This document shows positions 1 to 64,000 of a stretch of DNA of 64,000 nt, piece by piece (within the stretch, counting starts at the first letter, position 1; each line of letters starts with the position of its first letter). Where the stretch lies: assembly GCF_016406125.1 (NCBI RefSeq), contig NZ_CP066339.1, positions 2,480,001-2,544,000 on the forward strand, given 5' to 3'. The translations under genes and the position numbers were made by a program. This DNA comes from Alicyclobacillus sp. SO9 (lineage in GTDB: Bacteria > Bacillota > Bacilli > Alicyclobacillales > Alicyclobacillaceae). Below the pieces are notes generated by a model. It was not told where the DNA came from, searched no databases, and saw nothing but the letters and a program-made list of their open reading frames with translations.

Positions 1-9
1 GAAACCGGC

Positions 10-522
10 ATGACAATGAAAACCTACTTTGCCCCTGAAGATGACACGACGCAGGTGTTTGTTGATTTCCTCAAAACAGCGAAGCAAAGCATCCACGTTG
101 CCATCTTTGCATTTCACCTGCCCGCGGCTATGGATATTCTATTGCAGAAAAAGAAAGACGGGCTCGACGTACAGATGGTCATTGACCACCGAGAAGCGCA
201 TGGAACGTATGAGCATCCGGAGGTAGTGAAGCTTCGGGCGGCTGGTATACCTGTGATTGAAGGGACAAGCCAGAAGGACGAAATCATGCACCACAAGTTT
301 GCTGTGGTGGACGGCGAGTCTGTATTGGCAGGCAGTTGGAACTTCAGCGAGACAGCCAGCAAAGAGGACAACTACTTTGACATTGTGACTAACAAGGCGC
401 GCGCTCAACTGTTTCTGAAACACTGGCACAACATCAACCAATTTATGCGCACCCACGACCAACACGATAATCCCCAGTTGCAAAAGGAGGCTGATTCGAA
501 TGCAACCCATCAAAAAGGATGA
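10..522 (+). CDS. PLD-like nuclease, single HKD motif (5' end uncertain)
   Basis: The protein has one phospholipase D-type motif, H94-x-K96-x4-D101, followed by GSWNFS, which is the pattern of single-motif Nuc-type nucleases that work as dimers with a covalent phosphohistidine intermediate. The family cleaves phosphodiester bonds in DNA or phospholipids; the substrate here cannot be told. The frame is open to the window edge and neither ATG at 10 nor ATG at 16 has a visible ribosome binding site, so the true start and perhaps a signal peptide may lie to the left. Its end overlaps the lysozyme gene by 23 bases, suggesting translation from one mRNA in a phage-like lysis module. Confidence 0.8.
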   Translation: MTMKTYFAPEDDTTQVFVDFLKTAKQSIHVAIFAFHLPAAMDILLQKKKDGLDVQMVIDHREAHGTYEHPEVVKLRAAGIPVIEGTSQKDEIMHHKFAVVDGESVLAGSWNFSETASKEDNYFDIVTNKARAQLFLKHWHNINQFMRTHDQHDNPQLQKEADSNATHQKG

Positions 523-1642
523 TGCAAAAGGCATCGACGTTAGCCAGTGGCAAGGAGCCATCAATTGGCATGATGTCGCAGCAGACGGCATCGTATTTTC
601 CTACATCCGTGCTACCGAGGGCGTAGGTTTCACAGATCCCAAGTTTGGCCAGAACATGGCAAATGCAAAAGCGGCCGGCATCTTGGAAGGTGCTTATCAC
701 TATGCCACGCCGGATGTGTCTAATGATGCGGTGGCAGAAGCAAAGTATTTCTGTGATGTGGTAGAGAAGAATGGCGGATTTGGGGAGTTACGGCCTGCAC
801 TGGACCTGGAAACAGAGAGCGGTATGACACCCAAGCAACTGCAGCAATGGGTGAATGACTTCGGTAAATATGTGAAGTCACGCACAAACCGCGTTGGACT
901 CCTCTACATCTCTCCAAACTTTGATAAGTCTAAGCTGGCTAATCTCGCTGTTGATGAAGAGCTATGGAGCGCAGATTGGGGCGTGAAATCTCCGTCTGGC
1001 TACTCCAACTTTAACAAGTGGGAATTCTGGCAGCATAGCGATAAGGGTTCCGTCAAAGGCATCAGCGGCCGCGTAGACCTCGACGTGTTCAATGGCGATC
1101 TAGCAGCGTTGCGCACCTATTGCGGCCTGCCTCCCGAACCGCCTGCACCTGTACAGCCTGCTCCCCACAAAGCACCATCAGCCGCTCCTCCCGTGCATCA
1201 TGTGACCCATGTACAGCCGACCAAGGATAAATACCCTGAGTTGCGCTTAGAGCGGCCATACATGCACTCAGACGCTGTGAAGACGGTGCAGAAAGTGGTC
1301 AATGCGTGGCCGATAGATGGCGTGTATGGGCCTAAAACTACGAAGGCAGTTGAAGACTTTCAGGATCATCAGCACATCACTAAAGATGGCATCGTGGGAC
1401 CTCAAACATGGGGCCGTATCCATTATGTACAGCATCACATGAAGGAGATCATGATTGGTGCAGTTGGAGGTGAGGTGTTGCATCTACAACGAGTGCTCAC
1501 TTTCTATGATTGTTCACCGGGGCCGAAAGACGAAATCTTTGGCATTCACACCCGCGGCGCAGTTATTAAGTATCAACACTCACGTCATCTTCAAGTCGAT
1601 GGCATAGTTGGTCCTCAGACATGGGGATCGCTTTTGTCATAA
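500..1642 (+). CDS. GH25 lysozyme with two peptidoglycan-binding domains (endolysin)
   Basis: Residues about 9-210 form a glycosyl hydrolase family 25 (Chalaropsis-type) muramidase: GIDVSQWQG at the first strand, ATEG, and the catalytic LDLE (D102, E104). After a Pro/His-rich linker come two PG_binding_1 repeats (about 250-316 and 325-380), each ending in DGIVGPQTWG. It should cleave the MurNAc-GlcNAc bond of peptidoglycan. There is no signal peptide, as expected for an endolysin released through a holin. ATG 500 is preceded by AAGGAGG at 485-491. It sits between a PLD-type nuclease and a small membrane protein, consistent with the lysis end of a prophage or phage remnant. Confidence 0.92.
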   Translation: MQPIKKDDAKGIDVSQWQGAINWHDVAADGIVFSYIRATEGVGFTDPKFGQNMANAKAAGILEGAYHYATPDVSNDAVAEAKYFCDVVEKNGGFGELRPALDLETESGMTPKQLQQWVNDFGKYVKSRTNRVGLLYISPNFDKSKLANLAVDEELWSADWGVKSPSGYSNFNKWEFWQHSDKGSVKGISGRVDLDVFNGDLAALRTYCGLPPEPPAPVQPAPHKAPSAAPPVHHVTHVQPTKDKYPELRLERPYMHSDAVKTVQKVVNAWPIDGVYGPKTTKAVEDFQDHQHITKDGIVGPQTWGRIHYVQHHMKEIMIGAVGGEVLHLQRVLTFYDCSPGPKDEIFGIHTRGAVIKYQHSRHLQVDGIVGPQTWGSLLS

Positions 1643-1667
1643 AACCATCCACTAAGGAGGAATTGCA

Positions 1668-2249
1668 TTGAATCCAACATTCATTCACAACACCGAGGTC
1701 GTTGTCACCACTGTTGTCGCTGTATTAGGTGGGTCCTATGGCCTGCATAAACACTTTTTCAGCAAGCTAAAGTCTGATTTACCAGGGGTCATGAAGATTG
1801 GCGGCGACATTGTGAAAGCCGGGGAGGACATTCTTGGCGTACCGGGCATGGAAGGCGTCAAGGCAGCCATGGGCGTCGAGGTGCACCACGTAGAAAATGA
1901 GCTGCAGCATTCGCAAATTCTGCAGACAGTCGGTTCTGTGCTGCATGCATTTGGAAAGGATGTCTCGCAGCTGAGCCAGAACGAGAAGGGCGGCATTGTG
2001 ACTCTCGCATCCAGCGAGCTTCAGAAATTAGGGATCTCCGTCGATGCCAAGACCATTACTCATGCGATGGATGAGTTTCAAAAGGCGGCAGATGGAATTC
2101 GCAAGACAGGCGTCTTCACCAACTTGTCAGCGCTCGAGGATGCAATCAAGCAGCTGACGGCAACTCCACAGCAGAACGCGAAGGATGCAGCAACAACCAA
2201 AGAGCCCGCGGAGACAGCCAGCACGAAGTCGGCCGCTGCGAAAGGATAG
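1668..2249 (+). CDS. Unrecognised protein with one N-terminal membrane segment (holin position)
   Basis: A TTG start at 1668 follows a clean AAGGAGG at 1654-1660. Residues about 9-27 (around VVVTTVVAVLGGSYG) are a likely single membrane helix; the rest is amphipathic and helix-rich, ending in an Ala/Thr/Lys-rich tail. I do not recognise a family. Its place directly behind an endolysin gene and before a terminator suggests a holin-like or lysis-associated role, but that is inference from position only. It could equally be a phage structural or superinfection protein. Confidence 0.55.
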   Translation: MNPTFIHNTEVVVTTVVAVLGGSYGLHKHFFSKLKSDLPGVMKIGGDIVKAGEDILGVPGMEGVKAAMGVEVHHVENELQHSQILQTVGSVLHAFGKDVSQLSQNEKGGIVTLASSELQKLGISVDAKTITHAMDEFQKAADGIRKTGVFTNLSALEDAIKQLTATPQQNAKDAATTKEPAETASTKSAAAKG

Positions 2250-2304
2250 TGGATAAGTATTCGAATCAAGTAGTTTTACCAAATCCCCACCTTCTATAAG
2301 GTGA

Positions 2305-2337
2305 AGCCCTCGGCCCGATCGGTCGGGGGCTTTTTTT
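2305..2337 (+). terminator. Rho-independent terminator after the lysis module
   Basis: An 11-bp stem (AGCCCTCGGCC with GGTCGGGGGCT, including G-T pairs) with a short loop is followed by seven T. It ends the lysis-module transcript and separates it from cotE. Confidence 0.88.
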
Positions 2338-2382
2338 ATTGAATGCAACTAAAATTATTCCTAAAATTATTCGGGTTTTTGC

Positions 2383-2913
2383 TTGATTCACAGACCTTTT
2401 CTCAATCCAACGAAGCGCCGCAGAAGGTTGTTTTGCACTAGCATGGGCTCCCAGACCACGTATACTGTGCGCCCCGCAAATCGTCCCAGCACAATTGGGG
2501 GGTGCTGGGTCATGAATCATACCTATGACGCTGAATTGGTTGGTGATTATGTCGAGGTGCGGGGCAAGTTTACGATTCATGTATGGTATTCGTACAACAA
2601 CAATTCGGAAACGGCGGTTGCAACGGATACAGTCTCATATGTGGAACAAATCGCACTTCGAGACCTGGATACGGACTGTTTGCAAGATACCAGGACAGTA
2701 GAGGTCAGAAATCTTCAAAATCCCAATTGCCTTGATGCAACTGTGACCGGAAACGGATCGGAAATTCTGGTCAGAGTCGAAAAGGAACTTGGCGTAGAAC
2801 TGCTTGGGGAAACCAAGATGTGTGTTGTGACATGCGATCCAGTCGACAAGAAGGACGAAGAATTTCTCGATGACGACGAAAGTCTTCTCGAGGAAGTCGA
2901 GATTGAAGACTAG
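2383..2913 (+). CDS. cotE: Outer spore coat morphogenetic protein CotE
   Basis: CotE directs assembly of the outer spore coat in the mother cell. The match to Bacillus CotE is clear in the core: RPSTIGGCWVMNHTYDA, VWYSYNNNSET, NLQNPNCLDATV, and GETKMCVVTCDP followed by a very acidic tail (about 25 residues rich in D and E). Length (176) is close to the 181 of B. subtilis. The TTG start at 2383 gives the usual distance to the GCW motif, but its ribosome binding site is weak; ATG 2443 is an alternative that would remove the N-terminal 20 residues. In B. subtilis cotE lies just before mutS; here it is about 20 kb away from mutSL and instead precedes coat-associated ATP-grasp genes. Confidence 0.9.
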   Translation: MIHRPFLNPTKRRRRLFCTSMGSQTTYTVRPANRPSTIGGCWVMNHTYDAELVGDYVEVRGKFTIHVWYSYNNNSETAVATDTVSYVEQIALRDLDTDCLQDTRTVEVRNLQNPNCLDATVTGNGSEILVRVEKELGVELLGETKMCVVTCDPVDKKDEEFLDDDESLLEEVEIED

Positions 2914-2991
2914 GCTACTGGGTCCCAAAGTAATAAGTGTTGTGGGGCGTCTGTGAGCGCCCCATTTTTACTGTGCAAGAGGTGAGCTTTT

Positions 2992-4374
2992 GTGCTAATA
3001 CACGTTCAGAATGACCCTACTCTGCATGGTAACCTCGTAACTGTAGCTGATTTGCCGAGACAAGGTCAAGCTTTGCTCGAAAAAATCCTCTATGCCGGGA
3101 ATACAGCTTCGGTCGCAGAGGCAATGCGAATTGGGAAAGACTCTACGGTTGTATCAATTGCTGCATCTGGAAGCAGTGTACCGAGTCTGCGTTTGAGTCA
3201 GGAACTTCAAGAAAAGCTGCGCCTGCCGAACAGTATGACACTTCATTGTGTGCGAGACGGAGAGACATGGAGGATAGGTCCTTGTCTCGGAATTTATGTG
3301 AGTTCTTATAGAAATAGAAAACTTCGATTTGGCCCCCAGACGCGGCTGCTGAAAGACTTGGCTGTCGCAGCCGGTGAAATCGGAGTGGATGTAGTGGTCA
3401 TCGGGCCCGGATATATCAACACCAGACAAGGGTGGCGGTATAACGTATTTACCAGTAATTGGGAGGTATCGGAGGTCGCACATCCCGATGTTGTGTTACG
3501 GCGGTCTGGGGCATTTGAGCCTACGCAGGCAACATTGGTTAGAGCCGATTTGCAGAGTTTTGCCGCAGAAGGAATACTGCATACACTCCCTCGCTTCTAT
3601 ACGAACAAATGGATGATGCACAGACTCTTGTCTCAAAACTCCGATTTAGAGGGGTATCTCCTAAACACATACCTGGCACAAACCGCAGACGAGGTGTTCA
3701 GGCTGGCCTACAAACATTCCGATGTTTACGTGAAGCTGCTGACGGGTGCGCAAGGACACGGGATATACCATATTCGGCGCACCAACAATGGACTCAGAAT
3801 TGATTGGAACAGGTCGCCTTCTAAGAACGGAAAGACGATTGCGAAACAGCAACAGTTTTGTTTTGATTTGCAAGACTTTGTTGATTTTTGGAATGCAACA
3901 GGTGTTAAAAAATGTATTGTACAGGAGACATTCCCACTTCCTCTTACACGAGACGGATATCCGTTTGACTTGCGCTGGTTGATTCAGTTTACGGACCGTC
4001 CTGTGGTTACCGCCAGGATGGCACGTGTAGGTTTTGTTGATTCTGTCACGACCAATCTTCATACCGGCGGGAAACCTGTTGAAGCAAAGGACCTATTTCA
4101 AAGTTTGAAGTGGCAACGTTCCAATGCATTACTGTCTCGTTTAGATGAGGTCGCTGTCAGGGTTACGCAAACGTGTACGGAAAAATTTGGCCCGATTGCT
4201 GAATTGGGAGTGGACCTGGCCGTGAATGAGCGGGGAGACATAAGAATTTTCGAAATCAATTCTACGCCAGGTAGGCGAATGCTGAAGTTGGCAGCACCGA
4301 CTCTTCGTACGCTGTCACTTCACAACCTCCTTGAATATGCTATCAACGCAGCCGGATTTACCGGAGAGTCCTGA
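2992..4374 (+). CDS. YheC/YheD-family ATP-grasp, spore coat-associated (copy 1)
   Basis: This belongs to the YheC/YheD family, whose B. subtilis members are coat-associated and carry an ATP-grasp fold (carboxylate-amine or carboxylate-thiol ligases using acyl-phosphate intermediates). An N-terminal domain (about 1-190) is followed by an ATP-grasp domain with a glycine-rich ATP loop VKLLTGAQGHGIYHI (around 245-260), DLRWLIQF, and a metal-binding FEINSTPGRR near 420. GTG 2992 follows AGAGGTGA. The substrate is unknown. It starts a tight run of three ligase-like genes directly after cotE, which suggests modification of coat material in the mother cell; this is inference. Confidence 0.85.
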   Translation: MLIHVQNDPTLHGNLVTVADLPRQGQALLEKILYAGNTASVAEAMRIGKDSTVVSIAASGSSVPSLRLSQELQEKLRLPNSMTLHCVRDGETWRIGPCLGIYVSSYRNRKLRFGPQTRLLKDLAVAAGEIGVDVVVIGPGYINTRQGWRYNVFTSNWEVSEVAHPDVVLRRSGAFEPTQATLVRADLQSFAAEGILHTLPRFYTNKWMMHRLLSQNSDLEGYLLNTYLAQTADEVFRLAYKHSDVYVKLLTGAQGHGIYHIRRTNNGLRIDWNRSPSKNGKTIAKQQQFCFDLQDFVDFWNATGVKKCIVQETFPLPLTRDGYPFDLRWLIQFTDRPVVTARMARVGFVDSVTTNLHTGGKPVEAKDLFQSLKWQRSNALLSRLDEVAVRVTQTCTEKFGPIAELGVDLAVNERGDIRIFEINSTPGRRMLKLAAPTLRTLSLHNLLEYAINAAGFTGES

Positions 4375-4395
4375 AGCTCGAAAGGAGTCTTAAGG

Positions 4396-5805
4396 ATGGA
4401 GGGTGACAGTGAGTTCCAAATAAAAGTGGAACGCAATCCCGAGTCCTTCGTTCGGGTCCACTCAGACTTTCGTGCGATATTGCATCCATCGTCGCGAAAT
4501 CAAATTATGTATACACTGGGTCCTCATGAGGGGCATGTTCCAGTCCAGTACGATCCCGCTATGGACAGCGACACCGTGTATTTAAGCAGTGCTTTTGCAC
4601 ATCATCTGGGGATTCGCCGGTTTACGCAGGAACTGAGGGCAATTCTGAGAGAAGACCGCATGCAACTGGGACACTTCCTTGGAATTCTTTGCTCTCCTCG
4701 CTGGAATGAAAAGACTCAAACCATGAGGCCGACTAAACACCTGCCTGTTTTGCAGAAACTGCTAACCTTAGCGGACAGCGAAACAGGTGTTGCTTTTATC
4801 TTTGACATCCGTGATGTCAACTTTGCAGCCATGAAGGTAAAGGGGTATCGCTACATTAACCAACAGTGGGTTGTGGAGCAGTTCCCGCTTCCAAATGTGG
4901 TTTACGACCAAGTCATTTCAAGGAAACGCGAACGCGATACTGTTTATGCCAAGCGGCACAAGCGATTGGCCACGCTGTACCAAGACAAGTTATTTAATGC
5001 AGGTTTCCTTGACAAGTGGCAAGTATACAAGTGGTTGCAGGAAGACAAAAGGACAGAGAAATTTATTCCTGATACCGCTCGCTACACTACGGTGTCAGAA
5101 GCTGTGAAGTTCATTGGTAAGCATCCCGTGACATTTTGCAAACCAGTTCATGGAAGCTTGGGCTTAGGCATTTTTCGTATTGAACGACTTGTCGAAGGTG
5201 GGTACATGTATCAGATTCGACGCAGAACAGGAGCGCCTACGCAAAGTACGGCCCCGTCTGCTGTCGAAGCAGTCAACCAATTAAAGAAGAGGTTGGCAGC
5301 CAAACCGTATGTGCTGCAGCAGGGAATCACCTTGGCGCAGTGGGACGGTCGTCCCTTTGATATACGAATCGTCATGCAAAGAGATGAACAGGGAGAGTGG
5401 AAGCGCACAAAAATGTTTGCCAGATTGGCAGAAAAGGGACAAATCACCTCCAATTTAAGTACGGGTGGTGAAGCAGCATCTCTTGAATCCATTCTCAACC
5501 CTCTGTTTCACGAGAAGAGCAAACAACGCAGAGTCATCCAGATGGTACGCCGGATTTCAAGAATTGTTCCCGATGTCATGGAAGAGCAATCCTCGCGTAG
5601 ATATGGTGAGCTCGGAATCGACATCGGTCTCGATCCTCAAGGCGGAGTATGGATTATCGAGGTGAATTCGAAGCCCTGGAAAACGACATTGACCGAGAAA
5701 GGAAGACAAGATCTTGTGGATTTGGCATTCCTTCGTCCCGTACGATATGCCCGTTATCTTTCACGATTGACTGATTCAATTCAAACTCCCGGAAAGGAGT
5801 TGTAG
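4396..5805 (+). CDS. YheC/YheD-family ATP-grasp, spore coat-associated (copy 2)
   Basis: This is a second YheC/YheD protein, diverged from the preceding copy but with the same layout: N-terminal domain, FDKWQVYKWL-like family motif (as DKWQVYKWL) near 210, ATP loop FCKPVHGSLGLGIFRI near 246, FDIRIVMQ near 325, and the metal site IIEVNSKPWK near 421. All expected ATP-grasp residues look intact, so it is probably active. ATG 4396 follows AAAGGAG. It lies 21 bases behind copy 1 and 3 bases before the amidoligase fusion, so the three are almost certainly co-transcribed. Two ligases with different partners or successive steps are possible. Confidence 0.86.
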   Translation: MEGDSEFQIKVERNPESFVRVHSDFRAILHPSSRNQIMYTLGPHEGHVPVQYDPAMDSDTVYLSSAFAHHLGIRRFTQELRAILREDRMQLGHFLGILCSPRWNEKTQTMRPTKHLPVLQKLLTLADSETGVAFIFDIRDVNFAAMKVKGYRYINQQWVVEQFPLPNVVYDQVISRKRERDTVYAKRHKRLATLYQDKLFNAGFLDKWQVYKWLQEDKRTEKFIPDTARYTTVSEAVKFIGKHPVTFCKPVHGSLGLGIFRIERLVEGGYMYQIRRRTGAPTQSTAPSAVEAVNQLKKRLAAKPYVLQQGITLAQWDGRPFDIRIVMQRDEQGEWKRTKMFARLAEKGQITSNLSTGGEAASLESILNPLFHEKSKQRRVIQMVRRISRIVPDVMEEQSSRRYGELGIDIGLDPQGGVWIIEVNSKPWKTTLTEKGRQDLVDLAFLRPVRYARYLSRLTDSIQTPGKEL

Positions 5806-5808
5806 CAC

Positions 5809-7287
5809 GTGGCCTATTTTTTGCTGCATACGGGGCAACCGTCTGCAAAGAGGCTGATGCGTCAGGTCCCGCGCCTGCATACTTATCAATCCAGTTCAGG
5901 TATCGCTCAAATCGACACTGTAATACGATGGGGACTTTCAGACGAGAGCGACCCGCCAAACGGGCGCGTGTTAAATCCACGAGATGCAATTCTTCGAACA
6001 ACGTCTCGGGTGAAGATGGTGAAGTCACTGAGAAAACTGGGAATCCGGTGTGCGCCGCGGCAACAATTGAAAAACGGATTACTCGGCTTGACTCAACAGT
6101 TCCGCGTTCCCGTATTCGATATGCATCCCTTGTCTTGTTTTCGATCTGATGCAGCACCCGTTTGGATTAACCAGCGGATTCAACGTATTCAAGATAATTT
6201 TGAGGAAGTAAGCGTGTCAGAAGACCGATTAACACGGCGGGTTATACGTTTGTCTACTAGAACTCTGCACGCGCTCGGATTAGATTTTGGCCTGGTCAGT
6301 ATCGGAGTATCGGCAAGGGGATTATTGTACATTCTCGACGTCACGCCGCATCCTGTCCTTACTGGAAAAATGCTGCAGTTGTTTGGGAAGGCTGTCAGTG
6401 ATTTTGTGGAACGGACGGAGACTATGCTTGCTGATGCACCCCTTTCTGTCACGCTTGGGACAGACATGGAACTGATGCTTCGAAATCCGGTTGGAAAAAT
6501 GGTTTTGGCAAGTAATTATTTCACACGAAAGGGACGAGTCGGCTGTGACGACCGCAGTGTGCGAATGGACGGAAAAAGGCTTCCTCTGCTCGAACTTCGA
6601 CCGAATCCAGAAGACAATCCACTGCAGCTTGTGACAAATCTCCGCGATGCAATGGTGGAGGCGTCGTCTAAAATTAACCGGGCCAACGTGGAGTGGCGTG
6701 CGGGCAGCATGCCCTTCAAACCCTATTCAACGGGAGGTCACATTCATTTTTCCGGGGTGCAACTGTCCAGCCATTTAATTAAGGTTCTCGACCAATATCT
6801 AGCGATTCCGCTGATGTTGGTGGAAGCGACAGATACAGCAAGCCAACGCCGTCCGAAATATGGCTTCCTGGGCGACTTTCGGCAGAAGGAATGGGGCTTC
6901 GAGTATCGGACGCCAGCGAGCTTCATTGTCTCTAGGGAAGTGACTACCGCTGCGTATTGCCTAGCCTATGTGATAGCAGTTCATCACTTCGATTTACCGA
7001 CGATTGATATCTACGAGCCAGCAATTGAAGAAGCGTTTTACACGGGAGACTCCGCTGCGTTCATACCCATTATGCAAAGAAACGTAGCCGTGTTAAGAAG
7101 GCTGCGAACATATGAACGCTTTCAGCAATATATTGAACCGTTGTTCCTAATGTCAGAAGCGGGTACGACTTGGGATGAGGGCGTAGACGTTCGCACTGTA
7201 TGGGATATTCCACTGAAGCGCCCAGTTGCAAAAACAGCTGTAAGGCGCACAAGACAGCGCCGACAGAGAGCCCGCGCGACCGGATGA
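5809..7287 (+). CDS. Fusion of degenerate ATP-grasp lobe and phiEco32-type amidoligase
   Basis: Residues about 210-460 match the glutamine-synthetase-fold COOH-NH2 ligase type 2 family (phage phiEco32-like amidoligases): GTDMEL near 216, LLELRPNPEDNPLQL, STGGHIHFSG near 308, and GFEYRTPASF near 364. Such enzymes are predicted to join a carboxylate to an amine using ATP. Residues 1-205 resemble a reduced ATP-grasp C-terminal lobe (LGLDFGLVSIGV then ILDVTPHPV); the usual E-x-N metal pair is D-x-T here, so this half is probably non-catalytic. GTG 5809 lies 3 bases after the upstream stop, with GGAAAGGAG before it. The tail is very Arg-rich. Its placement suggests a coat-modifying peptide ligase; substrate unknown. 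Confidence 0.75.
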   Translation: MAYFLLHTGQPSAKRLMRQVPRLHTYQSSSGIAQIDTVIRWGLSDESDPPNGRVLNPRDAILRTTSRVKMVKSLRKLGIRCAPRQQLKNGLLGLTQQFRVPVFDMHPLSCFRSDAAPVWINQRIQRIQDNFEEVSVSEDRLTRRVIRLSTRTLHALGLDFGLVSIGVSARGLLYILDVTPHPVLTGKMLQLFGKAVSDFVERTETMLADAPLSVTLGTDMELMLRNPVGKMVLASNYFTRKGRVGCDDRSVRMDGKRLPLLELRPNPEDNPLQLVTNLRDAMVEASSKINRANVEWRAGSMPFKPYSTGGHIHFSGVQLSSHLIKVLDQYLAIPLMLVEATDTASQRRPKYGFLGDFRQKEWGFEYRTPASFIVSREVTTAAYCLAYVIAVHHFDLPTIDIYEPAIEEAFYTGDSAAFIPIMQRNVAVLRRLRTYERFQQYIEPLFLMSEAGTTWDEGVDVRTVWDIPLKRPVAKTAVRRTRQRRQRARATG

Positions 7288-7320
7288 CTGTGAACAGGCA
7301 GAAAACGGGGTGACAAGTGA

Positions 7321-7887
7321 ATGGCCGTTACGACAGAAGCAAAGTTGGTATGGTACAAATTTGGCGAGGGTCTGAAAATGGTCGTTAAAGTGGCGGAAGA
7401 ACCCTATCAGCGGTATGCCGCCAAAGGTATATCCACTGCTCGGATTGTGAACTTGAAGGTCCCCGTACTAAAACGGATTGGCAAGAACCCAGTTGTATAT
7501 TCTCAGCCAATCAACTTGGAGGAATCTGGTGACTCTCTGTATACCGAAAGTGTTTTTGCCGTTTTGACGGGGGTTAAGGGACAACGGATTGCCGGGAGTA
7601 AGACCGACTACCGGGACTTAGCCAGTACCGGGAAACAAACGGGTAAGTTCATTTATGTACTGCCTGTGACCAGTGTCACCGACGATGACGTATGGGTTGG
7701 TTATGTTCGAACTGGTCGTAAGCGTTGGATTGCCGTCCCTTGTCCACGCCCGTCTGCAGTCTATAACCGTATTTCGCTCCGGAACCTTGAACGAGCTCCA
7801 GTTTCAGTGGCTGCCCGTCAGAAAATTGAGGGTCTGGGAATTCCCATGTTCAACCCGGAGTATTTTGATAAGGCAAAGGTCTATTAA
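7321..7887 (+). CDS. Unknown basic protein, last gene of the coat ligase operon
   Basis: This 188-residue protein is not recognised. It is beta-strand-rich by appearance, Lys/Arg-rich, has no signal peptide or membrane segment, and contains an aromatic patch VWVGYVRTGRKRWIAVP near 125-141. ATG 7321 follows GGGGTGACAAGTG. It begins 33 bases after the amidoligase fusion, so it is probably in the same transcript and may be a substrate, scaffold or carrier for the ligases; there is no direct evidence. It ends 10 bases before the convergent serine recombinase gene, close to a possible element boundary. Confidence 0.7.
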   Translation: MAVTTEAKLVWYKFGEGLKMVVKVAEEPYQRYAAKGISTARIVNLKVPVLKRIGKNPVVYSQPINLEESGDSLYTESVFAVLTGVKGQRIAGSKTDYRDLASTGKQTGKFIYVLPVTSVTDDDVWVGYVRTGRKRWIAVPCPRPSAVYNRISLRNLERAPVSVAARQKIEGLGIPMFNPEYFDKAKVY

Positions 7888-7897
7888 CGGGTTGGTA

Positions 7898-9328
7898 CTA
7901 CAAGTCCATGTTCCATGTGAGTTCAATCCGATGGTCAGCATATACCAAAATCTCATGCACAGCGAGTTGAAGAACTTGGCGTCGTTCTTCTGCCGCCAAT
8001 TCCGGCCACGCGTCATGAATTAAGGTCATTGCTTCAAAGAACGGGTCATCGCTGGAACTGGCTTCCTCAGACTTTGGTGCCTGATTTATTTTATTGAAAA
8101 CTCTCAACCGCTCTGCCTCCAGTGCTTTGACTCGCGCATTTGCTCTTCCAGAATCTATGTCTCCGCGTTCGAAAGCTTCATACCATCTGTCTATTCGCTT
8201 ATCCAGTTCATTCAGACGTTCCTGTAGTTGATGGATTAGTTGCTGTTCCTCTGATTGTTGCTGTCCCTCTTTCTCTAACATCGTCTCCAACTCGTCCCGC
8301 TGAACACTCGCACGCTCCAGCAACTGTTGGATTACATAGGGCTCAATCGTCTCTGTTCTAATTTTGGGTAACGTACAGCGCTCTTCTCGTCCATGCTGCA
8401 AAAGTTGCTTGCGGGACATTTCTGAGTATTGACAGGCATAATACGTGTATTTATAGGGGCGGCTATCGTATGTCCGGTGATACATTTTGCCCCCGCAGTT
8501 TCCGCATCTCAGAATTCCTGACAGCAAGTGTTTACGCTGACTGGGCCGGGTTTCCCTTCGACGATCTCGCATTCTCTGCGCGCGTTCAAAGGTTTCTTGA
8601 CTGATTATAGCTTCGTGTGCATCTTCTTTACTGCTCATTCCCCACTTCATGTTACCTAGGTAAGTCTCTCGGTCCAAAAGTTGACGAACAGTGACAAAAC
8701 TCCATTTGCGTGAATCGTCATACGCGGACAGCCACTCTGCAATGTGACTCAAGGACAGGTGGTCCAGGTATTTGCGAAAGACTGCTCGTACGAGGCGTGC
8801 CTCAGTGTCATTCACAATGAGTTTCCCGGTTTGCGCATCATAGTCGTATCCAAAGGGCACGCGGCCCCCATGCCACATGCCTTTTTGAATTCGTTTACGC
8901 TGCCCTTCTTGCGTGCGCTCGGCTATTGTATCGCGTTCCAATTGTGCAAAGACGGCCAGTATACCTATCATGGCTTTTCCCAGAGGTGTGCCCGTGTCAA
9001 ACGGTTCTGTGGCGCTTTTAAACACCACGCCCTCTGGCATAAAAACATCTTCCAAGAGAAAGAGCACGTCTCGCTGTCGGCGACTTAAACGGTCGAGTCT
9101 ATATACGACTACGGTATCGATGGTTCCTTGTTCTATGTGTCTCAAAAGAGACTTGAGAGCGGGGCGCTCCAGACTTGTACCACTGTAGCCTTCGTCAACA
9201 TAAAGACGGTATTCATGCCACCCCTGGGACACGGCATAAGCGATGAGCCGCTCCTTTTGAGCGTCTATGGAATGTCCGTGTTGCGCTTGTTCATCCGTAC
9301 TAACCCGAGCATAGAGAGCAGCAGCCAT
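7898..9328 (-). CDS. Large serine recombinase (site-specific integrase/resolvase)
   Basis: The catalytic domain opens with ALYARVSTDEQ (nucleophile S10), continues with YRLDRLSRRQRD and ends near 150; a recombinase domain (about 165-270, GKMWHGGRVPFGYD region), a zinc ribbon beginning CGNCGGKMYHR and a coiled coil (about 375-430) follow. At 476 residues this is typical of phage and skin-element integrases such as SpoIVCA or TnpX. The start is set at ATG 9328 because AAGGAGG stands 5 bases upstream; the frame is open for 42 more codons but without a site. It may belong to the phage remnant at the left, to a separate island, or to a sporulation-controlled intervening element. Confidence 0.9.
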   Translation of the reverse strand: MAAALYARVSTDEQAQHGHSIDAQKERLIAYAVSQGWHEYRLYVDEGYSGTSLERPALKSLLRHIEQGTIDTVVVYRLDRLSRRQRDVLFLLEDVFMPEGVVFKSATEPFDTGTPLGKAMIGILAVFAQLERDTIAERTQEGQRKRIQKGMWHGGRVPFGYDYDAQTGKLIVNDTEARLVRAVFRKYLDHLSLSHIAEWLSAYDDSRKWSFVTVRQLLDRETYLGNMKWGMSSKEDAHEAIISQETFERAQRMRDRRRETRPSQRKHLLSGILRCGNCGGKMYHRTYDSRPYKYTYYACQYSEMSRKQLLQHGREERCTLPKIRTETIEPYVIQQLLERASVQRDELETMLEKEGQQQSEEQQLIHQLQERLNELDKRIDRWYEAFERGDIDSGRANARVKALEAERLRVFNKINQAPKSEEASSSDDPFFEAMTLIHDAWPELAAEERRQVLQLAVHEILVYADHRIELTWNMDL

Positions 9329-9692
9329 TGCGTTCCTCCTTGCTTGGCCCAAGGGACTGACTGGTTTTTGGGAAATGAGAGTCCTGCTGTGTGCCCTAAT
9401 ACAATTGCATATGCCGCAGGCGTGGCAAACAGAAGTACAGTTACAAGACGGCACTCATCTAAGATGGTACTCATCCATCTGGGTAATTATGGAATGTGAA
9501 CCGTTGCGGATAAGATTTTATAATACTTCTAGGGCGTGCATACTCTGTTCTTTCCCTGCTTGTTCTCTTCCCCAGACGTATGTGAATGTCATTTGTGCTG
9601 CGCTTTGAATGGATGTCGCAGGTTTAAATGAGGAGGTGTTTTGGTTCAAATAGCGTCAAAAGAGTAAATTTGCTTGAAGGGGAGGGGAGCAA
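9329..9692. other. Intergenic region between recombinase and HTH gene
   Basis: No convincing gene is seen in these 364 bases. They hold the upstream region of the recombinase on the minus strand and of the HTH gene on the plus strand. An attachment site could lie here or beyond the recombinase stop codon, but no clear core repeat was identified by eye. Confidence 0.4.
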
Positions 9693-9980
9693 ATGACACC
9701 GAGGGATTCTTCTATACCGGAAGCCAGAGACTATCCAATAACTTTAACGGTATCGGAAGTTGCAGAAATACTGAGGGTAGACCTGCATAAAGCATACAGT
9801 ATTGTCAGAGATCGAGATTTCCCAGTTATTACGCACGGAAGGCGAATGATTATTCCTCGAGATGCATTCTTTCGTTGGTTAGATGGCTGTGGTGAGGAAC
9901 GTCCAATGTATGACCGCAATCATGTCTTGGAGACGTTGGCCGACTTGGTTGCCGAACGATTAAATAAAAGGGGAACCTAG
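9693..9980 (+). CDS. Excisionase-like helix-turn-helix protein
   Basis: The 95-residue protein carries a MerR/excisionase-type HTH_17 domain: LTVSEVAEILRVDLHKAYSIVRDRDFPVI followed by GRRMIIPRDAFFRWL, the classic pattern of DNA-binding proteins that read 'helix, wing, arginine-rich strand'. ATG 9693 follows GGGGAGGGGAG. It lies next to a serine recombinase, so it may act as a recombination directionality factor or as a regulator of that element. It could alternatively be an independent transcription regulator. Confidence 0.72.
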   Translation: MTPRDSSIPEARDYPITLTVSEVAEILRVDLHKAYSIVRDRDFPVITHGRRMIIPRDAFFRWLDGCGEERPMYDRNHVLETLADLVAERLNKRGT

Positions 9981-9993
9981 TGATTCTCAAATC

Positions 9994-10024
9994 TTGATTT
10001 TTATCCCGTATTGTGTGATATGAT
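9994..10024 (+). promoter_or_regulatory. Probable sigma-A promoter of the riboswitch transcript
   Basis: TTGATT (9994-9999) and an extended minus-10, TGATATGAT (TATGAT at 10019-10024), stand 19 bases apart, about 20 bases before the riboswitch aptamer begins. Confidence 0.55.
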
Positions 10025-10047
10025 GTGTTCTAGTGGTATTTAAAAGA

Positions 10048-10128
10048 AAAGGCACCCCTTCGGAAACGAAGCGGACGCAAAGCTATAGGGGCTAACGTAG
10101 TCTATCTACTATGCCAGCCAGTTACCGT
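10048..10128 (+). promoter_or_regulatory. c-di-GMP-I (GEMM) riboswitch
   Basis: The region has the conserved GEMM-I elements in order: AAAGGCA, a first hairpin (CCTTCGGAAACGAAG region), GGACGCAAAGC, then a second stem (GCTAACGTAG to CTATGCCAGCC) and the closing GTTACCG. This class binds cyclic di-GMP. It lies 64 bases ahead of a gene encoding a c-di-GMP-related GGDEF-EAL-PilZ protein, so the ligand would control its own probable phosphodiesterase. Confidence 0.88.
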
Positions 10129-10142
10129 TTAGATGGATTATG

Positions 10143-10169
10143 ATAGGCATCCGTAAAACGGATGCCTAT
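10143..10169 (+). other. 12-bp perfect hairpin downstream of the riboswitch (expression platform?)
   Basis: ATAGGCATCCGT and its exact complement enclose a three-base loop, ending 23 bases before the start codon. There is no run of T after it (TTGTCAT), so it is a poor terminator on its face; it may still form the switching stem of the riboswitch or shield the mRNA. Confidence 0.6.
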
Positions 10170-10191
10170 TGTCATATAGGGGGAAAATTGC

Positions 10192-13086
10192 ATGATTCGG
10201 TTACGGAGGTCGCGGGGTCTCGAACAGAGACGGAGCAGGGATTCGGTGTTCTTACTGGGAGAATGGACTTTCGATATGCAGTCGGAAATTCTTACCTGTT
10301 CTGAGGACTGTCACAAGCTTTTTGCAATCCCAAACACAGCGTCTGTCGTACCGCAAACAATCATGCAGTCGGTACATCCAAATGATGAGGAATTGGTAAA
10401 GACCTGGTGGAAACTCGTAGGCGCGGGAAATTTTATCGATGGCATTACATTTCGAATCATCAACGACGGCGAGCGGTACCTGTATTCTGAACTGGACTAT
10501 AAAATCGGGGATGATGGTCAGATTGTATCGGTTTCGGGTAAGACCCGCGACGTGACGGACCTCATGACTGAAGACGAATTGTTACCGTCTACCGCGGACG
10601 TCGACAATGACTCAACGGATTCATATTCAAGTATACATATCGATCGCGATTTGCGGATTGTTAAGGTCAGTCCGATGGCCGAACAGCTCTTCGGCTGGAC
10701 TGAACAGGAACTGCGACTACAAATGCCAATTCAGCTCATTCCAGCGCTTCACTGGGAAGCCATGCAATCCATATATGAAACCGTTTTGGCGGACGGCGGT
10801 TTTATTCGAGTTGAAACCATGCGAATACATAAGAACGGCATCCCTGTACAAGTCGGGGTCACTTTATATCCAGTTCATGATTTGGAGGGAGGCATAACAG
10901 GTGTAGTGGCTCGTTACAGTAAATCTTTTGCAAATAACGAGTCCTCCACTGCGATGCTCTCTACGATGGAGAGGGGGCTGCAGGCTCTCGTTGAGAATTC
11001 TTTTGACGTTTGTATGATACTGTCCAAGGAATACGATATGAATTATGTTACGCATGCCATCACCAATGTCTTGGGCTATAGTGCACAAGAGTTCATCTCG
11101 TTAGGACTCGGTCATGTCATTCATCCTGAGGATGTAACAGGGTACCTGTCGGTATGTCATCAGGCGGTACACCAGGCCTCAAGCCAGCACACCTGTGTTG
11201 CACGTTTCAAACACAAAAATGGGGAATGGAGATACTGTTCCACGCGTATTCGCTATCTCACTGCGTTTTATAGTACAGAGGGCATTATTGTCAATTTCCA
11301 CGATGTAACAGAGAGTCGCAGGGCTGAAGAACTAATGAAGCACATGACATTCCATGACAGCTTAACTTCCTTGCCAAACCGGAAACATCTTGAGGAGCGC
11401 CTGCAGTTGTTGATTGGGATTCATAGACAGCGAGAGGAGAAACTAGCAGTTCTGCGTCTCGATATTAATCGCTTTAAGTACATAAACTCCAGTCTCGGCA
11501 GAACTACTGGAGACCACCTGATTCGCGATGTAGCGGACGCTTTGAGGCAGTTGGTGCCGACTGATTGTGTCGTGTCGCGAACAGGTGAGAACGAATTTTC
11601 CATGGTTGTACCCTATGTACACAATATGAGTGATGTCCTTCAGTTCGCAAGGCAAGTTGTCGACTCTTTTGATACCCCTTTTCAGATTGGCGATTATGCA
11701 TTAGCCATTACATGCAATGTAGGTATCAGTACATTTCCTGAAGACGGGGAGAATACTGAAGCTCTTTTGAAAACAGCAGACATGGCTTTACATGATGCAC
11801 AACTTCGGGGGGTAAACCAGATTGAACTATATTCCCAAAGTTTGGATGCCAAAGCTTATAAGGAATTCACACTCTCCAATGATTTCAAAAATGCCATAAA
11901 TGAAGAACAGTTTGTGATTTACTTTCAGCCGAGAGTAGCAGCGGACACGAGAAGCATTGTTGCGGCGGAAGCACTCATCCGTTGGCAACATCCTGAATGG
12001 GGACTTGTATCTCCTGGTGAGTTTCTGTACCTGGCAGAACAGACTGGGTCGATTGTGCTCATTGGTCAATGGGTCCTGCGGCAAGTCTGTCACCACCTGC
12101 AACAGTGGAAACAGCAAGGACAAAAGACACTCAAGGTTTCCGTCAATTTTAGCGCCCAACAACTCAAGGATCCGAATACCGTTGAGACCGTGAAAACAAT
12201 TTTACATGAATATGGCATTGAGCCCGCGCTCATCGAAATTGAGATCACAGAGACATCGATACTCCCAAACGACCCTGCAATTATTAACTCTATTAGAGTT
12301 CTCAGAAACATGGGCATTGGAATCTATTTTGATGACTTTGGTACCGGGTATTCATCGTTAAGTTGGCTTTACCAGTTCGAACTTGATGGAATTAAACTCG
12401 ATAAGATGTTTATGAGTCACATACCGGATAGTCCTGTACCTGCACAGATTGTTTCGTCTGTGATGAAACTTGCTCACAGCTTAAATCTGACCGTTGTTGC
12501 AGAGGGAATTGAGACAAATAAACAGTTGGAATTTCTCTCAAACCTTCAATGTGAAGAAATTCAAGGTTACCTTTTTAGCCGACCGCTTCCGGCAGAAGAG
12601 TTCACAAAGCTCTTGCAGCGTGGAGAGATAAGCGTGCGTACCGGGGATAACAGTGCGGGGATGGACAAAGAGCGCAGGAGATTTTTTAGAGTTGAACTGC
12701 AGTATCCTATAAAAGGGAAAATGACTGTTTCGAAAATAAAGTCGAAGCAACTCAATGTTGGGTATTCTCCTGTATTGGTGTATGACATTGGCCCTGGAGG
12801 ACTGCGTGTGCTGACTGACCTGAAGTTGCCCATTGGCGGAGACCTTGAACTGGAGTTCAAAGTGCAGGTGCTTGGAGAAGAACTGCAGCAAAGCGGTTAT
12901 GTCGTATGGAAGCAGGAGTATAGTCAGGAGTTGTTCCAGTATGGCGTCGAATTTGAAACAGACGAAACAGCACGAGAACGGCTTGTGCGTCTCTTTGATG
13001 AATTGGACAGAGTCACGCGGAGTGAACTGGATATACCCGGAACGCACTTCTATAGCGGCACAGTTGATACATTCTTTAAGAAATAG
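10192..13086 (+). CDS. PAS-PAS-PAS-GGDEF-EAL-PilZ protein, probable c-di-GMP phosphodiesterase
   Basis: Three PAS-like sensor segments (about 20-125, 135-240, 260-375) precede a GGDEF domain (about 385-545), an EAL domain (about 560-810) and a PilZ domain (about 825-950). The GGDEF signature is degraded to RTGENEF near 465, and the upstream RxxD inhibitory site is absent, so synthesis is unlikely. The EAL domain keeps EALIRW, VNFSAQQ, EIEITET, DDFGTGYSS, IKLDK, AEGIET and QGYLFSRP, so it should hydrolyse c-di-GMP to pGpG. PilZ shows the RRRFFR and DIGPGG motifs, giving an added c-di-GMP sensor. No membrane segments. ATG 10192 follows AGGGGGAAAA. Expression is probably set by the c-di-GMP riboswitch upstream. 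Confidence 0.92.
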   Translation: MIRLRRSRGLEQRRSRDSVFLLGEWTFDMQSEILTCSEDCHKLFAIPNTASVVPQTIMQSVHPNDEELVKTWWKLVGAGNFIDGITFRIINDGERYLYSELDYKIGDDGQIVSVSGKTRDVTDLMTEDELLPSTADVDNDSTDSYSSIHIDRDLRIVKVSPMAEQLFGWTEQELRLQMPIQLIPALHWEAMQSIYETVLADGGFIRVETMRIHKNGIPVQVGVTLYPVHDLEGGITGVVARYSKSFANNESSTAMLSTMERGLQALVENSFDVCMILSKEYDMNYVTHAITNVLGYSAQEFISLGLGHVIHPEDVTGYLSVCHQAVHQASSQHTCVARFKHKNGEWRYCSTRIRYLTAFYSTEGIIVNFHDVTESRRAEELMKHMTFHDSLTSLPNRKHLEERLQLLIGIHRQREEKLAVLRLDINRFKYINSSLGRTTGDHLIRDVADALRQLVPTDCVVSRTGENEFSMVVPYVHNMSDVLQFARQVVDSFDTPFQIGDYALAITCNVGISTFPEDGENTEALLKTADMALHDAQLRGVNQIELYSQSLDAKAYKEFTLSNDFKNAINEEQFVIYFQPRVAADTRSIVAAEALIRWQHPEWGLVSPGEFLYLAEQTGSIVLIGQWVLRQVCHHLQQWKQQGQKTLKVSVNFSAQQLKDPNTVETVKTILHEYGIEPALIEIEITETSILPNDPAIINSIRVLRNMGIGIYFDDFGTGYSSLSWLYQFELDGIKLDKMFMSHIPDSPVPAQIVSSVMKLAHSLNLTVVAEGIETNKQLEFLSNLQCEEIQGYLFSRPLPAEEFTKLLQRGEISVRTGDNSAGMDKERRRFFRVELQYPIKGKMTVSKIKSKQLNVGYSPVLVYDIGPGGLRVLTDLKLPIGGDLELEFKVQVLGEELQQSGYVVWKQEYSQELFQYGVEFETDETARERLVRLFDELDRVTRSELDIPGTHFYSGTVDTFFKK

Positions 13087-13198
13087 GTGGGAGCACAGGG
13101 CCTCGCCGTGCTCCTCAACTAAAACTTGCTTTGTCTTTCGGTTCCTATTCCCGAACAGACATGGTTACATAATTACATAAGCAGGTGAAGTCAAAAAA

Positions 13199-13480
13199 TC
13201 AATCGAAACTCCAAAAGTTTCGCAGAAATTCTGTCAACTCCGCATGAGCACCACTCCAGAAACCGTTCTTTAGCTCACCTACAAACAATCTGTCATCGAA
13301 GCCTATGTGGTTTGCAATCGATTCGTAAACGGAGCCTGCCTCAAGTTCCGTGACAATCAACCAGGTTGATTTATGAAGTTCAAAGGCGTGGGGGTACTGC
13401 CTGAAAGCATTGACCAGCTCGTCATAGTTTTCCTGAGGCTTGTCAAAGAGCTCGAACGTTGCAACGAGAAGGTTCATCAT
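13199..13480 (-). CDS. Small Cas2-like ferredoxin-fold protein, orphan
   Basis: The 93-residue protein begins MNLLVATFEL, the first strand of the Cas2-like / VapD-like fold, and continues with YPHAFELHKSTWLIVTEL and DDRLFVGEL, a pattern seen in small standalone Cas2-related proteins (some annotated as SinR family). No cas1 or CRISPR array is in the window, so adaptation in CRISPR is unlikely; these orphans may be RNases or nucleotide-binding regulators, role unproven. AAGGAG stands just upstream; ATG 13480 or 13477 could start it. It ends about 110 bases beyond the convergent EAL gene. Confidence 0.6.
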   Translation of the reverse strand: MMNLLVATFELFDKPQENYDELVNAFRQYPHAFELHKSTWLIVTELEAGSVYESIANHIGFDDRLFVGELKNGFWSGAHAELTEFLRNFWSFD

Positions 13481-13585
13481 TTTCTCCTTCCAGCTTTATG
13501 CTCCATCACTAGATTATATGGAAGAGTCAGGGACTGTGCAACTGACCAAGCCATGGCCTCATACATTGAAACAGGGGGTGATGGC

Positions 13586-13711
13586 ATGGCTGAGGCAAAG
13601 TCGAAAACCGTTGTTCTGAGCCATGAAGCAAGCCGGCAGATCATTGCTATTTGTCTGAGGGCGATCCGACGCAGACAAGAACGAGACGATGCTGAGCAGT
13701 CAACGCAGTGA
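13586..13711 (+). CDS. Possible small basic protein, 41 residues
   Basis: ATG 13586 follows AGGGGGTGAT at good spacing. The peptide is charged, with HEASRQIIAICLRAIRRRQER forming a likely amphipathic helix; the family is unknown. It lies between two minus-strand genes and its last 12 bases overlap the end of the GerAB gene. The strong ribosome binding site is the main support. Confidence 0.4.
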   Translation: MAEAKSKTVVLSHEASRQIIAICLRAIRRRQERDDAEQSTQ

Positions 13712-14818
13712 TTCAAAACGGTTTCGAATCACCCTACGAAGGAAGGCAATCAGCCACAACAAGCTGGGGATTGCAAACACCATGACGGGAAAGACGAAGG
13801 GTTCGACAACAGATTTTGGATAAACGATGCTCGAGTCAATAATGTTCCGAGGCAACATAGCAATCCCAATGCAGGCCGCTGTAATCCACCCGAGGAGAGG
13901 CTTCCAGTTTTGAAAACCAAGTACTTGTGCAGCTCCGTAGACAGACAAGAACAAAAACAGCACTATTCGTATAAATGCGGTTAGAAACCATATCAAGAGA
14001 ATGACGGCGTCTATATTTTGAATGGTTTCCGCCACAGAAATGTATTGAGCCATGCCCAGCACCGGATTCCACATCCTTTGAGAAAGGTCTGCACCAAAGG
14101 TTCCAACCGCAAACAAGCCGCACAGGATGATAAACAAGCTTGCCGCTCCCGTGCCCCAGACCGCCTTCACAGCGTTATGTTGCGGCTCCTGGACAAATCG
14201 TACAATCATTGTCATGTACGAAGTCTGCGCCAAGAATGATGCGGCGGGAATGGCTCCGTACATGAGCAACTTCGGTCCCGAGTTCACGTAGACAGGAAGC
14301 AATCGACTCCACTTCATGTTGGGCAGGTCAAAGGCAAAGGTCAAAATTGCGATGGAGACTACCAGGAGGCCAATGACTTCTGTTGTCCGGCCAATCGACT
14401 GAATGCCGTTTTTGTACAACATGTAAACCGCAGTCAACGACATGGAAATAATAAAAAGGGATGCTGGCGTTTTATGAAATTGCGAGGTAATTAAAATGTC
14501 TGTAATCTGACGAAGTACAAATCCCGTGACAACAATCCAGTTGACAACATACAAGCTGCCAATTGCCTTTCCGATCCAACTACCTACAATGTCGTTTACG
14601 TACTCAATAAACGTCTTGTCGGGATAGTACAGACTCAGACGAATGCCAATCCAAGCCGCCGTCATGCTCAGAAGGCCGCTGATGGTCAGTGAGATCCATG
14701 CGTCATTTTGGACACGTTGAATGGTTGGAGAAATCATGATAAAAGCCGCCATGCCCAAATCAAACATGCAGGTAATCCAGAACAGTTGTCTCCCAGTGAT
14801 GGGCATGTGCGATTTCAT
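13700..14818 (-). CDS. gerAB: GerAB-family germinant receptor permease subunit
   Basis: This is an amino acid permease-like integral membrane protein (about 372 residues, about 10 membrane helices) of the spore germination GerAB/GerKB family, which forms the germinant-sensing subunit of the receptor in the spore inner membrane. It opens with ITGRQLFWITCMFDLGMA. The start is placed at ATG 14818, directly behind the GerC stop codon, although the frame is open 48 codons further within the upstream gene. It is the last gene of an A-C-B ordered operon, probably made in the forespore. Confidence 0.88.
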   Translation of the reverse strand: MKSHMPITGRQLFWITCMFDLGMAAFIMISPTIQRVQNDAWISLTISGLLSMTAAWIGIRLSLYYPDKTFIEYVNDIVGSWIGKAIGSLYVVNWIVVTGFVLRQITDILITSQFHKTPASLFIISMSLTAVYMLYKNGIQSIGRTTEVIGLLVVSIAILTFAFDLPNMKWSRLLPVYVNSGPKLLMYGAIPAASFLAQTSYMTMIVRFVQEPQHNAVKAVWGTGAASLFIILCGLFAVGTFGADLSQRMWNPVLGMAQYISVAETIQNIDAVILLIWFLTAFIRIVLFLFLSVYGAAQVLGFQNWKPLLGWITAACIGIAMLPRNIIDSSIVYPKSVVEPFVFPVMVFAIPSLLWLIAFLRRVIRNRFESLR

Positions 14819-14820
14819 GG

Positions 14821-16020
14821 TTACCACTGGCCCCTTTCTGTTTCTTTCGGCGATACAACGCCTTCGGATGTTTGTCCGACAACCTGTATCTTGATTTGGG
14901 TATTTACCTGAACAGGAACTTCGGAAAAGACTTGCTTCCAGTGTTTTTGTACTGTGTCCCACTTGCGGGGATATTTTTTTGCCAAAGCCAGATCGAATCC
15001 AAAAATATCAGTATGGTATTGATGTTGTGCTTTACCTATCAGGTCACTTACGCACCCCTTGATTTCTTTTTCTGCGCTCCGTTCAACAGAATGAATTTCT
15101 GCGGGAGAGGCGAACTTAACGTTACTTTCGGATTCACGCAGTATCCCTGTTCCTGTGAGCGTGACAGTGTAATGCAAACGTCCCTTCTCAAATACAGGAT
15201 TGATACGACTGTGAAACTTAGAAAAGTCAATGGTAGCATATCCTTTGCCGGGTGAACTTTCCTTAGCTCCATTCACCTTAAAGGTGGCCTGGTACGTGCT
15301 AAGTGTATTGATTATCCAGAAGCGATACGCTGCTTCTGAGTAATCCAGGTACCCAACTAGCTTGAGTTGTTTGTTAAAAACAGCTCTACCCATAAATTGA
15401 AATGTGGTCTTGCTCGAGTGCGGGGACTCGGGGACGATCTTCAGTACAGGAAGCGTTGGACTGCTTGTCGGATGCACGGAAGCCATCAAAAACGGGAGCA
15501 GTGTGGTTCCAATATCCCCTCCGACAAATTTCCGGCTTTTCATAATGGCTAGTGCAGGGTACTGCTCTAATGGAGACCGGATGTGAAGTGCGTGTTCTGC
15601 CGTATCGTTTTCGACAACAAAAACATCACTGCGCAGCCTGACGTCTGGATTTCTCGTGAATTCATCCATAATGCCGCTGAGTCCGTGTTTGGCCAGTTTT
15701 TCACCAATAAATACAATTCTTCGGTGCCCGAGAAAATACTTTCTCGACAACTTCGTCTGCATGTTTTGTGCTGCATCAAGGATGTTGTGTCCTGGAGCCG
15801 AGACAGTGATAAATTGCTGTCTCATTGTCCCAAGTCCCTTGGACAAGTTAATGGGGAGAATGACCTGATCGGTCAGCAACAGGTCTCCATCGTCCTTCAA
15901 ATCAACACCAGAAGCCATTACCAGGGCCCTGTTGTTCAGTTCAATCCGGTCCCAGCAGCCAGTTGTAAGAAAACTCATTGCAATGAGAGCAGTCATACTT
16001 CCGAAGCGCAACACCTTCAT
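14821..16020 (-). CDS. gerAC: Ger(x)C-family germination lipoprotein
   Basis: A lipoprotein signal ends in LTTGC (lipid-modified Cys near residue 22), followed by WDRIELNNRALVMASGVD, the standard opening of Ger(x)C proteins. The C subunit is anchored to the outer face of the spore inner membrane and is needed for receptor function. Length (399) is normal. Its start overlaps the A-subunit stop by 4 bases, and it stops 2 bases before the B gene, so translation is coupled. Confidence 0.92.
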   Translation of the reverse strand: MKVLRFGSMTALIAMSFLTTGCWDRIELNNRALVMASGVDLKDDGDLLLTDQVILPINLSKGLGTMRQQFITVSAPGHNILDAAQNMQTKLSRKYFLGHRRIVFIGEKLAKHGLSGIMDEFTRNPDVRLRSDVFVVENDTAEHALHIRSPLEQYPALAIMKSRKFVGGDIGTTLLPFLMASVHPTSSPTLPVLKIVPESPHSSKTTFQFMGRAVFNKQLKLVGYLDYSEAAYRFWIINTLSTYQATFKVNGAKESSPGKGYATIDFSKFHSRINPVFEKGRLHYTVTLTGTGILRESESNVKFASPAEIHSVERSAEKEIKGCVSDLIGKAQHQYHTDIFGFDLALAKKYPRKWDTVQKHWKQVFSEVPVQVNTQIKIQVVGQTSEGVVSPKETERGQW

Positions 16021-17597
16021 GTTGAGTCCGCCCCCGAACTGTTAGGTCGACGCTTGGCACCCGGATTGTCCTGATGTGGCCGGTTTCTCTGCGGCAAATA
16101 CCTGCGCGGTGCTCGTATTAACACGTCGAGTAGTTGTTTGGGGTTTCTTGGGGACAGGGGAGACATGTATGGAACACCGAACGAACGCAGGTTTAGTTGA
16201 TGCGTGAGTATCACAATAAAACTGAGCGTAATTCCGTACAACCCGACCGTTCCAGCTAACAGCAATACAAAAAACCGCAGGATTCGATAAGAAAAACCGA
16301 AGTTGTACCTAGGAATTGTAAACGATGCAATGCCGGACATGGCCACGACAATAACCGTTGGTGCCGAAACAATCCCAGCCTCCACGGCAGCTTGTCCAAC
16401 AACCAAACCGCCGACGATACTTACGGCGGAGCCAACAGCTTTTGGAAGACGAACGCCTGCTTCACGCAGTCCTTCAAAGATAATCTCCATCATGAAGGCT
16501 TCCAGAACAACGGGAAAGGGACTGCCATTATGAGATGCTGCAAAAGTAATCAGCAAATTGGTCGGAAGCATTTGCGGATGGAAGCTGGTCAGAGCCACAT
16601 AAACGGGTGTAAGGAAAATGGACAGATTCAGCATGATAAAACGGACCCATCTAATGAGGGTGACGTAGACGGGACGTTGATAATAGTCGTCAGGCGCCTG
16701 AAACCCGTTCCAAAAGGTCATGGGGACAAGCAGTACGGTTGGAGTTCCATCAACCGCAATGGCAATCTTGCCTTCAAGCAGCGCCGCAGCCACGACATCA
16801 GGACGTTCTGTGTTTTGCACTTGAGGATAGGGAGACAATGGTGAGTCTTCAAGAAACTCTTCGATGTAATGCGCGTCGAACACCGACGAAAGACGGATGT
16901 TCTTTAAGCGCTGATGGACTTCTTCAAGTACCGAATCTTCCGCAACACCGCTCAAATACAAGATGGCGACATCCGTCTTGGAACTTTCACCAATTATCAT
17001 AGCTTCGGTTCTGAGCCGAGCATCGCGCAATCGCCTTCGAATCAGTGCTGTCGTATCTCTCAACGTTTCGTTGAAAGCTTCATGAGGCCCCTGTACCGAG
17101 GGTTCGGACTGTGATTCTTCAATGGGTCGTACAGGCCACCCAGCCATCTCTGCTAAGAGGGCGGTGCGCGTTCCACCTCCGATTATGGCAACATGCCCCG
17201 TTAACAGTCCATCAATCACACCTCCAAGTGTATTGACATTCTTCACGTTGGCAATGGGAACGAGTTGTTTGGTGACGAATTCAAAAACGCCGTTAGGCAT
17301 CCATCTGCTCCGTGCGGCTGACGGGCCATCAATGACCAGAGGCTTCAGGACAGTTTCGTTTAATGTTTTTGTGTCCACAAGTCCCGTTACATAGATAATG
17401 AGAAGCTGAGAATTTTTGGCCAGCTCCACTCGTCGAAAGACAATGTCAGCGGCATTGCCCGATACGCTTTTTACTTTTTCTTCAATCCAATCGATATTCT
17501 TATCCAGTACACCGGACAAGTCATCGTTTTGCGGCTCTAGTCCGCGATGTCGAAGCTTTTGATGGCTGAAAACATTGAAAAAGCCTCTGTAACTCAT
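16017..17597 (-). CDS. gerAA: GerAA-family germinant receptor A subunit
   Basis: The protein has the large soluble N-terminal domain of GerA A-subunits (about 1-290, with RRRLRDARLRTEAMIIGESSK-like core and RPDVVAAALLEGKIAI) and a C-terminal membrane domain of about five helices ending near SFGVPYMSPLSPR. A subunits form oligomeric channels in the spore inner membrane. Start chosen at ATG 17597 with GGGAGA 7 bases before; ATG 17603 and ATG 17612 are upstream alternatives. First gene of the A-C-B operon. Confidence 0.92.
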   Translation of the reverse strand: MSYRGFFNVFSHQKLRHRGLEPQNDDLSGVLDKNIDWIEEKVKSVSGNAADIVFRRVELAKNSQLLIIYVTGLVDTKTLNETVLKPLVIDGPSAARSRWMPNGVFEFVTKQLVPIANVKNVNTLGGVIDGLLTGHVAIIGGGTRTALLAEMAGWPVRPIEESQSEPSVQGPHEAFNETLRDTTALIRRRLRDARLRTEAMIIGESSKTDVAILYLSGVAEDSVLEEVHQRLKNIRLSSVFDAHYIEEFLEDSPLSPYPQVQNTERPDVVAAALLEGKIAIAVDGTPTVLLVPMTFWNGFQAPDDYYQRPVYVTLIRWVRFIMLNLSIFLTPVYVALTSFHPQMLPTNLLITFAASHNGSPFPVVLEAFMMEIIFEGLREAGVRLPKAVGSAVSIVGGLVVGQAAVEAGIVSAPTVIVVAMSGIASFTIPRYNFGFSYRILRFFVLLLAGTVGLYGITLSFIVILTHQLNLRSFGVPYMSPLSPRNPKQLLDVLIRAPRRYLPQRNRPHQDNPGAKRRPNSSGADST

Positions 17598-17841
17598 AAG
17601 CATCTCCCACATAGCAGGCTAGGTACTTGTCAAAAATGGTTGGCGTCTACAGCAATTCAGAGGTGTACTTAATGTACCCGCATTAAGCTGTTTCAATTAC
17701 TGAATGGTGACTGAATTACCAAATGACGTAATCTGAGATGCAGGATTGGCAAGGGGACCTGCGATCCGCAGTGAAAGGCCGTGACGTGAGCGGTGTTTTC
17801 GAAATAAGGATAAAGAAACGGCCTGACGGGGAGGGGAAGTT

Positions 17842-18273
17842 GTGGCAAATTCGAAGCAGCGAAAGCATTCTTCCCGGCACGGACTTGTCGCACTGCAATA
17901 CTCCATTGATTTTGTCATGGCAATTCTACTGCTGACAGGACGCATCACGACATCTGGAATTTTTGTTGTGCCTGAGGGCTTCTTTTTAGGGGCAACGGGT
18001 CCCATTTTTGGGGGTGATTTGTTTGAGGGAACGTCCGAGGAAATGTCGTTGAGCCTGCGCGCTGTCAACGTCATTACGGCCGTCTTGCTGATTCTGAATG
18101 TGATACGGGTCACGGGCACGTATGTGACGAGCGGTCGCCAAATTGTTGTGTTCAGCGGTGAGATCTTTGGCATCAAGGATATTGCTGGAGTAGTCAGTGC
18201 AGATGAAATGAAACGAGATTTGGCTTTTGATATAAGACAATATGTACGTGCTCAGTTACTCCGTGAACGCTGA
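17842..18273 (+). CDS. Unknown membrane protein beside germination genes
   Basis: Not recognised. A GTG start at 17842 follows GGGGAGGGGAAG. The 143-residue protein has two hydrophobic stretches (about 22-38 and 76-95), a Gly-rich loop between them (TGPIFGGDLFEG) and a charged C-terminal helix. It is divergent from the gerA operon and followed by another small membrane ORF, so it may be a germination accessory protein; this rests on position only. Confidence 0.6.
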   Translation: MANSKQRKHSSRHGLVALQYSIDFVMAILLLTGRITTSGIFVVPEGFFLGATGPIFGGDLFEGTSEEMSLSLRAVNVITAVLLILNVIRVTGTYVTSGRQIVVFSGEIFGIKDIAGVVSADEMKRDLAFDIRQYVRAQLLRER

Positions 18274-18305
18274 CAACTACATGTATCGAAGGATGTGAGT
18301 GTCAA

Positions 18306-18449
18306 TTGGAACACCAAGAAAAAAGTCAAAATGAAAATAATGGGCTTTTCAACCTGGGATTTCGATTTTATGCAGTCGCATTTCTTGTTATTTTCTATTA
18401 CTTCTTTACTAAACCTGTTAACCGTTCCCATGCCCTGGAGAGTGAATGA
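18306..18449 (+). CDS. Possible 47-residue single-pass membrane protein
   Basis: A TTG start at 18306 sits about 10 bases after AAGGATG. The peptide has a polar Asn/Glu/Gln-rich head, then a hydrophobic helix RFYAVAFLVIFYYFF near 20-34 and a short polar tail. It lies 32 bases behind the 143-residue membrane protein, as if in one operon. The hydrophobic profile makes it more credible than the overlapping frames, but no family is known. Confidence 0.4.
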   Translation: MEHQEKSQNENNGLFNLGFRFYAVAFLVIFYYFFTKPVNRSHALESE

Positions 18450-18497
18450 CCAAGGCCTCATTGATGACTCATATTGTAAGCGTCGTGTTCGCAACCT

Positions 18498-19592
18498 CTA
18501 CGGGCCGGGTCCTGTTGCTAACCGCCTTCGGATCCGGAAGACGAGGATGGTGGTGCAGGGAATGATGATTGCTGTGAAGATGTAATAGGCTGGCGTTGTA
18601 GACAGGTTGTAGTGGCTCAGAGCAGTTCCGTCCTTGATGAGCAGGATTGCTCCAGCCCAGCAGGCAATGGTGAGCGAAATAACAGAGGTTTTGTAACTGG
18701 TCACATTAAAGACTTCTGTTATTGCTAAACTGGTGAGATAGATGTAAAAGGTCAATTTCAGGTAAACCGTAGTGAGTAATCCCATAATATAGAGCGTATC
18801 GAAACGTTGTACAAACTCTCCCAGATAAATGGACCGGACTACTGAAAGCAGCGTATAGGTGACATAGCTGATATTTCTCCCGAGAACGGATATACTGATG
18901 ATTTCTATGATGACAGATAATACGACGATGAGGATGCCGGCAAGGAAGACATCAACGGCGATTTTTTTTGGCTGGGACAGGTTTGTGTAGACTTGTAAGA
19001 TGACAATGAGTTGCAGCATAAAGGTTGTATTAGGAAGAATCGCACCACGAAAAATCGGGATCCACCCGTCGGCAATGCTAGGTGACAGTTGGGAAAAGTC
19101 AGCGTAACGAAGGCTGAGTAGTATCGGAATGACCGTTCCAAGAAACATCAATGGCGCGAAAAATTGTGCCGTTCGACCCAATGATTCTAATCCGTGCAAG
19201 GCTCCAAACGAAATGGGAATGACCAAAGCGGCTGCAAGTACAACGAGAGCAGTCTTGGGATAGACTGTTCCTTCCAGGAACAGGTTAAACTCGCGCCATA
19301 TGATACATATAGCCACGAATAACCAGATTAGATACCAGATACCAACGAGTGCCCCGACAATAGGACCAAAGGCCAATTTAAAACTCTTCGCTAAGTTAAC
19401 GTTCTCAAACGTACGCGAATAGGCGTATGCGATGATAACAGTTATCAGGAGTCCAATAGATGTCAGCGATGCACAAATCCAACCGTCATTAATGGTGAAA
19501 TGCGCAATACCAGTTGGCATAACCAAGATGCCAGTTCCCATAATGGTCCAGAAGAGCAGATAAACTACTTGTGTACGAGAAACAATTGTCAA
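18498..19592 (-). CDS. Orphan GerAB-family spore germination permease
   Basis: This second GerAB-type permease (about 364 residues, about 10 helices) opens SRTQVVYLLFWTIMGTGILVMP and keeps the family core ALHGLESLGRTAQFFAPLMF. The start is taken as TTG 19592 because AAGGGTGAT lies 6 bases before; the frame is open 14 codons upstream. No matching A or C subunit adjoins it on its own transcript, so it may swap into the nearby GerA receptor or work alone. It ends facing the small membrane ORF. Confidence 0.82.
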   Translation of the reverse strand: MTIVSRTQVVYLLFWTIMGTGILVMPTGIAHFTINDGWICASLTSIGLLITVIIAYAYSRTFENVNLAKSFKLAFGPIVGALVGIWYLIWLFVAICIIWREFNLFLEGTVYPKTALVVLAAALVIPISFGALHGLESLGRTAQFFAPLMFLGTVIPILLSLRYADFSQLSPSIADGWIPIFRGAILPNTTFMLQLIVILQVYTNLSQPKKIAVDVFLAGILIVVLSVIIEIISISVLGRNISYVTYTLLSVVRSIYLGEFVQRFDTLYIMGLLTTVYLKLTFYIYLTSLAITEVFNVTSYKTSVISLTIACWAGAILLIKDGTALSHYNLSTTPAYYIFTAIIIPCTTILVFRIRRRLATGPGP

Positions 19593-19880
19593 ATGGATCA
19601 CCCTTGTTTTAGAGAAAAAGCCTGATGCTGTCACGTATCGGTTACTATGCCAATAAATCCGGTATCTATGTACGTATCCGGTCCCATTACTAACTTGCCG
19701 TCCAGTTTCGATGCTCGTTAAGGGCTGTCGTACCAGCCTCCAGGATTACAGATTCGCTTCCTTTCATTTAATTTCCCGAGGATTCTCTGACAAAACGCGA
19801 TTTATGTTGAATTACAGAGGAATTTTGAGAATTTTGTCGAAGCGTTCATTTTAGTCCTTTTGAAAAGGGGTAACGGTGCT

Positions 19881-21344
19881 ATGACGATTGCCTTAGACAC
19901 AAAACCTGGAATAAATCATCAACGCATATCCGATATGCTCAACCGCAATATTATTTTGGCACCCTGGCTCTCTACTGAGGGAAAGATAAACCGGATTAGC
20001 AAAGAACAACAGGAACTGATACTGGCACTTGCCAGGAGATTAAATGAAAACCGGATACGCAGAATTAAAATGCTGGTTGTCGATGAGCGGATGTTCGTAT
20101 CTGAAGCGTATGCGCTCTATATGCATGCTGAGTTTCTTAAATCCACGGCAATATATCTGTCCTCCATGAAGCTCGGTACACTTCGGGTTACTGATGAGAT
20201 GATCCACGTTGCAGACAGACTTCTCGCTGAATACTTGAAGAACTACGGTTCCGATGCTTTAGTGAACAATTACATGCTGATTGGCAGTTATGAACACGGT
20301 CAGTTGCTGGAATTCTATAAAAAGGTCCCGAAAGAGGTCTATGTCTCTGGGCGATGGCATCGCCCCTGGACAGAGTTTCCACTCGATGGAGAATTGGACT
20401 ATGCAATCAGTCAGAGTGCAGTGAAGATCGACGCAGACGGGCTTGTTCAACTTACGGATCGCGGGAGGGAAATATATCAACAAGTGAAGCAGGTTCTTGT
20501 TAATACTGGGTATCTCCAGCAGCGCGCAAGATGGATGCGGATCTCCAATTTCACAAACTTGGAGGATTATGACGAGGTCATTGAAACCTTGGGTCCAGAT
20601 GCTCACACAATGAGACGAAAACTGATTCACATGTCGGGAATCAAACCAGGTATGAGAGTTCTTGAGTTAGGATGTGGTACAGGAACGCTCACTTTTGATG
20701 ACGGATTACACCAAATTGTCGGGGCGACAGGAAGTATTGTCGGCGTAGACTTGTCAGCCGGCATGTTAGCTCGGGCTGAGGTGAAGCGGAAACGACTAGG
20801 AATTGAAAACGTTAAGTTCGTACAATCAGACGCAGAAAATTTGCCTTTTAAATTTCAAGAATTTGATGCAGTGGTGGGCTTTGGATTCTTGCATTTTACC
20901 AACATACCCAAGGTTTTGCACGAAGTGGTTCGGGTATCAAAACGAGGTGCCCCGTTTGTTACAATGTTTCCCCTGCAATTTCCAGCTTCTCAAGACTTCT
21001 TTCAGGAATGGTTTGGTGACTTGCTTGCAATACAGGAACAGGAAGACAGCAATGTTTTGTTACATTCAGATGAAGCTTTAGAAAGTGTGGGTGATTTCTT
21101 CCGGGATTTCGAAACGTTCACTACGGAAGCTAGAATCCCTTATGACAATCCGGCAATGGTAGTGAAGTTCTTTGTCGAAGTAGCAAACTTCTTTGATGGA
21201 GCGCTGTCACGATTTCCTTGGCGGGCGCGCCAAGAGAAAATCAATGAATTGATTGAAAGAGGCGAGGTTATTGTTGCCAAGTACGGTCGACGAAACCTTG
21301 TTTCAAAACACGCAATGCAGTGGATTAGAGCGGTCAATTCGTGA
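19881..21344 (+). CDS. SAM-dependent methyltransferase with novel N-terminal domain
   Basis: The C-terminal half (about 245-400) is a class I methyltransferase: VLELGCGTGTLTF (motif I, near 267), VGVDLSAGML, NVKFVQSDAENLPF and a VVGFGFLHF post-I pattern, as in Methyltransf_11. The N-terminal 230 residues are helix-rich and charged, with no family I recognise; the segment LTDRGREIYQQVKQVLVNTGYL may be a winged-helix remnant. ATG 19881 follows AAAAGGGG. Directly downstream is a short YheC/YheD ATP-grasp protein, suggesting a ligase/methylase pair acting on one product. The substrate is unknown. Confidence 0.72.
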   Translation: MTIALDTKPGINHQRISDMLNRNIILAPWLSTEGKINRISKEQQELILALARRLNENRIRRIKMLVVDERMFVSEAYALYMHAEFLKSTAIYLSSMKLGTLRVTDEMIHVADRLLAEYLKNYGSDALVNNYMLIGSYEHGQLLEFYKKVPKEVYVSGRWHRPWTEFPLDGELDYAISQSAVKIDADGLVQLTDRGREIYQQVKQVLVNTGYLQQRARWMRISNFTNLEDYDEVIETLGPDAHTMRRKLIHMSGIKPGMRVLELGCGTGTLTFDDGLHQIVGATGSIVGVDLSAGMLARAEVKRKRLGIENVKFVQSDAENLPFKFQEFDAVVGFGFLHFTNIPKVLHEVVRVSKRGAPFVTMFPLQFPASQDFFQEWFGDLLAIQEQEDSNVLLHSDEALESVGDFFRDFETFTTEARIPYDNPAMVVKFFVEVANFFDGALSRFPWRARQEKINELIERGEVIVAKYGRRNLVSKHAMQWIRAVNS

Positions 21345-21389
21345 CCTTGATTGTACTTGATCCAAGATTGTAGGGAAGCAAAAAGTTCG

Positions 21390-22208
21390 ATGCGTGCATG
21401 CCTGTGTTCAACCAATCATGGTGCGTTTGATAAGGCGGAGATCTATCGGGTTATTTCCAGGTCGTCCGCATCCGGTTATTTGCCAGAGACATATTTAGCG
21501 CTCAACCAGGGAGCATTTCGTGAAATGCTAAGCCGTCATTCTTCGATTTACTTAAAGCCGCGGGGGGGAAGTATCGGTCAAGGAATGGTAAGGATTGACG
21601 CGCGGGCGGATGGTTATGATATTTCGGTTTTAAAAGACCACGAAACAAAAGTGTATCAGGCGACGAATCTTGAAGCGGCTTGGAGTTCAGTAAACCAGCA
21701 TCGGATGCCAGGCGGACAGTACCTAATCCAGGCGGCGAAACCCCTGCTCAAATGGCAAGGCAGACCTTGTGACTTTCGTACGCTGCTGCAGAAATACGGT
21801 GCTCATTGGCGTGTTGTGGGTATTGGCGTGAGAGTGGCAGGAGAAGGTGTCATTACGACTCACGTTCCCAACGGCGGGAGCATTGTAGCTGCAAATGAAG
21901 TGTTGCAGTCCAGTTTTAAATCGCGTGCGGGGGACGTTGAACGCGAACTGAGAAGAGCTGTATTGCAATCCGCAGACGCCATTGATTTGTATTATGACCG
22001 CAAACTTGGTGAAATGTCTATGGATATGGCGATTGAAGACACGGGTCGAGTCTGGTTCCTGGAAGCCAATTCCAAACCAATGAAGTTCGATGAAAAGAGT
22101 ATCCGAAAAGAGTCCCTGGAAGGTGTCATTCTACATCTTGAGGAGCTTCAGCAGGACAAACGGGCAGTCCAAAAGGCTGCGCTCACGCGTCCAGACTCTC
22201 ATCAATGA
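21390..22208 (+). CDS. Short YheC/YheD-family ATP-grasp protein (copy 3)
   Basis: This is a third YheC/YheD protein, reduced to the ATP-grasp part: FDKAEIYRVIS, YLKPRGGSIGQGMVRI (ATP loop near 55), CDFRTLLQ near 120, and the metal site WFLEANSKPMKFDE near 225. The N-terminal domain of about 150 residues present in copies 1 and 2 is missing, while catalytic residues look intact. ATG 21390 is preferred; TTG 21351 in frame is a possible earlier start but has no ribosome binding site. It follows the methyltransferase gene by 45 bases and is likely co-transcribed with it. Confidence 0.8.
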   Translation: MRACLCSTNHGAFDKAEIYRVISRSSASGYLPETYLALNQGAFREMLSRHSSIYLKPRGGSIGQGMVRIDARADGYDISVLKDHETKVYQATNLEAAWSSVNQHRMPGGQYLIQAAKPLLKWQGRPCDFRTLLQKYGAHWRVVGIGVRVAGEGVITTHVPNGGSIVAANEVLQSSFKSRAGDVERELRRAVLQSADAIDLYYDRKLGEMSMDMAIEDTGRVWFLEANSKPMKFDEKSIRKESLEGVILHLEELQQDKRAVQKAALTRPDSHQ

Positions 22209-22449
22209 GCGGCCAGGGCAGAGAAAAACGCTGTTTGCCTTTCAAAATTCGGATGATTGCCAGCGCCGGGATGTATTGCCATTGCCCTGAATAGATGAGA
22301 ACGGCTCCATCCTGGCGCAATAGTTGATGAAGTCCGAGAAAGTCCTGAACGAGTGTACGCTTGTCACAAGAGACCACGGGACCTTCGAGGATATCGGGTA
22401 CATTCGAGCAGTGGATTTGAAATGTTGGCACATTTTGCTTATTGGACAA
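22183..22449 (-). CDS. Possible small protein, convergent with ATP-grasp gene
   Basis: An 88-residue frame fills the gap before miaB on the minus strand. A TTG start at 22449 follows GGAGTGAG. The sequence has a mixed, globular look (GLHQLLRQDGAVLIYSG) but no family is recognised. It overlaps the end of the ATP-grasp gene by 26 bases. It may be real or chance. Confidence 0.4.
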   Translation of the reverse strand: MSNKQNVPTFQIHCSNVPDILEGPVVSCDKRTLVQDFLGLHQLLRQDGAVLIYSGQWQYIPALAIIRILKGKQRFSLPWPLIDESLDA

Positions 22450-22477
22450 GCTGTTTTCTCACTCCTATCACGGGGTT

Positions 22478-22508
22478 TTGACATTGTGGTATGATGGTGT
22501 CGTATTAT
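22478..22508 (+). promoter_or_regulatory. Probable sigma-A promoter of the miaB-mutSL operon
   Basis: A perfect TTGACA (22478-22483) is followed 19 bases later by TATTAT (22503-22508), some 30 bases ahead of the miaB start. The spacing is long, so the minus-10 assignment is uncertain. Confidence 0.5.
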
Positions 22509-22538
22509 ACCCTTATTATACAGTAAAGGAGGATTCGT

Positions 22539-24104
22539 TTGGCGACAGAGAACTTGATTAAAAAGTTGCGCGAAGGACGTCTGCAGTCAGGTCAGGGACT
22601 CACATTTGGGACACATCGCCCGAATCCCGTAAACCATATACAGTACGATGCAGATGAGTTGACGAAAGACTACCAGATTGGAAGAAAGGTTGACGGTTCT
22701 GCATACCGTTTTCTCATAAAAACCTACGGCTGTCAGATGAACGAACACGATACAGAAATGATGTCTGGGTTGTTTTTGGCCATGGGTTATGAACATGCAG
22801 AGAGCAATGAGGATGCTGATGTCATTCTCTTCAACACCTGTGCAGTGCGGGAAAACGCGGAAGACAAGGTATTTGGCGAAATTGGGCGTCTGCGTCCGCT
22901 CAAATCCCGCAATCCTGAGCTCATGCTTGGTTTATGCGGGTGCATGGCACAGGAACAGAGTGTGCAGACCATGGTTCGGGAGAAGTTCCCGTGGGTCGAT
23001 CTCGTTTTTGGAACGCACAATATTCACCGCCTCCCCGCTTTAGTCAAGGAAGCTCGAGATAGTCAGGAAACTGTAATGGAAATCTGGGATAAGGCTGCCT
23101 CAACGGTGGAGAACATTCCTAAGTCACGCAAGGAAAATACGCGCGCGTGGGTTAACATTCAGTACGGTTGCAACAAGTTCTGCACCTACTGTATTGTCCC
23201 GTATACGCGCGGTGCTGAACGCAGCCGTCTTCCGGAGGATATCGTTGCCGAAGTAACAGAGTTGGCGAATGAAGGCTTTAAAGAAATCACGCTGCTGGGA
23301 CAGAATGTGAATGACTACGGCGTTGATTTGGGGAGTGTGACGTTTGCACAGTTACTGAAGCAAGTTGCAGAGCTTTCAGGAATTGAGCGCATTCGTTTTA
23401 CCACCTCAAACCCGTGGAATTTTACGGACGAATTGATAGAGACCATCGCGCTGCATGACAATATTGTGGAACACATCCATCTTCCCATGCAGTCCGGCAA
23501 CAATCAGGTCTTGAAGCGAATGAATCGTACTCATACCAGAGAGTACTATTTGGAATTGGTAGACAAAATCAGAACGAAGATTCCGAATGTAAGCTTGACT
23601 ACCGATATCATTGTAGGGTTTCCCGGTGAAACTGAAGAACAGTTCCAGGAGACTTTGAGTCTGGTTAACCAAGTGCGCTTCGATAATGCGTTCACATTTA
23701 TTTATTCGCCTCGTGAAAATACTCCGGCGGCAGGCTTCCATGATGACGTCACCATGGAAGAGAAGAAGCAACGATTGCAACGTCTAAACGACCTGCAATA
23801 CGGTATTAGTCGAAACATAAATGAGAAACTGTCTGGTGAAATCGTTGAGGTGCTGGTAGAAGGCGAGAGCAAAACCAACCCCGATGTAATGGCCGGTCGT
23901 ACGAGAACGAACAAGTTGGTCTTGGTCCCCGGTGATAAATCGCTTCGCGGCAGCTTGGTTCAGGTGAAGATTGTGGACCCGAAGACGTGGACGTTGATGG
24001 GGGAACTAGTCACCGGATTGAGCCCACAGGAGATTAAAGCAGACAGAGCAGAAACGGATCCAAACAGAGCAGAGACGGATCCAAACAGGGAGGCATTGGC
24101 ATGA
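22539..24104 (+). CDS. miaB: tRNA-2-methylthio-N6-dimethylallyladenosine synthase MiaB
   Basis: MiaB is a radical-SAM methylthiotransferase that converts i6A37 to ms2i6A37 in tRNAs reading UNN codons. The N-terminal UPF0004 domain carries the auxiliary-cluster cysteines ([22 protein letters not shown]), the radical-SAM core has CNKFCTYC, and a TRAM domain lies near 415-480. The TTG start at 22539 follows AAAGGAGG. The extreme C-terminus has an exact short duplication (RAETDPN twice) not typical of MiaB. The ricA start codon overlaps its stop. Its substrate maker, miaA, is in the same gene run downstream. Confidence 0.95.
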
Positions 24105-24520
24105 CATATGAAAGTGTGGCTGAAAAGACAAGCGAGATTGCTGAGTCTATCGCAGGTTCAAAAGCCGCGCGGGAATACTGGAAAGCTCGTGAGAAGATGG
24201 AGTCTCACCGTCGAGCGCAGCAGTTGTTTGAGGAACTAAAACTCAAAACCAACTCCTATATGATTTTGGCGCAACAGTTACCGGAGACACACCCAAAAGT
24301 CATGTTGGCGAAATTGGAAATGGATGAAATTGAGGAGCAACTGCGGAAAATCCCTGTTGCCATTCAATATAAGGAAGCTCAGGCTGATGTGAACGAAATG
24401 ACGCAGATGGTTATCTCAACACTGCTGGTCCGTCTTCAGGATGTCCTGCCTGTCGAACGCGGTCCGAGACAAGGATGTGGTCAGGGCCACGGCGGTCAGG
24501 GTTGCGACTGCCAATCGTAA
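24101..24520 (+). CDS. ricA: YlbF/YmcA family protein, RicA-like
   Basis: This small helical protein of the YlbF/YmcA family is homologous to a subunit of the Ric (Y) complex, which in B. subtilis affects RNase Y-dependent mRNA processing, sporulation and biofilm entry. The helix-turn-helix-like hairpin ([19 protein letters not shown], then [18 protein letters not shown]) is typical. Its place between miaB and mutS matches ymcA of B. subtilis. The tail carries three to four cysteines ([13 protein letters not shown]), which could help hold an Fe-S cluster as reported for the Ric complex. ATG overlaps the miaB stop by 4 bases. Confidence 0.82.
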
Positions 24521-24544
24521 CGCAGGGAGTGTAGACAATCTCTT

Positions 24545-27220
24545 ATGACTCCAATGATGAAGCAGTATATGGAGATAAAGGAAAAGCATCAGGATGCACT
24601 GTTAATGTTTCGACTTGGTGATTTCTACGAGTTATTTGAAGAAGACGCCAAAACGGCGAGTAAGGAACTGGAAATCACGCTCACTGGGAGAGCAGGCGGC
24701 GCACAGGGACGTATTCCCATGTGCGGCGTCCCATTTCACAGTGCCGCACAGTACATCGCACGCTTGAACGAAAAAGGCTACTCTGTTGCCATCTGTGAAC
24801 AAACAGAGGATCCACAACAAGCCAAGGGACTGGTTAAGCGGGAAGTGGTCCGTGTCATTACTCCTGGAACGGCATTGCCAGATGTCGGTACTGGAAATCG
24901 GTACATGGCATCACTGATTGTCCGCAACGGATTGATTGGTCTTTCATTTTTGGACGTTGGAACAGGAGAGGTCTATACTGACGAGTTTTCGGAGGAGAAA
25001 GAGGCAAGAGAACAGTTTGCTTCGTGGCAACCGGTAGAAATCCTCACTTATGACAGTCTTGACTCCGAGCAGCAGCTGCCGCTCTTGTTGCAGTGGAGCC
25101 GCGAACATCAAATTCCAGTCACAATCAGGTCCGAAGCTAGGCAGCAACCTGCGAAAATGCAGCAAGTGGTTCTCAGTCAATACCATGTATCTACTTTGTT
25201 GCCGTTGGACTTGGACAAGTCTCCTGCTGCTGCCGAAGCGTTGGGACTTGCTCTGCAATACATCCGGGATACTCAAAAGGTGGATTTGGCTCACTTACGA
25301 CAACCTGCGCGGGTCCGTCAGCAGCAAGCAATGCATTTAGACTACACGGCTCTTGCCAATCTGGAAGTTTTGGAGACCGTTCGTACGCGAAAGCAGAACA
25401 GTTCACTGTACGGTTTACTTCACCGTACCAAGACTGCCATGGGAAGCAGGCTTTTGCGGAAGTGGCTGGAACGTCCTCTAAAGGATGTTAAAGCCATAGA
25501 GGCACGATTAGATGCAGTAGAGGTACTCGTGAATGACTTGTTTCTTCGAAACCATTTGCAAGAAGCGCTGGCAAACGTGTACGATCTCGAGCGCCTTGCT
25601 GGAAGAGTTGCCTTCGGCTCTGCCAATGCGCGAGATTTACTCGCGGTGTCGAGGTCGCTCCTGCAACTCCCTGAACTGACAGATGTACTTTCGCAACGCC
25701 CGGAAAAATTGTTTTCGGATTTGACTTCGCGGATGCCTGACCTGACAGCGCTTGCTAAGGAGATTGAACACACGCTTGTCGACGAACCGCCTGTGTCTGT
25801 ACGTGACGGCAGCTTGATTCGAAAAGGTGTCAATGAAGAATTAGATGCATTGCGTGAATTGAGCGGATCGGGAAAAACGTGGCTTGCGAACCTTGAACAG
25901 CAGGAACGGGAAAGAACGGGTATCAAGTCTCTTAAAGTAGGTTACAACAAAGTGTTTGGCTATTACCTTGAGGTGTCAAAGGCGAATTTGCACTTGGTTC
26001 CAGACAACTATGAAAGGCGGCAGACTTTGTCGTCTGCAGAGCGCTATGTCTTACCAGAGTTGAAGGAACAGGAAGCCAGAATTCTCAATGCGGAAGACAG
26101 TTCTACTGCCTTGGAGTACGACTTGTTTACGGACCTGCGGAACAAGGTGCAATGTTCGTTGCTTCAATTGCAGCAGGCTGCCGATGTGGTAGCAGAGATT
26201 GACATCCTGTGTGCGTTCGCCTCAGTTTCTGTTGAAGGAGGATACACCCGTCCTGTTTTAATGGAAGAGAGAGGTATTGAGATTCGAGCAGGCCGTCATC
26301 CGGTTGTTGAAGCGCAGATGAGAGGGCAATTTGTTCCAAATGATGTGTCGTTGACCTCCACTCGTCAGATGGTTTTAATCACCGGACCGAACATGGCCGG
26401 AAAGAGCACGTTTATGCGTCAGACGGCATTGATTGTGCTGATGGCTCATATTGGGTGCTTTGTGCCGGCTGAGTCAGCGCAAATCGGGCTTGTCGACCGC
26501 ATTTTCACGCGCATCGGTGCGTCCGATGATCTGACTGCCGGACAGAGTACATTTATGGTGGAAATGGTGGAGTTGGCGCAGGTTCTGCGTCAGGGAACGA
26601 ATCGAAGTCTAGTGCTCCTCGATGAAGTTGGACGAGGAACGAGTACATACGACGGCTTGTGCATTGCAGAATCTGTGATGGAAACACTCTCACAACCGGA
26701 TTCCCCCTTGACGCTGTTCGCAACCCATTACCATGAGTTGACGGAGACAGCCGATACCATGAATAGTGTTGCCAATGCCTCGGTCCTCGTTCAAGAAGAA
26801 GGGGATTCCATTTCCTTTTTACATACGGTGGTGGACCGTCCGGCAGACCGAAGTTACGGTATTCAGGTTGCCAAACTTGCCGGTGTACCCAGTCACGTCA
26901 TTGAGAGAGCACAGGACCTGCTGCAGAAACGAGAAAACAGTGCTTCAGTGCTTGCGGCACGTTCTGCGACTGCGGTTAAGGAAACTGCAGTGGCTTTAAA
27001 TAGCGTTGAGCCCGCTGCGACGAACTCGAATTCGAACTTCCCAGCTTCTCACACGGGGATGTCTCAGCAAGGGCTCTTGGGCCTGTTTCCAGATACTGAT
27101 TTACTTGATGAACTGGCCCAGATTGATGTACTCAAATTGACCCCAATTGACGCGATGAACAAATTGTACGAAGTCGTACAGAGAGTGAAGGATGTGACTG
27201 GATGGGACAAATCCAGGTAA
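24545..27220 (+). CDS. mutS: DNA mismatch repair protein MutS
   Basis: MutS recognises mismatches and small loops and recruits MutL. All family parts are present: N-terminal FRLGDFYELF mismatch-contact motif (Phe-x-Glu), connector, lever and clamp domains, and the ATPase with GPNMAGKSTFMRQ (Walker A near 614), LVLLDEVGRGTSTYDG (Walker B) and FATHYHELTE. At 891 residues it is of MutS1 length. ATG 24545 lies 24 bases after ricA, with the AGGGAG sequence upstream. It overlaps mutL by 19 bases. Confidence 0.96.
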   Translation: MTPMMKQYMEIKEKHQDALLMFRLGDFYELFEEDAKTASKELEITLTGRAGGAQGRIPMCGVPFHSAAQYIARLNEKGYSVAICEQTEDPQQAKGLVKREVVRVITPGTALPDVGTGNRYMASLIVRNGLIGLSFLDVGTGEVYTDEFSEEKEAREQFASWQPVEILTYDSLDSEQQLPLLLQWSREHQIPVTIRSEARQQPAKMQQVVLSQYHVSTLLPLDLDKSPAAAEALGLALQYIRDTQKVDLAHLRQPARVRQQQAMHLDYTALANLEVLETVRTRKQNSSLYGLLHRTKTAMGSRLLRKWLERPLKDVKAIEARLDAVEVLVNDLFLRNHLQEALANVYDLERLAGRVAFGSANARDLLAVSRSLLQLPELTDVLSQRPEKLFSDLTSRMPDLTALAKEIEHTLVDEPPVSVRDGSLIRKGVNEELDALRELSGSGKTWLANLEQQERERTGIKSLKVGYNKVFGYYLEVSKANLHLVPDNYERRQTLSSAERYVLPELKEQEARILNAEDSSTALEYDLFTDLRNKVQCSLLQLQQAADVVAEIDILCAFASVSVEGGYTRPVLMEERGIEIRAGRHPVVEAQMRGQFVPNDVSLTSTRQMVLITGPNMAGKSTFMRQTALIVLMAHIGCFVPAESAQIGLVDRIFTRIGASDDLTAGQSTFMVEMVELAQVLRQGTNRSLVLLDEVGRGTSTYDGLCIAESVMETLSQPDSPLTLFATHYHELTETADTMNSVANASVLVQEEGDSISFLHTVVDRPADRSYGIQVAKLAGVPSHVIERAQDLLQKRENSASVLAARSATAVKETAVALNSVEPAATNSNSNFPASHTGMSQQGLLGLFPDTDLLDELAQIDVLKLTPIDAMNKLYEVVQRVKDVTGWDKSR

Positions 27221-29292
27221 TGTCACCGGCTTTGGCCAACCAAATCGCAGCAGGGGAGGTTGTGGAACGCCCTGCTTCCTGTGTTAAAGAATTGCTGGAC
27301 AACAGTCTGGATGCTGGCGCATCCAAAGTCTCTATAGCTCTTGAAGAAGGCGGCATTTCTGCTATCGTAGTTGAGGATAACGGCAAAGGCATGGATAAGG
27401 AGGACGCTGTTCTAGCTTTTGCTCGCCACGCGACCAGTAAATTGAAGACCGAGTATGAGTTAACAAGAATAATGACGCTCGGATTTCGCGGTGAGGCGTT
27501 GGCTTCGATTGCGGCTGTTAGTCGTGTGAGATTGCAAACGAGATCGGAGAAAGAAGAACACGGCTGGGTTGTCACGGCAGAGGGCAGTGATGCAACGAAC
27601 GTTCCGGAGCCCATTGGCATGGCTTCGGGCACCACGGTTGAGGTCAGGGACTTGTTTTTCAACACGCCGGCCAGGCTGAAGTATTTACGCACAGTGCATA
27701 CGGAGCAGGCGCGCTGCGTTGAAGTTGTGCAGCGGGCAGCGCTCAGTCGGCCTGATGTAGCGTTTCGGCTGGAAGTTGACCATCGCATACTGTTTCAGAC
27801 ACCAGGAAAAAACAAGGTGTTGGACGTGCTCGCGACCTTATACGGAGTCGGGGAAGCAAGGCAGTTTCTGAAAGTCGACATGGAAACGCCGGACTACCGT
27901 GTGTATGGTTATATTGGGAGACCCACACAGGGGAAGTCTTCGCGGACTCACGCAAACTGGTTTCTTAACGAGCGGTCTATTCGCAACATTGGTCTGCATC
28001 AAGCCGTGATGAAAGGGTATCAAGGCAGGCTGATGATTAATAAACACCCTGTGTATGCCTTGTATTTAAAGATGAATGCGACGTTGGTGGACGTGAATAT
28101 TCACCCGCATAAATCTGAAGTCAGATTTAGTGAAGAGAGAGATGTCACGCGCCTGGTGCAAGAAGCGGTGAGTCAAGCTTTGGAGCAGGCGTTTCTTGTC
28201 CCGGGAGCGGATCGATCGAGGGACAACTGGCATCACAATGGACCCCAATCTCTGCAGAAGGACCTGGGGCTGAAGGAAGAGCATGGACCAAGGGTTCGAG
28301 ACTCCTATGAACCGCGACGTCCGTCTTCCGCGGAGGAAATTGCTGCAGCGAAAGACTTGTTTCGAACAACCCATACATCAACCGGACTCGTCCCGAGTGG
28401 CAACGGCTCAGTTGGGGCGGTCATTCACGAGCAGAAACAGCCTCTTGAGACGGACAAGGATGACGCTGTGTCGGTTGACAAAGATCCCGTATCTGAAGCG
28501 AAGCTTGAGCCAAGGGAAACGACGTACGCAGATGCAGCAGAGGCTGTGCCGGAAGCTGCTCAACGGGATGGGGACAGAACGAAGGGCGTAATAGAGCCTT
28601 CACACGCGACTGAGGAAGACCGGGGGGACTCTGACGCATCAGGAGAAGATACGACGAATAGACTTCAACACATTGACGGAGAAAGGTCCGTAGAGGCGAC
28701 GCGTCGACAACTTAGGGCACTTCGTCCTATTGGGCAGGTACTCGGAACCTACATTTTGGCTGAGGCGGACAATGCGCTGTTCGTCATCGATCAGCATGCC
28801 GCTCACGAACGCGTTCTGTATGAACGTTTTCGTGAGCAGACGCAAGCGAGCCATACTGGCTCAATCCCCCTGTTGACGCCCATTACGCTGACGCTCACAC
28901 CTCAGCAGCATGCCGTGTGTACAACACATTTAGAGTTGTTGAAGACACTTGGGATTGGCGTGGAGGAGTTTGGCGGTTACGAAATTATTGTCCGGACCAT
29001 TCCTCATGTTTGGGAAGGCCTTGATGCACCCGTCTTGCTGGAGGAACTTTTACAACAGTTGACAGAGGTTGGGCGTCACCAAGATGTGCGGGAAGCCCTG
29101 CGCGAAAAAATTATCATGCGAGCTTGTAAGTCAGCGATTAAAGCGAACCACCGCTTGTCTGAAATGGAAATTTCAGCTCTGTGTCAGGCCCTGCCAGACT
29201 TGGACGATCCCTTTCACTGTCCACACGGCCGCCCTGTTCTGATTCGGTTGTCAAACGAAGATTTGGAGAAGGAGTTCCGACGTATTGTGTAA
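27202..29292 (+). CDS. mutL: DNA mismatch repair protein MutL (endonuclease type)
   Basis: The N-terminal GHKL ATPase has ANQIAAGEVVERP, VEDNGKGM and TLGFRGEALASI. The C-terminal dimerisation domain keeps the endonuclease motifs DQHAAHERVLYERF, ACKSAIKANHR and CPHGRP, so this MutL should nick DNA itself, as in bacteria without MutH. The linker (about 370-495) is long, acidic and of low complexity. ATG 27202 lies inside the end of mutS. It is followed by, and overlaps, a methyltransferase gene. Confidence 0.95.
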   Translation: MGQIQVMSPALANQIAAGEVVERPASCVKELLDNSLDAGASKVSIALEEGGISAIVVEDNGKGMDKEDAVLAFARHATSKLKTEYELTRIMTLGFRGEALASIAAVSRVRLQTRSEKEEHGWVVTAEGSDATNVPEPIGMASGTTVEVRDLFFNTPARLKYLRTVHTEQARCVEVVQRAALSRPDVAFRLEVDHRILFQTPGKNKVLDVLATLYGVGEARQFLKVDMETPDYRVYGYIGRPTQGKSSRTHANWFLNERSIRNIGLHQAVMKGYQGRLMINKHPVYALYLKMNATLVDVNIHPHKSEVRFSEERDVTRLVQEAVSQALEQAFLVPGADRSRDNWHHNGPQSLQKDLGLKEEHGPRVRDSYEPRRPSSAEEIAAAKDLFRTTHTSTGLVPSGNGSVGAVIHEQKQPLETDKDDAVSVDKDPVSEAKLEPRETTYADAAEAVPEAAQRDGDRTKGVIEPSHATEEDRGDSDASGEDTTNRLQHIDGERSVEATRRQLRALRPIGQVLGTYILAEADNALFVIDQHAAHERVLYERFREQTQASHTGSIPLLTPITLTLTPQQHAVCTTHLELLKTLGIGVEEFGGYEIIVRTIPHVWEGLDAPVLLEELLQQLTEVGRHQDVREALREKIIMRACKSAIKANHRLSEMEISALCQALPDLDDPFHCPHGRPVLIRLSNEDLEKEFRRIV

Positions 29293-30091
29293 AACCACAA
29301 ACCATGCCACACGTTTTGTTGTGACGACGCCATGGTCAGAATCTGATGCGGCCTCGAAGCAGGCAGATGAATTGGCTCTATGGTTTCATTGCAAGCGCGT
29401 GGTTCGAAATGCCAGAAGCATTGTCAAAGTATGCCGGGACGAAGCTGTTGAGGCCTGCTTAATTGCAGATGAGGTCCCAAAGTTTTATCATATGTCTGCT
29501 CCCGACAAGGCACTCTATTTCCATCCCGGTATGGCGATGCAGCGTTGCCTGCAGTTGGAACGGGGGCAGAGTGACAGACTGTTAACCGCCGCTGGAGTGA
29601 GGCTCGGCGATACGGTTGTGGATGCGACTCTTGGGTTGGGGACGGATTCGCTGGTTTTGGCGTTCGCTGTGGGTGACAAGGGCCGAGTTGAATCCCTTGA
29701 GGTCTCAGAACCACTGGCGATATTAGTCTCTTTTGCCATACATAAACGTGCAGAGCAGCCGGACTGGATGCAGCCCCTGCTTGAGCGGATTCGTGTTCAC
29801 GTAACCGATTATCTCAGTTTCCTGCAAATGATGCCGACGGACAGTGTGGATATCGTATATTTTGATCCTATGTTTCGCAGTAGAAGTCATCATCCTTCCA
29901 GCGCTGATGCATTGCGGGAATATGCGGACAGCAGAGCACTGTCAGAGGCAGCAATAAGGGAAGCAAAGCGAGTAGCAAGGCGACGTGTAGTGGTAAAAGA
30001 GCGGATTTCTTCAGGCGTCTTTGAGCGGTTTGGTTTGAGGCCGGACAAAGAAAGAGCAAGGTTTTCCTATGGTATTCTGAATGTGAGGTAG
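29285..30091 (+). CDS. RsmJ/YpiP-like class I SAM-dependent methyltransferase
   Basis: The fold is shown by VVDATLGLGTDSLVLAF (motif I, near 118) and VDIVYFDPMFRSR (a DP-[FM] catalytic pattern seen in RsmJ-like RNA guanine methyltransferases), with an N-terminal domain of about 100 residues. The likely target is RNA, but the exact base is not known in Firmicutes. A GTG start at 29285 overlaps the mutL stop by 8 bases. It lies 3 bases before miaA, so it is part of the same operon. Confidence 0.78.
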   Translation: MCKTTNHATRFVVTTPWSESDAASKQADELALWFHCKRVVRNARSIVKVCRDEAVEACLIADEVPKFYHMSAPDKALYFHPGMAMQRCLQLERGQSDRLLTAAGVRLGDTVVDATLGLGTDSLVLAFAVGDKGRVESLEVSEPLAILVSFAIHKRAEQPDWMQPLLERIRVHVTDYLSFLQMMPTDSVDIVYFDPMFRSRSHHPSSADALREYADSRALSEAAIREAKRVARRRVVVKERISSGVFERFGLRPDKERARFSYGILNVR

Positions 30092-30094
30092 TTT

Positions 30095-31084
30095 ATGAGG
30101 AGGTTGAGGCAACTCTTGGCCAACAAGCCGCCAGTACTTTGTATTGTAGGTCCGACTGGAATTGGGAAGAGTGATTTTGGTGTGTCCGTGGCAAAAGCTG
30201 TGGGCGGTGAAGTAGTGTCTGCTGATTCAATGCAAATATACAAGAAAATGGATATTGGTACGGGTAAATTGCGTGAGGATGAAATGCAGGGCGTGCCACA
30301 CTATCTGATTGATATTGCAGAACCGGATGCCACTTTTTCCGTAGCCCAGTGGACGAAACGGGCAGACGAGGCCATCTCCTCAATTTTGCGAAGGCAGCGT
30401 TTGCCCATTGTGGTCGGCGGGACAGGTTTGTATATTCGTTCTATAACTGAAAATTTGGATTTTGGAAAGACCCGCGGGTCGGCTCAAATTCGTCAAAAAT
30501 GGGAGCACTACGCCCTGAAACATGGGCAACTGCAATTGCATAAGATTTTAGAGGAGCGTGACAAGGAGGCAGCACAGCGGCTGCATCCCAACGATGTGCG
30601 AAGAGTGATCCGTGCGCTTGAGGTACTCGAAACGGGCGGGAAGCCGTTCTCAGATGGCTATGACTGGTCCATTCAAGGGGGGCGGTACGATACAGTCCAG
30701 TTTGGACTTCGAATGAACAGGCAAGACTTGTATGCGCGTGTGGAGCATAGAATTGACAAAATGTTGGAGACTGGTTTGTTCGATGAAGTGGAGTCCTTGC
30801 TGAGACAAGATTACAACTGGGACTTGATTTCTATGCAAGCAATCGGGTACAAAGAATTAGCGTCATACTTTCGCGGACTGTGCACACGGGAGGAAGCAGT
30901 TGCACTTCTAAAGCGTAATACCCGGCGTTTTGTCAAACGTCAGATGTCCTGGTTCGGGCGCGATGGTAGAATTAAATGGCTTGATGTAGATCCGGTGAAA
31001 GGTATAGCAAACGATAGCTTTTCGCAGGTATACAACGAGGCTGTCAAACTTAAGGCAGGAATTCAAAAGGCCGAGACCGAATAG
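30095..31084 (+). CDS. miaA: tRNA dimethylallyltransferase MiaA
   Basis: MiaA adds the dimethylallyl group to A37 of tRNAs reading UNN codons, the step before MiaB. The sequence shows the P-loop VGPTGIGKSDFG, SADSMQIYKKMDIGTGK, HYLIDIAEPD, VVGGTGLYI, NDVRRVIRALEV and KRNTRRFVKRQMSWFGRD (tRNA contact). Length is 329. It is spaced 3 bases from the upstream methyltransferase and 40 bases from hfq, matching the miaA-hfq order common to many bacteria. Confidence 0.95.
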   Translation: MRRLRQLLANKPPVLCIVGPTGIGKSDFGVSVAKAVGGEVVSADSMQIYKKMDIGTGKLREDEMQGVPHYLIDIAEPDATFSVAQWTKRADEAISSILRRQRLPIVVGGTGLYIRSITENLDFGKTRGSAQIRQKWEHYALKHGQLQLHKILEERDKEAAQRLHPNDVRRVIRALEVLETGGKPFSDGYDWSIQGGRYDTVQFGLRMNRQDLYARVEHRIDKMLETGLFDEVESLLRQDYNWDLISMQAIGYKELASYFRGLCTREEAVALLKRNTRRFVKRQMSWFGRDGRIKWLDVDPVKGIANDSFSQVYNEAVKLKAGIQKAETE

Positions 31085-31124
31085 AGTCAACGTAGGAGTC
31101 TCGCAGTGAGTGGAGGATGCATTC

Positions 31125-31367
31125 ATGAGCAAACAACCCATTAATATTCAAGACACTTTTTTAAATCAAGTACGAAAAGACAAAGTCCCTGTTATTGTGT
31201 ATCTGGTAAACGGTTTTCAGATTCGCGGAACTGTCAAAGCATTTGACAACTTCACGGTGGTGCTTGAGAGTGATGGCAAACAGCAAATGATTTATAAGCA
31301 TGCCATCTCAACATTCAATCCCATGAGGAACGTAAATCTGACATTTGAGTCAGGATCCGAGGAGTAA
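31125..31367 (+). CDS. hfq: RNA chaperone Hfq
   Basis: An Sm-like hexameric RNA-binding protein that promotes small RNA and mRNA pairing. The 80-residue sequence carries Sm1 ([18 protein letters not shown]) and Sm2 ([10 protein letters not shown]) motifs and starts [15 protein letters not shown] as in Bacillus Hfq. ATG 31125 is preferred because GTGGAGGATG stands just upstream; a GTG at 31110 is in frame but lies within that site. Confidence 0.95.
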
Positions 31368-31421
31368 ATAGAAGGACAAAATCACAGGCAATTTCGACGC
31401 AAATTTAATCGAAATCAGGCG

Positions 31422-31450
31422 TTGACAATAGCGATTTAAATGTGATAAGT
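31422..31450 (+). promoter_or_regulatory. Probable promoter of the tRNA cluster
   Basis: A perfect TTGACA (31422-31427) is followed 17 bases later by ATAAGT or, one base on, TAAGTT, about 25 bases before the first tRNA. It is the only such element between hfq and the tRNAs. Confidence 0.5.
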
Positions 31451-31472
31451 TATGACTTGTCGCTGATGCGGC

Positions 31473-31548
<76 letters not shown>

Positions 31549-31551
31549 TAC

Positions 31552-31635
31552 GGAGGGATACCAAAGTGGCCAAATGGGGCGGACTGTAAATCCGTTGCGG
31601 AAGCTTCGAAGGTTCGAATCCTTCTCCCTCCACCA
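31552..31635 (+). tRNA. tRNA-Tyr (anticodon GTA)
   Basis: A class II tRNA with a long variable arm; acceptor GGAGGGA/TCCCTCC, loop CTGTAAA, encoded CCA. It reads UAY codons and is a likely MiaA/MiaB substrate class (A37). Confidence 0.95.
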
Positions 31636-31685
31636 GTTCCTTCGGGAGCCTTCATCAGCGACAGGTCAAGTTCCTGAAATCGCTA

Positions 31686-31761
31686 AGGGGCGTAGTTCAG
31701 TTGGTAGAACGGCGGTCTCCAAAACCGCATGTCGTGGGTTCGAATCCTGCCGCCCCTGCCA
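31686..31761 (+). tRNA. tRNA-Trp (anticodon CCA)
   Basis: Acceptor AGGGGCG/CGCCCCT, anticodon loop CTCCAAA, T-arm GGGTTCGAATCC, encoded CCA. Confidence 0.95.
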
Positions 31762-31762
31762 T

Positions 31763-31839
31763 GGTGAGTATGGCGAAGTGGTTAACGCACCGGATTGTGG
31801 TTCCGGCACTCGTGGGTTCGATTCCCACTACTCACCCCA
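31763..31839 (+). tRNA. tRNA-His (anticodon GTG)
   Basis: Acceptor GTGAGTA/TACTCAC with the extra 5' G(-1) opposite discriminator C73, the hallmark of tRNA-His; loop TTGTGGT; encoded CCA. Confidence 0.95.
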
Positions 31840-31847
31840 TATTTCAA

Positions 31848-31922
31848 TGGGGGGTAGCCAAGTGGTAAGGCAACGGACTTTGACTCCGTCATGCGAAGGT
31901 TCGAACCCTTCCCTCCCAGCCA
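31848..31922 (+). tRNA. tRNA-Gln (anticodon TTG)
   Basis: Acceptor TGGGGGG/CCTCCCA (one G-T pair), loop CTTTGAC, encoded CCA. Confidence 0.94.
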
Positions 31923-31964
31923 GTTTTACAGGCGCCTTGGCGAGAGTCAGTAATTGTATGGTAA

Positions 31965-32041
31965 GTGCCCGTAGCTCAGCTGGATAGAGCGCTTGACTAC
32001 GAATCAAGAGGTCGGGAGTTCGAATCTCTCCGGGCACGCCA
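31965..32041 (+). tRNA. tRNA-Arg (anticodon ACG)
   Basis: Acceptor GTGCCCG/CGGGCAC, loop CTACGAA. A34 is normally deaminated to inosine by TadA so that it reads CGU, CGC and CGA. CCA is encoded. Confidence 0.95.
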
Positions 32042-32042
32042 T

Positions 32043-32119
32043 CGGAGCATAGCGCAGCTTGGTAGCGCGCCTGCCTTGGGAGCAGGAGGTCGTGGGTTCG
32101 AATCCCGCTGCTCCGACCA
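32043..32119 (+). tRNA. tRNA-Pro (anticodon TGG)
   Basis: Acceptor CGGAGCA/TGCTCCG, loop CTTGGGA, T-arm GGGTTCGAATCC, encoded CCA. Confidence 0.95.
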
Positions 32120-32201
32120 GATATCGTCTCAGTCAGTTGTTTATGGCAGGACGTAGCATATGTTTTTCACGACTACTAGACAAGTCCTGAGACGAGGCCT
32201 T

Positions 32202-32276
32202 GGGGGTATAGCTCAGTGGGAGAGCACCTGCCTTGCACGCAGGGGGCCGTCGGTTCGAATCCGACTACCTCCACCA
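32202..32276 (+). tRNA. tRNA-Ala (anticodon TGC)
   Basis: Acceptor GGGGGTA/TACCTCC, loop CTTGCAC, encoded CCA. It lies after an 82-base spacer, the longest in the cluster. Confidence 0.95.
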
Positions 32277-32281
32277 AGTAT

Positions 32282-32356
32282 TCCTCGATAGCTCAGCGGT
32301 AGAGCATCCGGCTGTTAACCGGAGGGTCGTAGGTTCGAATCCTACTCGGGGAGCCA
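32282..32356 (+). tRNA. tRNA-Asn (anticodon GTT)
   Basis: Acceptor TCCTCGA/TCGGGGA, loop CTGTTAA, encoded CCA. Confidence 0.95.
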
Positions 32357-32357
32357 C

Positions 32358-32433
32358 GCTCCCATAGCTCAGCCGGCAGAGCGCATCCATGGTAAGGATG
32401 AGGTCATCGGTTCGAATCCGATTGGGAGCTCCA
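32358..32433 (+). tRNA. tRNA-Thr (anticodon GGT)
   Basis: Acceptor GCTCCCA/TGGGAGC, loop ATGGTAA, encoded CCA. Second Thr isoacceptor in the cluster, one base after tRNA-Asn. Confidence 0.93.
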
Positions 32434-32458
32434 TGGGTTATCAGAGGGAATTGCACCC

Positions 32459-32533
32459 GGCCCCATGGTCAAGCGGTTAAGACACCGCCCTTTCACGGCG
32501 GTAACGGGGGTTCGAGTCCCCCTGGGGTCACCA
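32459..32533 (+). tRNA. tRNA-Glu (anticodon TTC)
   Basis: Acceptor GGCCCCA/TGGGGTC, loop CTTTCAC, encoded CCA. Confidence 0.95.
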
Positions 32534-32606
32534 CTAGCATCTACTAGTATTAGAAAAAGCAGTGCTTGCTGAAATCTAGGCATGTGCAAATTTGAGCCAG
32601 ATATAT

Positions 32607-32682
32607 GGGCGGTTAGCTCAGTTGGGAGAGCACCTGCCTTACAAGCAGGGGGTCAGCGGTTCGAGCCCGTTACCGCCCACCA
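32607..32682 (+). tRNA. tRNA-Val (anticodon TAC)
   Basis: Acceptor GGGCGGT/ACCGCCC, loop CTTACAA, encoded CCA. Confidence 0.95.
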
Positions 32683-32687
32683 TATAT

Positions 32688-32779
32688 GGAGTGATGGCCG
32701 AGTCGGTCGAAGGCGCTCGCCTGCTAAGCGAGTATACGGCTAAACCGTATCGAGGGTTCGAATCCCTCTCACTCCGCCA
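32688..32779 (+). tRNA. tRNA-Ser (anticodon GCT)
   Basis: A class II tRNA of 92 bases with a long variable arm (ATACGG/CCGTAT); acceptor GGAGTGA/TCACTCC, loop CTGCTAA, encoded CCA. Last of the cluster. Confidence 0.95.
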
Positions 32780-32789
32780 TAGGATTGGG

Positions 32790-32814
32790 GAGCAGGCGTA
32801 TGCCTGCTCTTTTT
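32790..32814 (+). terminator. Terminator of the tRNA cluster
   Basis: The stem GAGCAGGC/GCCTGCTC with a four-base loop is followed by TTTTT, 10 bases after tRNA-Ser. Confidence 0.88.
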
Positions 32815-32994
32815 ATGTATACAGACTTGGTACAGGCTGAATGGACATCGATTGATTATAGATGGAGTTGACTGACGGAGTTGACTGACGGGTCGTCCGA
32901 ATGTTCGTCTTTCACGTAGAGAATATGCGAGAATGTTTTGGTCTATTGCCGGGTACAGTAAGGGGGCAGATCGAGAAAGGAGGAACCCGGCAAC

Positions 32995-34530
32995 GTGGCA
33001 GAACCTGATAACGAGAACGAGCCGCTTCCACCGATTTCCGCCAGCCTTGAAGAGAATATCGAGTATTTGAACGGCGAACTTGGAATTGGTCAGGGCCCCG
33101 GGCATAGTTGGGACATCATGGCTAAATCCTTTTCCTTTTCAAATTTCAAAATGATGTCTTACGTGCTAAACGGATATTTTCTAACCATGAATATGGTTCT
33201 GATTTTAGACGACCTGGAAAAACGTATACGGATGTTTGTCGATCAGCACGAAAATGATTCCTACACACTGCAAGACCTCATGAACTATTTGAACACAAAT
33301 GTAGCTTTCGTTCAGGTCCAACCAGTCACTAAAATGCAGGACGTGGTTAGGTTTATTCTATCTGGTCCAATGGTGACCTTTGTTGACGGATTTGACGCAG
33401 CGCTGTTGATTGACACTCGTATTTATCCTATGAGGAGCATACAGCAGCCTGAGATTGAACGGGTGATTCGAGGCCCAAGAGACGGTTTTGTTGAAACCAT
33501 GCTGATGAACACTGCACTGATTCGTCGGCGTCTACGTGATCCCAGTTTGCGTGCAGAACTGATGCAGGTGGGTCAGCGCTCTAAGACAGATGTTACATTG
33601 ATGTATTTGAATGACGTAGCCAATCCGGACATGGTAGACTCTGTCAGACGGCGTTTGAAAGGCATAAAAACGGATACGGTTGCGATGGCAGAGCAAGCCG
33701 TGACTGAACTGATTGGAAAAGTAAAATGGAATCCGTACCCTGTGGTACGCTACACCGAGCGGCCTGATGTGGCAGCAACCGCTCTGGTCGAGGGACATGT
33801 GGTAATCGTTGTCGATACCAGCCCAGAAGTAATTATCGCACCCATCACGTTTTTCCAGTTGCTGCAGCATCCGGAGGAGTATCACTTGTATCCAATGGTA
33901 GGAACGTATATGCGTTGGGTGCTGTTGGCCTCCGCGTTTTTGACAGTTGTTTTACCAGGCTTCTTTTTGGTTCTAAATTTTCATCCTGATTTGGTTCCGA
34001 AGGAATTGGCCTTCTTCAAGGCAAGCACGCACGACCCGTTACCGCTCTGGGTAGAGTTGATTGCGGCTGAAGTGGTATTGGACATTTTGCGGCTAGCGGT
34101 GATGAACACGCCGGTTACTTTGGCCTCTATGGTCAGTATTATGGCTGCCATCATATTCAGTCAATTCGTTAGCGAAATTCACCTGTTGCAGCCTGAAGTC
34201 TTAGTCTACATGGCGCTTGTTCTCATTGCACAGTTTTCACTTGCATCCTACAATTTAGCAACTGCCAATCAGATGTCCCGCATATTCGTATTGCTCATTA
34301 CGGAAATCGGCTACGGAATTGGTATTAAGAGCTACGGATTTCCAATTGCGCTGCTCGTATGGTTCATTTTTCTAGTGACCCGGGACTCCTTTGGAACGCC
34401 ATATTTATGGCCCCTTATGCCGTTTAAATGGAAAAACGGTATGGACAATGTCATATTGCGTAAACCTATATCACTGATTCAAGGACGTCCGGGCATTCTT
34501 CGACCAAAGATGCAAAAACGGCGTGGTTAA
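32995..34530 (+). CDS. spoVAF: SpoVAF-like GerA-family spore membrane protein
   Basis: The protein has the GerA A-subunit architecture (soluble domain about 1-300, then about five membrane helices) but fits SpoVAF best: RGPRDGFVETMLMNTALIRRR, VGQRSKTDVTLMYLNDVANPD and the ending DSFGTPYLWPLMPF. SpoVAF is a forespore-made inner membrane protein that modulates germination together with the Ger receptors and the SpoVA channel. GTG 32995 follows AAAGGAGG. It stands alone, without other spoVA genes and with no B or C subunit, so it is displaced from the usual spoVA operon. Confidence 0.8.
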   Translation: MAEPDNENEPLPPISASLEENIEYLNGELGIGQGPGHSWDIMAKSFSFSNFKMMSYVLNGYFLTMNMVLILDDLEKRIRMFVDQHENDSYTLQDLMNYLNTNVAFVQVQPVTKMQDVVRFILSGPMVTFVDGFDAALLIDTRIYPMRSIQQPEIERVIRGPRDGFVETMLMNTALIRRRLRDPSLRAELMQVGQRSKTDVTLMYLNDVANPDMVDSVRRRLKGIKTDTVAMAEQAVTELIGKVKWNPYPVVRYTERPDVAATALVEGHVVIVVDTSPEVIIAPITFFQLLQHPEEYHLYPMVGTYMRWVLLASAFLTVVLPGFFLVLNFHPDLVPKELAFFKASTHDPLPLWVELIAAEVVLDILRLAVMNTPVTLASMVSIMAAIIFSQFVSEIHLLQPEVLVYMALVLIAQFSLASYNLATANQMSRIFVLLITEIGYGIGIKSYGFPIALLVWFIFLVTRDSFGTPYLWPLMPFKWKNGMDNVILRKPISLIQGRPGILRPKMQKRRG

Positions 34531-34710
34531 GTCTCGCATGGAGCGATGATATTGCCTTTTCTGTGCCGGACGGAATTGGGCTGGAACGGATTGATTGGAA
34601 CGAACTTTGAAACGCATCCATTTGCGTTAATATGGTCCATTCGGCGGGGCTGTTCTTGTCACCAATGTTGCTGCGGCGCATTGGGGCGGGCACAGCCCCG
34701 TTTCATGCCT

Positions 34711-34787
34711 GAGATGTGGCAGAGATGTGGCAGAGATGTGGCAGAGATGTGGCAGAGATGTGGCAGAGATGTGGCAGAGATGTGGCT
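34711..34787. repeat. Tandem repeat, seven copies of an 11-bp unit
   Basis: GAGATGTGGCA is repeated exactly six times from 34711, with a seventh partial copy ending GAGATGTGGC. It lies in the gap after spoVAF and codes for nothing convincing. The period is close to one DNA helical turn. Confidence 0.95.
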
Positions 34788-34810
34788 CGGCTCATATAGA
34801 GATCCGAGAA

Positions 34811-34970
34811 GTGCTTATTTGAGCTCTGAACCGGTATCTTGCTGTAATAAGCTCGCCAGAAACGCTTATTTCTGTGTATCAGGCCCTATTTCGGCTCCAT
34901 AAGGCAAATAAGCTCCTGCCGCGAGCTTATTTGGAGCGGCTTCGCCACATGATCGCAAATAAGCCCCCCA
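34811..34970. repeat. Cluster of AATAAGC hairpin repeats
   Basis: The core AATAAGC(TC) and its complement GCTTATT occur repeatedly in inverted pairs: AATAAGCTC at 34847 with GCTTATT at 34864, and a perfect hairpin AAATAAGCTC (34906-34915) with GAGCTTATTT (34923-34932), then AAATAAGC at 34957. The same family occurs at 54577-54720. The stems lack trailing T runs, so they are not plain terminators. Confidence 0.85.
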
Positions 34971-35427
34971 CGGATCGCTATGATGTCACTGCAAGTGGGC
35001 CAGGTAGAGCGTCGAGGGAGTTCAGCCCCCCACGGATCGCTATGATGCCACCGCGATTGGGCAGGGTAGAGCGTCGCGGGAGTTCAGCCCCCACGGATCG
35101 CTATGATGTCGCTGCAAGTGGGCAGGGTAGAGCGTCGAGGGAGTTCAGTCCCCCACGGATCGCTATGGTGTCGCTGCAAGTGGGCAGGGTAGAGCGTCGC
35201 GGGAGTTCACCCCCCCACGGATCGCTATGATGCCACCGCGATTGGGCAGGGTAGAGCGTCGCGGGAGTTCAGCCTCTGCGGATCGCTATGATGTCACTGC
35301 AAGTGGGCAGGGTAGAGCGTCGCGGGAGTTCAGCCTCCGCGGATCGCTATGATGCCACCGCGATTGGGCAGGGTAGAACGTCGCGGGAGTTCAGCCCCCG
35401 CGGATCGCTATGATGTCGCTGTAAGTG
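34963..35427. repeat. Tandem repeat, seven and a half copies of a 61-62 bp unit in two alternating forms
   Basis: Each unit runs CCCCCACGGATCGCTATGAT, a variable centre, then GGGCAGGGTAGAGCGTCG and GGGAGTTCAG. The centre is either GTCACTGCAAGTGG / GTCGCTGCAAGTGG or CCACCGCGATTGG; the second form occurs in copies 2, 5 and 7. The final copy is cut short. Reading frames within it are by-products of the repeat. Nothing else was seen in the gap up to the next gene at 35557. Confidence 0.93.
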
Positions 35428-35556
35428 TAGGACTGTCCCAATCCCCAAATGCACGCATCATGGTCGTGACTGTCGGAGCTCTTTGTTCAAATTGCCTTTT
35501 CCTGACGGTGCATTTTGCGATCGCAGACACACAATCTTTTGCTGTGGGTGCTGCAA

Positions 35557-36222
35557 TTAGAGTTTCACCTCATTCCGTGATGGGTGGAGTTTATACGAGC
35601 GAACACGAACCGATCCGCTAGCTGGCTCCAGCCAGTTCTTTTCAATCAGGTTATGTAGCAACCGGTGCGCGTAGGCTGATCCAATTCCTAAATCCTCGCA
35701 AATTTCTTTTGGTGAAACTGGTTTGATGTGGCGTGAAGCTAGGCGAACAATCTCGCGCTCAAGAGTGGTCAATCGACTCAGGGATGTCGTGTTACTCAAC
35801 CAGCGGCCGAAGAACTGCTGCACAGTCTGTTGACACAGTCGGGGCTGTTCTTTGATTTGGTTGTAAGTAAACCGAATTACGTACCATCCGTCAATTACGA
35901 GGTAATTTTGGCGCAAGCAATGATCGTCAAATTTCCAAGCGGAGATATTCCTGAAATGAGGCCCGAACCCGTCTATTTCAATCGCAACTCGAAAATACGG
36001 CAAAATGTACGCGAAATCAATGTACCTAAAACCGTCCTTATAGTCGTAAATCTCGTACTCTGGATGGAGGTTCTCAAATTGTCGAAATACAGGCCACCAA
36101 ACTTCCTTAAGAAATAAGTGTTCGGCGTGTCCGTGCCCATCATCTAACCTTCGAAGTCGTTCCCCTTTTCTCACTTTACGATGCGATTCTATAAACATGC
36201 GGTACGCTTCATCAAAGCCCAT
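35557..36222 (-). CDS. PD-(D/E)XK-like nuclease fused to a C-terminal winged helix
   Basis: The N-terminal half looks like a DUF559/Vsr-type restriction-endonuclease fold: GHGHAEHLFLKEVWWP, YIDFAYILPYFRVAIEIDG (D69 then E82-x-D84 as the metal-binding set) and NYLVIDGWYVIRFTYNQI. The last 70 residues form a winged helix (TTLEREIVRLASR, VSPKEICEDLGIGSAYAHRLLHNLIEKNWL). ATG 36222 is preferred because AAAGGAGGGG stands 11 bases before it; a GTG at 36336 extends the frame 38 codons but has no site. It is an orphan gene with no methylase nearby. Similar proteins are sometimes called DNA-binding regulators; its true role is unknown. Confidence 0.65.
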   Translation of the reverse strand: MGFDEAYRMFIESHRKVRKGERLRRLDDGHGHAEHLFLKEVWWPVFRQFENLHPEYEIYDYKDGFRYIDFAYILPYFRVAIEIDGFGPHFRNISAWKFDDHCLRQNYLVIDGWYVIRFTYNQIKEQPRLCQQTVQQFFGRWLSNTTSLSRLTTLEREIVRLASRHIKPVSPKEICEDLGIGSAYAHRLLHNLIEKNWLEPASGSVRVRSYKLHPSRNEVKL

Positions 36223-36366
36223 GGGACACCATACCCCTCCTTTGCGGTACTTGTTAGTTCCGGCTAAATGGTAGTGCAGAAAGTCCGATCCGTCGATGAC
36301 GGAAGGTAGAGAAATATGAGCATCGGAATAAATCACACAAATTGGATATTCGGTGAAAGGCCGCAG

Positions 36367-36414
36367 ACGGTGGTCTGACGGTGGTCTGACGGTGGTCTGA
36401 CGGTGGTCTGACGG
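36367..36414. repeat. Tandem repeat, four copies of an 11-bp unit
   Basis: ACGGTGGTCTG is repeated four times and followed by a partial ACGG, in the gap between the nuclease-like gene and spoVK. Confidence 0.93.
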
Positions 36415-36611
36415 AAGGTAAACGGTGTGGTGAAAGGGAGCAGACGGTGCGGTGTGAGCCGGAACGGTTGTTCATATGAGAAGAGTTTTTGCGAAAAATG
36501 GGCTATCACCCATACACTTTGGAGCGCATAGGCTACTGTACGTGTTTTGCAAAGTATCGCTGCAGTGTGTTCGAAGTTGCAACATACCGAAACAAGTCGG
36601 GGTGATAAATT

Positions 36612-37592
36612 ATGCAAAAACGGCCGGGGACGCCTGTGCCTCCTGAGCAATCCCACGAGATTATCAGTAAATACCGGGATGGACACATAGCCTTGGCAGA
36701 AGCGCTGCAAATGTTGTCTGGAAAAGAAGTGGCGGCAGAACCCAATCCGTCACATCAATTGAGTAAATCGAGGCTCTATTCTATTCTCCAAGAGTTGGAG
36801 GACCTCGTCGGACTTGAAGAGGTAAAAAAAACTGTTCGTGAGATATTTGCACTGGTTTATGTCAAGCAGGAGCGGGAACGCCATCATTTAAAATCGAGTC
36901 CCGTTGTCCTGCACATGGTCTTTAAAGGGAATCCCGGCACAGGGAAGACCACCGTTGCTCGTTTGCTGGGAAGGATGTTTCGCGAGTGCGGCTTACTTAC
37001 AAAAGGCCATTTAGTCGAGGTGGAGCGGGCCGATCTCGTTGGAGAATACATCGGCCACACTGCCCAGAAGACCAAGGAAGCCGTCAACAGGGCCCTTGGC
37101 GGAGTCTTGTTCATAGACGAAGCCTACTCCTTGGCGCGCGGCGGCGACAAGGATTTTGGCCGAGAGTCTATCGACACACTGGTCAAGAGCATGGAAGACC
37201 ACAGGGACGAATTCATCGCAATTATCGCAGGCTATGAACGGGAAATGGAAGGTTTCTTAAAGGCGAATCCAGGTCTTCCAAGTCGATTTCCAATCCACCT
37301 GACCTTCCCAAACTATTCAGTAGCCACACTGCTTAAAATTGCAAAACAGATGGCCTTGCGACACCAATACAACATGCAGTATGATGCCGAGCAAAAACTG
37401 CGTAAGCATTTGCAGGACCTGCATCAAACAAGTCAGCTTAAAAACTTCAGCAATGCGCGCTGGGTCAGGAACACCATCGAAAGAGCGATTCGAAAGCACG
37501 CGGTTCGCATCTTTGACGTTGAGCAGCCTAGCCGAACTGACCTGATGACTTTGACGGCAGCAGACTTTGTCTGGGAGGGGGATGTGTTGTGA
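36612..37592 (+). CDS. spoVK: Stage V sporulation protein K, AAA+ ATPase
   Basis: A CbbX-type AAA+ ATPase: Walker A FKGNPGTGKTTVARLLG near 97-113, Walker B GGVLFIDEAYSLARGG, and the arginine region GLPSRFPIHLTFPNY. SpoVK is needed in the mother cell for late spore maturation in B. subtilis. Length (326) matches the 322 of B. subtilis and the order spoVK ... hflX-ynbB-glnR-glnA is conserved, though three genes are inserted before hflX. ATG 36612 follows GGGGTGATAAATT. Confidence 0.92.
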   Translation: MQKRPGTPVPPEQSHEIISKYRDGHIALAEALQMLSGKEVAAEPNPSHQLSKSRLYSILQELEDLVGLEEVKKTVREIFALVYVKQERERHHLKSSPVVLHMVFKGNPGTGKTTVARLLGRMFRECGLLTKGHLVEVERADLVGEYIGHTAQKTKEAVNRALGGVLFIDEAYSLARGGDKDFGRESIDTLVKSMEDHRDEFIAIIAGYEREMEGFLKANPGLPSRFPIHLTFPNYSVATLLKIAKQMALRHQYNMQYDAEQKLRKHLQDLHQTSQLKNFSNARWVRNTIERAIRKHAVRIFDVEQPSRTDLMTLTAADFVWEGDVL

Positions 37593-38230
37593 GACGCAGC
37601 CTCGTAATTGGACGGACGAATGTGGGGAAGACGTTGTTTTGTATTCGGTTTGCCAAGTATCTTGGAGTACGTCAGCTTCAATGGTTTGTGGAAAGTGCAG
37701 ATGGAAGAACGGAGCAGATGCGAATGTCCATGGATGAAGCGGAGCAGGTGTTGTCGGACAGGAGTCCTCACAAAACACGATGTCTGCAGTCCATCAGGGT
37801 GGAAGTTCCTCGAGGCAAAGTGAACCGGGAACTGCTTCTGACAGATACCACGGGATTATCAGACGGTGTCCATCCCGATAAAACCGTACGTGAAGCCATG
37901 GCACAGACGTTGGAGACGATGCTGTCAGCAGGTATTGTTCTCCATTTGGTAGATGCATCCGAAATTGGTGAACATCTTGACGAACGAAAACCAAGAATTT
38001 CTTCAGAACTACCTCACTCAGCTTGGGGAGCATTGGATGCACAAATTGCTGCATATGGCCAGCAAACACCTAATTACTTTATCTTGGCGAATAAGATTGA
38101 TTTGCCGAAAGCGTCACAGGGTTATCGCGCGCTGGTTCACAAGTTCTCAAAGCAACGCGTTATTCCTGTGTCTGCAATGCAAGGAACCGGTTTCCGCGAG
38201 GTGAGACAGCATGTCTGGCGTCTGGCTTGA
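37589..38230 (+). CDS. Small GTPase of the Era/TrmE-like class, function unknown
   Basis: The protein shows G1 GRTNVGKT (8-15), G3 DTTG (86-89), G4 ANKIDL (near 168) and G5 SAMQG, so it should bind and hydrolyse GTP. No extra domain beyond the G domain is present (213 residues). GTG 37589 overlaps the spoVK stop by 4 bases, with GGGAGGGGGAT upstream, and its own end overlaps the next gene by 20 bases. It is tightly coupled to spoVK and the membrane protein, so a sporulation role is likely by context. Family beyond TRAFAC GTPase not assigned. Confidence 0.78.
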   Translation: MRRSLVIGRTNVGKTLFCIRFAKYLGVRQLQWFVESADGRTEQMRMSMDEAEQVLSDRSPHKTRCLQSIRVEVPRGKVNRELLLTDTTGLSDGVHPDKTVREAMAQTLETMLSAGIVLHLVDASEIGEHLDERKPRISSELPHSAWGALDAQIAAYGQQTPNYFILANKIDLPKASQGYRALVHKFSKQRVIPVSAMQGTGFREVRQHVWRLA

Positions 38231-38810
38231 GTGGATTCGCCCATGTGTCGCCCTGTTTCTCATGGGGCTCACTGTAAAACTCATAGATGATGGCTTAGAT
38301 CGCGATTATGACAAGGCTCGCGGGCATATCAGTATTGCTGTGAAACTTGGGAGGGGTCTGTCAGCATATACGGCGTTAACGGCCTTAGTGGCCGCATGGA
38401 TGAATCTCTCCATTGCTCTGGCCGTCTTTTTTGGCAGTTACGCAGCGGGTATGTTTAAGGATTGGCGTGAGCCATTGCCAACACGGGTCCCTGCATGGGT
38501 TGAAATAGTGATTGTTGCAATACTGGCGGTTGTCATGCTCAATTGGCAGTTGGCAGTTTGGGGAATTGCGATGATGAGTACCATAGACTGGCTGGACGAT
38601 GTGATGGACGCGGCTCGCGATGAAAAGACGGGCCAGTTTAATCTAGCCAACAAGTTTGGACTTATCGAGGCACTGATTCTCATCTTGATAGCCCTGAGTG
38701 TTGCCGTCTTTACAAATGTGAAGTTGACGGCTCTGACTTTGATTACCCTGCCATTCGTGGATTGGGTTGCACAGGCGTTGTCCTCTGTGGAAAGGGGAGG
38801 GAATAGATAG
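38211..38810 (+). CDS. Membrane protein with two copies of a UbiA-like Asp-rich motif
   Basis: A 199-residue protein with about five membrane helices. Two cytosolic-looking segments share one exact pattern, D-x2-D-x3-D-x3-G-x4-A-x-K-x-G: residues 27-47 (DDGLDRDYDKARG then AVKLG) and 130-150 (DDVMDAARDEKTG then ANKFG). This resembles the second Asp-rich motif of UbiA-superfamily prenyltransferases (DxxxDxxxG..LA..xG), but the protein is only two thirds of UbiA length. It may be a compact or half-size relative, or a scaffold with metal-binding loops; no activity can be claimed. ATG 38211 overlaps the GTPase gene. Confidence 0.65.
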   Translation: MSGVWLEWIRPCVALFLMGLTVKLIDDGLDRDYDKARGHISIAVKLGRGLSAYTALTALVAAWMNLSIALAVFFGSYAAGMFKDWREPLPTRVPAWVEIVIVAILAVVMLNWQLAVWGIAMMSTIDWLDDVMDAARDEKTGQFNLANKFGLIEALILILIALSVAVFTNVKLTALTLITLPFVDWVAQALSSVERGGNR

Positions 38811-39025
38811 TGGTTATTCACACAGGTATTGCAGTCTTTGTTGTTTTTCTCGTTGGTTTGCTTTTCGGATATATGACGGGAAAGAAAAGTGGTATGAAAA
38901 TCTCAAACCGTCGAGCGCGGGCTGCCGCGGCTCTGGAACTAAGACAAGAGTCCTTGCGAGACGGTGTCTGTCCTACTTGTGATAGAAGTGCGGAAGACAT
39001 GGTACAATACGGCATAAAGGGGTGA
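38810..39025 (+). CDS. Small membrane protein with CxxC motif
   Basis: A GTG start at 38810 overlaps the preceding stop codon by one base and has AAAGGGGAGGGAA upstream. The 71-residue protein has one N-terminal membrane helix (about 5-22), an Arg/Ala-rich helix, and a C-terminal CPTC that could bind a metal or form a disulfide. Not recognised. It is translationally coupled to the Asp-rich membrane protein and precedes hflX by 4 bases. Confidence 0.65.
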   Translation: MVIHTGIAVFVVFLVGLLFGYMTGKKSGMKISNRRARAAAALELRQESLRDGVCPTCDRSAEDMVQYGIKG

Positions 39026-39029
39026 ACAG

Positions 39030-40352
39030 ATGGGAGATCTGGAACGTTCTTTTCTCTGTGCCATACGGTGGCAAACAGAATCTGATTTGGACTTTCAGGA
39101 ACGACTGGCTGAACTGGAAGGTTTGTGTTCTGCGGCCGGTGCTTCGGCTGAGAGAACGTTTAGCCAAGCGAGATCGGAGCCGCATCGTGCCCTTTACCTT
39201 GGAACGGGAAAGATACAAGAAATCGCCGAAGCAGCAGAGGCAGAACAGCCGGATTTAATTATTTTTGATGCTGAGTTGTCTCCTGCTCAAATCCGAAATT
39301 TGGAATCTCGCCTGCAAACGCGGGTCATAGACAGAACGCAACTAATTCTGGACATATTTGCTGCAAGAGCGCAGACGAAGGAAGGACGGTTGCAGGTAGA
39401 AATCGCGCAATTACAGTATTTACTTCCTAGGCTGACAGGGCGTGGAGTGCACATGTCCCGGCTTGGCGGCGGAATTGGCACCCGCGGGCCTGGAGAAACG
39501 CAGTTGGAAACAGACCGGCGGAGAATACGGGAACGAGTTGACAGTTTGCGCCAGCGGCTCGAATCTGTGCGCAAGACCAGGGAAACGAATCGACGCCGAC
39601 GTATCAATTCAACACCCGTGGTGGCTCTTGTCGGCTACACAAATGCAGGGAAGACCACTCTGTTAAAGCGGTGGCTCCACGACCGAGGCGGTCGCCCGAT
39701 GCATACAGGAAACCAGCGTCTGTTCGATACACTCGATCCGTTGGCGAGAAAGGTGAAAGCCGGCACCACTGGGGAAATGGTTGTGATGGATACGGTTGGG
39801 TTCGTCCAAAACCTCCCACACTTATTGGTGGAAGCCTTTCAGTCCACATTGGAAGAAGTAAACACTGCTGATGTGATAGTGCAGGTGGTGGATGGGAGTG
39901 GGCATGTACCGAGATCGCTTGACACAACGTACAGTGTTTTGGAGGAGATTCACGCTTTGGACAAGCCCGTCATTACGTTTTTTAACAAAGCGGACATTGC
40001 CGCCGTGTCTCCGGCACCTGATACAAAAGCCATAGCGTCCATTTATGGTTCTGCTAAAACTGGTGATGGCCTTGTGGAATTGTACAACCGAGTGGAGACC
40101 GCGACTGGACTTGACAAGGTTCAAGTGGAAGTTACCAGTCGCCTGCAATCCGAGAGCTTTTGGCATGAGGTCTTGTCTGTTGGCAGGGTGATTCATACCA
40201 TACCCCTTGAAAACAACCAGGTTCGCTATACTGTCGAAACAGAACGCAGATTTAAGGATAGAATTTTGGAAGCCACACACCTCGCGGAAAACGATACGCA
40301 CATTGCTGAAGATGATACACCTTCCGTTGAAGGGGATACATCTCTTCACTAA
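39030..40352 (+). CDS. hflX: Ribosome-associated GTPase HflX
   Basis: HflX binds the 50S subunit and splits stalled or hibernating ribosomes. The N-terminal domain (GTGKIQEIAEA, FDAELSPAQIRNLE) and linker helix (GGGIGTRGPGETQLETDRRR, the conserved Gly-rich HflX motif) precede the GTPase: VGYTNAGKTTL (G1), DTVGFVQNLP (G3), NKAD (G4). Length is 440. ATG 39030 follows AAGGGGTGAAC. It keeps the Bacillus order with ynbB and glnR. Confidence 0.95.
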   Translation: MGDLERSFLCAIRWQTESDLDFQERLAELEGLCSAAGASAERTFSQARSEPHRALYLGTGKIQEIAEAAEAEQPDLIIFDAELSPAQIRNLESRLQTRVIDRTQLILDIFAARAQTKEGRLQVEIAQLQYLLPRLTGRGVHMSRLGGGIGTRGPGETQLETDRRRIRERVDSLRQRLESVRKTRETNRRRRINSTPVVALVGYTNAGKTTLLKRWLHDRGGRPMHTGNQRLFDTLDPLARKVKAGTTGEMVVMDTVGFVQNLPHLLVEAFQSTLEEVNTADVIVQVVDGSGHVPRSLDTTYSVLEEIHALDKPVITFFNKADIAAVSPAPDTKAIASIYGSAKTGDGLVELYNRVETATGLDKVQVEVTSRLQSESFWHEVLSVGRVIHTIPLENNQVRYTVETERRFKDRILEATHLAENDTHIAEDDTPSVEGDTSLH

Positions 40353-40383
40353 GACATTCACGAGTAGCCATAAGGAGTCGTTC

Positions 40384-41640
40384 ATGAACAGATATGAAAT
40401 AGAGGACTTGGTAGGAACAGCTGAAGCTGAGATAGAGCCCGCTTTAAAACGAATCAAAAAGACCACGCTGGACAATCAAAGAAAGGTGCTTGAAGCATTT
40501 TGGTCTGAGCGAGTTTCTCAAGCCGATTTTAACGGCACCACCGGATATGGTCTCGATGACGAAGGACGCGATAAGCTGGAGCGGATTTATGCGCTGGTGT
40601 TTCGGGCCCCAGCGGCTCTCGTGCGCCAACAAATTGTCTCTGGCACGCACGCAATTAGACTGGGGTTGTTTGGGACATTGCGTCCGGGCAATCACATTGT
40701 CTTTGCGTCAGGCGGGCCGTATGACACGCTGGAATCGGTCGTCGGAATTCGACCAACACCTGGAAGTCTGGCAGAATGGGGCATTACATATACGATTGTG
40801 CCGCTCACGGAATCGGGCAGCCTGGACGTGAAAGCCATCAAAAATGCGGTCAAGCCGGAGACAACTGTTGTGATGTTCCAAAGGTCACGAGGTTACAGCC
40901 AGCGTCCTGCACTCACCATTGATGAGCTTGAACAGGCTTTTAACAACCTGAGCGCCTATCGTCCAAACCTGCTCTTTTTCGTTGATAATTGTTATGGAGA
41001 ATTTGTAGAAACGAGAGAACCGGTCGAAGTTGGCGCGCATCTTGTTATGGGGTCGCTGATTAAAAACCCGGGAGGAGGTTTGGCGAGTACAGGAGGATAT
41101 GTCATTGGTGAAGCAGACCTTGTGGAAAAGGCGGCCGCTCAGTTGACAGCCCCTGGGGTCGGTGCTGAAATCGGTCCGTCCCAACACCTTTTGAGAGAGT
41201 TCTACCAAGGCTTGTATATGGCCCCGCATACTGTCGGTGAGGCTTTGTCGGGGTCGGTTCTGGCTGCCAACGTTTTGGCAAGGTGCGGATTTAAGTGCTC
41301 GCCGGTGTGGGATGAACCGAGATCGGACTTAATACTGTCGGTTGAGTTTGATAGTGCAGATAACCTCCTGTTGTTTTGTCGTGCAGTTCAGTCTGCGGCA
41401 GCGGTGGATTCCTTTGTTGTACCACAGCCTGCGCCGATGGCTGGATACGACGATGAAGTGGTTATGGCTGCCGGGACCTTCGTCCAAGGTGGGTCACTGG
41501 AGTTATCCGCAGATGCGCCATTACGCGCACCGTACTTCGGATACATCCAAGGAGGGCTGACATACGAGCACGTACGCATTGCGGTAGAAAACATTCTGAG
41601 TGAGATATTCTCCAGAAATGGTCCCGAAAACCCCTTTTAG
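40384..41640 (+). CDS. ynbB: YnbB, PLP-dependent methionine gamma-lyase-like protein
   Basis: A member of the aluminium-resistance/YnbB family of fold-type I PLP enzymes (annotated as methionine gamma-lyase or cystathionine beta-lyase-like). Visible features: IVSGTHAIRLGLFG, VFASGGPYDTLESV, FFVDNCYGEFVE and the lysine region VMGSLIKNPGGGLASTGGYV. Length is 418. ATG 40384 is preferred because TAAGGAGTC precedes it; the longer frame overlaps hflX. The true substrate of this family is not settled. It lies before glnR as in B. subtilis. Confidence 0.88.
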   Translation: MNRYEIEDLVGTAEAEIEPALKRIKKTTLDNQRKVLEAFWSERVSQADFNGTTGYGLDDEGRDKLERIYALVFRAPAALVRQQIVSGTHAIRLGLFGTLRPGNHIVFASGGPYDTLESVVGIRPTPGSLAEWGITYTIVPLTESGSLDVKAIKNAVKPETTVVMFQRSRGYSQRPALTIDELEQAFNNLSAYRPNLLFFVDNCYGEFVETREPVEVGAHLVMGSLIKNPGGGLASTGGYVIGEADLVEKAAAQLTAPGVGAEIGPSQHLLREFYQGLYMAPHTVGEALSGSVLAANVLARCGFKCSPVWDEPRSDLILSVEFDSADNLLLFCRAVQSAAAVDSFVVPQPAPMAGYDDEVVMAAGTFVQGGSLELSADAPLRAPYFGYIQGGLTYEHVRIAVENILSEIFSRNGPENPF

Positions 41641-41641
41641 A

Positions 41642-41658
41642 TGTCAGAAAACCTAACA
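41642..41658 (+). promoter_or_regulatory. GlnR/TnrA operator
   Basis: TGTCA-N7-TAACA exactly fits the GlnR/TnrA consensus TGTNAN7TNACA, 66 bases ahead of glnR. A partial second half-site group (TGTTA at 41668 and 41687) lies downstream. It implies autorepression of glnRA when glutamine is plentiful. Confidence 0.8.
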
Positions 41659-41723
41659 TCACACGTTGTTAGTTTAAAGTCTGAATGTTAGGATCAAACC
41701 ATCATGAAATGGAGGGGGAATTC

Positions 41724-42113
41724 GTGGACCTCAGTCAACGGAGACAATTGCCGCTGTTTTCGATAGGTATCGTACAGAAGTTGACAGGGTTGAGTGCACG
41801 CCAAATTCGCTACTATGAGCAGCACGAGTTGGTTCAACCGGCCCGTACAGAAGGCAACCAGAGGCTTTTTTCATTGAATGATGTGGAAAATCTGATGCTT
41901 GTGCGGAGTCTTTTGGACGATGGGTTAAACATGGCTGAAATTCGGAAGCGATTTGAGAGACATCAAAGGATTGGCCATGGCAACAATGAAAATGAACCAA
42001 CCGATGCGGAAGTCTACGAGTGGATGAGGCAGGAAATGCTCGAGTCCCCCTCTCCGAACAACAACTCCTTGTTTCAGGGAGACTTGTTTCGGTTATATCG
42101 CAGAAACTTGTAA
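41724..42113 (+). CDS. glnR: Glutamine synthetase repressor GlnR
   Basis: A MerR-family regulator: LPLFSIGIVQKLTGLSARQIRYYEQHELVQPARTEGNQRLFS is the DNA-binding domain of GlnR, which represses glnRA in concert with feedback-inhibited glutamine synthetase. GTG 41724 is chosen because GGAGGGG lies 7 bases before; ATG 41709 upstream sits within that site. The protein is 129 residues, as usual. It is 30 bases before glnA. Confidence 0.92.
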   Translation: MDLSQRRQLPLFSIGIVQKLTGLSARQIRYYEQHELVQPARTEGNQRLFSLNDVENLMLVRSLLDDGLNMAEIRKRFERHQRIGHGNNENEPTDAEVYEWMRQEMLESPSPNNNSLFQGDLFRLYRRNL

Positions 42114-42143
42114 GGTCTGAGATTAATTTTAGGAGGCAAATAC

Positions 42144-43475
42144 GTGGAGGAATTAAGCAAAGAACAGATTTTGCACCTGGCTGAAGAGAACGATGTACGG
42201 TATGTACGGCTGCAGTTTACCGACCTGCAGGGGGTTATCAAGAATGTCGAAATCCCTGTGGACCAACTTCCAAAGGCCTTGGAAAACAAAATTATGTTTG
42301 ATGGTTCTTCAATTGAAGGATTTGTCCGGATTGAAGAATCCGATATGTATTTAGTGCCTGATAGAAGGACGTGGCTGGTGTTCCCTTGGGACTCCTCTCA
42401 AGGCAAAGTGGCACGACTCATCTGCGACGTGTATATGCCGGACGGAACCCCGTTTGCAGGCGACCCTCGCGGTGTTTTGAAGCGAGTCTTGCAGCAAGCC
42501 AAGGACATGGGATTTTCCACATTCAATGTTGGACCTGAACCGGAATTTTTCCTTTTTAAATTAGACGAGCATGGCAAGCCTACAGACGAAGTGAACGATG
42601 AGGGCGGATATTTTGATTTGGCTCCGCTTGATTTAGGTGAGAACTGCCGCCGTGAAATTGTTCTGACTTTGGAGGCCATGGGCTTCAACATTGAAGCGTC
42701 TCACCATGAAGTTGCCCCAGGTCAGCATGAGATTGATTTCCAGTATGCAGATGCGGTGGAAACTGCGGATAATATTTCCACGTTTAGAATCGTGGTGAAA
42801 ACTATTGCACGTCAATATGGACTGCATGCAACCTTTATGCCGAAGCCGGTCTTTGGTATTAACGGTTCCGGAATGCACACACACATGTCTTTGTTTAAGG
42901 ACGGCCAGAACGCTTTCTACGACGAGTCCGACGACTTTGGTTTCAGCCAAACGGGACGCCAGTTCCTTGCCGGCATTTTGGAACACGCACATGCCTTTAC
43001 AGCGATTACGAACCCGACCGTAAACTCCTACAAGCGTCTTGTTCCAGGGTATGAAGCGCCTGTTTACATTGCTTGGTCCGGGAAGAATCGGTCGCCGCTA
43101 GTACGTATTCCGGCAGCGCGGGGAATGAGTACACGCATCGAGGTCCGGAGTCCAGACCCGTCAAGCAATCCGTATCTGGCAATTGCCGCAATGCTGGTTT
43201 CCGGTCTTGACGGCATCCGGAGGGAATTGCCCTTGGAAGATCCGGTTAACCGAAACATCTACCGCATGAGTGACGGCGAGAAAGCCAAAGTTGGTATCGA
43301 CAGCCTGCCCGAGAATTTATCGCAAGCTGTGGCCAATCTGGAACAGGATTCGATTATTGGCGAAGCCCTTGGGGAACACGTATTGACGCATTTCGTTGAA
43401 GCAAAGAAAATTGAGTGGAATGCTTATCGGACGCAAGTTACACAGTGGGAGAAAGACCAGTATTTGCAGTTCTGA
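42144..43475 (+). CDS. glnA: Glutamine synthetase type I-alpha
   Basis: It makes glutamine from glutamate, ammonia and ATP. The 443-residue length and lack of the adenylylation-tyrosine insertion mark the GSI-alpha form found in Bacillota. Motifs: [53 protein letters not shown] and [17 protein letters not shown] 42144 follows TTAGGAGG. In Bacillus the feedback-inhibited enzyme controls GlnR and TnrA. Confidence 0.97.
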
Positions 43476-43506
43476 TGTTTTGACCGATTTATGACAGAGG
43501 CATTTA

Positions 43507-43550
43507 GAGGGTATATGCGGTGTGCCGCATATACCCTCTTTCATTTCTTT
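43507..43550 (+). terminator. Terminator of glnRA
   Basis: A perfect 14-bp stem (GAGGGTATATGCGG and its complement, four-base loop) is followed by a T-rich run TTTCATTTCTTT. Confidence 0.9.
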
Positions 43551-43633
43551 ATGTCTCTCGGCTAACGGAGATGGCAACCAGCCCAATTTGCGGTTGACAG
43601 ACTTCTAGACTCGAGACGTTCCTGGTTCGACGC

Positions 43634-44794
43634 TTAGAGTATGCTAAAGCCGTCAGAAAACAAAGCAGTGAGCGTTATTTTGATAAGGAACATGACGATA
43701 AGCGCAGAGACAAAGGACCTTCGATGCTTAAGTTTTGCTGCAAGGACCATGTAGGCTGGGAATAGAACAACGACCAACCTCGCAAATGAGGTGAGGATGG
43801 ATGGTGAAAACGGCGTTTTTCCAGTACCAGAAGAAATATCTAAGAGCAGTGTAATTGTATAAAATGCTTTTAGGCCCAAATCAAATCTCTTTTCTTTCCA
43901 GACCCACCAGCCCGATATTACCATGAGTAACGGAGACAGTCCGTTCACAATCGTCATTAGGTTATGAACCCAATCTGCTACTGAAACGGGATAAAACTTT
44001 AAGCCCGCAAAGCCAAGGAATAAATCAATGACCGGTATTAAAGGAATGCGGTGCCATGCTTGCTGCGCATATACGAATGCGATTGGATTGCCAAAGTGCA
44101 CGAATAGAAACGACATGTATGACAGCAAACTCAACGGAATGAGACCGATGCTGAGCAGTTGCTTTCGGGTCCCAGAGGTCACTCGCCAGTGAATCAGGGC
44201 AGGAATAGTGAGCAATACACCGAGGTCATGGGTTCCTGCTGCGACAAAACCGCTGATCATAGCTATGTACCACTTGTCTTTTTGTAGAAAGTAAAAGAAC
44301 GAAAGTAGAGAGAGTAATGTGATGGATTCGGTATAATCCACGTTAAAAAACAGTCCTGCAGGGATAACGGCAAGCAGCCATAATGCCCTCCATGCGACAT
44401 CCTTCGAAAACCACTCTTTGGTTAGGCGATAAAACAGGACAGTCGAAACTGCATAGGCTGCATTAGCTAAAAGGGTCGCGCTGGTCGTGTACGAAATTTG
44501 TGTTATGGAATGAAATGCTCTGATGAGCAGAGGGTACATTGGAAAAAAAGCTGTTTGTACGAAATTTCCATAGCCTTGTTTGGCAATTTCCGTATAGTGT
44601 TGTCCGTCCCAAGCTGAAAAGCCGACACCGAATTGGGTTAAGGGCCCCTTTGGTAAAAGATGTGTGGATATGAGAATAATGACGGCAGTTATCGCAATCT
44701 GCATCAAGCTTATCATGAGCGGATAAGGCTTTATTAGGGTGGGCCAGGTGTTTGAAACCAGGCTGACTTCTCGAGGTGTCACTTGTGCTTTCAT
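43634..44794 (-). CDS. GT-C mannosyltransferase-like membrane protein (PIG-V type)
   Basis: An integral membrane protein of about 386 residues and 9-10 helices with SAWDGQHYTEIAKQGYG and FFPMYPLLIRAF, the pattern of the PIG-V/GT-C glycosyltransferase family that uses lipid-linked sugars. The acceptor is unknown; envelope or exopolysaccharide glycosylation is plausible. ATG 44794 follows AGAGAGG; the frame is open 35 codons further without a better site. It is downstream of an acyltransferase on the same strand, with an overlap-free gap of about 135 bases. Confidence 0.75.
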   Translation of the reverse strand: MKAQVTPREVSLVSNTWPTLIKPYPLMISLMQIAITAVIILISTHLLPKGPLTQFGVGFSAWDGQHYTEIAKQGYGNFVQTAFFPMYPLLIRAFHSITQISYTTSATLLANAAYAVSTVLFYRLTKEWFSKDVAWRALWLLAVIPAGLFFNVDYTESITLLSLLSFFYFLQKDKWYIAMISGFVAAGTHDLGVLLTIPALIHWRVTSGTRKQLLSIGLIPLSLLSYMSFLFVHFGNPIAFVYAQQAWHRIPLIPVIDLFLGFAGLKFYPVSVADWVHNLMTIVNGLSPLLMVISGWWVWKEKRFDLGLKAFYTITLLLDISSGTGKTPFSPSILTSFARLVVVLFPAYMVLAAKLKHRRSFVSALIVMFLIKITLTALFSDGFSIL

Positions 44795-44929
44795 TCGATT
44801 CTGCCTCTCTTCTGTTAAAAATGTCAAAGCACACTCTACACCCGCTACTTCAAAGATAGCTGTAGGTCGCCGCGGACCGGAAGTATGTTTCCTCTCCATT
44901 GGCCACGGAGCATGAATCGCAGCACTGCC

Positions 44930-46117
44930 TCACTGGGAAACCTGTGCCGATACCGAAGGGCTGTTCTTCCGCTTGATGACTGCTTTGCGACCAACGCAGT
45001 ACGAAATAACAGGGATTTTCCCCATCCAATGGGCAATAAACATTGCCGAGAAGTACACAAACAGAATGGACAATGGAATCGTAGCAAAATGGACCCATAA
45101 CGGTACTTGCAAGTGCTGGATGATGACGTTCATGACGTAAAGACTAAACGGTTGCAGCAGAAATATGCCAAACGACGCGTCGGCTGCAATCTGTACAAAC
45201 CGACTAAATGGCCGCCAATTCGCACGTTGTCTCCGCTCGGCCCACAATAATCCCGTATACCACATAAACAGCGTGATGATAATGCTGTAGACTACCATGT
45301 TTGGACGCAGCACACTTTGGGCTGTCTGAATAGACTGGTGCAGCACAAAGATATCAAAGAAATAGTTGCCGTAAATGCCGACGAGGCCGACAAACAGGGA
45401 AATATAGATGGTTCGAGTGTGATGTCGAGCAAACTCGAGGAGCTTTTGGTAGTGACATGCGGTAACGCCTCCCGCTACGAACCAAAACTGGTATGTAAGT
45501 ACAAACTTGGCTCGATAGATATCAAGCTCTTTGAGAACGGGTGGCAGTGTATTCGCATTGATTCCGGTAATGACGTATTTGTTCAGATACATCAGTACCA
45601 ATTGGGTGGCAAAACTTATGATAAGCACCTGTAGGTGCCAACGTTCCAGCTTTCTGAGTATCAGCAACAGTGCAGGAAAGACGACGTAAAGTTGCAGAGT
45701 GACCAGAACATAATATAAGAAGAACTGGTTGCCTGCAAGCAGAGAATGTATCCAATCACGGACGATGTAGGACAGCGACCAACTGAATGGGTGGGTATAG
45801 CTGCCTTCGAATAAGATATAGACTAGGTTCCAGACGACGTATGGAGTTGCGACGAACAGAAACCTCTTCTTCCAGAACTGCAGGGGATGAAACTCTCGAT
45901 GATAGTAGGTTACAAACAGTACCAGACCGGTGATGAACATAAACGACTCTCGCGTAAAATGCAGAGAGGTAAGAAGTGCTGCCAGGGTCAGGTGGGGTAC
46001 ATACACCGACGAAGGCAGCATTCCAATGTATGCTACGATGGTATGAACAGAAAGTACCCCCAGCATGATGAAGGCGCGCATTAAGTCAATTTCGTATAAG
46101 TGTTTCTTCGCTCCCAC
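44930..46117 (-). CDS. Acyltransferase-3 family membrane protein
   Basis: A 10-helix membrane acyltransferase (PF01757 type): EIDLMRAFIMLGVLSVHTIVA holds the conserved R and H of helix 1, followed by TRESFMFITGLVLF. Such proteins O-acetylate or acylate surface sugars or peptidoglycan. GTG 46117 is chosen since GGGGGAGGG lies 6 bases before it; TTG 46123 would be too close. It is the first gene before the GT-C protein, suggesting joint envelope modification. Confidence 0.82.
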   Translation of the reverse strand: MGAKKHLYEIDLMRAFIMLGVLSVHTIVAYIGMLPSSVYVPHLTLAALLTSLHFTRESFMFITGLVLFVTYYHREFHPLQFWKKRFLFVATPYVVWNLVYILFEGSYTHPFSWSLSYIVRDWIHSLLAGNQFFLYYVLVTLQLYVVFPALLLILRKLERWHLQVLIISFATQLVLMYLNKYVITGINANTLPPVLKELDIYRAKFVLTYQFWFVAGGVTACHYQKLLEFARHHTRTIYISLFVGLVGIYGNYFFDIFVLHQSIQTAQSVLRPNMVVYSIIITLFMWYTGLLWAERRQRANWRPFSRFVQIAADASFGIFLLQPFSLYVMNVIIQHLQVPLWVHFATIPLSILFVYFSAMFIAHWMGKIPVISYCVGRKAVIKRKNSPSVSAQVSQ

Positions 46118-46241
46118 ATACAACCCTCCCCCTAGTGTTTCCGAATTGGTTGCACATTAGCAATATCCCATGACACAGTTTTGATAAAAACAAAATTAAT
46201 GCTACTCCCTTTTTGAATAAGGGATATGGAGGTAATCTGTA

Positions 46242-46788
46242 GAAATCATGGAGAATTTGTGGAGGGAAGGACGGAAGCTTTGGAAGGAAAGAGAACGTCT
46301 TTCGCATATTTGTATCGTAGATGCTACTGTTGGATCCGTAACGATTGCCCTACACCGACACCTGTCTCAATTGTATTCGCTTTAGGTAGTGTTTTGTCCA
46401 TTGGCGGCTCTTTTGTCGCTGGGTATATCGGTCGTGACAAGGCATATAGTCTCAGCGCAGTGATTGTGGTGTGGATGTACTGTCTTTCGGCCTTGCTGCG
46501 GGCAATCAGCTTGTCATCAATCTTAACCACTCGAACACTGAGTGTCGTTGCAATTGGTTTTCAGCGTACAAGCAGCGGCAGCAGTGCGGTATTATTCAAC
46601 AACCAATTGTTGACGAGTTCCCAACTGTGGTACTTCCTCAAGCATTGCGAGAATTGCTAGCTGAAGTTGGGATGAGTGCGCGAAGAGCTCGTCATCGTGC
46701 AGTCCAATCGGCTGTAGGTTTGAACTATGTGTGTACACATTGGGACTCCTTTACACAGAGAAAACATGGAGTACCCAGTTTCAGATGA
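46242..46788 (+). pseudogene. Possible decayed gene; no intact frame
   Basis: This 690-base gap (46118-46812) has no intact convincing gene. Two open pieces in different frames look protein-like: a short one from about 46247 (ENLWREGRKLWKERERL) ending at 46381, and a longer one from GTG 46471 to 46788 (105 codons) with PQALRELLAEVGMSARRAR. Neither has a good ribosome binding site, and the frame breaks between them. I cannot name a parent family. It may be the remains of one gene, or chance. Confidence 0.3.
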
Positions 46789-46812
46789 CAGGGAATTGGT
46801 GTGTTAGAAATT

Positions 46813-47454
46813 CTAATCGAAACTTCGAAACACACCAATGACCAGTCCGAGGATCTTTACATTGCGGTACCTTAGTGGTTCCAATGCGCTGTTTTCCGGT
46901 TGAAGTCGAATGTGGTCGCGTTCTCTAAAAAACCGCTTAATCGTTGCTTCATCTTCCTCAGTCATTGCGACTACAATGTCTCCGTTCTGTGCAGTTTCCT
47001 GCTTGCGCACAATGACGAAGTCTCCGTTCAAAATACCCGCTTCAATCATACTGTCTCCCTGAACACGTAACAAAAACACCTCATAACCCTTAGCCATTTG
47101 CGCCGGCACGGGAAAGTAGTCTTCTATGTTTTCTACTGCAGTGATAGGTTGTCCAGCTGTCACTTTACCAATAACCGGAGCCATCACGGCATGCTCATGG
47201 GTCGGCAGGGATTCCGGCACGGAGACCGTATTTGAGACCGCACCTGTGAGTAGTTCGATTGTGCGAGGCTTAGTTGGATCACGGCGTAAATACCCCTTCG
47301 CCTCAAGGCGAGCTAGATGTCCATGAACTGTGGAACTCGATGCCAGTCCCACAGCCTCTCCAATCTCCCTTACGGATGGAGGATATCCATGTTGTCGGAC
47401 ACTCGTCTCAATGAATTCCAAAATCGCAGCTTGTCTCGCTGTTAAACGGCCCAT
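46813..47454 (-). CDS. lexA: SOS repressor LexA
   Basis: An N-terminal winged helix ([39 protein letters not shown]) and a C-terminal self-cleaving protease: cleavage site A100-G101, catalytic S135 (QGDSMIEAG) and K173 (EATIKRF). It represses DNA-damage genes until RecA filaments trigger its autolysis. ATG 47454 is preferred with AGGAGG 6 bases before. Four LexA boxes lie upstream, shared with the divergent yneA-like gene. Confidence 0.96.
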
Positions 47455-47513
47455 AATCATCCTCCTGTCTCACTTAATTCCCTTCTAATCTAGCACAAAA
47501 GTCGCCAAGGATG

Positions 47514-47527
47514 CAAACGTATGTTCG
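47514..47527. promoter_or_regulatory. LexA box 1
   Basis: CAAACGTATGTTCG differs by one base from the Gram-positive consensus CGAACRNRYGTTCG; 60 bases upstream of lexA. Confidence 0.8.
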
Positions 47528-47540
47528 GAACCTGTGTTCT
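47527..47540. promoter_or_regulatory. LexA box 2
   Basis: GGAACCTGTGTTCT keeps GAAC-N4-GTTC and abuts box 1 exactly one helical turn and a bit away. Confidence 0.72.
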
Positions 47541-47568
47541 CCTCTTTATCAACTTGCGGCCGTTTGAC

Positions 47569-47582
47569 AGAACATATGTTCG
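47569..47582. promoter_or_regulatory. LexA box 3
   Basis: AGAACATATGTTCG, overlapping the end of a TTGACA (47564-47569) that may be the minus-35 of the yneA-like gene. Confidence 0.85.
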
Positions 47583-47602
47583 TATGATATCTTTCGGTAT
47601 AG

Positions 47603-47616
47603 AGAACGTGTGTTCG
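47603..47616. promoter_or_regulatory. LexA box 4
   Basis: AGAACGTGTGTTCG, 47 bases before the yneA-like start codon. Confidence 0.85.
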
Positions 47617-47662
47617 CATCTAACCAGAAGACACAGCTACTTCTATTAGGAGGATGATATAT

Positions 47663-48115
47663 ATGGCAGTAACCTGTGTTCCTTACAATGGTCAAACAAG
47701 TCATGGAACGTGGAAGAAAGGAAAAAAGGTGTTGGCAGTAAAGGTTTCAGGGTTAGGAAGGGTTCACGAGGAGTTTCACGCCGGCGGACGAGAATCAAAA
47801 CGAACAGATGGAGTGAGAAGAAGTCTCAGAGTGGCGAGACAGCAGAAGGGTACATATAGCAGTTGGGTAAGACGGTCTGTTTTCTGGTTCGTGGGAGTTT
47901 TGGTGGTGCTTTACGCGTGGAACGGATTGGTATCTGCTCAGTCAACAACCACTTCATATAGGGTAAAGTCTGGTGATACTTTGTGGTCCGTGGCCAGTCA
48001 GAAAGTGCCACAGCGTGATCCGCGCGTGGTTATTGCACAAATTCTAAATCTAAATCATATTAATGGTACAGATTACATCTATCCAGGTGAAGTTCTGAAA
48101 CTTCCCCGGCGCTGA
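47663..48115 (+). CDS. yneA: YneA-like SOS cell-division inhibitor with LysM domain
   Basis: The position (divergent from lexA behind LexA boxes) and build (one membrane helix, VFWFVGVLVVLYAW near 75-90, then an extracytoplasmic LysM domain SYRVKSGDTLWSVASQKV) match YneA, the damage-induced septation inhibitor of B. subtilis. It is longer than YneA (150 against 105 residues) because of a basic N-terminal cytoplasmic arm of about 70 residues. ATG 47663 lies 9 bases after TAGGAGG. A GGCGCT/AGCGCC hairpin spans the stop codon. Confidence 0.82.
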   Translation: MAVTCVPYNGQTSHGTWKKGKKVLAVKVSGLGRVHEEFHAGGRESKRTDGVRRSLRVARQQKGTYSSWVRRSVFWFVGVLVVLYAWNGLVSAQSTTTSYRVKSGDTLWSVASQKVPQRDPRVVIAQILNLNHINGTDYIYPGEVLKLPRR

Positions 48116-48173
48116 CAGCGCCTATACCGTAGTACACGGCAGGGAGAGAGACACGGAATGCACAGGGGTAAGG

Positions 48174-48231
48174 GAACTGAGGGTAGCGAAACTGAAGGTT
48201 ACGAGACTGAGGTACTGGAACTGAAATGAAG
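48174..48231. repeat. Imperfect tandem repeat, about four copies of a 14-15 bp unit
   Basis: Units of the type GAACTGAGGGTAGC, GAAACTGAAGGTTAC, GAGACTGAGGTACTG, GAACTGAAATGAAG follow one another in the gap between the yneA-like gene and the SAM riboswitch. No gene is seen there. Confidence 0.65.
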
Positions 48232-48338
48232 TGACACCTACCAAGGGCGAGGCGAAGGCGCGGTCAAAGAAGGAGCAGGTCTGCGTTCGAATGATGCAAG
48301 AATTATCAAAATTCGACTAGGCACTAGCTTGATGTTGA

Positions 48339-48347
48339 TGGTATAAT
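48339..48347 (+). promoter_or_regulatory. Extended minus-10 promoter of the SAM riboswitch transcript
   Basis: TGGTATAAT gives a perfect TATAAT with the TGn extension; no good minus-35 is visible. It lies about 90 bases ahead of the aptamer. Confidence 0.6.
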
Positions 48348-48437
48348 GCACAAAAGTGTGCATGGTACCCGCTGCTTTCGATGTTTGGGCAAGAACTCTC
48401 CCACGAGATGATGGGCAGAAATTGAATAGTTTTGACT

Positions 48438-48538
48438 CTTATCGTGAGCGGCAGAGGGACTGGCCCGATGAAGCCCGGCAACCGGTGGATCGTACACAAG
48501 GTGCTAAATCCTGCGGGGAGACTTTCCCGAGAGATAAG
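48438..48538 (+). promoter_or_regulatory. SAM-I (S-box) riboswitch
   Basis: The S-box landmarks are all present: CTTATC (P1), GAGCGGCAGAGGGACTGGC, CCGATGAAGCCCGGCAACC, GGTGCTAAATCCTGC and the closing GAGATAAG. It binds S-adenosylmethionine and terminates transcription when SAM is high, so it controls metH and the fused methyltransferase/reductase gene. Confidence 0.95.
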
Positions 48539-48557
48539 GGCGTTTAGATTGAAGTAG

Positions 48558-48579
48558 ACGCCCTGGGGCGTTTTTTTTA
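48558..48579 (+). terminator. Riboswitch-controlled terminator
   Basis: ACGCCC/GGGCGT with eight T after it. The 5' arm can also pair with AGGGCGT at the 3' end of P1 (48537-48543), giving the alternative antiterminator. Confidence 0.88.
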
Positions 48580-48698
48580 TTGCATCTGTACTTCTCTGTA
48601 GTTGTTTTCAGTGAGTCCGGGCACATGGCTCGCTGACACATTAAGCTCGTTTGTAAGAAAGCAGAACCTGGCTTTTCCGAGAGAGAAAGGATTGCTAC

Positions 48699-51600
48699 AT
48701 GGACTCACGTTTGGCTGATTTGATGAAAGAGAGAATTCTGTTGTTTGACGGTGCAATGGGCACGCTGATTCAGTCATTTGACCTTTCTGCAGAGGACTTT
48801 GGCGGCGCACAGTACGAGGGATGTAACGAATACTTGTGCCTGACCCGTCCAGAACTGATTCAATCCATACATGAACAGTACTTAGACGCCGGCTCTGATG
48901 TAATTGAGACCAACAGTTTTGGATCGACGCCGTTGGTGCTTGCGGAATACGGTTTGGGGCACCGAGCTATGGAGCTTAGTCGTAAAGCGGCAGAACTGGC
49001 TGTTGCAGCAGCTGCCCGTTATTCAACCACTGAGTGGCCGCGTTTTGTGGCAGGTGCAATGGGGCCGACTACCAAGAGTTTGTCCGTGACTGGAGGTGCG
49101 ACCTTTGATGAGCTTGCACAGGCTTATGCTGTGCAGGCACAGGGATTGATAGAGGGCGGAGTGGATCTGCTGGTACTCGAGACTTCCCAAGACTTACTGA
49201 ATGTGAAGGCTGCAAGCGTCGGCATTCAAGCTGCTTTTGAACAGACGGACAAAGAAGTGCCTGTTGTCATTTCTGGAACGATTGAGCCCATGGGAACCAC
49301 TCTGGCAGGGCAAACCATTGAAGCCTTCTACTTGTCTGTAGCTCACTTAAAACCTCTGGCAGTGGGTCTGAATTGTGCAACAGGCCCCGAATTCATGCGC
49401 GATCACGTTCGAGCCCTGTCCGATCTGGCTGAATGTGGAGTCAGCTGTTATCCCAATGCCGGCATGCCTGATGAGGAAGGAAATTATCACGAGACGCCAA
49501 ACAGCTTTTCAGCAAAACTGGAAGACTTCGCGAATCACGGTTGGTTGAACTTTGTTGGTGGATGCTGTGGCACCACTCCTGAACACATTGAAAAACTGCG
49601 CAGGTCGATGACGGGCAAAAGAGCAAGGGTTCCTGTGAACTTCGGTAAAGCAGCCGTGTCAGGTCTGGAACCATTGGTGCTTGAGGAAGATAATCGTCCC
49701 GTGATTGTGGGCGAACGCACAAACGTGATTGGATCGAGAAAGTTTCGCAGACTGATTGCTGACGATGAGTTCGACACAGCCGCGGAGATTGCACGGGCAC
49801 AGGTAAAGGCGGGTGCTCAAGTAATCGATATCTGTGTAGCAGACCCGGATAGAGACGAGTCCAGAGACATGGAGCGCTTTATGCAGCATGTCACAAAACG
49901 TGTGAAAGTGCCTCTGATGATTGATTCTACAGATGCCAGCGTTGCCGAATTGGCACTAAAGTACGCACAGGGCAAGAGTATTCTCAATTCCACCAATTTA
50001 GAGGACGGTGAGGCCCGCTTTTTCCGTTTTGCTCGATTGGCGATGCAGTATGGAACCGCTCTTGTGGTGGGAACCATTGATGAAACTGGAATGGCCGTGA
50101 CGTGCGAGCGAAAAGTGGAGGTTGCAGAGCGCTCCGTTCGACTTCTCCGGCAACTGGGATTTGCAGAAGAAGACATCATCTTCGATCCCCTTACATTTCC
50201 GGTTGGAACGGGCGACGCAAACTACCTTGGAGCCGCTGAAGAAACCGTTGCAGCAATCGCTGAGATTAAAAAACGATTTCCCAAATGCAGTACCATTCTC
50301 GGCGTAAGCAACGTGTCTTTTGGCCTTCCACCCGCTGGAAGAGAAGTGTTGAATGCTGTTTTCCTCTATCACGCGACGAAAGCGGGCTTAGATTATGCGA
50401 TTGTAAATTCTGAGAAATTACAACGGTTTGCTTCTATTTCGGAAGACGAACGTGCGCTGTCACAACGCATCTTATTTGAGACAAGTGATGAAATTGTCCA
50501 GGAGTTTACGGGTTTTTATCGCGAGAAAAAAACTGAGCGTGTCACGCCGGTGAATTCATTGCCTGTCGAAGAACGCCTGTCGCGATACGTTGTGGACGGC
50601 AGCAAAGAAGGTTTGTTGGAAGACCTAACCGAGATGCTTCATCGGCTTAAGCCGCTTGAAATCATTAATGGACCGCTGATGACCGGGATGAATGAGGTTG
50701 GGAGGCTGTTCAATGATAATGAATTGATTGTCGCAGAAGTGCTGCAAAGTGCCGAGGTGATGAAGGCCGCAGTTGCGTTCTTGGAACCTAAGATGGAACA
50801 CTCGGAGACATCCAATAAGGGAACGGTGTTGCTGGCCACCGTAAAAGGGGATGTCCACGACATCGGAAAGAATCTGGTGGACATTATTTTGTCCAACAAC
50901 GGCTTTCAGGTACAGAACCTGGGCATCAAGGTGGCACCGGAGCAACTGATTGAAGCAATTCGGACGTATCGGCCGAATTTGGTTGGTTTGTCCGGCCTGC
51001 TCGTAAAGTCTGCCCAGCAAATGGTGGTTACTGCAGAAGAACTCTCTCACGCAGATATTGATATTCCTGTACTGGTCGGCGGTGCAGCTCTGACAAAGAA
51101 ATTTACTTTAAATAAAATTGCACCGAAATACCATGACCAAGTCTTTTATGCAAAGGATGCAATGGATGGATTGGCTATCGCAAACCAAGTGATCCGCGAG
51201 GATGGGCGGAAAGCACTGGTGGAGAAAAATCGCCAGCAAAAACAGGAGTGGGACTCCGCCTCTGACAAGAAAAGTGTGGCCGAACCCATAGTGCCAGGGG
51301 CGCAGAGAATATCGGATATTGACAGAAATGCACCTGTTTTTACGCCTCCCGATGTAGAGAGACACATTCTTCGGGATTATCCAGTCAGTGAACTGCGACC
51401 CTATCTCAATTTGCAAATGTTGCTAGGAAAACACCTCGGTGTAAGGGGTAATGTAGAAAAGCTGTTGGCATCTGGTGATGACAAGGCGACAGAGCTACTG
51501 GACTTGGTCAATCGTCTCATTGATGATTTCAGTAAAAGCAGTCTCCGGGCACATGCTGTTTATCGTTTCTTCCCGGCACAGTCTGAAGGAGACAGACTGC

Positions 51601-52142
51601 TGATATACCATCCGGAAGACTCGGATACCGTGTTGCAGACGTTTGAATTCATCCGTCAAGCTAAACCTCCGTATCTTTGTCTGTCAGATTTTGTTCGTCC
51701 AAAGTCATCTGGCGTCATGGACTACGTTGCAATGATGGCTGTTACAGTCGGCACTGGAATCCGCTTTGAGGCGAACGCACTGAAGGATGCAGGGAAGTAT
51801 TTGGAATCCCATACGCTTCAGGCGACTGCGCTGGAGCTCGCGGAGGCTTTTGCTGAGCGATTGCACCGCGTGCTCCGCGACAGGTGGGGGTTTCCCGATG
51901 CTTCAGACATGACCATGCGTGAGAGATTCATTGCCAAATATCAGGGGATTCGTGTCTCCTTTGGCTATCCTGCTTGTCCTGACCTGGCAGACCAAAGCAA
52001 ACTGTTCCAATTGCTTCGACCTGAAGAGATTGGGGTCGAGCTGACAGACGGATATATGATGGATCCCGAAGCCAGTGTGTCAGCTTTAGTGTTTTCACAT
52101 CCTGAAGCCAGATACTTTAACGTGGATTCGAGTGATGAGTAA
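48699..52142 (+). CDS. metH: Cobalamin-dependent methionine synthase MetH
   Basis: It methylates homocysteine using 5-methyl-THF via B12. Modules in order: homocysteine-binding barrel ending in VGGCCGTTPEHI (zinc cysteines, near 287), pterin-binding barrel (PVIVGERTNVIGSRKF onward), B12 domain with GDVHDIGKNLV (lower-ligand His near 718), and the AdoMet reactivation domain (RVSFGYPACPD). The length is 1147, slightly shorter than the E. coli form. ATG 48699 follows AAAGGATT. It is under the SAM-I riboswitch and is followed by a coupled gene. Confidence 0.95.
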   Translation: MDSRLADLMKERILLFDGAMGTLIQSFDLSAEDFGGAQYEGCNEYLCLTRPELIQSIHEQYLDAGSDVIETNSFGSTPLVLAEYGLGHRAMELSRKAAELAVAAAARYSTTEWPRFVAGAMGPTTKSLSVTGGATFDELAQAYAVQAQGLIEGGVDLLVLETSQDLLNVKAASVGIQAAFEQTDKEVPVVISGTIEPMGTTLAGQTIEAFYLSVAHLKPLAVGLNCATGPEFMRDHVRALSDLAECGVSCYPNAGMPDEEGNYHETPNSFSAKLEDFANHGWLNFVGGCCGTTPEHIEKLRRSMTGKRARVPVNFGKAAVSGLEPLVLEEDNRPVIVGERTNVIGSRKFRRLIADDEFDTAAEIARAQVKAGAQVIDICVADPDRDESRDMERFMQHVTKRVKVPLMIDSTDASVAELALKYAQGKSILNSTNLEDGEARFFRFARLAMQYGTALVVGTIDETGMAVTCERKVEVAERSVRLLRQLGFAEEDIIFDPLTFPVGTGDANYLGAAEETVAAIAEIKKRFPKCSTILGVSNVSFGLPPAGREVLNAVFLYHATKAGLDYAIVNSEKLQRFASISEDERALSQRILFETSDEIVQEFTGFYREKKTERVTPVNSLPVEERLSRYVVDGSKEGLLEDLTEMLHRLKPLEIINGPLMTGMNEVGRLFNDNELIVAEVLQSAEVMKAAVAFLEPKMEHSETSNKGTVLLATVKGDVHDIGKNLVDIILSNNGFQVQNLGIKVAPEQLIEAIRTYRPNLVGLSGLLVKSAQQMVVTAEELSHADIDIPVLVGGAALTKKFTLNKIAPKYHDQVFYAKDAMDGLAIANQVIREDGRKALVEKNRQQKQEWDSASDKKSVAEPIVPGAQRISDIDRNAPVFTPPDVERHILRDYPVSELRPYLNLQMLLGKHLGVRGNVEKLLASGDDKATELLDLVNRLIDDFSKSSLRAHAVYRFFPAQSEGDRLLIYHPEDSDTVLQTFEFIRQAKPPYLCLSDFVRPKSSGVMDYVAMMAVTVGTGIRFEANALKDAGKYLESHTLQATALELAEAFAERLHRVLRDRWGFPDASDMTMRERFIAKYQGIRVSFGYPACPDLADQSKLFQLLRPEEIGVELTDGYMMDPEASVSALVFSHPEARYFNVDSSDE

Positions 52143-52164
52143 GGTTAAGGTGAGAGGAGAAGAC

Positions 52165-54054
52165 ATGACGGCTAGCAGAGCGGAGTTTAGAGAGTGGATA
52201 GCGCACAACAGAGTCGTGGGCGACGGTGCAATGGCTACCCTTTTGCATCAGATGGGAGTGCCCGTCCGTACGTGCTATGAAGAGCTTTGCATTTCAAAGC
52301 CATGGCTTGTTGAACAGGTGCACAGAGAATACGTCAGTGCTGGTGCCAATATTATTCAAACAAATACATTCAGCGGTCATGCGGCCGGTCTTGACAGGTA
52401 TCAGTTGGCGGACAGGGTGCAGGACATTAACCGGGCTGCCGTGGACATTGCAAGAAAGGCGGCAACAGGAGACGTACGAGTTTTTGGAACCATCGGATCC
52501 ATTGTCGGTCTAACGCCGGGTCTAATGACTTGGGACGCAGAGAGCAAAGCGAAACTGGGCGGCGCGTTTTCAGAGCAAATGCAAGCTCTATTGCTGGAGC
52601 AACCGGATGGTCTGCTATTGGAGACCTTTGCTGACTTGAACGAATTACTGCTGGCTGTTACAACTGCGCGTGAACTCACAAATTTACCAATAATTGCAAA
52701 TCTGTCCCCTGAGGTCGTGGGTGTGACCCGGGACGGGGTACATCTGGTTGAGGCTTTCCCCAAATTAATTGAGGCCGGCGCAGACGTCGTTGGATTGAAC
52801 TGCCGTCTGGGACCGGAAGGAATTGCACGCAGCTATGCTGAACTTTCGCTTAATGAGACTGTGGGTTATGCAGCATACCCGAATGCAGGCATGCTGCAAC
52901 GCGAAGGAAATGAAGTGAGCTATACTGCCAATCCGGATTATTTCTCCAATTTTGCACATGACATGTACCAATTAGGTGTGGGACTCGTGGGTGGATGCTG
53001 TGGTACGACTCCTCAGCACATTCGTGCCATTGCGGCTGTGAGGGATGGAACAGTACCGAGATCGACATCGGGCATAGCTGGGAAACCTCGCCCAATCATG
53101 CACCGGGAGGTTGAAGGACGACACGAGGCGGCCAGACCTGAATCCCTGCCGAATACGTCAAGCTTGGTAAAGACAACTGGCGGTGGCACAACGGTCATCG
53201 TGGAACTCGATCCGCCGCGGACACTGAACACGGATAAATTCTTGACCGGCGCGAAGGCACTCACTGCAGCGGGAGCAGATTTTATTACACTTGCAGATAA
53301 CTCCCTCGGACATGTACGGGTTAGCAATATGGCCTTGGCAAGTCAGTTGAAGCAACTGGGGATGAATCCGTTGGTCCATATTGCCTGCCGTGATCGGAAT
53401 CTCATTGGACAGCAGTCTCACTTGATGGGACTTCACGTCCTTGGGATTCATCAAATTCTTTTGGTAACGGGGGATCCGTCCAGGTTTGGTGATTTGCCCG
53501 GTGCAAGCAGTGTCTATGATACTTCCTCCATGGAATTAACGGCGATGGTCAAGAGATTAAACGAAGGGATTGCGTTTTCCGGGCAACACCTGAAGCACGC
53601 GTCCAAGTTCGAAGTTGGTACGTCATTTAATCCGCATGTCAAAAACGTCGATCGAGCGTATGAACGTTTACAAAAGAAAGTGGCAGCGGGTGCTGATTAT
53701 GTTTTAACACAACCCATTTTTGATGCTCGTCGATTTGAAGAGATAGCTCGTCGAACGAAAGACCTGGGGGTGCCTGTCTTCGTAGGAATTATGCCGTTGG
53801 TGAGTTCGCGCAACGCGTACTTCTTGCACAATGAAGTGCCCGGAATAGACGTGTCTGATGAGATTTTGCATCAAATGGGAGAAGTAGATTCTGAAGCGGG
53901 AGAAAAAGTCGGCCTTCGGATTGCGAAGCATCTCATAGACGAAGCGTTGAAGCACTTTTCTTCCATTTATTTAATTACCCCATTTCTTCGTTATCACCTC
54001 ACGGTTGAACTCGTTGAGTATATTCGTTCCAGTAAGAACCAGCTGGTGAAGTAA
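52165..54054 (+). CDS. Bifunctional homocysteine S-methyltransferase / methylene-THF reductase (YitJ type)
   Basis: Residues 1-300 form a homocysteine methyltransferase barrel (VVGDGAMATLLHQMG, LNCRLGP, VGGCCGTTPQHI near 275); residues about 335-629 form a MetF-like methylenetetrahydrofolate reductase (VIVELDPPR, FITLADNS, ILLVTGDPSR). The fusion makes 5-methyl-THF for MetH and may deliver methyl groups itself, as with B. subtilis YitJ. ATG 52165 is preferred with AGAGGAGAAG before it; GTG 52132, which overlaps the end of metH, is an in-frame alternative. Co-transcribed with metH. Confidence 0.92.
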   Translation: MTASRAEFREWIAHNRVVGDGAMATLLHQMGVPVRTCYEELCISKPWLVEQVHREYVSAGANIIQTNTFSGHAAGLDRYQLADRVQDINRAAVDIARKAATGDVRVFGTIGSIVGLTPGLMTWDAESKAKLGGAFSEQMQALLLEQPDGLLLETFADLNELLLAVTTARELTNLPIIANLSPEVVGVTRDGVHLVEAFPKLIEAGADVVGLNCRLGPEGIARSYAELSLNETVGYAAYPNAGMLQREGNEVSYTANPDYFSNFAHDMYQLGVGLVGGCCGTTPQHIRAIAAVRDGTVPRSTSGIAGKPRPIMHREVEGRHEAARPESLPNTSSLVKTTGGGTTVIVELDPPRTLNTDKFLTGAKALTAAGADFITLADNSLGHVRVSNMALASQLKQLGMNPLVHIACRDRNLIGQQSHLMGLHVLGIHQILLVTGDPSRFGDLPGASSVYDTSSMELTAMVKRLNEGIAFSGQHLKHASKFEVGTSFNPHVKNVDRAYERLQKKVAAGADYVLTQPIFDARRFEEIARRTKDLGVPVFVGIMPLVSSRNAYFLHNEVPGIDVSDEILHQMGEVDSEAGEKVGLRIAKHLIDEALKHFSSIYLITPFLRYHLTVELVEYIRSSKNQLVK

Positions 54055-54060
54055 AAATGC

Positions 54061-54110
54061 TCAGGACTCGGACTGTGGCACAACAACATCGGACTGTGGC
54101 ACAACAACAG
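54061..54110. repeat. Two copies of a 21-bp unit
   Basis: CGGACTGTGGCACAACAACA followed by T or G is present twice in direct tandem just after the YitJ-type gene; 21 bp is two helical turns. Confidence 0.85.
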
Positions 54111-54167
54111 CATCGCTGAGTTCGCAAAGTTCCTGTGTTCCTGTCGCGTGCGGAGTAAATAGGGAGG

Positions 54168-54280
54168 GTCGAATGAGAGTCGAATTGAGGAGAGTCGAAT
54201 GAGAGTTGAATGAGAGTTGAATGAGAGTTGAATGAGAGTTGAATGAGAGTTGAATGAGAGTTGAATGAGAGTTGAAGATA
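54168..54280. repeat. Tandem repeat, about nine copies of an 11-bp unit
   Basis: GTTGAATGAGA repeats perfectly six times from 54205, preceded by diverged copies with GTCGAATGAGA. Non-coding. Same period as the repeats at 34711 and 36367 but a different sequence. Confidence 0.93.
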
Positions 54281-54576
54281 AACGGGCACCTCCCGTTTAT
54301 CCACCTTCTAAGGTAAACAGTGCAACGGCGCAAAACAGAGAGATGAAGAGAGAGGAAACGCAACGCAGTACAACGTGCTGGTGACCAATTATTTTCTGGT
54401 CAAAGAGTTTATACAATCTATCGGATTTGACCGACCGGTGGTCACAAATTGGCCGCAAATTGCCCGTTTTTCGGGTTGGAATGTGGCAGAATGGTGTCGG
54501 AGGACGGATTGCGGGGTCAGTTTATAATATAGCGATCCGTCAGGTGCTTATATGGGCAGCGGCTTCCCCCCGATAA

Positions 54577-54720
54577 AAAATAAGCTCGTGAAAAGAGCTT
54601 AATTGCCAAAATCACGTCTAAACAGGGGGCTGAACAGCAAATAAGCTCGTTTCAAGTGTTTATTTCCACCTCGGAGCTCTCCTTGCAGCGAATAAGCGCG
54701 CCTGGGATCCTTATTTTCGC
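54577..54720. repeat. Second cluster of AATAAGC hairpin repeats
   Basis: Three inverted pairs: TAAGCTC with GAGCTTA (54580-54601), AAATAAGC with GTTTATTT (about 54639-54665), and CAGCGAATAAG with CTTATTTTCGCTG (about 54687-54722). The core is shared with the cluster at 34811-34970. Confidence 0.82.
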
Positions 54721-54722
54721 TG

Positions 54723-54980
54723 AGTCGTCGCCGCAGTCTGGCTGAGTCTGGCTGAGTCTGGCTGAGTCTGGCTGAGTCTGGCTGAGTCTGGCTGAGTCTG
54801 GCTGAGTCTGGCTGAGTCTGGCTGAGTCTGGCTGAGTCTGGCTGAGTCTGGCTGAGTCGTCGCCGCAGTCTGTCCGAGTCTGTCCGAGTCTGTCCGAGTC
54901 TGTCCGAGTCTGTCCGAGTCTGTCCGGGTCTGTCCGGGTCTGTCCGGGTCTGTCCGGGTCTGTCCGGGTCGTCGCCGCAG
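54723..54980. repeat. Two 10-bp tandem repeat blocks bounded by three copies of a 13-bp spacer
   Basis: GTCGTCGCCGCAG occurs three times (about 54724, 54856, 54968). Between copies 1 and 2, GCTGAGTCTG repeats about 12 times (54741-54858). Between copies 2 and 3, TGTCCGAGTC repeats five times and then TGTCCGGGTC five times (54871-54970), a clean A-to-G switch halfway. The unit is not a multiple of three, so the Gln/Asp/Ser/Arg-rich frames through it are artefacts. Confidence 0.95.
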
Positions 54981-55034
54981 CCTGGTTGTCCTTGTCCTTG
55001 CCCATGGCTCTTGTCTCTCTCATGCCTTGCCTTG

Positions 55035-55808
55035 TCAGATGAGGCCAAGGTGTTTGAAAGCGTACAGTACCCCGTCTTCGTCCACGGGTCTTGTCGTCAT
55101 TTTGGCGTGTTGCTTCACTTCTGGCGAAGCATTGCCCATGGCGACGGACATTCCGAGGGTCTGGAACATACCGATATCATTGCCGCCGTCTCCGATATGA
55201 AGCGCGTGCTCTGGCTGGCAGCCGACGTGTTCGAGAAGACGCAGGGCGCCCACTGACTTGTTGCTTCCGCCTTTTTGCAAATCAACGCCTTCTTCATCCC
55301 ACCGGTACAGATAACACTCAGGAAATGTAGATTTTGTGATTGTATCGTAAGCTGGGGGCATCATGACATTTGCTTGATAAATCGGCTCTGTGTTGACAGA
55401 ATCCACATCTGTCAAGCGGATTGCAGGAAAGTCGTACCTGCGCAGCAGTGGTTCGTAGCGATGAGGTACGGGCTTGGCACTGACGGCCTCTGTCTCAGTG
55501 TGAAATATGAGCGGGAGTTCATGTCCGCTGCCAAACTCGATCATCCTGTCGATGACGTCGGGGGCAATCGGGTGGGACTCAATGACAGTACCGTTGGCCT
55601 GTGTTAATCCGCCGTTGAAGTATACAGCGTAATGCAGGTTCAACTGTGACTGAACCGGTTTCGCGTGCAACACGGACCGGCCTGTGCACAGAGCTAAGGT
55701 GTACCCTTTCTTCTGAAGCTGTTCAACAGCTTCCAGCGCGCTTGGTACAATTTCGTTGTTGTAAAACAAAGTTCCATCTATATCTAAGAAAATAACTTCG
55801 ATATGCAA
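55035..55808 (-). CDS. Cof-type HAD hydrolase
   Basis: A haloacid dehalogenase-superfamily phosphatase of the Cof/YidA group with a C2 cap: FLDIDGTLFYNNEIV (nucleophile Asp near 9), LCTGR, KGGSNKSVGALRLLEH and IGDGGNDIGMFQTLG. It probably dephosphorylates a sugar phosphate or nucleotide. TTG 55808 is preferred because GGGTGAAC lies just upstream; the frame is open 30 more codons. It is divergent from glyS. Confidence 0.88.
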   Translation of the reverse strand: MHIEVIFLDIDGTLFYNNEIVPSALEAVEQLQKKGYTLALCTGRSVLHAKPVQSQLNLHYAVYFNGGLTQANGTVIESHPIAPDVIDRMIEFGSGHELPLIFHTETEAVSAKPVPHRYEPLLRRYDFPAIRLTDVDSVNTEPIYQANVMMPPAYDTITKSTFPECYLYRWDEEGVDLQKGGSNKSVGALRLLEHVGCQPEHALHIGDGGNDIGMFQTLGMSVAMGNASPEVKQHAKMTTRPVDEDGVLYAFKHLGLI

Positions 55809-55964
55809 GCGGTGTTCACCCAACCTTTCGTCTATACCGTTACACATTATACACAAGCTGCGTGCTTCGTGCGTGTCAGACAGGGCGTTCATTTGCATTG
55901 CGAGACGCGCTGAAGTACAGTATCATTGGCCTATTATGGAAAGTTCAAAATCGGGGGATGTTCA

Positions 55965-57353
55965 ATGGCAGCAGCAGTACCAGCAACAATGGAACAACTT
56001 GTATCTTTGGCAAAGCATCGGGGGTTTATCTTCCCGGGATCGGATATTTACGGCGGATTGGCTAACACATGGGACTACGGACCACTGGGAGCAGAAGTAA
56101 AAAACAATATCAAGCGTGCTTGGTGGAAAGCATTCATCCAGCAATCTCCATACAATGTGGGGCTTGATTCTGCAATCTTAATGAATCGCGAGGTCTGGGT
56201 TGCTTCCGGTCACGTAGGCAACTTTAATGACCCGATGATTGACTGCAAGGCTTGCAAAGCACGCCACCGAGCAGATAAGTTGATTGAGTCGGCGCTTGAA
56301 GCACAGGGCGAAGAGCGCCTGGTGGATGGATTGCCGTTTGCGGAAATGGAACAAATGATACAGGACTACAACATTCACTGTCCGGACTGTGGCGCCCAGG
56401 ACTTCACATCTATCCGGCAGTTTAACATGATGTTTAAGACCCATCAGGGCGTCACGGACGATGCCGTCAATGAGATTTATCTTCGTCCTGAGACAGCTCA
56501 AGGCATCTTTGTGAACTTCAAGCACGTGATGAGAACCATGCGCAAAAAGCTTCCTTTTGGTATTGCTCAGATTGGAAAGAGTTTCCGCAATGAAATCACA
56601 CCCGGCAATTTTATCTTTCGAACGCGGGAATTCGAACAAATGGAAATGGAGTTTTTCTGTGCGCCGGGCTCTGATATGGAGTGGTTCGAGTATTGGCGGA
56701 AGGCGTTTTATGAATGGCTGATTCGCATTGGTATAAAGGAAGAGAATCTGCGCCTTCGCGATCACGAACAGGAACAGCTGTCTCACTACAGCAAAGCTAC
56801 CACTGACGTAGAATATCACTACGCTTTCGGCTGGGGCGAACTGCTGGGTGTGGCCAATCGTACAGACTACGACCTGCGGCAGCATATGGAACATTCCAAT
56901 GAAGATTTTTTGGTTACGGAAGAAGGAAAGGAACCGTTTATTCCTTATTGCATTGAGCCCTCCGTTGGCGTGGATCGACTGTTCCTAACAGTTTTTGCTG
57001 ATGCCTATGAAGAACAAGCGCTGGACAATGGAGAAACGCGGACTGTGCTTCATTTTCATCCGTCACTCGCTCCCTATAAAGCAGCAGTGTTTCCGCTCTC
57101 AAAGAAGCTGTCTGAGGGAGCTCAGTCCATTTACGCAGAGCTCGCTAAGGAGTTTCGTGTGGATTATGACGAATCTGGAAGTATAGGAAAAAGATATCGT
57201 CGCCACGATGAGGTTGGCACACCGTATTGCATCACGTATGACTTTCAATCAGAAGAAGATAAAAGTGTCACAATCCGAGACAGAGATACGATGCAGCAAG
57301 ACAGGGTTCCTGTGTCCGAATTGACTGCATGGCTGCGTGAGCGCACTCTGTAG
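55965..57353 (+). CDS. glyS: Glycyl-tRNA synthetase, homodimeric type
   Basis: It charges tRNA-Gly. The sequence fits the alpha-2 class II form (462 residues): [50 protein letters not shown] (motif 2 region), [22 protein letters not shown] and a C-terminal anticodon-binding domain ([13 protein letters not shown]). ATG 55965 follows GGGGGATG. No T-box leader is seen in the short upstream region. Confidence 0.96.
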
Positions 57354-57463
57354 TTCAGTCCGCCGTCCCGCGTCACAATAGAGTTTTCTCTGTAGACATG
57401 CGGGGATGGAGGGATGCATAAGGCGACGGCTCCCTGGGGACAACAGGGATGGGGGTGGTTGGT

Positions 57464-57646
57464 ATGACAAATCAGCATACGGAAAATCACAACGAAAATT
57501 TGACGTTTTTAGGTGCGTTGTCTGAAAACGACAAGTATGAGGCTGTGGTCAACCGGCGCAGCATCGACGACCCAGTGTTGCCGGCTGTCCCGTGGAGACA
57601 GTTCCATCGGGCGAATGTCCCGCACCTGGCTCGCCGTTCCAATTGA
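57464..57646 (+). CDS. Small polar protein, 60 residues
   Basis: ATG 57464 follows GATGGGGGTGG. The protein is hydrophilic, Asn/Glu/His-rich at the start (TNQHTENHNENLTF) and Arg-rich at the end, without membrane or known domain. It is followed 24 bases later by a good terminator, which supports transcription. Its function is unknown. Confidence 0.5.
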   Translation: MTNQHTENHNENLTFLGALSENDKYEAVVNRRSIDDPVLPAVPWRQFHRANVPHLARRSN

Positions 57647-57669
57647 TTTGTACAGCACCACATTCCCGC

Positions 57670-57703
57670 AGAACAGAGGGTGGTTTGCCCTCTGTTCTTT
57701 ATT
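57670..57703 (+). terminator. Terminator after glyS and the 60-residue gene
   Basis: An 11-bp perfect stem (AGAACAGAGGG and complement, seven-base loop) followed by TTATT. The T run is short but the stem is strong. Confidence 0.75.
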
Positions 57704-57800
57704 GCTGCTTGCCCTTGTATAGTCTCAAAAAGTATGAAATAGATAGACTAGTCCCGGCCGCTTTCAAACGCTGCAAAAGATTTCCGGTCTGTCTCGGGTG

Positions 57801-58167
57801 TTAATCCGCTCGACATAGTGGCGGGTTCGGGACTGTCCAAGACGTATCCGGCTGGTCGAGTGCCTTCATATCTTGGCGAATCGCAGTATGAGAGACTTCC
57901 AACCAGCTTGCCGTTTGTGAGAGTTCCCGGTTATATTCAGAAGAGTGCACCAGGGCATAGTCCAGGACCGGCGAGTAAGGCATGGGCGGTGTTGCAGTGA
58001 GGCCCACATATGTGATGGGCGGGAACATCGCCAACAAGCACCAGATTTTTGTAATCGTCCGTTTTGAAAACGTTGTGAATTTCATCTGACCGGGCCTCGA
58101 TTTTCGGATTCTGCAAAACAAAAGCCTTAAGAACACACTGATGCGTGTAATGTGTCCATTTATACAA
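57801..58167 (-). pseudogene. Possible frameshifted gene with HTH-like end
   Basis: Two overlapping minus-strand frames each look partly real: one (58167 down to 57937) with HNVFKTDDYKNLVLVGDV and HICGPHCNTAHAL, the other carrying on to 57801 with SSEYNRELSQTASWLEVSH, which reads like a helix-turn-helix. Joining them needs a shift near 57965-57985. Neither has a ribosome binding site. It may be the remains of a regulator; no family recognised. Confidence 0.3.
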
Positions 58168-58199
58168 ATTTTATGTATTCGAGAAAGGAATTTTTTCCG

Positions 58200-59378
58200 G
58201 TGCGGCAAAATTCATTTTTCGTCCTAAGCGTTCTTCTTCTTGCAGCGGTGGTTTCCATGCTGCCAAATGCAGTGCTGTTTCCGGCTGCTCATGACATTGC
58301 TGTCCACTTACACGTGCCTGTCTCATTTGTGGGGTTGATGGTAACAAGCTATTCCATCGCTTACGTGGCAGCTACGCCGGTGTTTGGAATTCTCTCAGAC
58401 TACGCAGGGCGAAAAAGTGTACTGCTGGTGGGGCTGGTGTTGTTTGGCTTAGGCGGTATCGTTCCACTGGTAGTCCAGCAGGGAGTGATGATTCTAGCCG
58501 GCCGTGTTGTCATGGGTATCGGGTCTGCGGGAGTGTTGCCCATGGTGGACAGTACCATTGGTGACATGTATGAGGCTGGCGCAAATCGGCGTAAGGCACT
58601 GGCAGCCTTTGGCGGGGCAATTGCTGTCGCTGAAGCCGTGCTGCCTTTTCTCAGCGGTCTGTGTGACAGCATTAGCTGGCGCGGCGTATTCATGCTTTAT
58701 ACAAGTGCATTTGTCAGTGCTCTGCTGGTGACTTGGATTGTCTGGCCCAAGAAACTGGATGAACCAGACAGCTACAGTCCTCATGGCTACTTGCGAGCGC
58801 TTAAACTCACCTCCACGATGCCGGCGCTGTTTGGCGCGTTATTGTGCACCGTATTGTTCGGTGTCGTCTACTTTGGCGTGTCGTCGCTGCTGCCGTTGTC
58901 CGTTGACAATGGCAACAATGGATTGCTAAACGGCTTTTTGTTCCTACCTTTGGGTATAAGCTGGGTTGCCAGCAGCGCTTGGTTCGTGAAGCGACCTCAT
59001 ATCGTGAAGGTTCATCGGGCCATTCTCCTCGGGTCTCTGATTTTGGCCGTGGGAACCATTCTACTAGGGCTGACGCATAAGGTTCTGTTTTTGCTGGCTA
59101 TTTCTCTTGTCTGGGGGCTTGGCTCGGGTATCCTCACAACCCTTTACAGTTGGGTGGTAGGGGATGAGACACCAGCGCGGGTGAGAGGAGCTGTCAACGC
59201 ATTGTACAACGCCGCCTATGTGCTTGGGTTTGCCATTGGAGCGCCGCTGTTCCTTTATCTGAAAGAAGTTTGGAGTTACCAATGGTCGGCAACAACTGCG
59301 GGAGGAGTAATGATTGTATCAGGCGTTTTAGGCTATATACTGATTCGAATTGGTCAACATGCTAGTCCTGCCTTGTAG
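58200..59378 (+). CDS. Major facilitator superfamily transporter
   Basis: A 12-helix MFS transporter of 392 residues. The loop 2-3 signature is clear: FGILSDYAGRKSVLLVG; helix 4 has GRVVMGIGSAGVLPMVDSTIGD, as in drug:H+ antiporters of the DHA1/Bcr-CflA type. The substrate cannot be told. GTG 58200 follows AGAAAGGAA; the frame is open 16 codons upstream without a site. It is a single gene with no regulator intact beside it. Confidence 0.88.
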   Translation: MRQNSFFVLSVLLLAAVVSMLPNAVLFPAAHDIAVHLHVPVSFVGLMVTSYSIAYVAATPVFGILSDYAGRKSVLLVGLVLFGLGGIVPLVVQQGVMILAGRVVMGIGSAGVLPMVDSTIGDMYEAGANRRKALAAFGGAIAVAEAVLPFLSGLCDSISWRGVFMLYTSAFVSALLVTWIVWPKKLDEPDSYSPHGYLRALKLTSTMPALFGALLCTVLFGVVYFGVSSLLPLSVDNGNNGLLNGFLFLPLGISWVASSAWFVKRPHIVKVHRAILLGSLILAVGTILLGLTHKVLFLLAISLVWGLGSGILTTLYSWVVGDETPARVRGAVNALYNAAYVLGFAIGAPLFLYLKEVWSYQWSATTAGGVMIVSGVLGYILIRIGQHASPAL

Positions 59379-59465
59379 TCAAAAATGGCGAATGATAAGG
59401 TTACCTGGACTATTGCGGAGGCTTCAAAAGAATGTTTCGAAATAGTTGTAATAACACTGAATATA

Positions 59466-59495
59466 TTGCAAATATACCAGTAAGAACCGTATAAT
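59466..59495 (+). promoter_or_regulatory. Sigma-A promoter of acsA
   Basis: TTGCAA (59466-59471), 18 bases, TATAAT (59490-59495), about 120 bases ahead of the acetyl-CoA synthetase start. Confidence 0.65.
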
Positions 59496-59520
59496 TGCTA
59501 TAGTACATCGATTTGCTGGC

Positions 59521-59534
59521 TGAAAACGCTTCCT
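59521..59534. promoter_or_regulatory. Possible CcpA cre site
   Basis: TGAAAACGCTTCCT matches the cre consensus TGWAANCGNTNWCA at 12 of 14 positions and lies just downstream of the predicted transcription start, where it would block elongation. B. subtilis acsA is known to be under carbon catabolite control. Confidence 0.5.
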
Positions 59535-59615
59535 GCTCTATTTATAATGAATTGTTTCTATGTGCGAATTGAAGCACGGGGGCCGCGGCCATAATTAACG
59601 GAGGGAGTTGTTTAA

Positions 59616-61571
59616 ATGGCGGATGAAACGAGTCAGCTAGACACGTTGCTGCACGAACAGAGGACATTTGCGCCTTCAGAGGAATTCAGGAAACAGGCGA
59701 ATTTTAATGATCCTGCTGTTTACGAGAGAGCGGCGCAAGACCCGCAAGCGTATTGGGCTGAACAAGCCGCGAACCTTTCCTGGTTCGAAGACTATGACAA
59801 GGTGTTAGAATGGAATGCTCCCCACGCTAAGTGGTTTCTGAACGGGAAACTAAACGCTGCCTACAATGCCGTAGACAGGCATCGAACGACATCGCGTAAG
59901 AATAAGGCAGCCATCATGTGGGAAGGTGAACCTGGCGACAGCAAGGTATTCACATATGAGATGCTGGGGCGTGAAGTAGATAAGGCGGCCCATATGTTGA
60001 AGAATCTTGGAGTGAAGAAAGGCGATAGAGTCACAATTTATCTTCCCATGATTCCTGAATTGCCGATTTCCTTGTTAGCCTGCGCAAAAATAGGAGCGAT
60101 CCACTCAGTGGTATTCGGTGGATTTTCTGCCAAGAGTCTAAAGGAGAGAATTCTTGACGGAGATTCAGACGTTGTGATTACGGCAGACGGCGGCTGGCGC
60201 AGGGGCAAGGTCGTACCGCTGAAAGGAAATGCAGATGCGGCTGTCGAGGGAACAGCAGTCCGGAAAATGCTGGTTGTACAGCGAGTTGGTGATGCTGCAG
60301 AAACAGAGATGGTTGCTGGTCGAGATGTGTATTGGCATGAGGAGATGGCAAAGGCACCGTCCACGCCTTGTGCAGCGGAACCAATGGATTCGGAAGACAT
60401 TTTGTTCCTTTTGTATACATCCGGAACAACTGGAAAACCGAAGGGTATTGTTCATACCACGGCCGGTTATTTGGTGGGTGCCAATACGTCCATGAGAAGC
60501 GTATTTGACCTGAAGGATGAAGACATCTTCTTCTGTACCGCAGACATTGGCTGGGTCACTGGGCATACTTATATCGTTTATGGGCCGTTGTCTGCAGGTG
60601 CTACTGTTGTCATGTACGAGGGTGCGCCTGATTTTCCGGCACGTGATAGGTTCTGGGAAATCGTTGAAAAATACAGTGTTACAACCTTGTACACTGCGCC
60701 AACCTCCATTCGCACATTCATGAAGTGGGGACCACAATATGTAGAGAATCATAATCTGGACACACTGCGGTTGCTGGGAACTGTCGGAGAACCGATTAAT
60801 CCTGAAGCGTGGATGTGGTACCACGAACATATCGGAAAGGGCCGCTGTCCAATTGTAGATACATGGTGGCAGACGGAAACAGGTAGCGCCATGATTGCAC
60901 CTCTGCCTGGCATTACCGAAACCAAACCTGGTTCTGCCACACAACCGGTTCCGGGCATCTTGGCTGACGTGGTAGACGAGAATGGCAACTCTGTTGAACC
61001 GGGACACGGCGGTTACTTGGTCGTCAAGCATCCTTGGCCCTCCATGCTTCGGACTGTCTGGGGCGACGATGACAGATTTAAGCGAACGTATTTCGGCCAG
61101 TTCGAAGGAACATATCTTCCAGGAGACGGTGCGCACAAGGATAAGGACAGCTATTTCTGGATTCTGGGGCGCATTGACGATGTCATTAATGTCTCCGGTC
61201 ACAGGATTGGAACAATGGAAGTGGAAAGCGCTCTGGTCGATCACAATGCAGTCGCGGAGTCTGCAGTCATCGGCCGCTCTCATGAAGTCAAGGGTCAGGC
61301 GGTCACTGCTTTCGTTACCGTCAAGGAGGGCGTGGAAACGTCGCCGGAACTGGTGCAGGAACTGAAACAGCATGTGGTTGATAAAATCGGGGCAATGGCG
61401 AGACCGGAAGAAATTATCTTCACGGCAGAACTTCCGAAGACCCGCAGCGCAAAGATTATGCGCAGATTGCTTCGAGACATCGCTGAAGGGCGGGTCATCG
61501 GGGACACCACAACCTTGGCAGATCCATCGGTCGTCGAGTCCCTCAAGAATCAGTACTCTAACAATGAATAA
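59616..61571 (+). CDS. acsA: Acetyl-CoA synthetase
   Basis: An AMP-forming enzyme that activates acetate to acetyl-CoA via acetyl-AMP. Adenylation motifs: [18 protein letters not shown] (P-loop), [22 protein letters not shown] and [16 protein letters not shown]. The catalytic lysine (near 610) lies in [11 protein letters not shown]; the usual sequence is RSGK, so the Gly before Lys is Ala here. Length is 651, normal. ATG 59616 follows ACGGAGGGAG. Confidence 0.95.
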
Positions 61572-61600
61572 ATGAGAGAATGAAATCGGTACAAAGAATG

Positions 61601-61621
61601 GGGCGTGCGCGAGGCACGCCC
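61601..61621. terminator. Possible bidirectional hairpin between convergent genes
   Basis: GGGCGTGC/GCACGCCC with a five-base loop lies exactly between acsA and the convergent 140-residue gene. There is no T run on either side, so termination is uncertain. Confidence 0.45.
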
Positions 61622-62043
61622 TATGCTGTCCTCTCGAGAATCTGCTTAGCATTGTTGTACAGCGCTGCCATACCGCCAAACAAGCTGTAAAAGAAGCTGT
61701 CCGGTGCGTCGAGTGAAAACGATTGATAGTCTTTTGGGTTCATACCGAGCATCCATTCAAACAAGTCGGCACTGTTGTAGGCATAGAAACAAAAGTTCAC
61801 GTAGTCAAAAAAAGGCATTTTCTCAGTAATGGTCACAATGTCGTGGGCATAACCAGTGATGTCTCTCTGGGCTTCTCCTATCATCTGGACAGCGTCGTCC
61901 AATTGTACGTGAATCTTCACTGTACGTTCATCAATTTCCTCAATTTGGGCCACCGTCGTTCCCTCCATCTCTGTTCGAAAGCTGCCTGTAACTCTTAGGT
62001 TCAACGATTTAAGTTCAAATTTTTCCCGCCAGACTTGCAGCAC
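61621..62043 (-). CDS. Unknown protein, third gene of the DUF2249 operon
   Basis: Not recognised. A 140-residue protein with a beta-rich N-terminal half (ELKSLNLRVTGSFRTEM, TVKIHVQLDD) and a helical C-terminal half (FFYSLFGGMAALYNNAKQ). GTG 62043 has no good ribosome binding site and lies 25 bases after the upstream stop, so it may depend on translational coupling. Co-transcription with the DUF2249 gene is likely. Confidence 0.6.
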   Translation of the reverse strand: MLQVWREKFELKSLNLRVTGSFRTEMEGTTVAQIEEIDERTVKIHVQLDDAVQMIGEAQRDITGYAHDIVTITEKMPFFDYVNFCFYAYNSADLFEWMLGMNPKDYQSFSLDAPDSFFYSLFGGMAALYNNAKQILERTA

Positions 62044-62068
62044 GCGCAGGATCTAGGACGCAAAACAA

Positions 62069-62446
62069 TCAGATTCCGAATCTTGAAGGCAGCACCAGAG
62101 TGCCTCGATGCAGAGCATCTCGAAAGAGGGAAGCTCCAAGCAACTCACCTGCATCAAGAGGCAAGGGTCTCTGCTTTTGATACCCGTCATCTGTGAAGAA
62201 GTCTTTGTTTTTCTCAAGTTGTTGCACGAGCAACGACAGACCCCAGAGCAGCGCCGGGTCGATGTCAACTCCTTCATAGTCCGACCGGGATTGTGCCAAT
62301 TCCAACACTCGGTAGACTTGTTCATACCCCATCGGTGCATAGGCGACGACACCCTTAAGCAAATCGTCGCCATCATAGATCACAAATACTTTGCGGTACC
62401 CGTGCACCACATGACCGTTCGAAAGCCACGAAATTTTGATACTCAT
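62069..62446 (-). CDS. Unknown protein, second gene of the DUF2249 operon
   Basis: A 125-residue soluble protein with no recognised family. It starts KISWLSNGHVVHGYRKVFVIYDGDD, a strand-rich opening, and ends with a Leu/Arg-rich tail. ATG 62446 overlaps the stop codon of the DUF2249 gene by 4 bases (ATGA), so the two are coupled. Confidence 0.65.
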   Translation of the reverse strand: MSIKISWLSNGHVVHGYRKVFVIYDGDDLLKGVVAYAPMGYEQVYRVLELAQSRSDYEGVDIDPALLWGLSLLVQQLEKNKDFFTDDGYQKQRPLPLDAGELLGASLFRDALHRGTLVLPSRFGI

Positions 62447-62682
62447 TCAGATACTCGGCTGATTTTAATCTTGAATTCTGTCGGACCTTGTTCGACGTAT
62501 TCCCAGGCAAACATGTTGGCTCGCTCCAGTTTAAATTGATAGTGGAGCGGTACCGGATCGTGATCGTTCACCAAAAGCATGTCTTCTCCGGGCTTTAACC
62601 CGTCAAAGGTTTCAAAGATAACCTGGTGTTTGCGATGTGGCGGGTACTCTGTGGCATTGACAGTGGCTGCGTAACTACTCAT
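62443..62682 (-). CDS. DUF2249 domain protein
   Basis: The 79-residue protein carries FDGLKPGEDMLLVNDHDPVPLHYQF and AWEYVEQGPTEFKIKI, the DUF2249 signature, a TusA/SirA-like fold often found beside anaerobic respiration, NO-handling and hemerythrin genes. Its biochemical role is unproven. ATG 62682 follows AAGGAGG. A perfect Fnr-type site lies 64 bases upstream, at about the right distance for activation. Confidence 0.85.
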   Translation of the reverse strand: MSSYAATVNATEYPPHRKHQVIFETFDGLKPGEDMLLVNDHDPVPLHYQFKLERANMFAWEYVEQGPTEFKIKISRVSE

Positions 62683-62745
62683 GTTTGTAACCTCCTTGTG
62701 TTTTCGAAGTACACCTGTACTGTACTAAGGTTTTTATCACATCAC

Positions 62746-62761
62746 TGTGACCTCCATCACA
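62746..62761. promoter_or_regulatory. Crp/Fnr-type operator between divergent genes
   Basis: TGTGA-N6-TCACA is a perfect palindrome of the Bacillus Fnr/ArfM and Crp class. It lies between the DUF2249 operon and the VIT transporter gene, and a Crp/Fnr regulator gene begins 940 bases away. If the minus-strand TACAGT near 62719 is the minus-10 of the DUF2249 promoter, the site would be near -41. Confidence 0.75.
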
Positions 62762-62901
62762 TGCACCAGCGATTCAACTGTTCACATAGTTCATTAGGAC
62801 TACTTTTCTTTTGGTGAGTATATCCAAGCGGAGGATGTGTGAAATCCTTTTGCAGGGTACTCTGAATTTATGGGCATAACAAACCATGGGAGGGAATCTC
62901 G

Positions 62902-63609
62902 ATGGTCGACAGTTCAGCAGAGGCGGCAAACACGGAGAAACACTTTCGCACTCAGGAAGTAGTGCGAGACATCATTATTGGCATGGCGGATGGACTGACG
63001 GTGCCTTTTGCGTTAGCGGCAGGATTGAGTGGAGCCGTATCTAATACGTGGCTGATTGTAACGGCAGGACTCGCAGAAATTGCTGCTGGGTCCATTGCTA
63101 TGGGATTGGGCGGGTATTTGGCAGTAAAATCAGACCATGAATACTACGAAGCGGAAATGGAACGGGAGCGGCAGGAAATTCGGGATATGCCGGAAGCAGA
63201 ACGGCGTGAAGTGGAAGACATCATACGTCGTTGGGGATTTCATCACCATCATGTCGAGCCCGCCGTGAATACAATTACTGACGATAACGACAAGTGGATT
63301 GACTTTATGATGCAATATGAGCTTCGCCTTGAGCGTCCGCGCCCAGAGCGTGCACGGAACAGTTCTTTGACAATCGGCATTTCCTACATCATTGGTGGAC
63401 TTGTTCCACTGGCTCCTTACTTTTTATTTACCAATGCAGCTCAAGCACTGTTGGTTTCGGTGATTTTTACAATTCTTGCACTGTTTATATTTGGCTATGT
63501 AAAAGCACGTTTTATCGGAACGCGAGCGTGGCGCAGTGCATTTCAAATGGCCCTGGTAGGCGGATTGGCCGCACTTGTCGCATTTTTGGCAGCGAAGTAT
63601 ATTGCTTAA
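62902..63609 (+). CDS. VIT1/CCC1-family Fe2+/Mn2+ transporter
   Basis: A 235-residue membrane protein with five helices of the VIT family: DIIIGMADGLTVPFALAAGLSG (helix 1 with the conserved Asp), AGLAEIAAGSIAMGLGGYLAVKS, an acidic metal-binding cytosolic loop (ESDYYEAEMERERQEI-like, HHHHVEP) and two C-terminal helices. It probably exports or stores ferrous iron or manganese. ATG 62902 follows GGGAGG. It is divergent from the DUF2249 operon across an Fnr-type site. Confidence 0.9.
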   Translation: MVDSSAEAANTEKHFRTQEVVRDIIIGMADGLTVPFALAAGLSGAVSNTWLIVTAGLAEIAAGSIAMGLGGYLAVKSDHEYYEAEMERERQEIRDMPEAERREVEDIIRRWGFHHHHVEPAVNTITDDNDKWIDFMMQYELRLERPRPERARNSSLTIGISYIIGGLVPLAPYFLFTNAAQALLVSVIFTILALFIFGYVKARFIGTRAWRSAFQMALVGGLAALVAFLAAKYIA

Positions 63610-63701
63610 CCGCTTCAGGCTTTGTCCTGGGTTTTGTATTGTTGCGCCCTTCAGATGTGATAATCTAGTTTGTGAAACGGATTCTCGAAAGAAGGGCCGC
63701 T

Positions 63702-64000
63702 ATGGATAAATGGGAAGTATTGCGCAGCATAGAACTGTTCAAAGAGTTGAATGATATGCAGTTAGAGTCTATCGAGGCTCTAACTGCTGAACATACTTAC
63801 GAGCGCGGCGAATACGTGTTTATGGAAGGACAGACACGTGAGTCTGTATACTTTGTGCGCAAGGGACTTGTGAAAGTCTTCAAGGTTGATGAAGAAGGTC
63901 GCGAGCAAATTGTGAATATTATCGGGGCAAAGCAGATGTTTCCCCATGTCGGATTTTTTGACAGCAGTCCCTATCCGGGTACGGCAGAGGCCCTGACATC
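63702..64000 (+). CDS. Crp/Fnr-family regulator, truncated by window end
   Basis: The visible 99 codons form a cyclic-nucleotide-binding-type beta roll: LRSIELFKELNDMQLESIEAL, YERGEYVFMEGQT, VYFVRKGLVKVFKVDEEG and PGTAEALT. No N-terminal Fe-S cysteines are seen in this part; the DNA-binding HTH lies beyond the window. ATG 63702 follows GAAGGGCCG. It is a candidate regulator of the nearby TGTGA-N6-TCACA site. Confidence 0.88.
   Translation, partial: MDKWEVLRSIELFKELNDMQLESIEALTAEHTYERGEYVFMEGQTRESVYFVRKGLVKVFKVDEEGREQIVNIIGAKQMFPHVGFFDSSPYPGTAEALT

What the first reader, a model, noticed from the sequence alone, without database searches (positions are those of the whole stretch)
2383..7887. 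Candidate undescribed spore-coat amide-ligation system: cotE, two ATP-grasp ligases, an amidoligase fusion and an unknown partner
Seen: cotE is followed by five-gene continuity (gaps of 78, 21, 3 and 33 bases) of two YheC/YheD ATP-grasp proteins with intact ATP and metal motifs, a glutamine-synthetase-fold amidoligase, and a basic unknown protein. Known: ATP-grasp and COOH-NH2 ligases both form amide bonds from carboxylates. Inference: the set builds or attaches a peptide-like or poly-amino-acid modification in the coat; the acidic CotE tail and the basic 188-residue protein are possible substrates.
Basis: partly seen in the sequence, partly recalled or inferred. Interest (0 to 1): 0.82.

Follow-up and report, generated by a model that had tools for sequence, protein, structure and literature searches.

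The report
Mobile elements split spore-coat genes
A bacterium's spore-coat gene operon is cut in two places by DNA elements that look removable, one of them a complete-looking virus genome, so the bacterium probably has to cut them out before it can build its spore coat.

Summary
The cotE ORF is only the 3' piece. Its promoter, ribosome site and first 26 codons lie 49.9 kb upstream, at the far end of a prophage with a serine integrase; joining at a shared CTC gives a 179-codon cotE. The "unknown 188-residue partner" is the 5' piece of a third YheC/D ATP-grasp gene. Its 3' piece lies at 21.4 kb, beyond a 13.56-kb recombinase element, with an 11-bp repeat at both junctions; joining gives 441 codons. 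The coat operon is thus interrupted twice, by skin-type intervening elements. cotE is also split in nine other genomes at two other positions (codon ~78 in five of another family, ~147 in four of the same family), always rejoining in frame. Where dN/dS could be computed, both halves show low values; for this genome it could not. I found no report of cotE as such a target in the papers searched. Excision in the mother cell is inferred, not shown. The amide-ligation idea is plausible and well linked, but probably predicted before and untested.

The parts
1..2450 (.). right end of a 49,902-bp prophage (whole element G000:C1:2432549-2482450), inserted in cotE after codon 26
10..522 (+). phospholipase-D-like protein of the prophage's right end
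   Evidence: PLDc_2 1.1e-16
500..1642 (+). phage endolysin-like protein: GH25 plus two peptidoglycan-binding stretches
2448..2450 (.). CTC shared by both prophage ends (right copy); the left copy is G000:C1:2432546-2432548; the inverted repeats are centred on its CT
   Evidence: joined ORF in frame; attP symmetric at 18 of 25 positions, best of three centres tried
2451..2913 (+). 3' piece of cotE; the 5' piece (RBS, codons 1-26) is outside the window at G000:C1:2432472-2432548
   Evidence: the other 40 of 41 family genomes match the cotE model from position 1 or 2
2942..2965 (+). terminator-like hairpin between cotE and the first ATP-grasp gene
   Evidence: 7 such sites in the scanned region, 5.3 in shuffles
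2992..4374 (+). YheC/D-like ATP-grasp protein 1 (YheC1)
   Evidence: PF14398 1.6e-45; E-x-N motif
4396..5805 (+). YheC/D-like ATP-grasp protein 2 (YheC2)
   Evidence: PF14398 3.1e-76; E-x-N motif
5809..7287 (+). amidoligase: residues 1-205 RimK-like ATP-grasp fold without the Asn of the metal motif, residues 211-466 YbdK/PafA/GCS-like ligase fold
   Evidence: PF14395 5.2e-95; model pLDDT 90.3; structure matches; no Asn in 28 of 28 rows
7321..7887 (+).
   Evidence: hits 26 of 26 YheC3 relatives of 400-480 aa; the eight alignments printed cover their N-terminal ~190 residues
7864..7874 (.). 11-bp direct repeat TTTGATAAGGC, left end of element 2
7864..21425 (.). element 2: 13,562-bp intervening element inside the yheC3 gene, no phage structural gene recognised
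7898..9454 (-). serine recombinase of element 2 (Rec2)
   Evidence: Resolvase 1.3e-40, Recombinase, Zn_ribbon_recom; XisF model 3.8e-45, below its cut-off
9693..9980 (+). excisionase-like HTH protein of element 2
   Evidence: HTH_17 5e-11; excise model 28.4 bits against a cut-off of 28.8
10192..13086 (+). cargo: long multidomain protein, read by eye as GGDEF/EAL-type
   Evidence: sequence only; no family search was run on it
13700..17612 (-). cargo: GerAB-, GerAC- and GerAA-type germination receptor genes
18498..19634 (-). cargo: second GerAB-type spore permease
19860..21344 (+). cargo: methyltransferase-domain protein
21426..21436 (.). 11-bp direct repeat TTTGATAAGGC, right end of element 2
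21437..22208 (+). 3' piece of yheC3 (ATP-grasp domain)
   Evidence: PF14398 5.3e-58 for the ORF 21351-22208; joined ORF 441 codons

Best explanation
This is a conserved spore-coat operon (cotE, three YheC/D ATP-grasp genes and a PF14395 amidoligase) that two site-specific mobile elements have cut. A 49.9-kb siphophage-like prophage sits after codon 26 of cotE, and a 13.56-kb recombinase element carrying germination-receptor genes sits inside the third ATP-grasp gene. Shown from sequence: both genes exist as two in-frame pieces that rejoin at a short shared sequence; each element has a serine recombinase next to a junction; cotE is split in nine other genomes. Inferred: as with skin, SP-beta and vfbin, the elements are excised in the mother cell during sporulation. 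That restores both genes and reconnects the operon to its conserved sporulation-type promoter, while the forespore keeps the elements. The restored enzymes would then add amino acids or peptides to a coat component; the acidic CotE C-terminus is a candidate only.
For: cotE 5' piece with RBS at G000:C1:2432472-2432548 and 3' piece from 2482451; joined ORF 179 codons without a stop. attP halves symmetric at 18 of 25 positions (best of three centres) against a mean of 6.2 for one centre at random places. Prophage proteins: both terminase subunits, portal, head maturation protease, tape measure, a repressor and a phrog_95 integrase. The 40 other family genomes have cotE from model position 1 or 2. 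Both yheC3 pieces hit 26 of 26 relatives' YheC3, with an 11-bp repeat at both junctions. In relatives' maps a YheC gene directly follows the amidoligase. cotE is also split at codon ~78 in 5 genomes and after codon 147 in 4, each rejoining to a CotE like that of intact relatives. Low dN/dS in both halves where computable. Motif CACC-N16-CATAC upstream of cotE in 18 of 27 rows against 0.125 expected; it stays with the 5' piece.
Against: No excision was observed and no sporulation data exist here. A promoter scan upstream of both recombinases found nothing above shuffles. attP symmetry of element 2 is not significant (12 of 25, null P about 0.17). No directionality factor was identified for the prophage. 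Both insertions in this genome could be recent and simply inactivating: dN/dS for this genome's cotE could not be computed in any of 6 pairs, because synonymous sites are saturated (pN 0.12-0.14, pS 0.77-0.82), and the other values mix time before and after insertion. The promoter pattern was written after seeing the sequences. The integrase query found no relative in viral contigs.
Confidence: 0.8

Rival explanations
1. Ordinary lysogeny with gene loss: the prophage and element 2 simply inactivated cotE and yheC3, excision is not tied to sporulation, and the strain makes a poorer coat.
For: Only genome held of its genus; no sporulation-type promoter found at either recombinase; the insertions may be recent, and selection on this genome's cotE could not be measured.
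Against: Both pieces of both genes are open and rejoin in frame. Splits recur at three cotE positions in two families, and in the split pair G106-G146 dN/dS is 0.114 for the 5' half and 0.115 for the 3' half.
Confidence: 0.15
2. The prophage end supplies a new start, so the 3' ORF (from 2383, 2443 or 2512) makes a working N-terminally altered CotE without excision, as the first reader's ORF implies.
For: The ORF is open from TTG 2383; a sigma-70-like site lies at 2339-2367.
Against: That scan found 6 such sites where shuffles give 6.3. The N-terminal part of CotE, present in the 40 other family genomes, would be missing, and the conserved promoter motif and RBS lie at the other end. It would not explain yheC3.
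Confidence: 0.07
3. One reading: a coat amide-ligation system whose substrates are the CotE tail and the 188-residue basic protein.
For: Broad linkage of PF14395 to cotE; ligase fold like YbdK, PafA and GCS; CotE ends in EEVEIED or close to it in most own-family rows, though not in family f2.
Against: The 188-residue protein is a fragment of an enzyme gene, not a substrate. No substrate evidence. The RimK-like domain of the amidoligase lacks the metal-binding Asn in 28 of 28 rows.
Confidence: 0.35

Closest known systems
skin element in sigK (B. subtilis, C. difficile) and Alicyclobacillus phage MMB025 in sigK (PMC13141910, passages seen; PMC5025042, passages seen)
   Same: Phage-type element splits a sporulation gene; very short core (TCTC in MMB025, five nucleotides in skin); inverted repeats; MMB025 is from Alicyclobacillus, the genus of two genomes of this family.
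   Different: Target is cotE, not sigK; here a second element splits another gene of the same operon.
SP-beta in spsM (PMC4191935, passages seen); vfbin in spoVFB and vrin in spoVR (named there)
   Same: Prophage-type element inside a sporulation gene that is restored by precise excision.
   Different: Different gene; excision here not demonstrated.
gin in gerE (PMC5595907, passages seen)
   Same: Element without phage genes but with serine recombinase; like element 2 and the codon-78 cotE elements.
   Different: Different gene; gin has three recombinases. Element 2 carries germination-receptor genes and one codon-78 element carries CRISPR-Cas.
yin in yabG (PMC10747680, passages seen)
   Same: Prophage-like element in a gene of spore-coat assembly.
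   Different: yabG encodes a coat protease; cotE encodes a structural outer-coat protein.
PF14395 / PF14398 amide-ligase neighbourhoods (Iyer et al. 2009, recalled; seen only as a citation)
   Same: COOH-NH2 ligase with ATP-grasp ligases, as recalled next to CotE.
   Different: Here the gene set is mapped across the class and found interrupted.

Membership tests
sporulation-gene intervening element (skin type) | element splits one gene into in-frame 5' and 3' pieces at its two ends | tested here: met
   cotE and yheC3
sporulation-gene intervening element (skin type) | element encodes its own site-specific serine recombinase near one end | tested here: met
   phrog_95 integrase 7.3e-137; Rec2 Resolvase and Recombinase domains
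sporulation-gene intervening element (skin type) | short core with inverted repeats in the attachment sites | tested here: met
   prophage: core CTC, attP 18 of 25. For element 2 there is an 11-bp repeat but symmetry is inconclusive
sporulation-gene intervening element (skin type) | interrupted gene is a sporulation gene | tested here: met
   CotE family; motif CACC-N16-CATAC upstream. For yheC3 by operon membership only
sporulation-gene intervening element (skin type) | precise excision in the mother cell during sporulation | not testable with these tools
   needs DNA or RNA of sporulating cells
sporulation-gene intervening element (skin type) | recombinase or directionality factor under sporulation control | tested here: inconclusive
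   simple sigma-E/sigma-K scans no better than shuffles
complete temperate siphophage prophage | packaging, head, tail, lysis, repressor and integrase genes present | tested here: met
   (ten proteins given to PHROGs, not the whole gene set; the likely capsid matched only a family of unknown function)
complete temperate siphophage prophage | forms infectious particles | not testable with these tools
   needs induction and plating
cotE-linked PF14395/YheC-D operon | PF14395 gene near cotE | tested here: met
   85 of 86 compared outside the order
cotE-linked PF14395/YheC-D operon | enzymes modify a coat component by amide ligation | not testable with these tools
   fold only

The most novel reading that the evidence does not exclude
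cotE, an outer-coat gene, is a recurrent docking gene for excisable elements in Bacilli. At least three attachment positions in two families are used by prophage, minimal recombinase and CRISPR-Cas-carrying elements. In this genome coat assembly is gated by excision of two independent elements from one operon.
Probability: 0.6. Interest if true: 0.82.

Novelty: new variant of a known kind. Interest (0 to 1): 0.74.

Why it matters
Gene-splitting elements restored at sporulation are known for a handful of genes; those named in the passages I saw are sigK, spoVFB, spoVR, spsM, gerE and yabG. Finding cotE split in ten genomes at three positions, plus a second split gene in the same operon, would make the coat operon a hot spot. 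It would also show mobile DNA with useful cargo (germination receptors, CRISPR-Cas) settling where mother-cell excision makes it harmless. The restored operon, with a ligase gene beside cotE across much of the class, gives a concrete test of what PF14395 does.

Tried and rejected
The 188-aa protein as a novel partner or substrate: rejected, it is part of yheC3. Five-gene uninterrupted unit: rejected. A yheC3 split by an element in G035: rejected, the two frames overlap, so a frameshift in a 62%-complete assembly. G124 with two CotE matches: both in one open frame of 191 aa, not split. cotE element in G139: none seen. Sigma-E/K promoters at the recombinases: no signal. attP symmetry for element 2: not significant. 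In one search the word look-ups for G004, G014 and G106 landed on wrong copies, so those rows are not used; G120 gave 15 of 25. The longest-core joining gave wrong joins for several genomes. I use for the codon-78 genomes and for the codon-147 genomes (G120 and G014 were also right). dN/dS could not be computed, because of saturation, for the 3' half in 8 of 21 f12 pairs and in 11 of 21 own-family pairs, among them all 6 with this genome. Viral-contig search with the integrase: none. Named phages with related integrases reach 40.4% at best among the 15 rows listed of 1648 records; the 15 terminase relatives listed, of 2516 records, reach 48.2%. The integrase paralogue at G000:C1:1626681-1628084 was inspected, but no second gene piece was identified. 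Rec2 relatives in 38 of 41 family genomes were listed but their surroundings not examined.
Full report
What is in the window. The window is G000:C1:2480001-2544000 of a 5.29-Mb genome in two contigs.

cotE is split. The CotE model has one match in this genome and it starts at position 18, whereas in the other 40 of 41 family genomes it starts at position 1 or 2. Upstream lie a lysin, a PLD protein and some 50 kb of phage genes, back to a serine integrase at 2432569-2433966. Just beyond that integrase, preceded by a clear ribosome site, lies MVLSNKDLSYREIMANAVCGKGSKYS followed by five further residues and a stop. Joining at the shared CTC removes 49,902 bp and gives a 179-codon CotE. In the circular form the two phage ends are inverted repeats at 18 of 25 positions around the CT of that core, the best of three centres tried; random places in the same region average 6.2 at one centre, and 0.035% reach 15. 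Of ten proteins given to PHROGs, matches include small and large terminase, portal, head maturation protease, tape measure and a repressor. By sequence the prophage looks complete. The nearest listed phage integrases (Paenibacillus Riker and Likha, Anoxybacillus A403, Geobacillus E2) reach at most 40.4%.

The third ATP-grasp gene is split too. I mapped 40 of the 58 other genomes of the order: 27 of the own family's 40 and 13 of family f2. The order is cotE, YheC1, YheC2, amidoligase, one YheC (two in f2), then miaB. In the printed maps the CotE label is missing only in L101, where one search places cotE. The YheC2 label is missing only in L068. A YheC follows the amidoligase in 40 of 40, preceded in L105 by a frameshifted N-terminal part. 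miaB is labelled in 37 of 40; L078, L090 and L093 lack it. In four maps an element sits between cotE and YheC1 (below). In this genome the amidoligase is followed instead by the 188-aa ORF and 13.6 kb of other genes. The 188-aa ORF hits 26 of 26 YheC3-labelled relatives of 400-480 aa; the eight alignments printed cover all or nearly all of it and their N-terminal ~190 residues. The ATP-grasp fragment at 21351-22208 hits the same 26, aligning from about residue 177 onward in most of the eight printed. An 11-bp repeat TTTGATAAGGC marks both junctions. Joining gives 441 codons without a stop. The insert carries a serine recombinase beside its left end, an excisionase-like HTH protein, GerA-type germination receptor genes and a methyltransferase.

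Other split cotE genes. In the class sample 269 of 398 genomes have CotE (the table of places is cut, so splits near the end of the gene would be missed). Sixteen genomes with two matches, weak matches or short matches were looked at again. Five of family f12 (G106, G120, G146, G156, G225; one search lists 11 f12 genomes with CotE) have codons 1-78 and the rest apart: 10.9 kb in G106, 4.0 kb in G120, about 17 kb in G146, on different contigs in G156 and G225. All five rejoin to 184 residues with the NNNTETTVLK stretch of two intact sisters, apart from NRNT in G225. Each has a recombinase 29-31% identical to Rec2. The G146 element carries Cas1, Cas4, Cas3, Cas7, a Cas6 match just below its cut-off, and a CRISPR array. 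In the own family G004, G007, G008 and G014 have 2.9-5.0-kb elements after codon 147; the joined genes have 178 or 179 codons, intact relatives 178. Their integrases are 41-42% identical to the prophage's. The G007 element carries a histidine kinase, with a similar ORF in G008 seen by eye, and that of G004 a signal peptidase. So, by the model ranges, five of 41 family genomes, and five f12 genomes, have split cotE, at three positions.

Selection. Where it could be computed, dN/dS lies between 0 and 0.17 for both halves, similar to intact pairs. For G106-G146, both split, it is 0.114 and 0.115. Limits: saturation left 8 of 21 f12 pairs (3' half) and 11 of 21 own-family pairs without a value, among them all six pairs with this genome (pN 0.12-0.14, pS 0.77-0.82). 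G120 (split) and G206 (intact) are close, so some insertions are recent and the values mix time before and after insertion.

What the split does. After seeing the upstream sequences I counted CACC-N12..20-CATAC, which resembles recalled sigma-E/sigma-K sites. It is present in 18 of 27 own-family rows, this genome included, with a spacing of 16, against 0.125 in shuffles (G033 gave no row). It stays with the 5' piece, so the prophage parts not only codons 27-179 but probably the whole coat operon from its promoter. A terminator-like hairpin after cotE leaves open how much of the operon is read from it. By the precedent of skin, SP-beta, vfbin, gin and yin the likely course is excision in the mother cell only, with the forespore keeping the elements. 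That step is inferred; promoter scans at the recombinases gave no support.

What the operon does. PF14395 occurs in 57 of 59 order genomes and 203 of 398 class genomes. Of 86 genomes outside the order for which I found both coordinates in the cut listings, 85 have the two matches within 3 kb. G190 is the exception, with the two 484 kb apart on one contig; G106 and G120 were left out there because one coordinate was not listed, but searches show them adjacent. PF14395 rang in none of the 14 control genomes, B. subtilis among them. The protein is a two-domain fusion (model pLDDT 90.3, pTM 0.90). Residues 1-205 resemble RimK (Z 16.4), ArgX (15.8) and LysX (14.5). Residues 211-466 resemble YbdK (16.5; 16.7 for the Salmonella entry 1tt4), PafA (15.6), Dop (15.2) and glutamate-cysteine ligases (14.9 and below). 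The first domain has no Asn at the metal-motif position in 28 of 28 rows, so it is probably a binding domain. Linked ligases often act in succession (statement in PMC4431377, passage seen). A modification of CotE or another coat component, RimK- or Pup-ligase-like, is therefore reasonable but untested.

Novelty. Six phrases such as 'cotE-intervening' or 'inserted in cotE' gave no paper. Searches combining cotE, prophage, intervening element and sporulation or similar words listed papers of which I saw passages for seven (that came). Those on intervening elements concern other genes, and PMC5025042 mentions cotE only as a sigma-K target. The other listings were not opened. The library holds only open-licence papers, so an unheld report cannot be excluded.

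Noticed in passing
L132:3283-14300 (G146): CRISPR-Cas genes (Cas1, Cas4, Cas3, Cas7, weak Cas6) and an array with 33 repeat copies in one listed family sit inside a cotE-splitting element, so immunity genes would be lost from the mother cell on excision.
   Followed up: partly
G000:C1:1626681-1628084 (L173): Close paralogue of the cotE prophage integrase next to a truncated-looking 137-aa ORF, at the edge of a region with sugar-transport-like genes; possibly another gene-splitting element.
   Followed up: partly
window 13700-19634: GerA-type germination receptor genes as cargo of element 2; not labelled at this place in the 40 mapped relatives.
   Followed up: partly
G000 whole genome: 15 PF07508 serine recombinase matches, three of them in near-identical surroundings (4057935, 4496357, 5059443).
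   Followed up: no
window 5809-6450: The amidoligase N-terminal domain has an ATP-grasp fold without the metal-binding Asn in all 28 aligned rows: probably a non-catalytic ATP-grasp.
   Followed up: partly
L105:2061-3463 (G035): yheC3 read in two overlapping frames, likely a frameshift in an incomplete assembly.
   Followed up: yes
G190:C6: The one compared genome in which PF14395 lies far from cotE (about 484 kb).
   Followed up: no
window 1668-2249: 193-aa protein between the phage lysin and the prophage end, no PHROGs match up to E 0.01 and only sub-threshold Pfam matches.
   Followed up: no
L130, L131, L132, L135, L137, L138, L139, L140: In f12 and in G139 of f20 the amidoligase follows cotE directly, with no ATP-grasp gene between them, and mutS follows.
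   Followed up: yes
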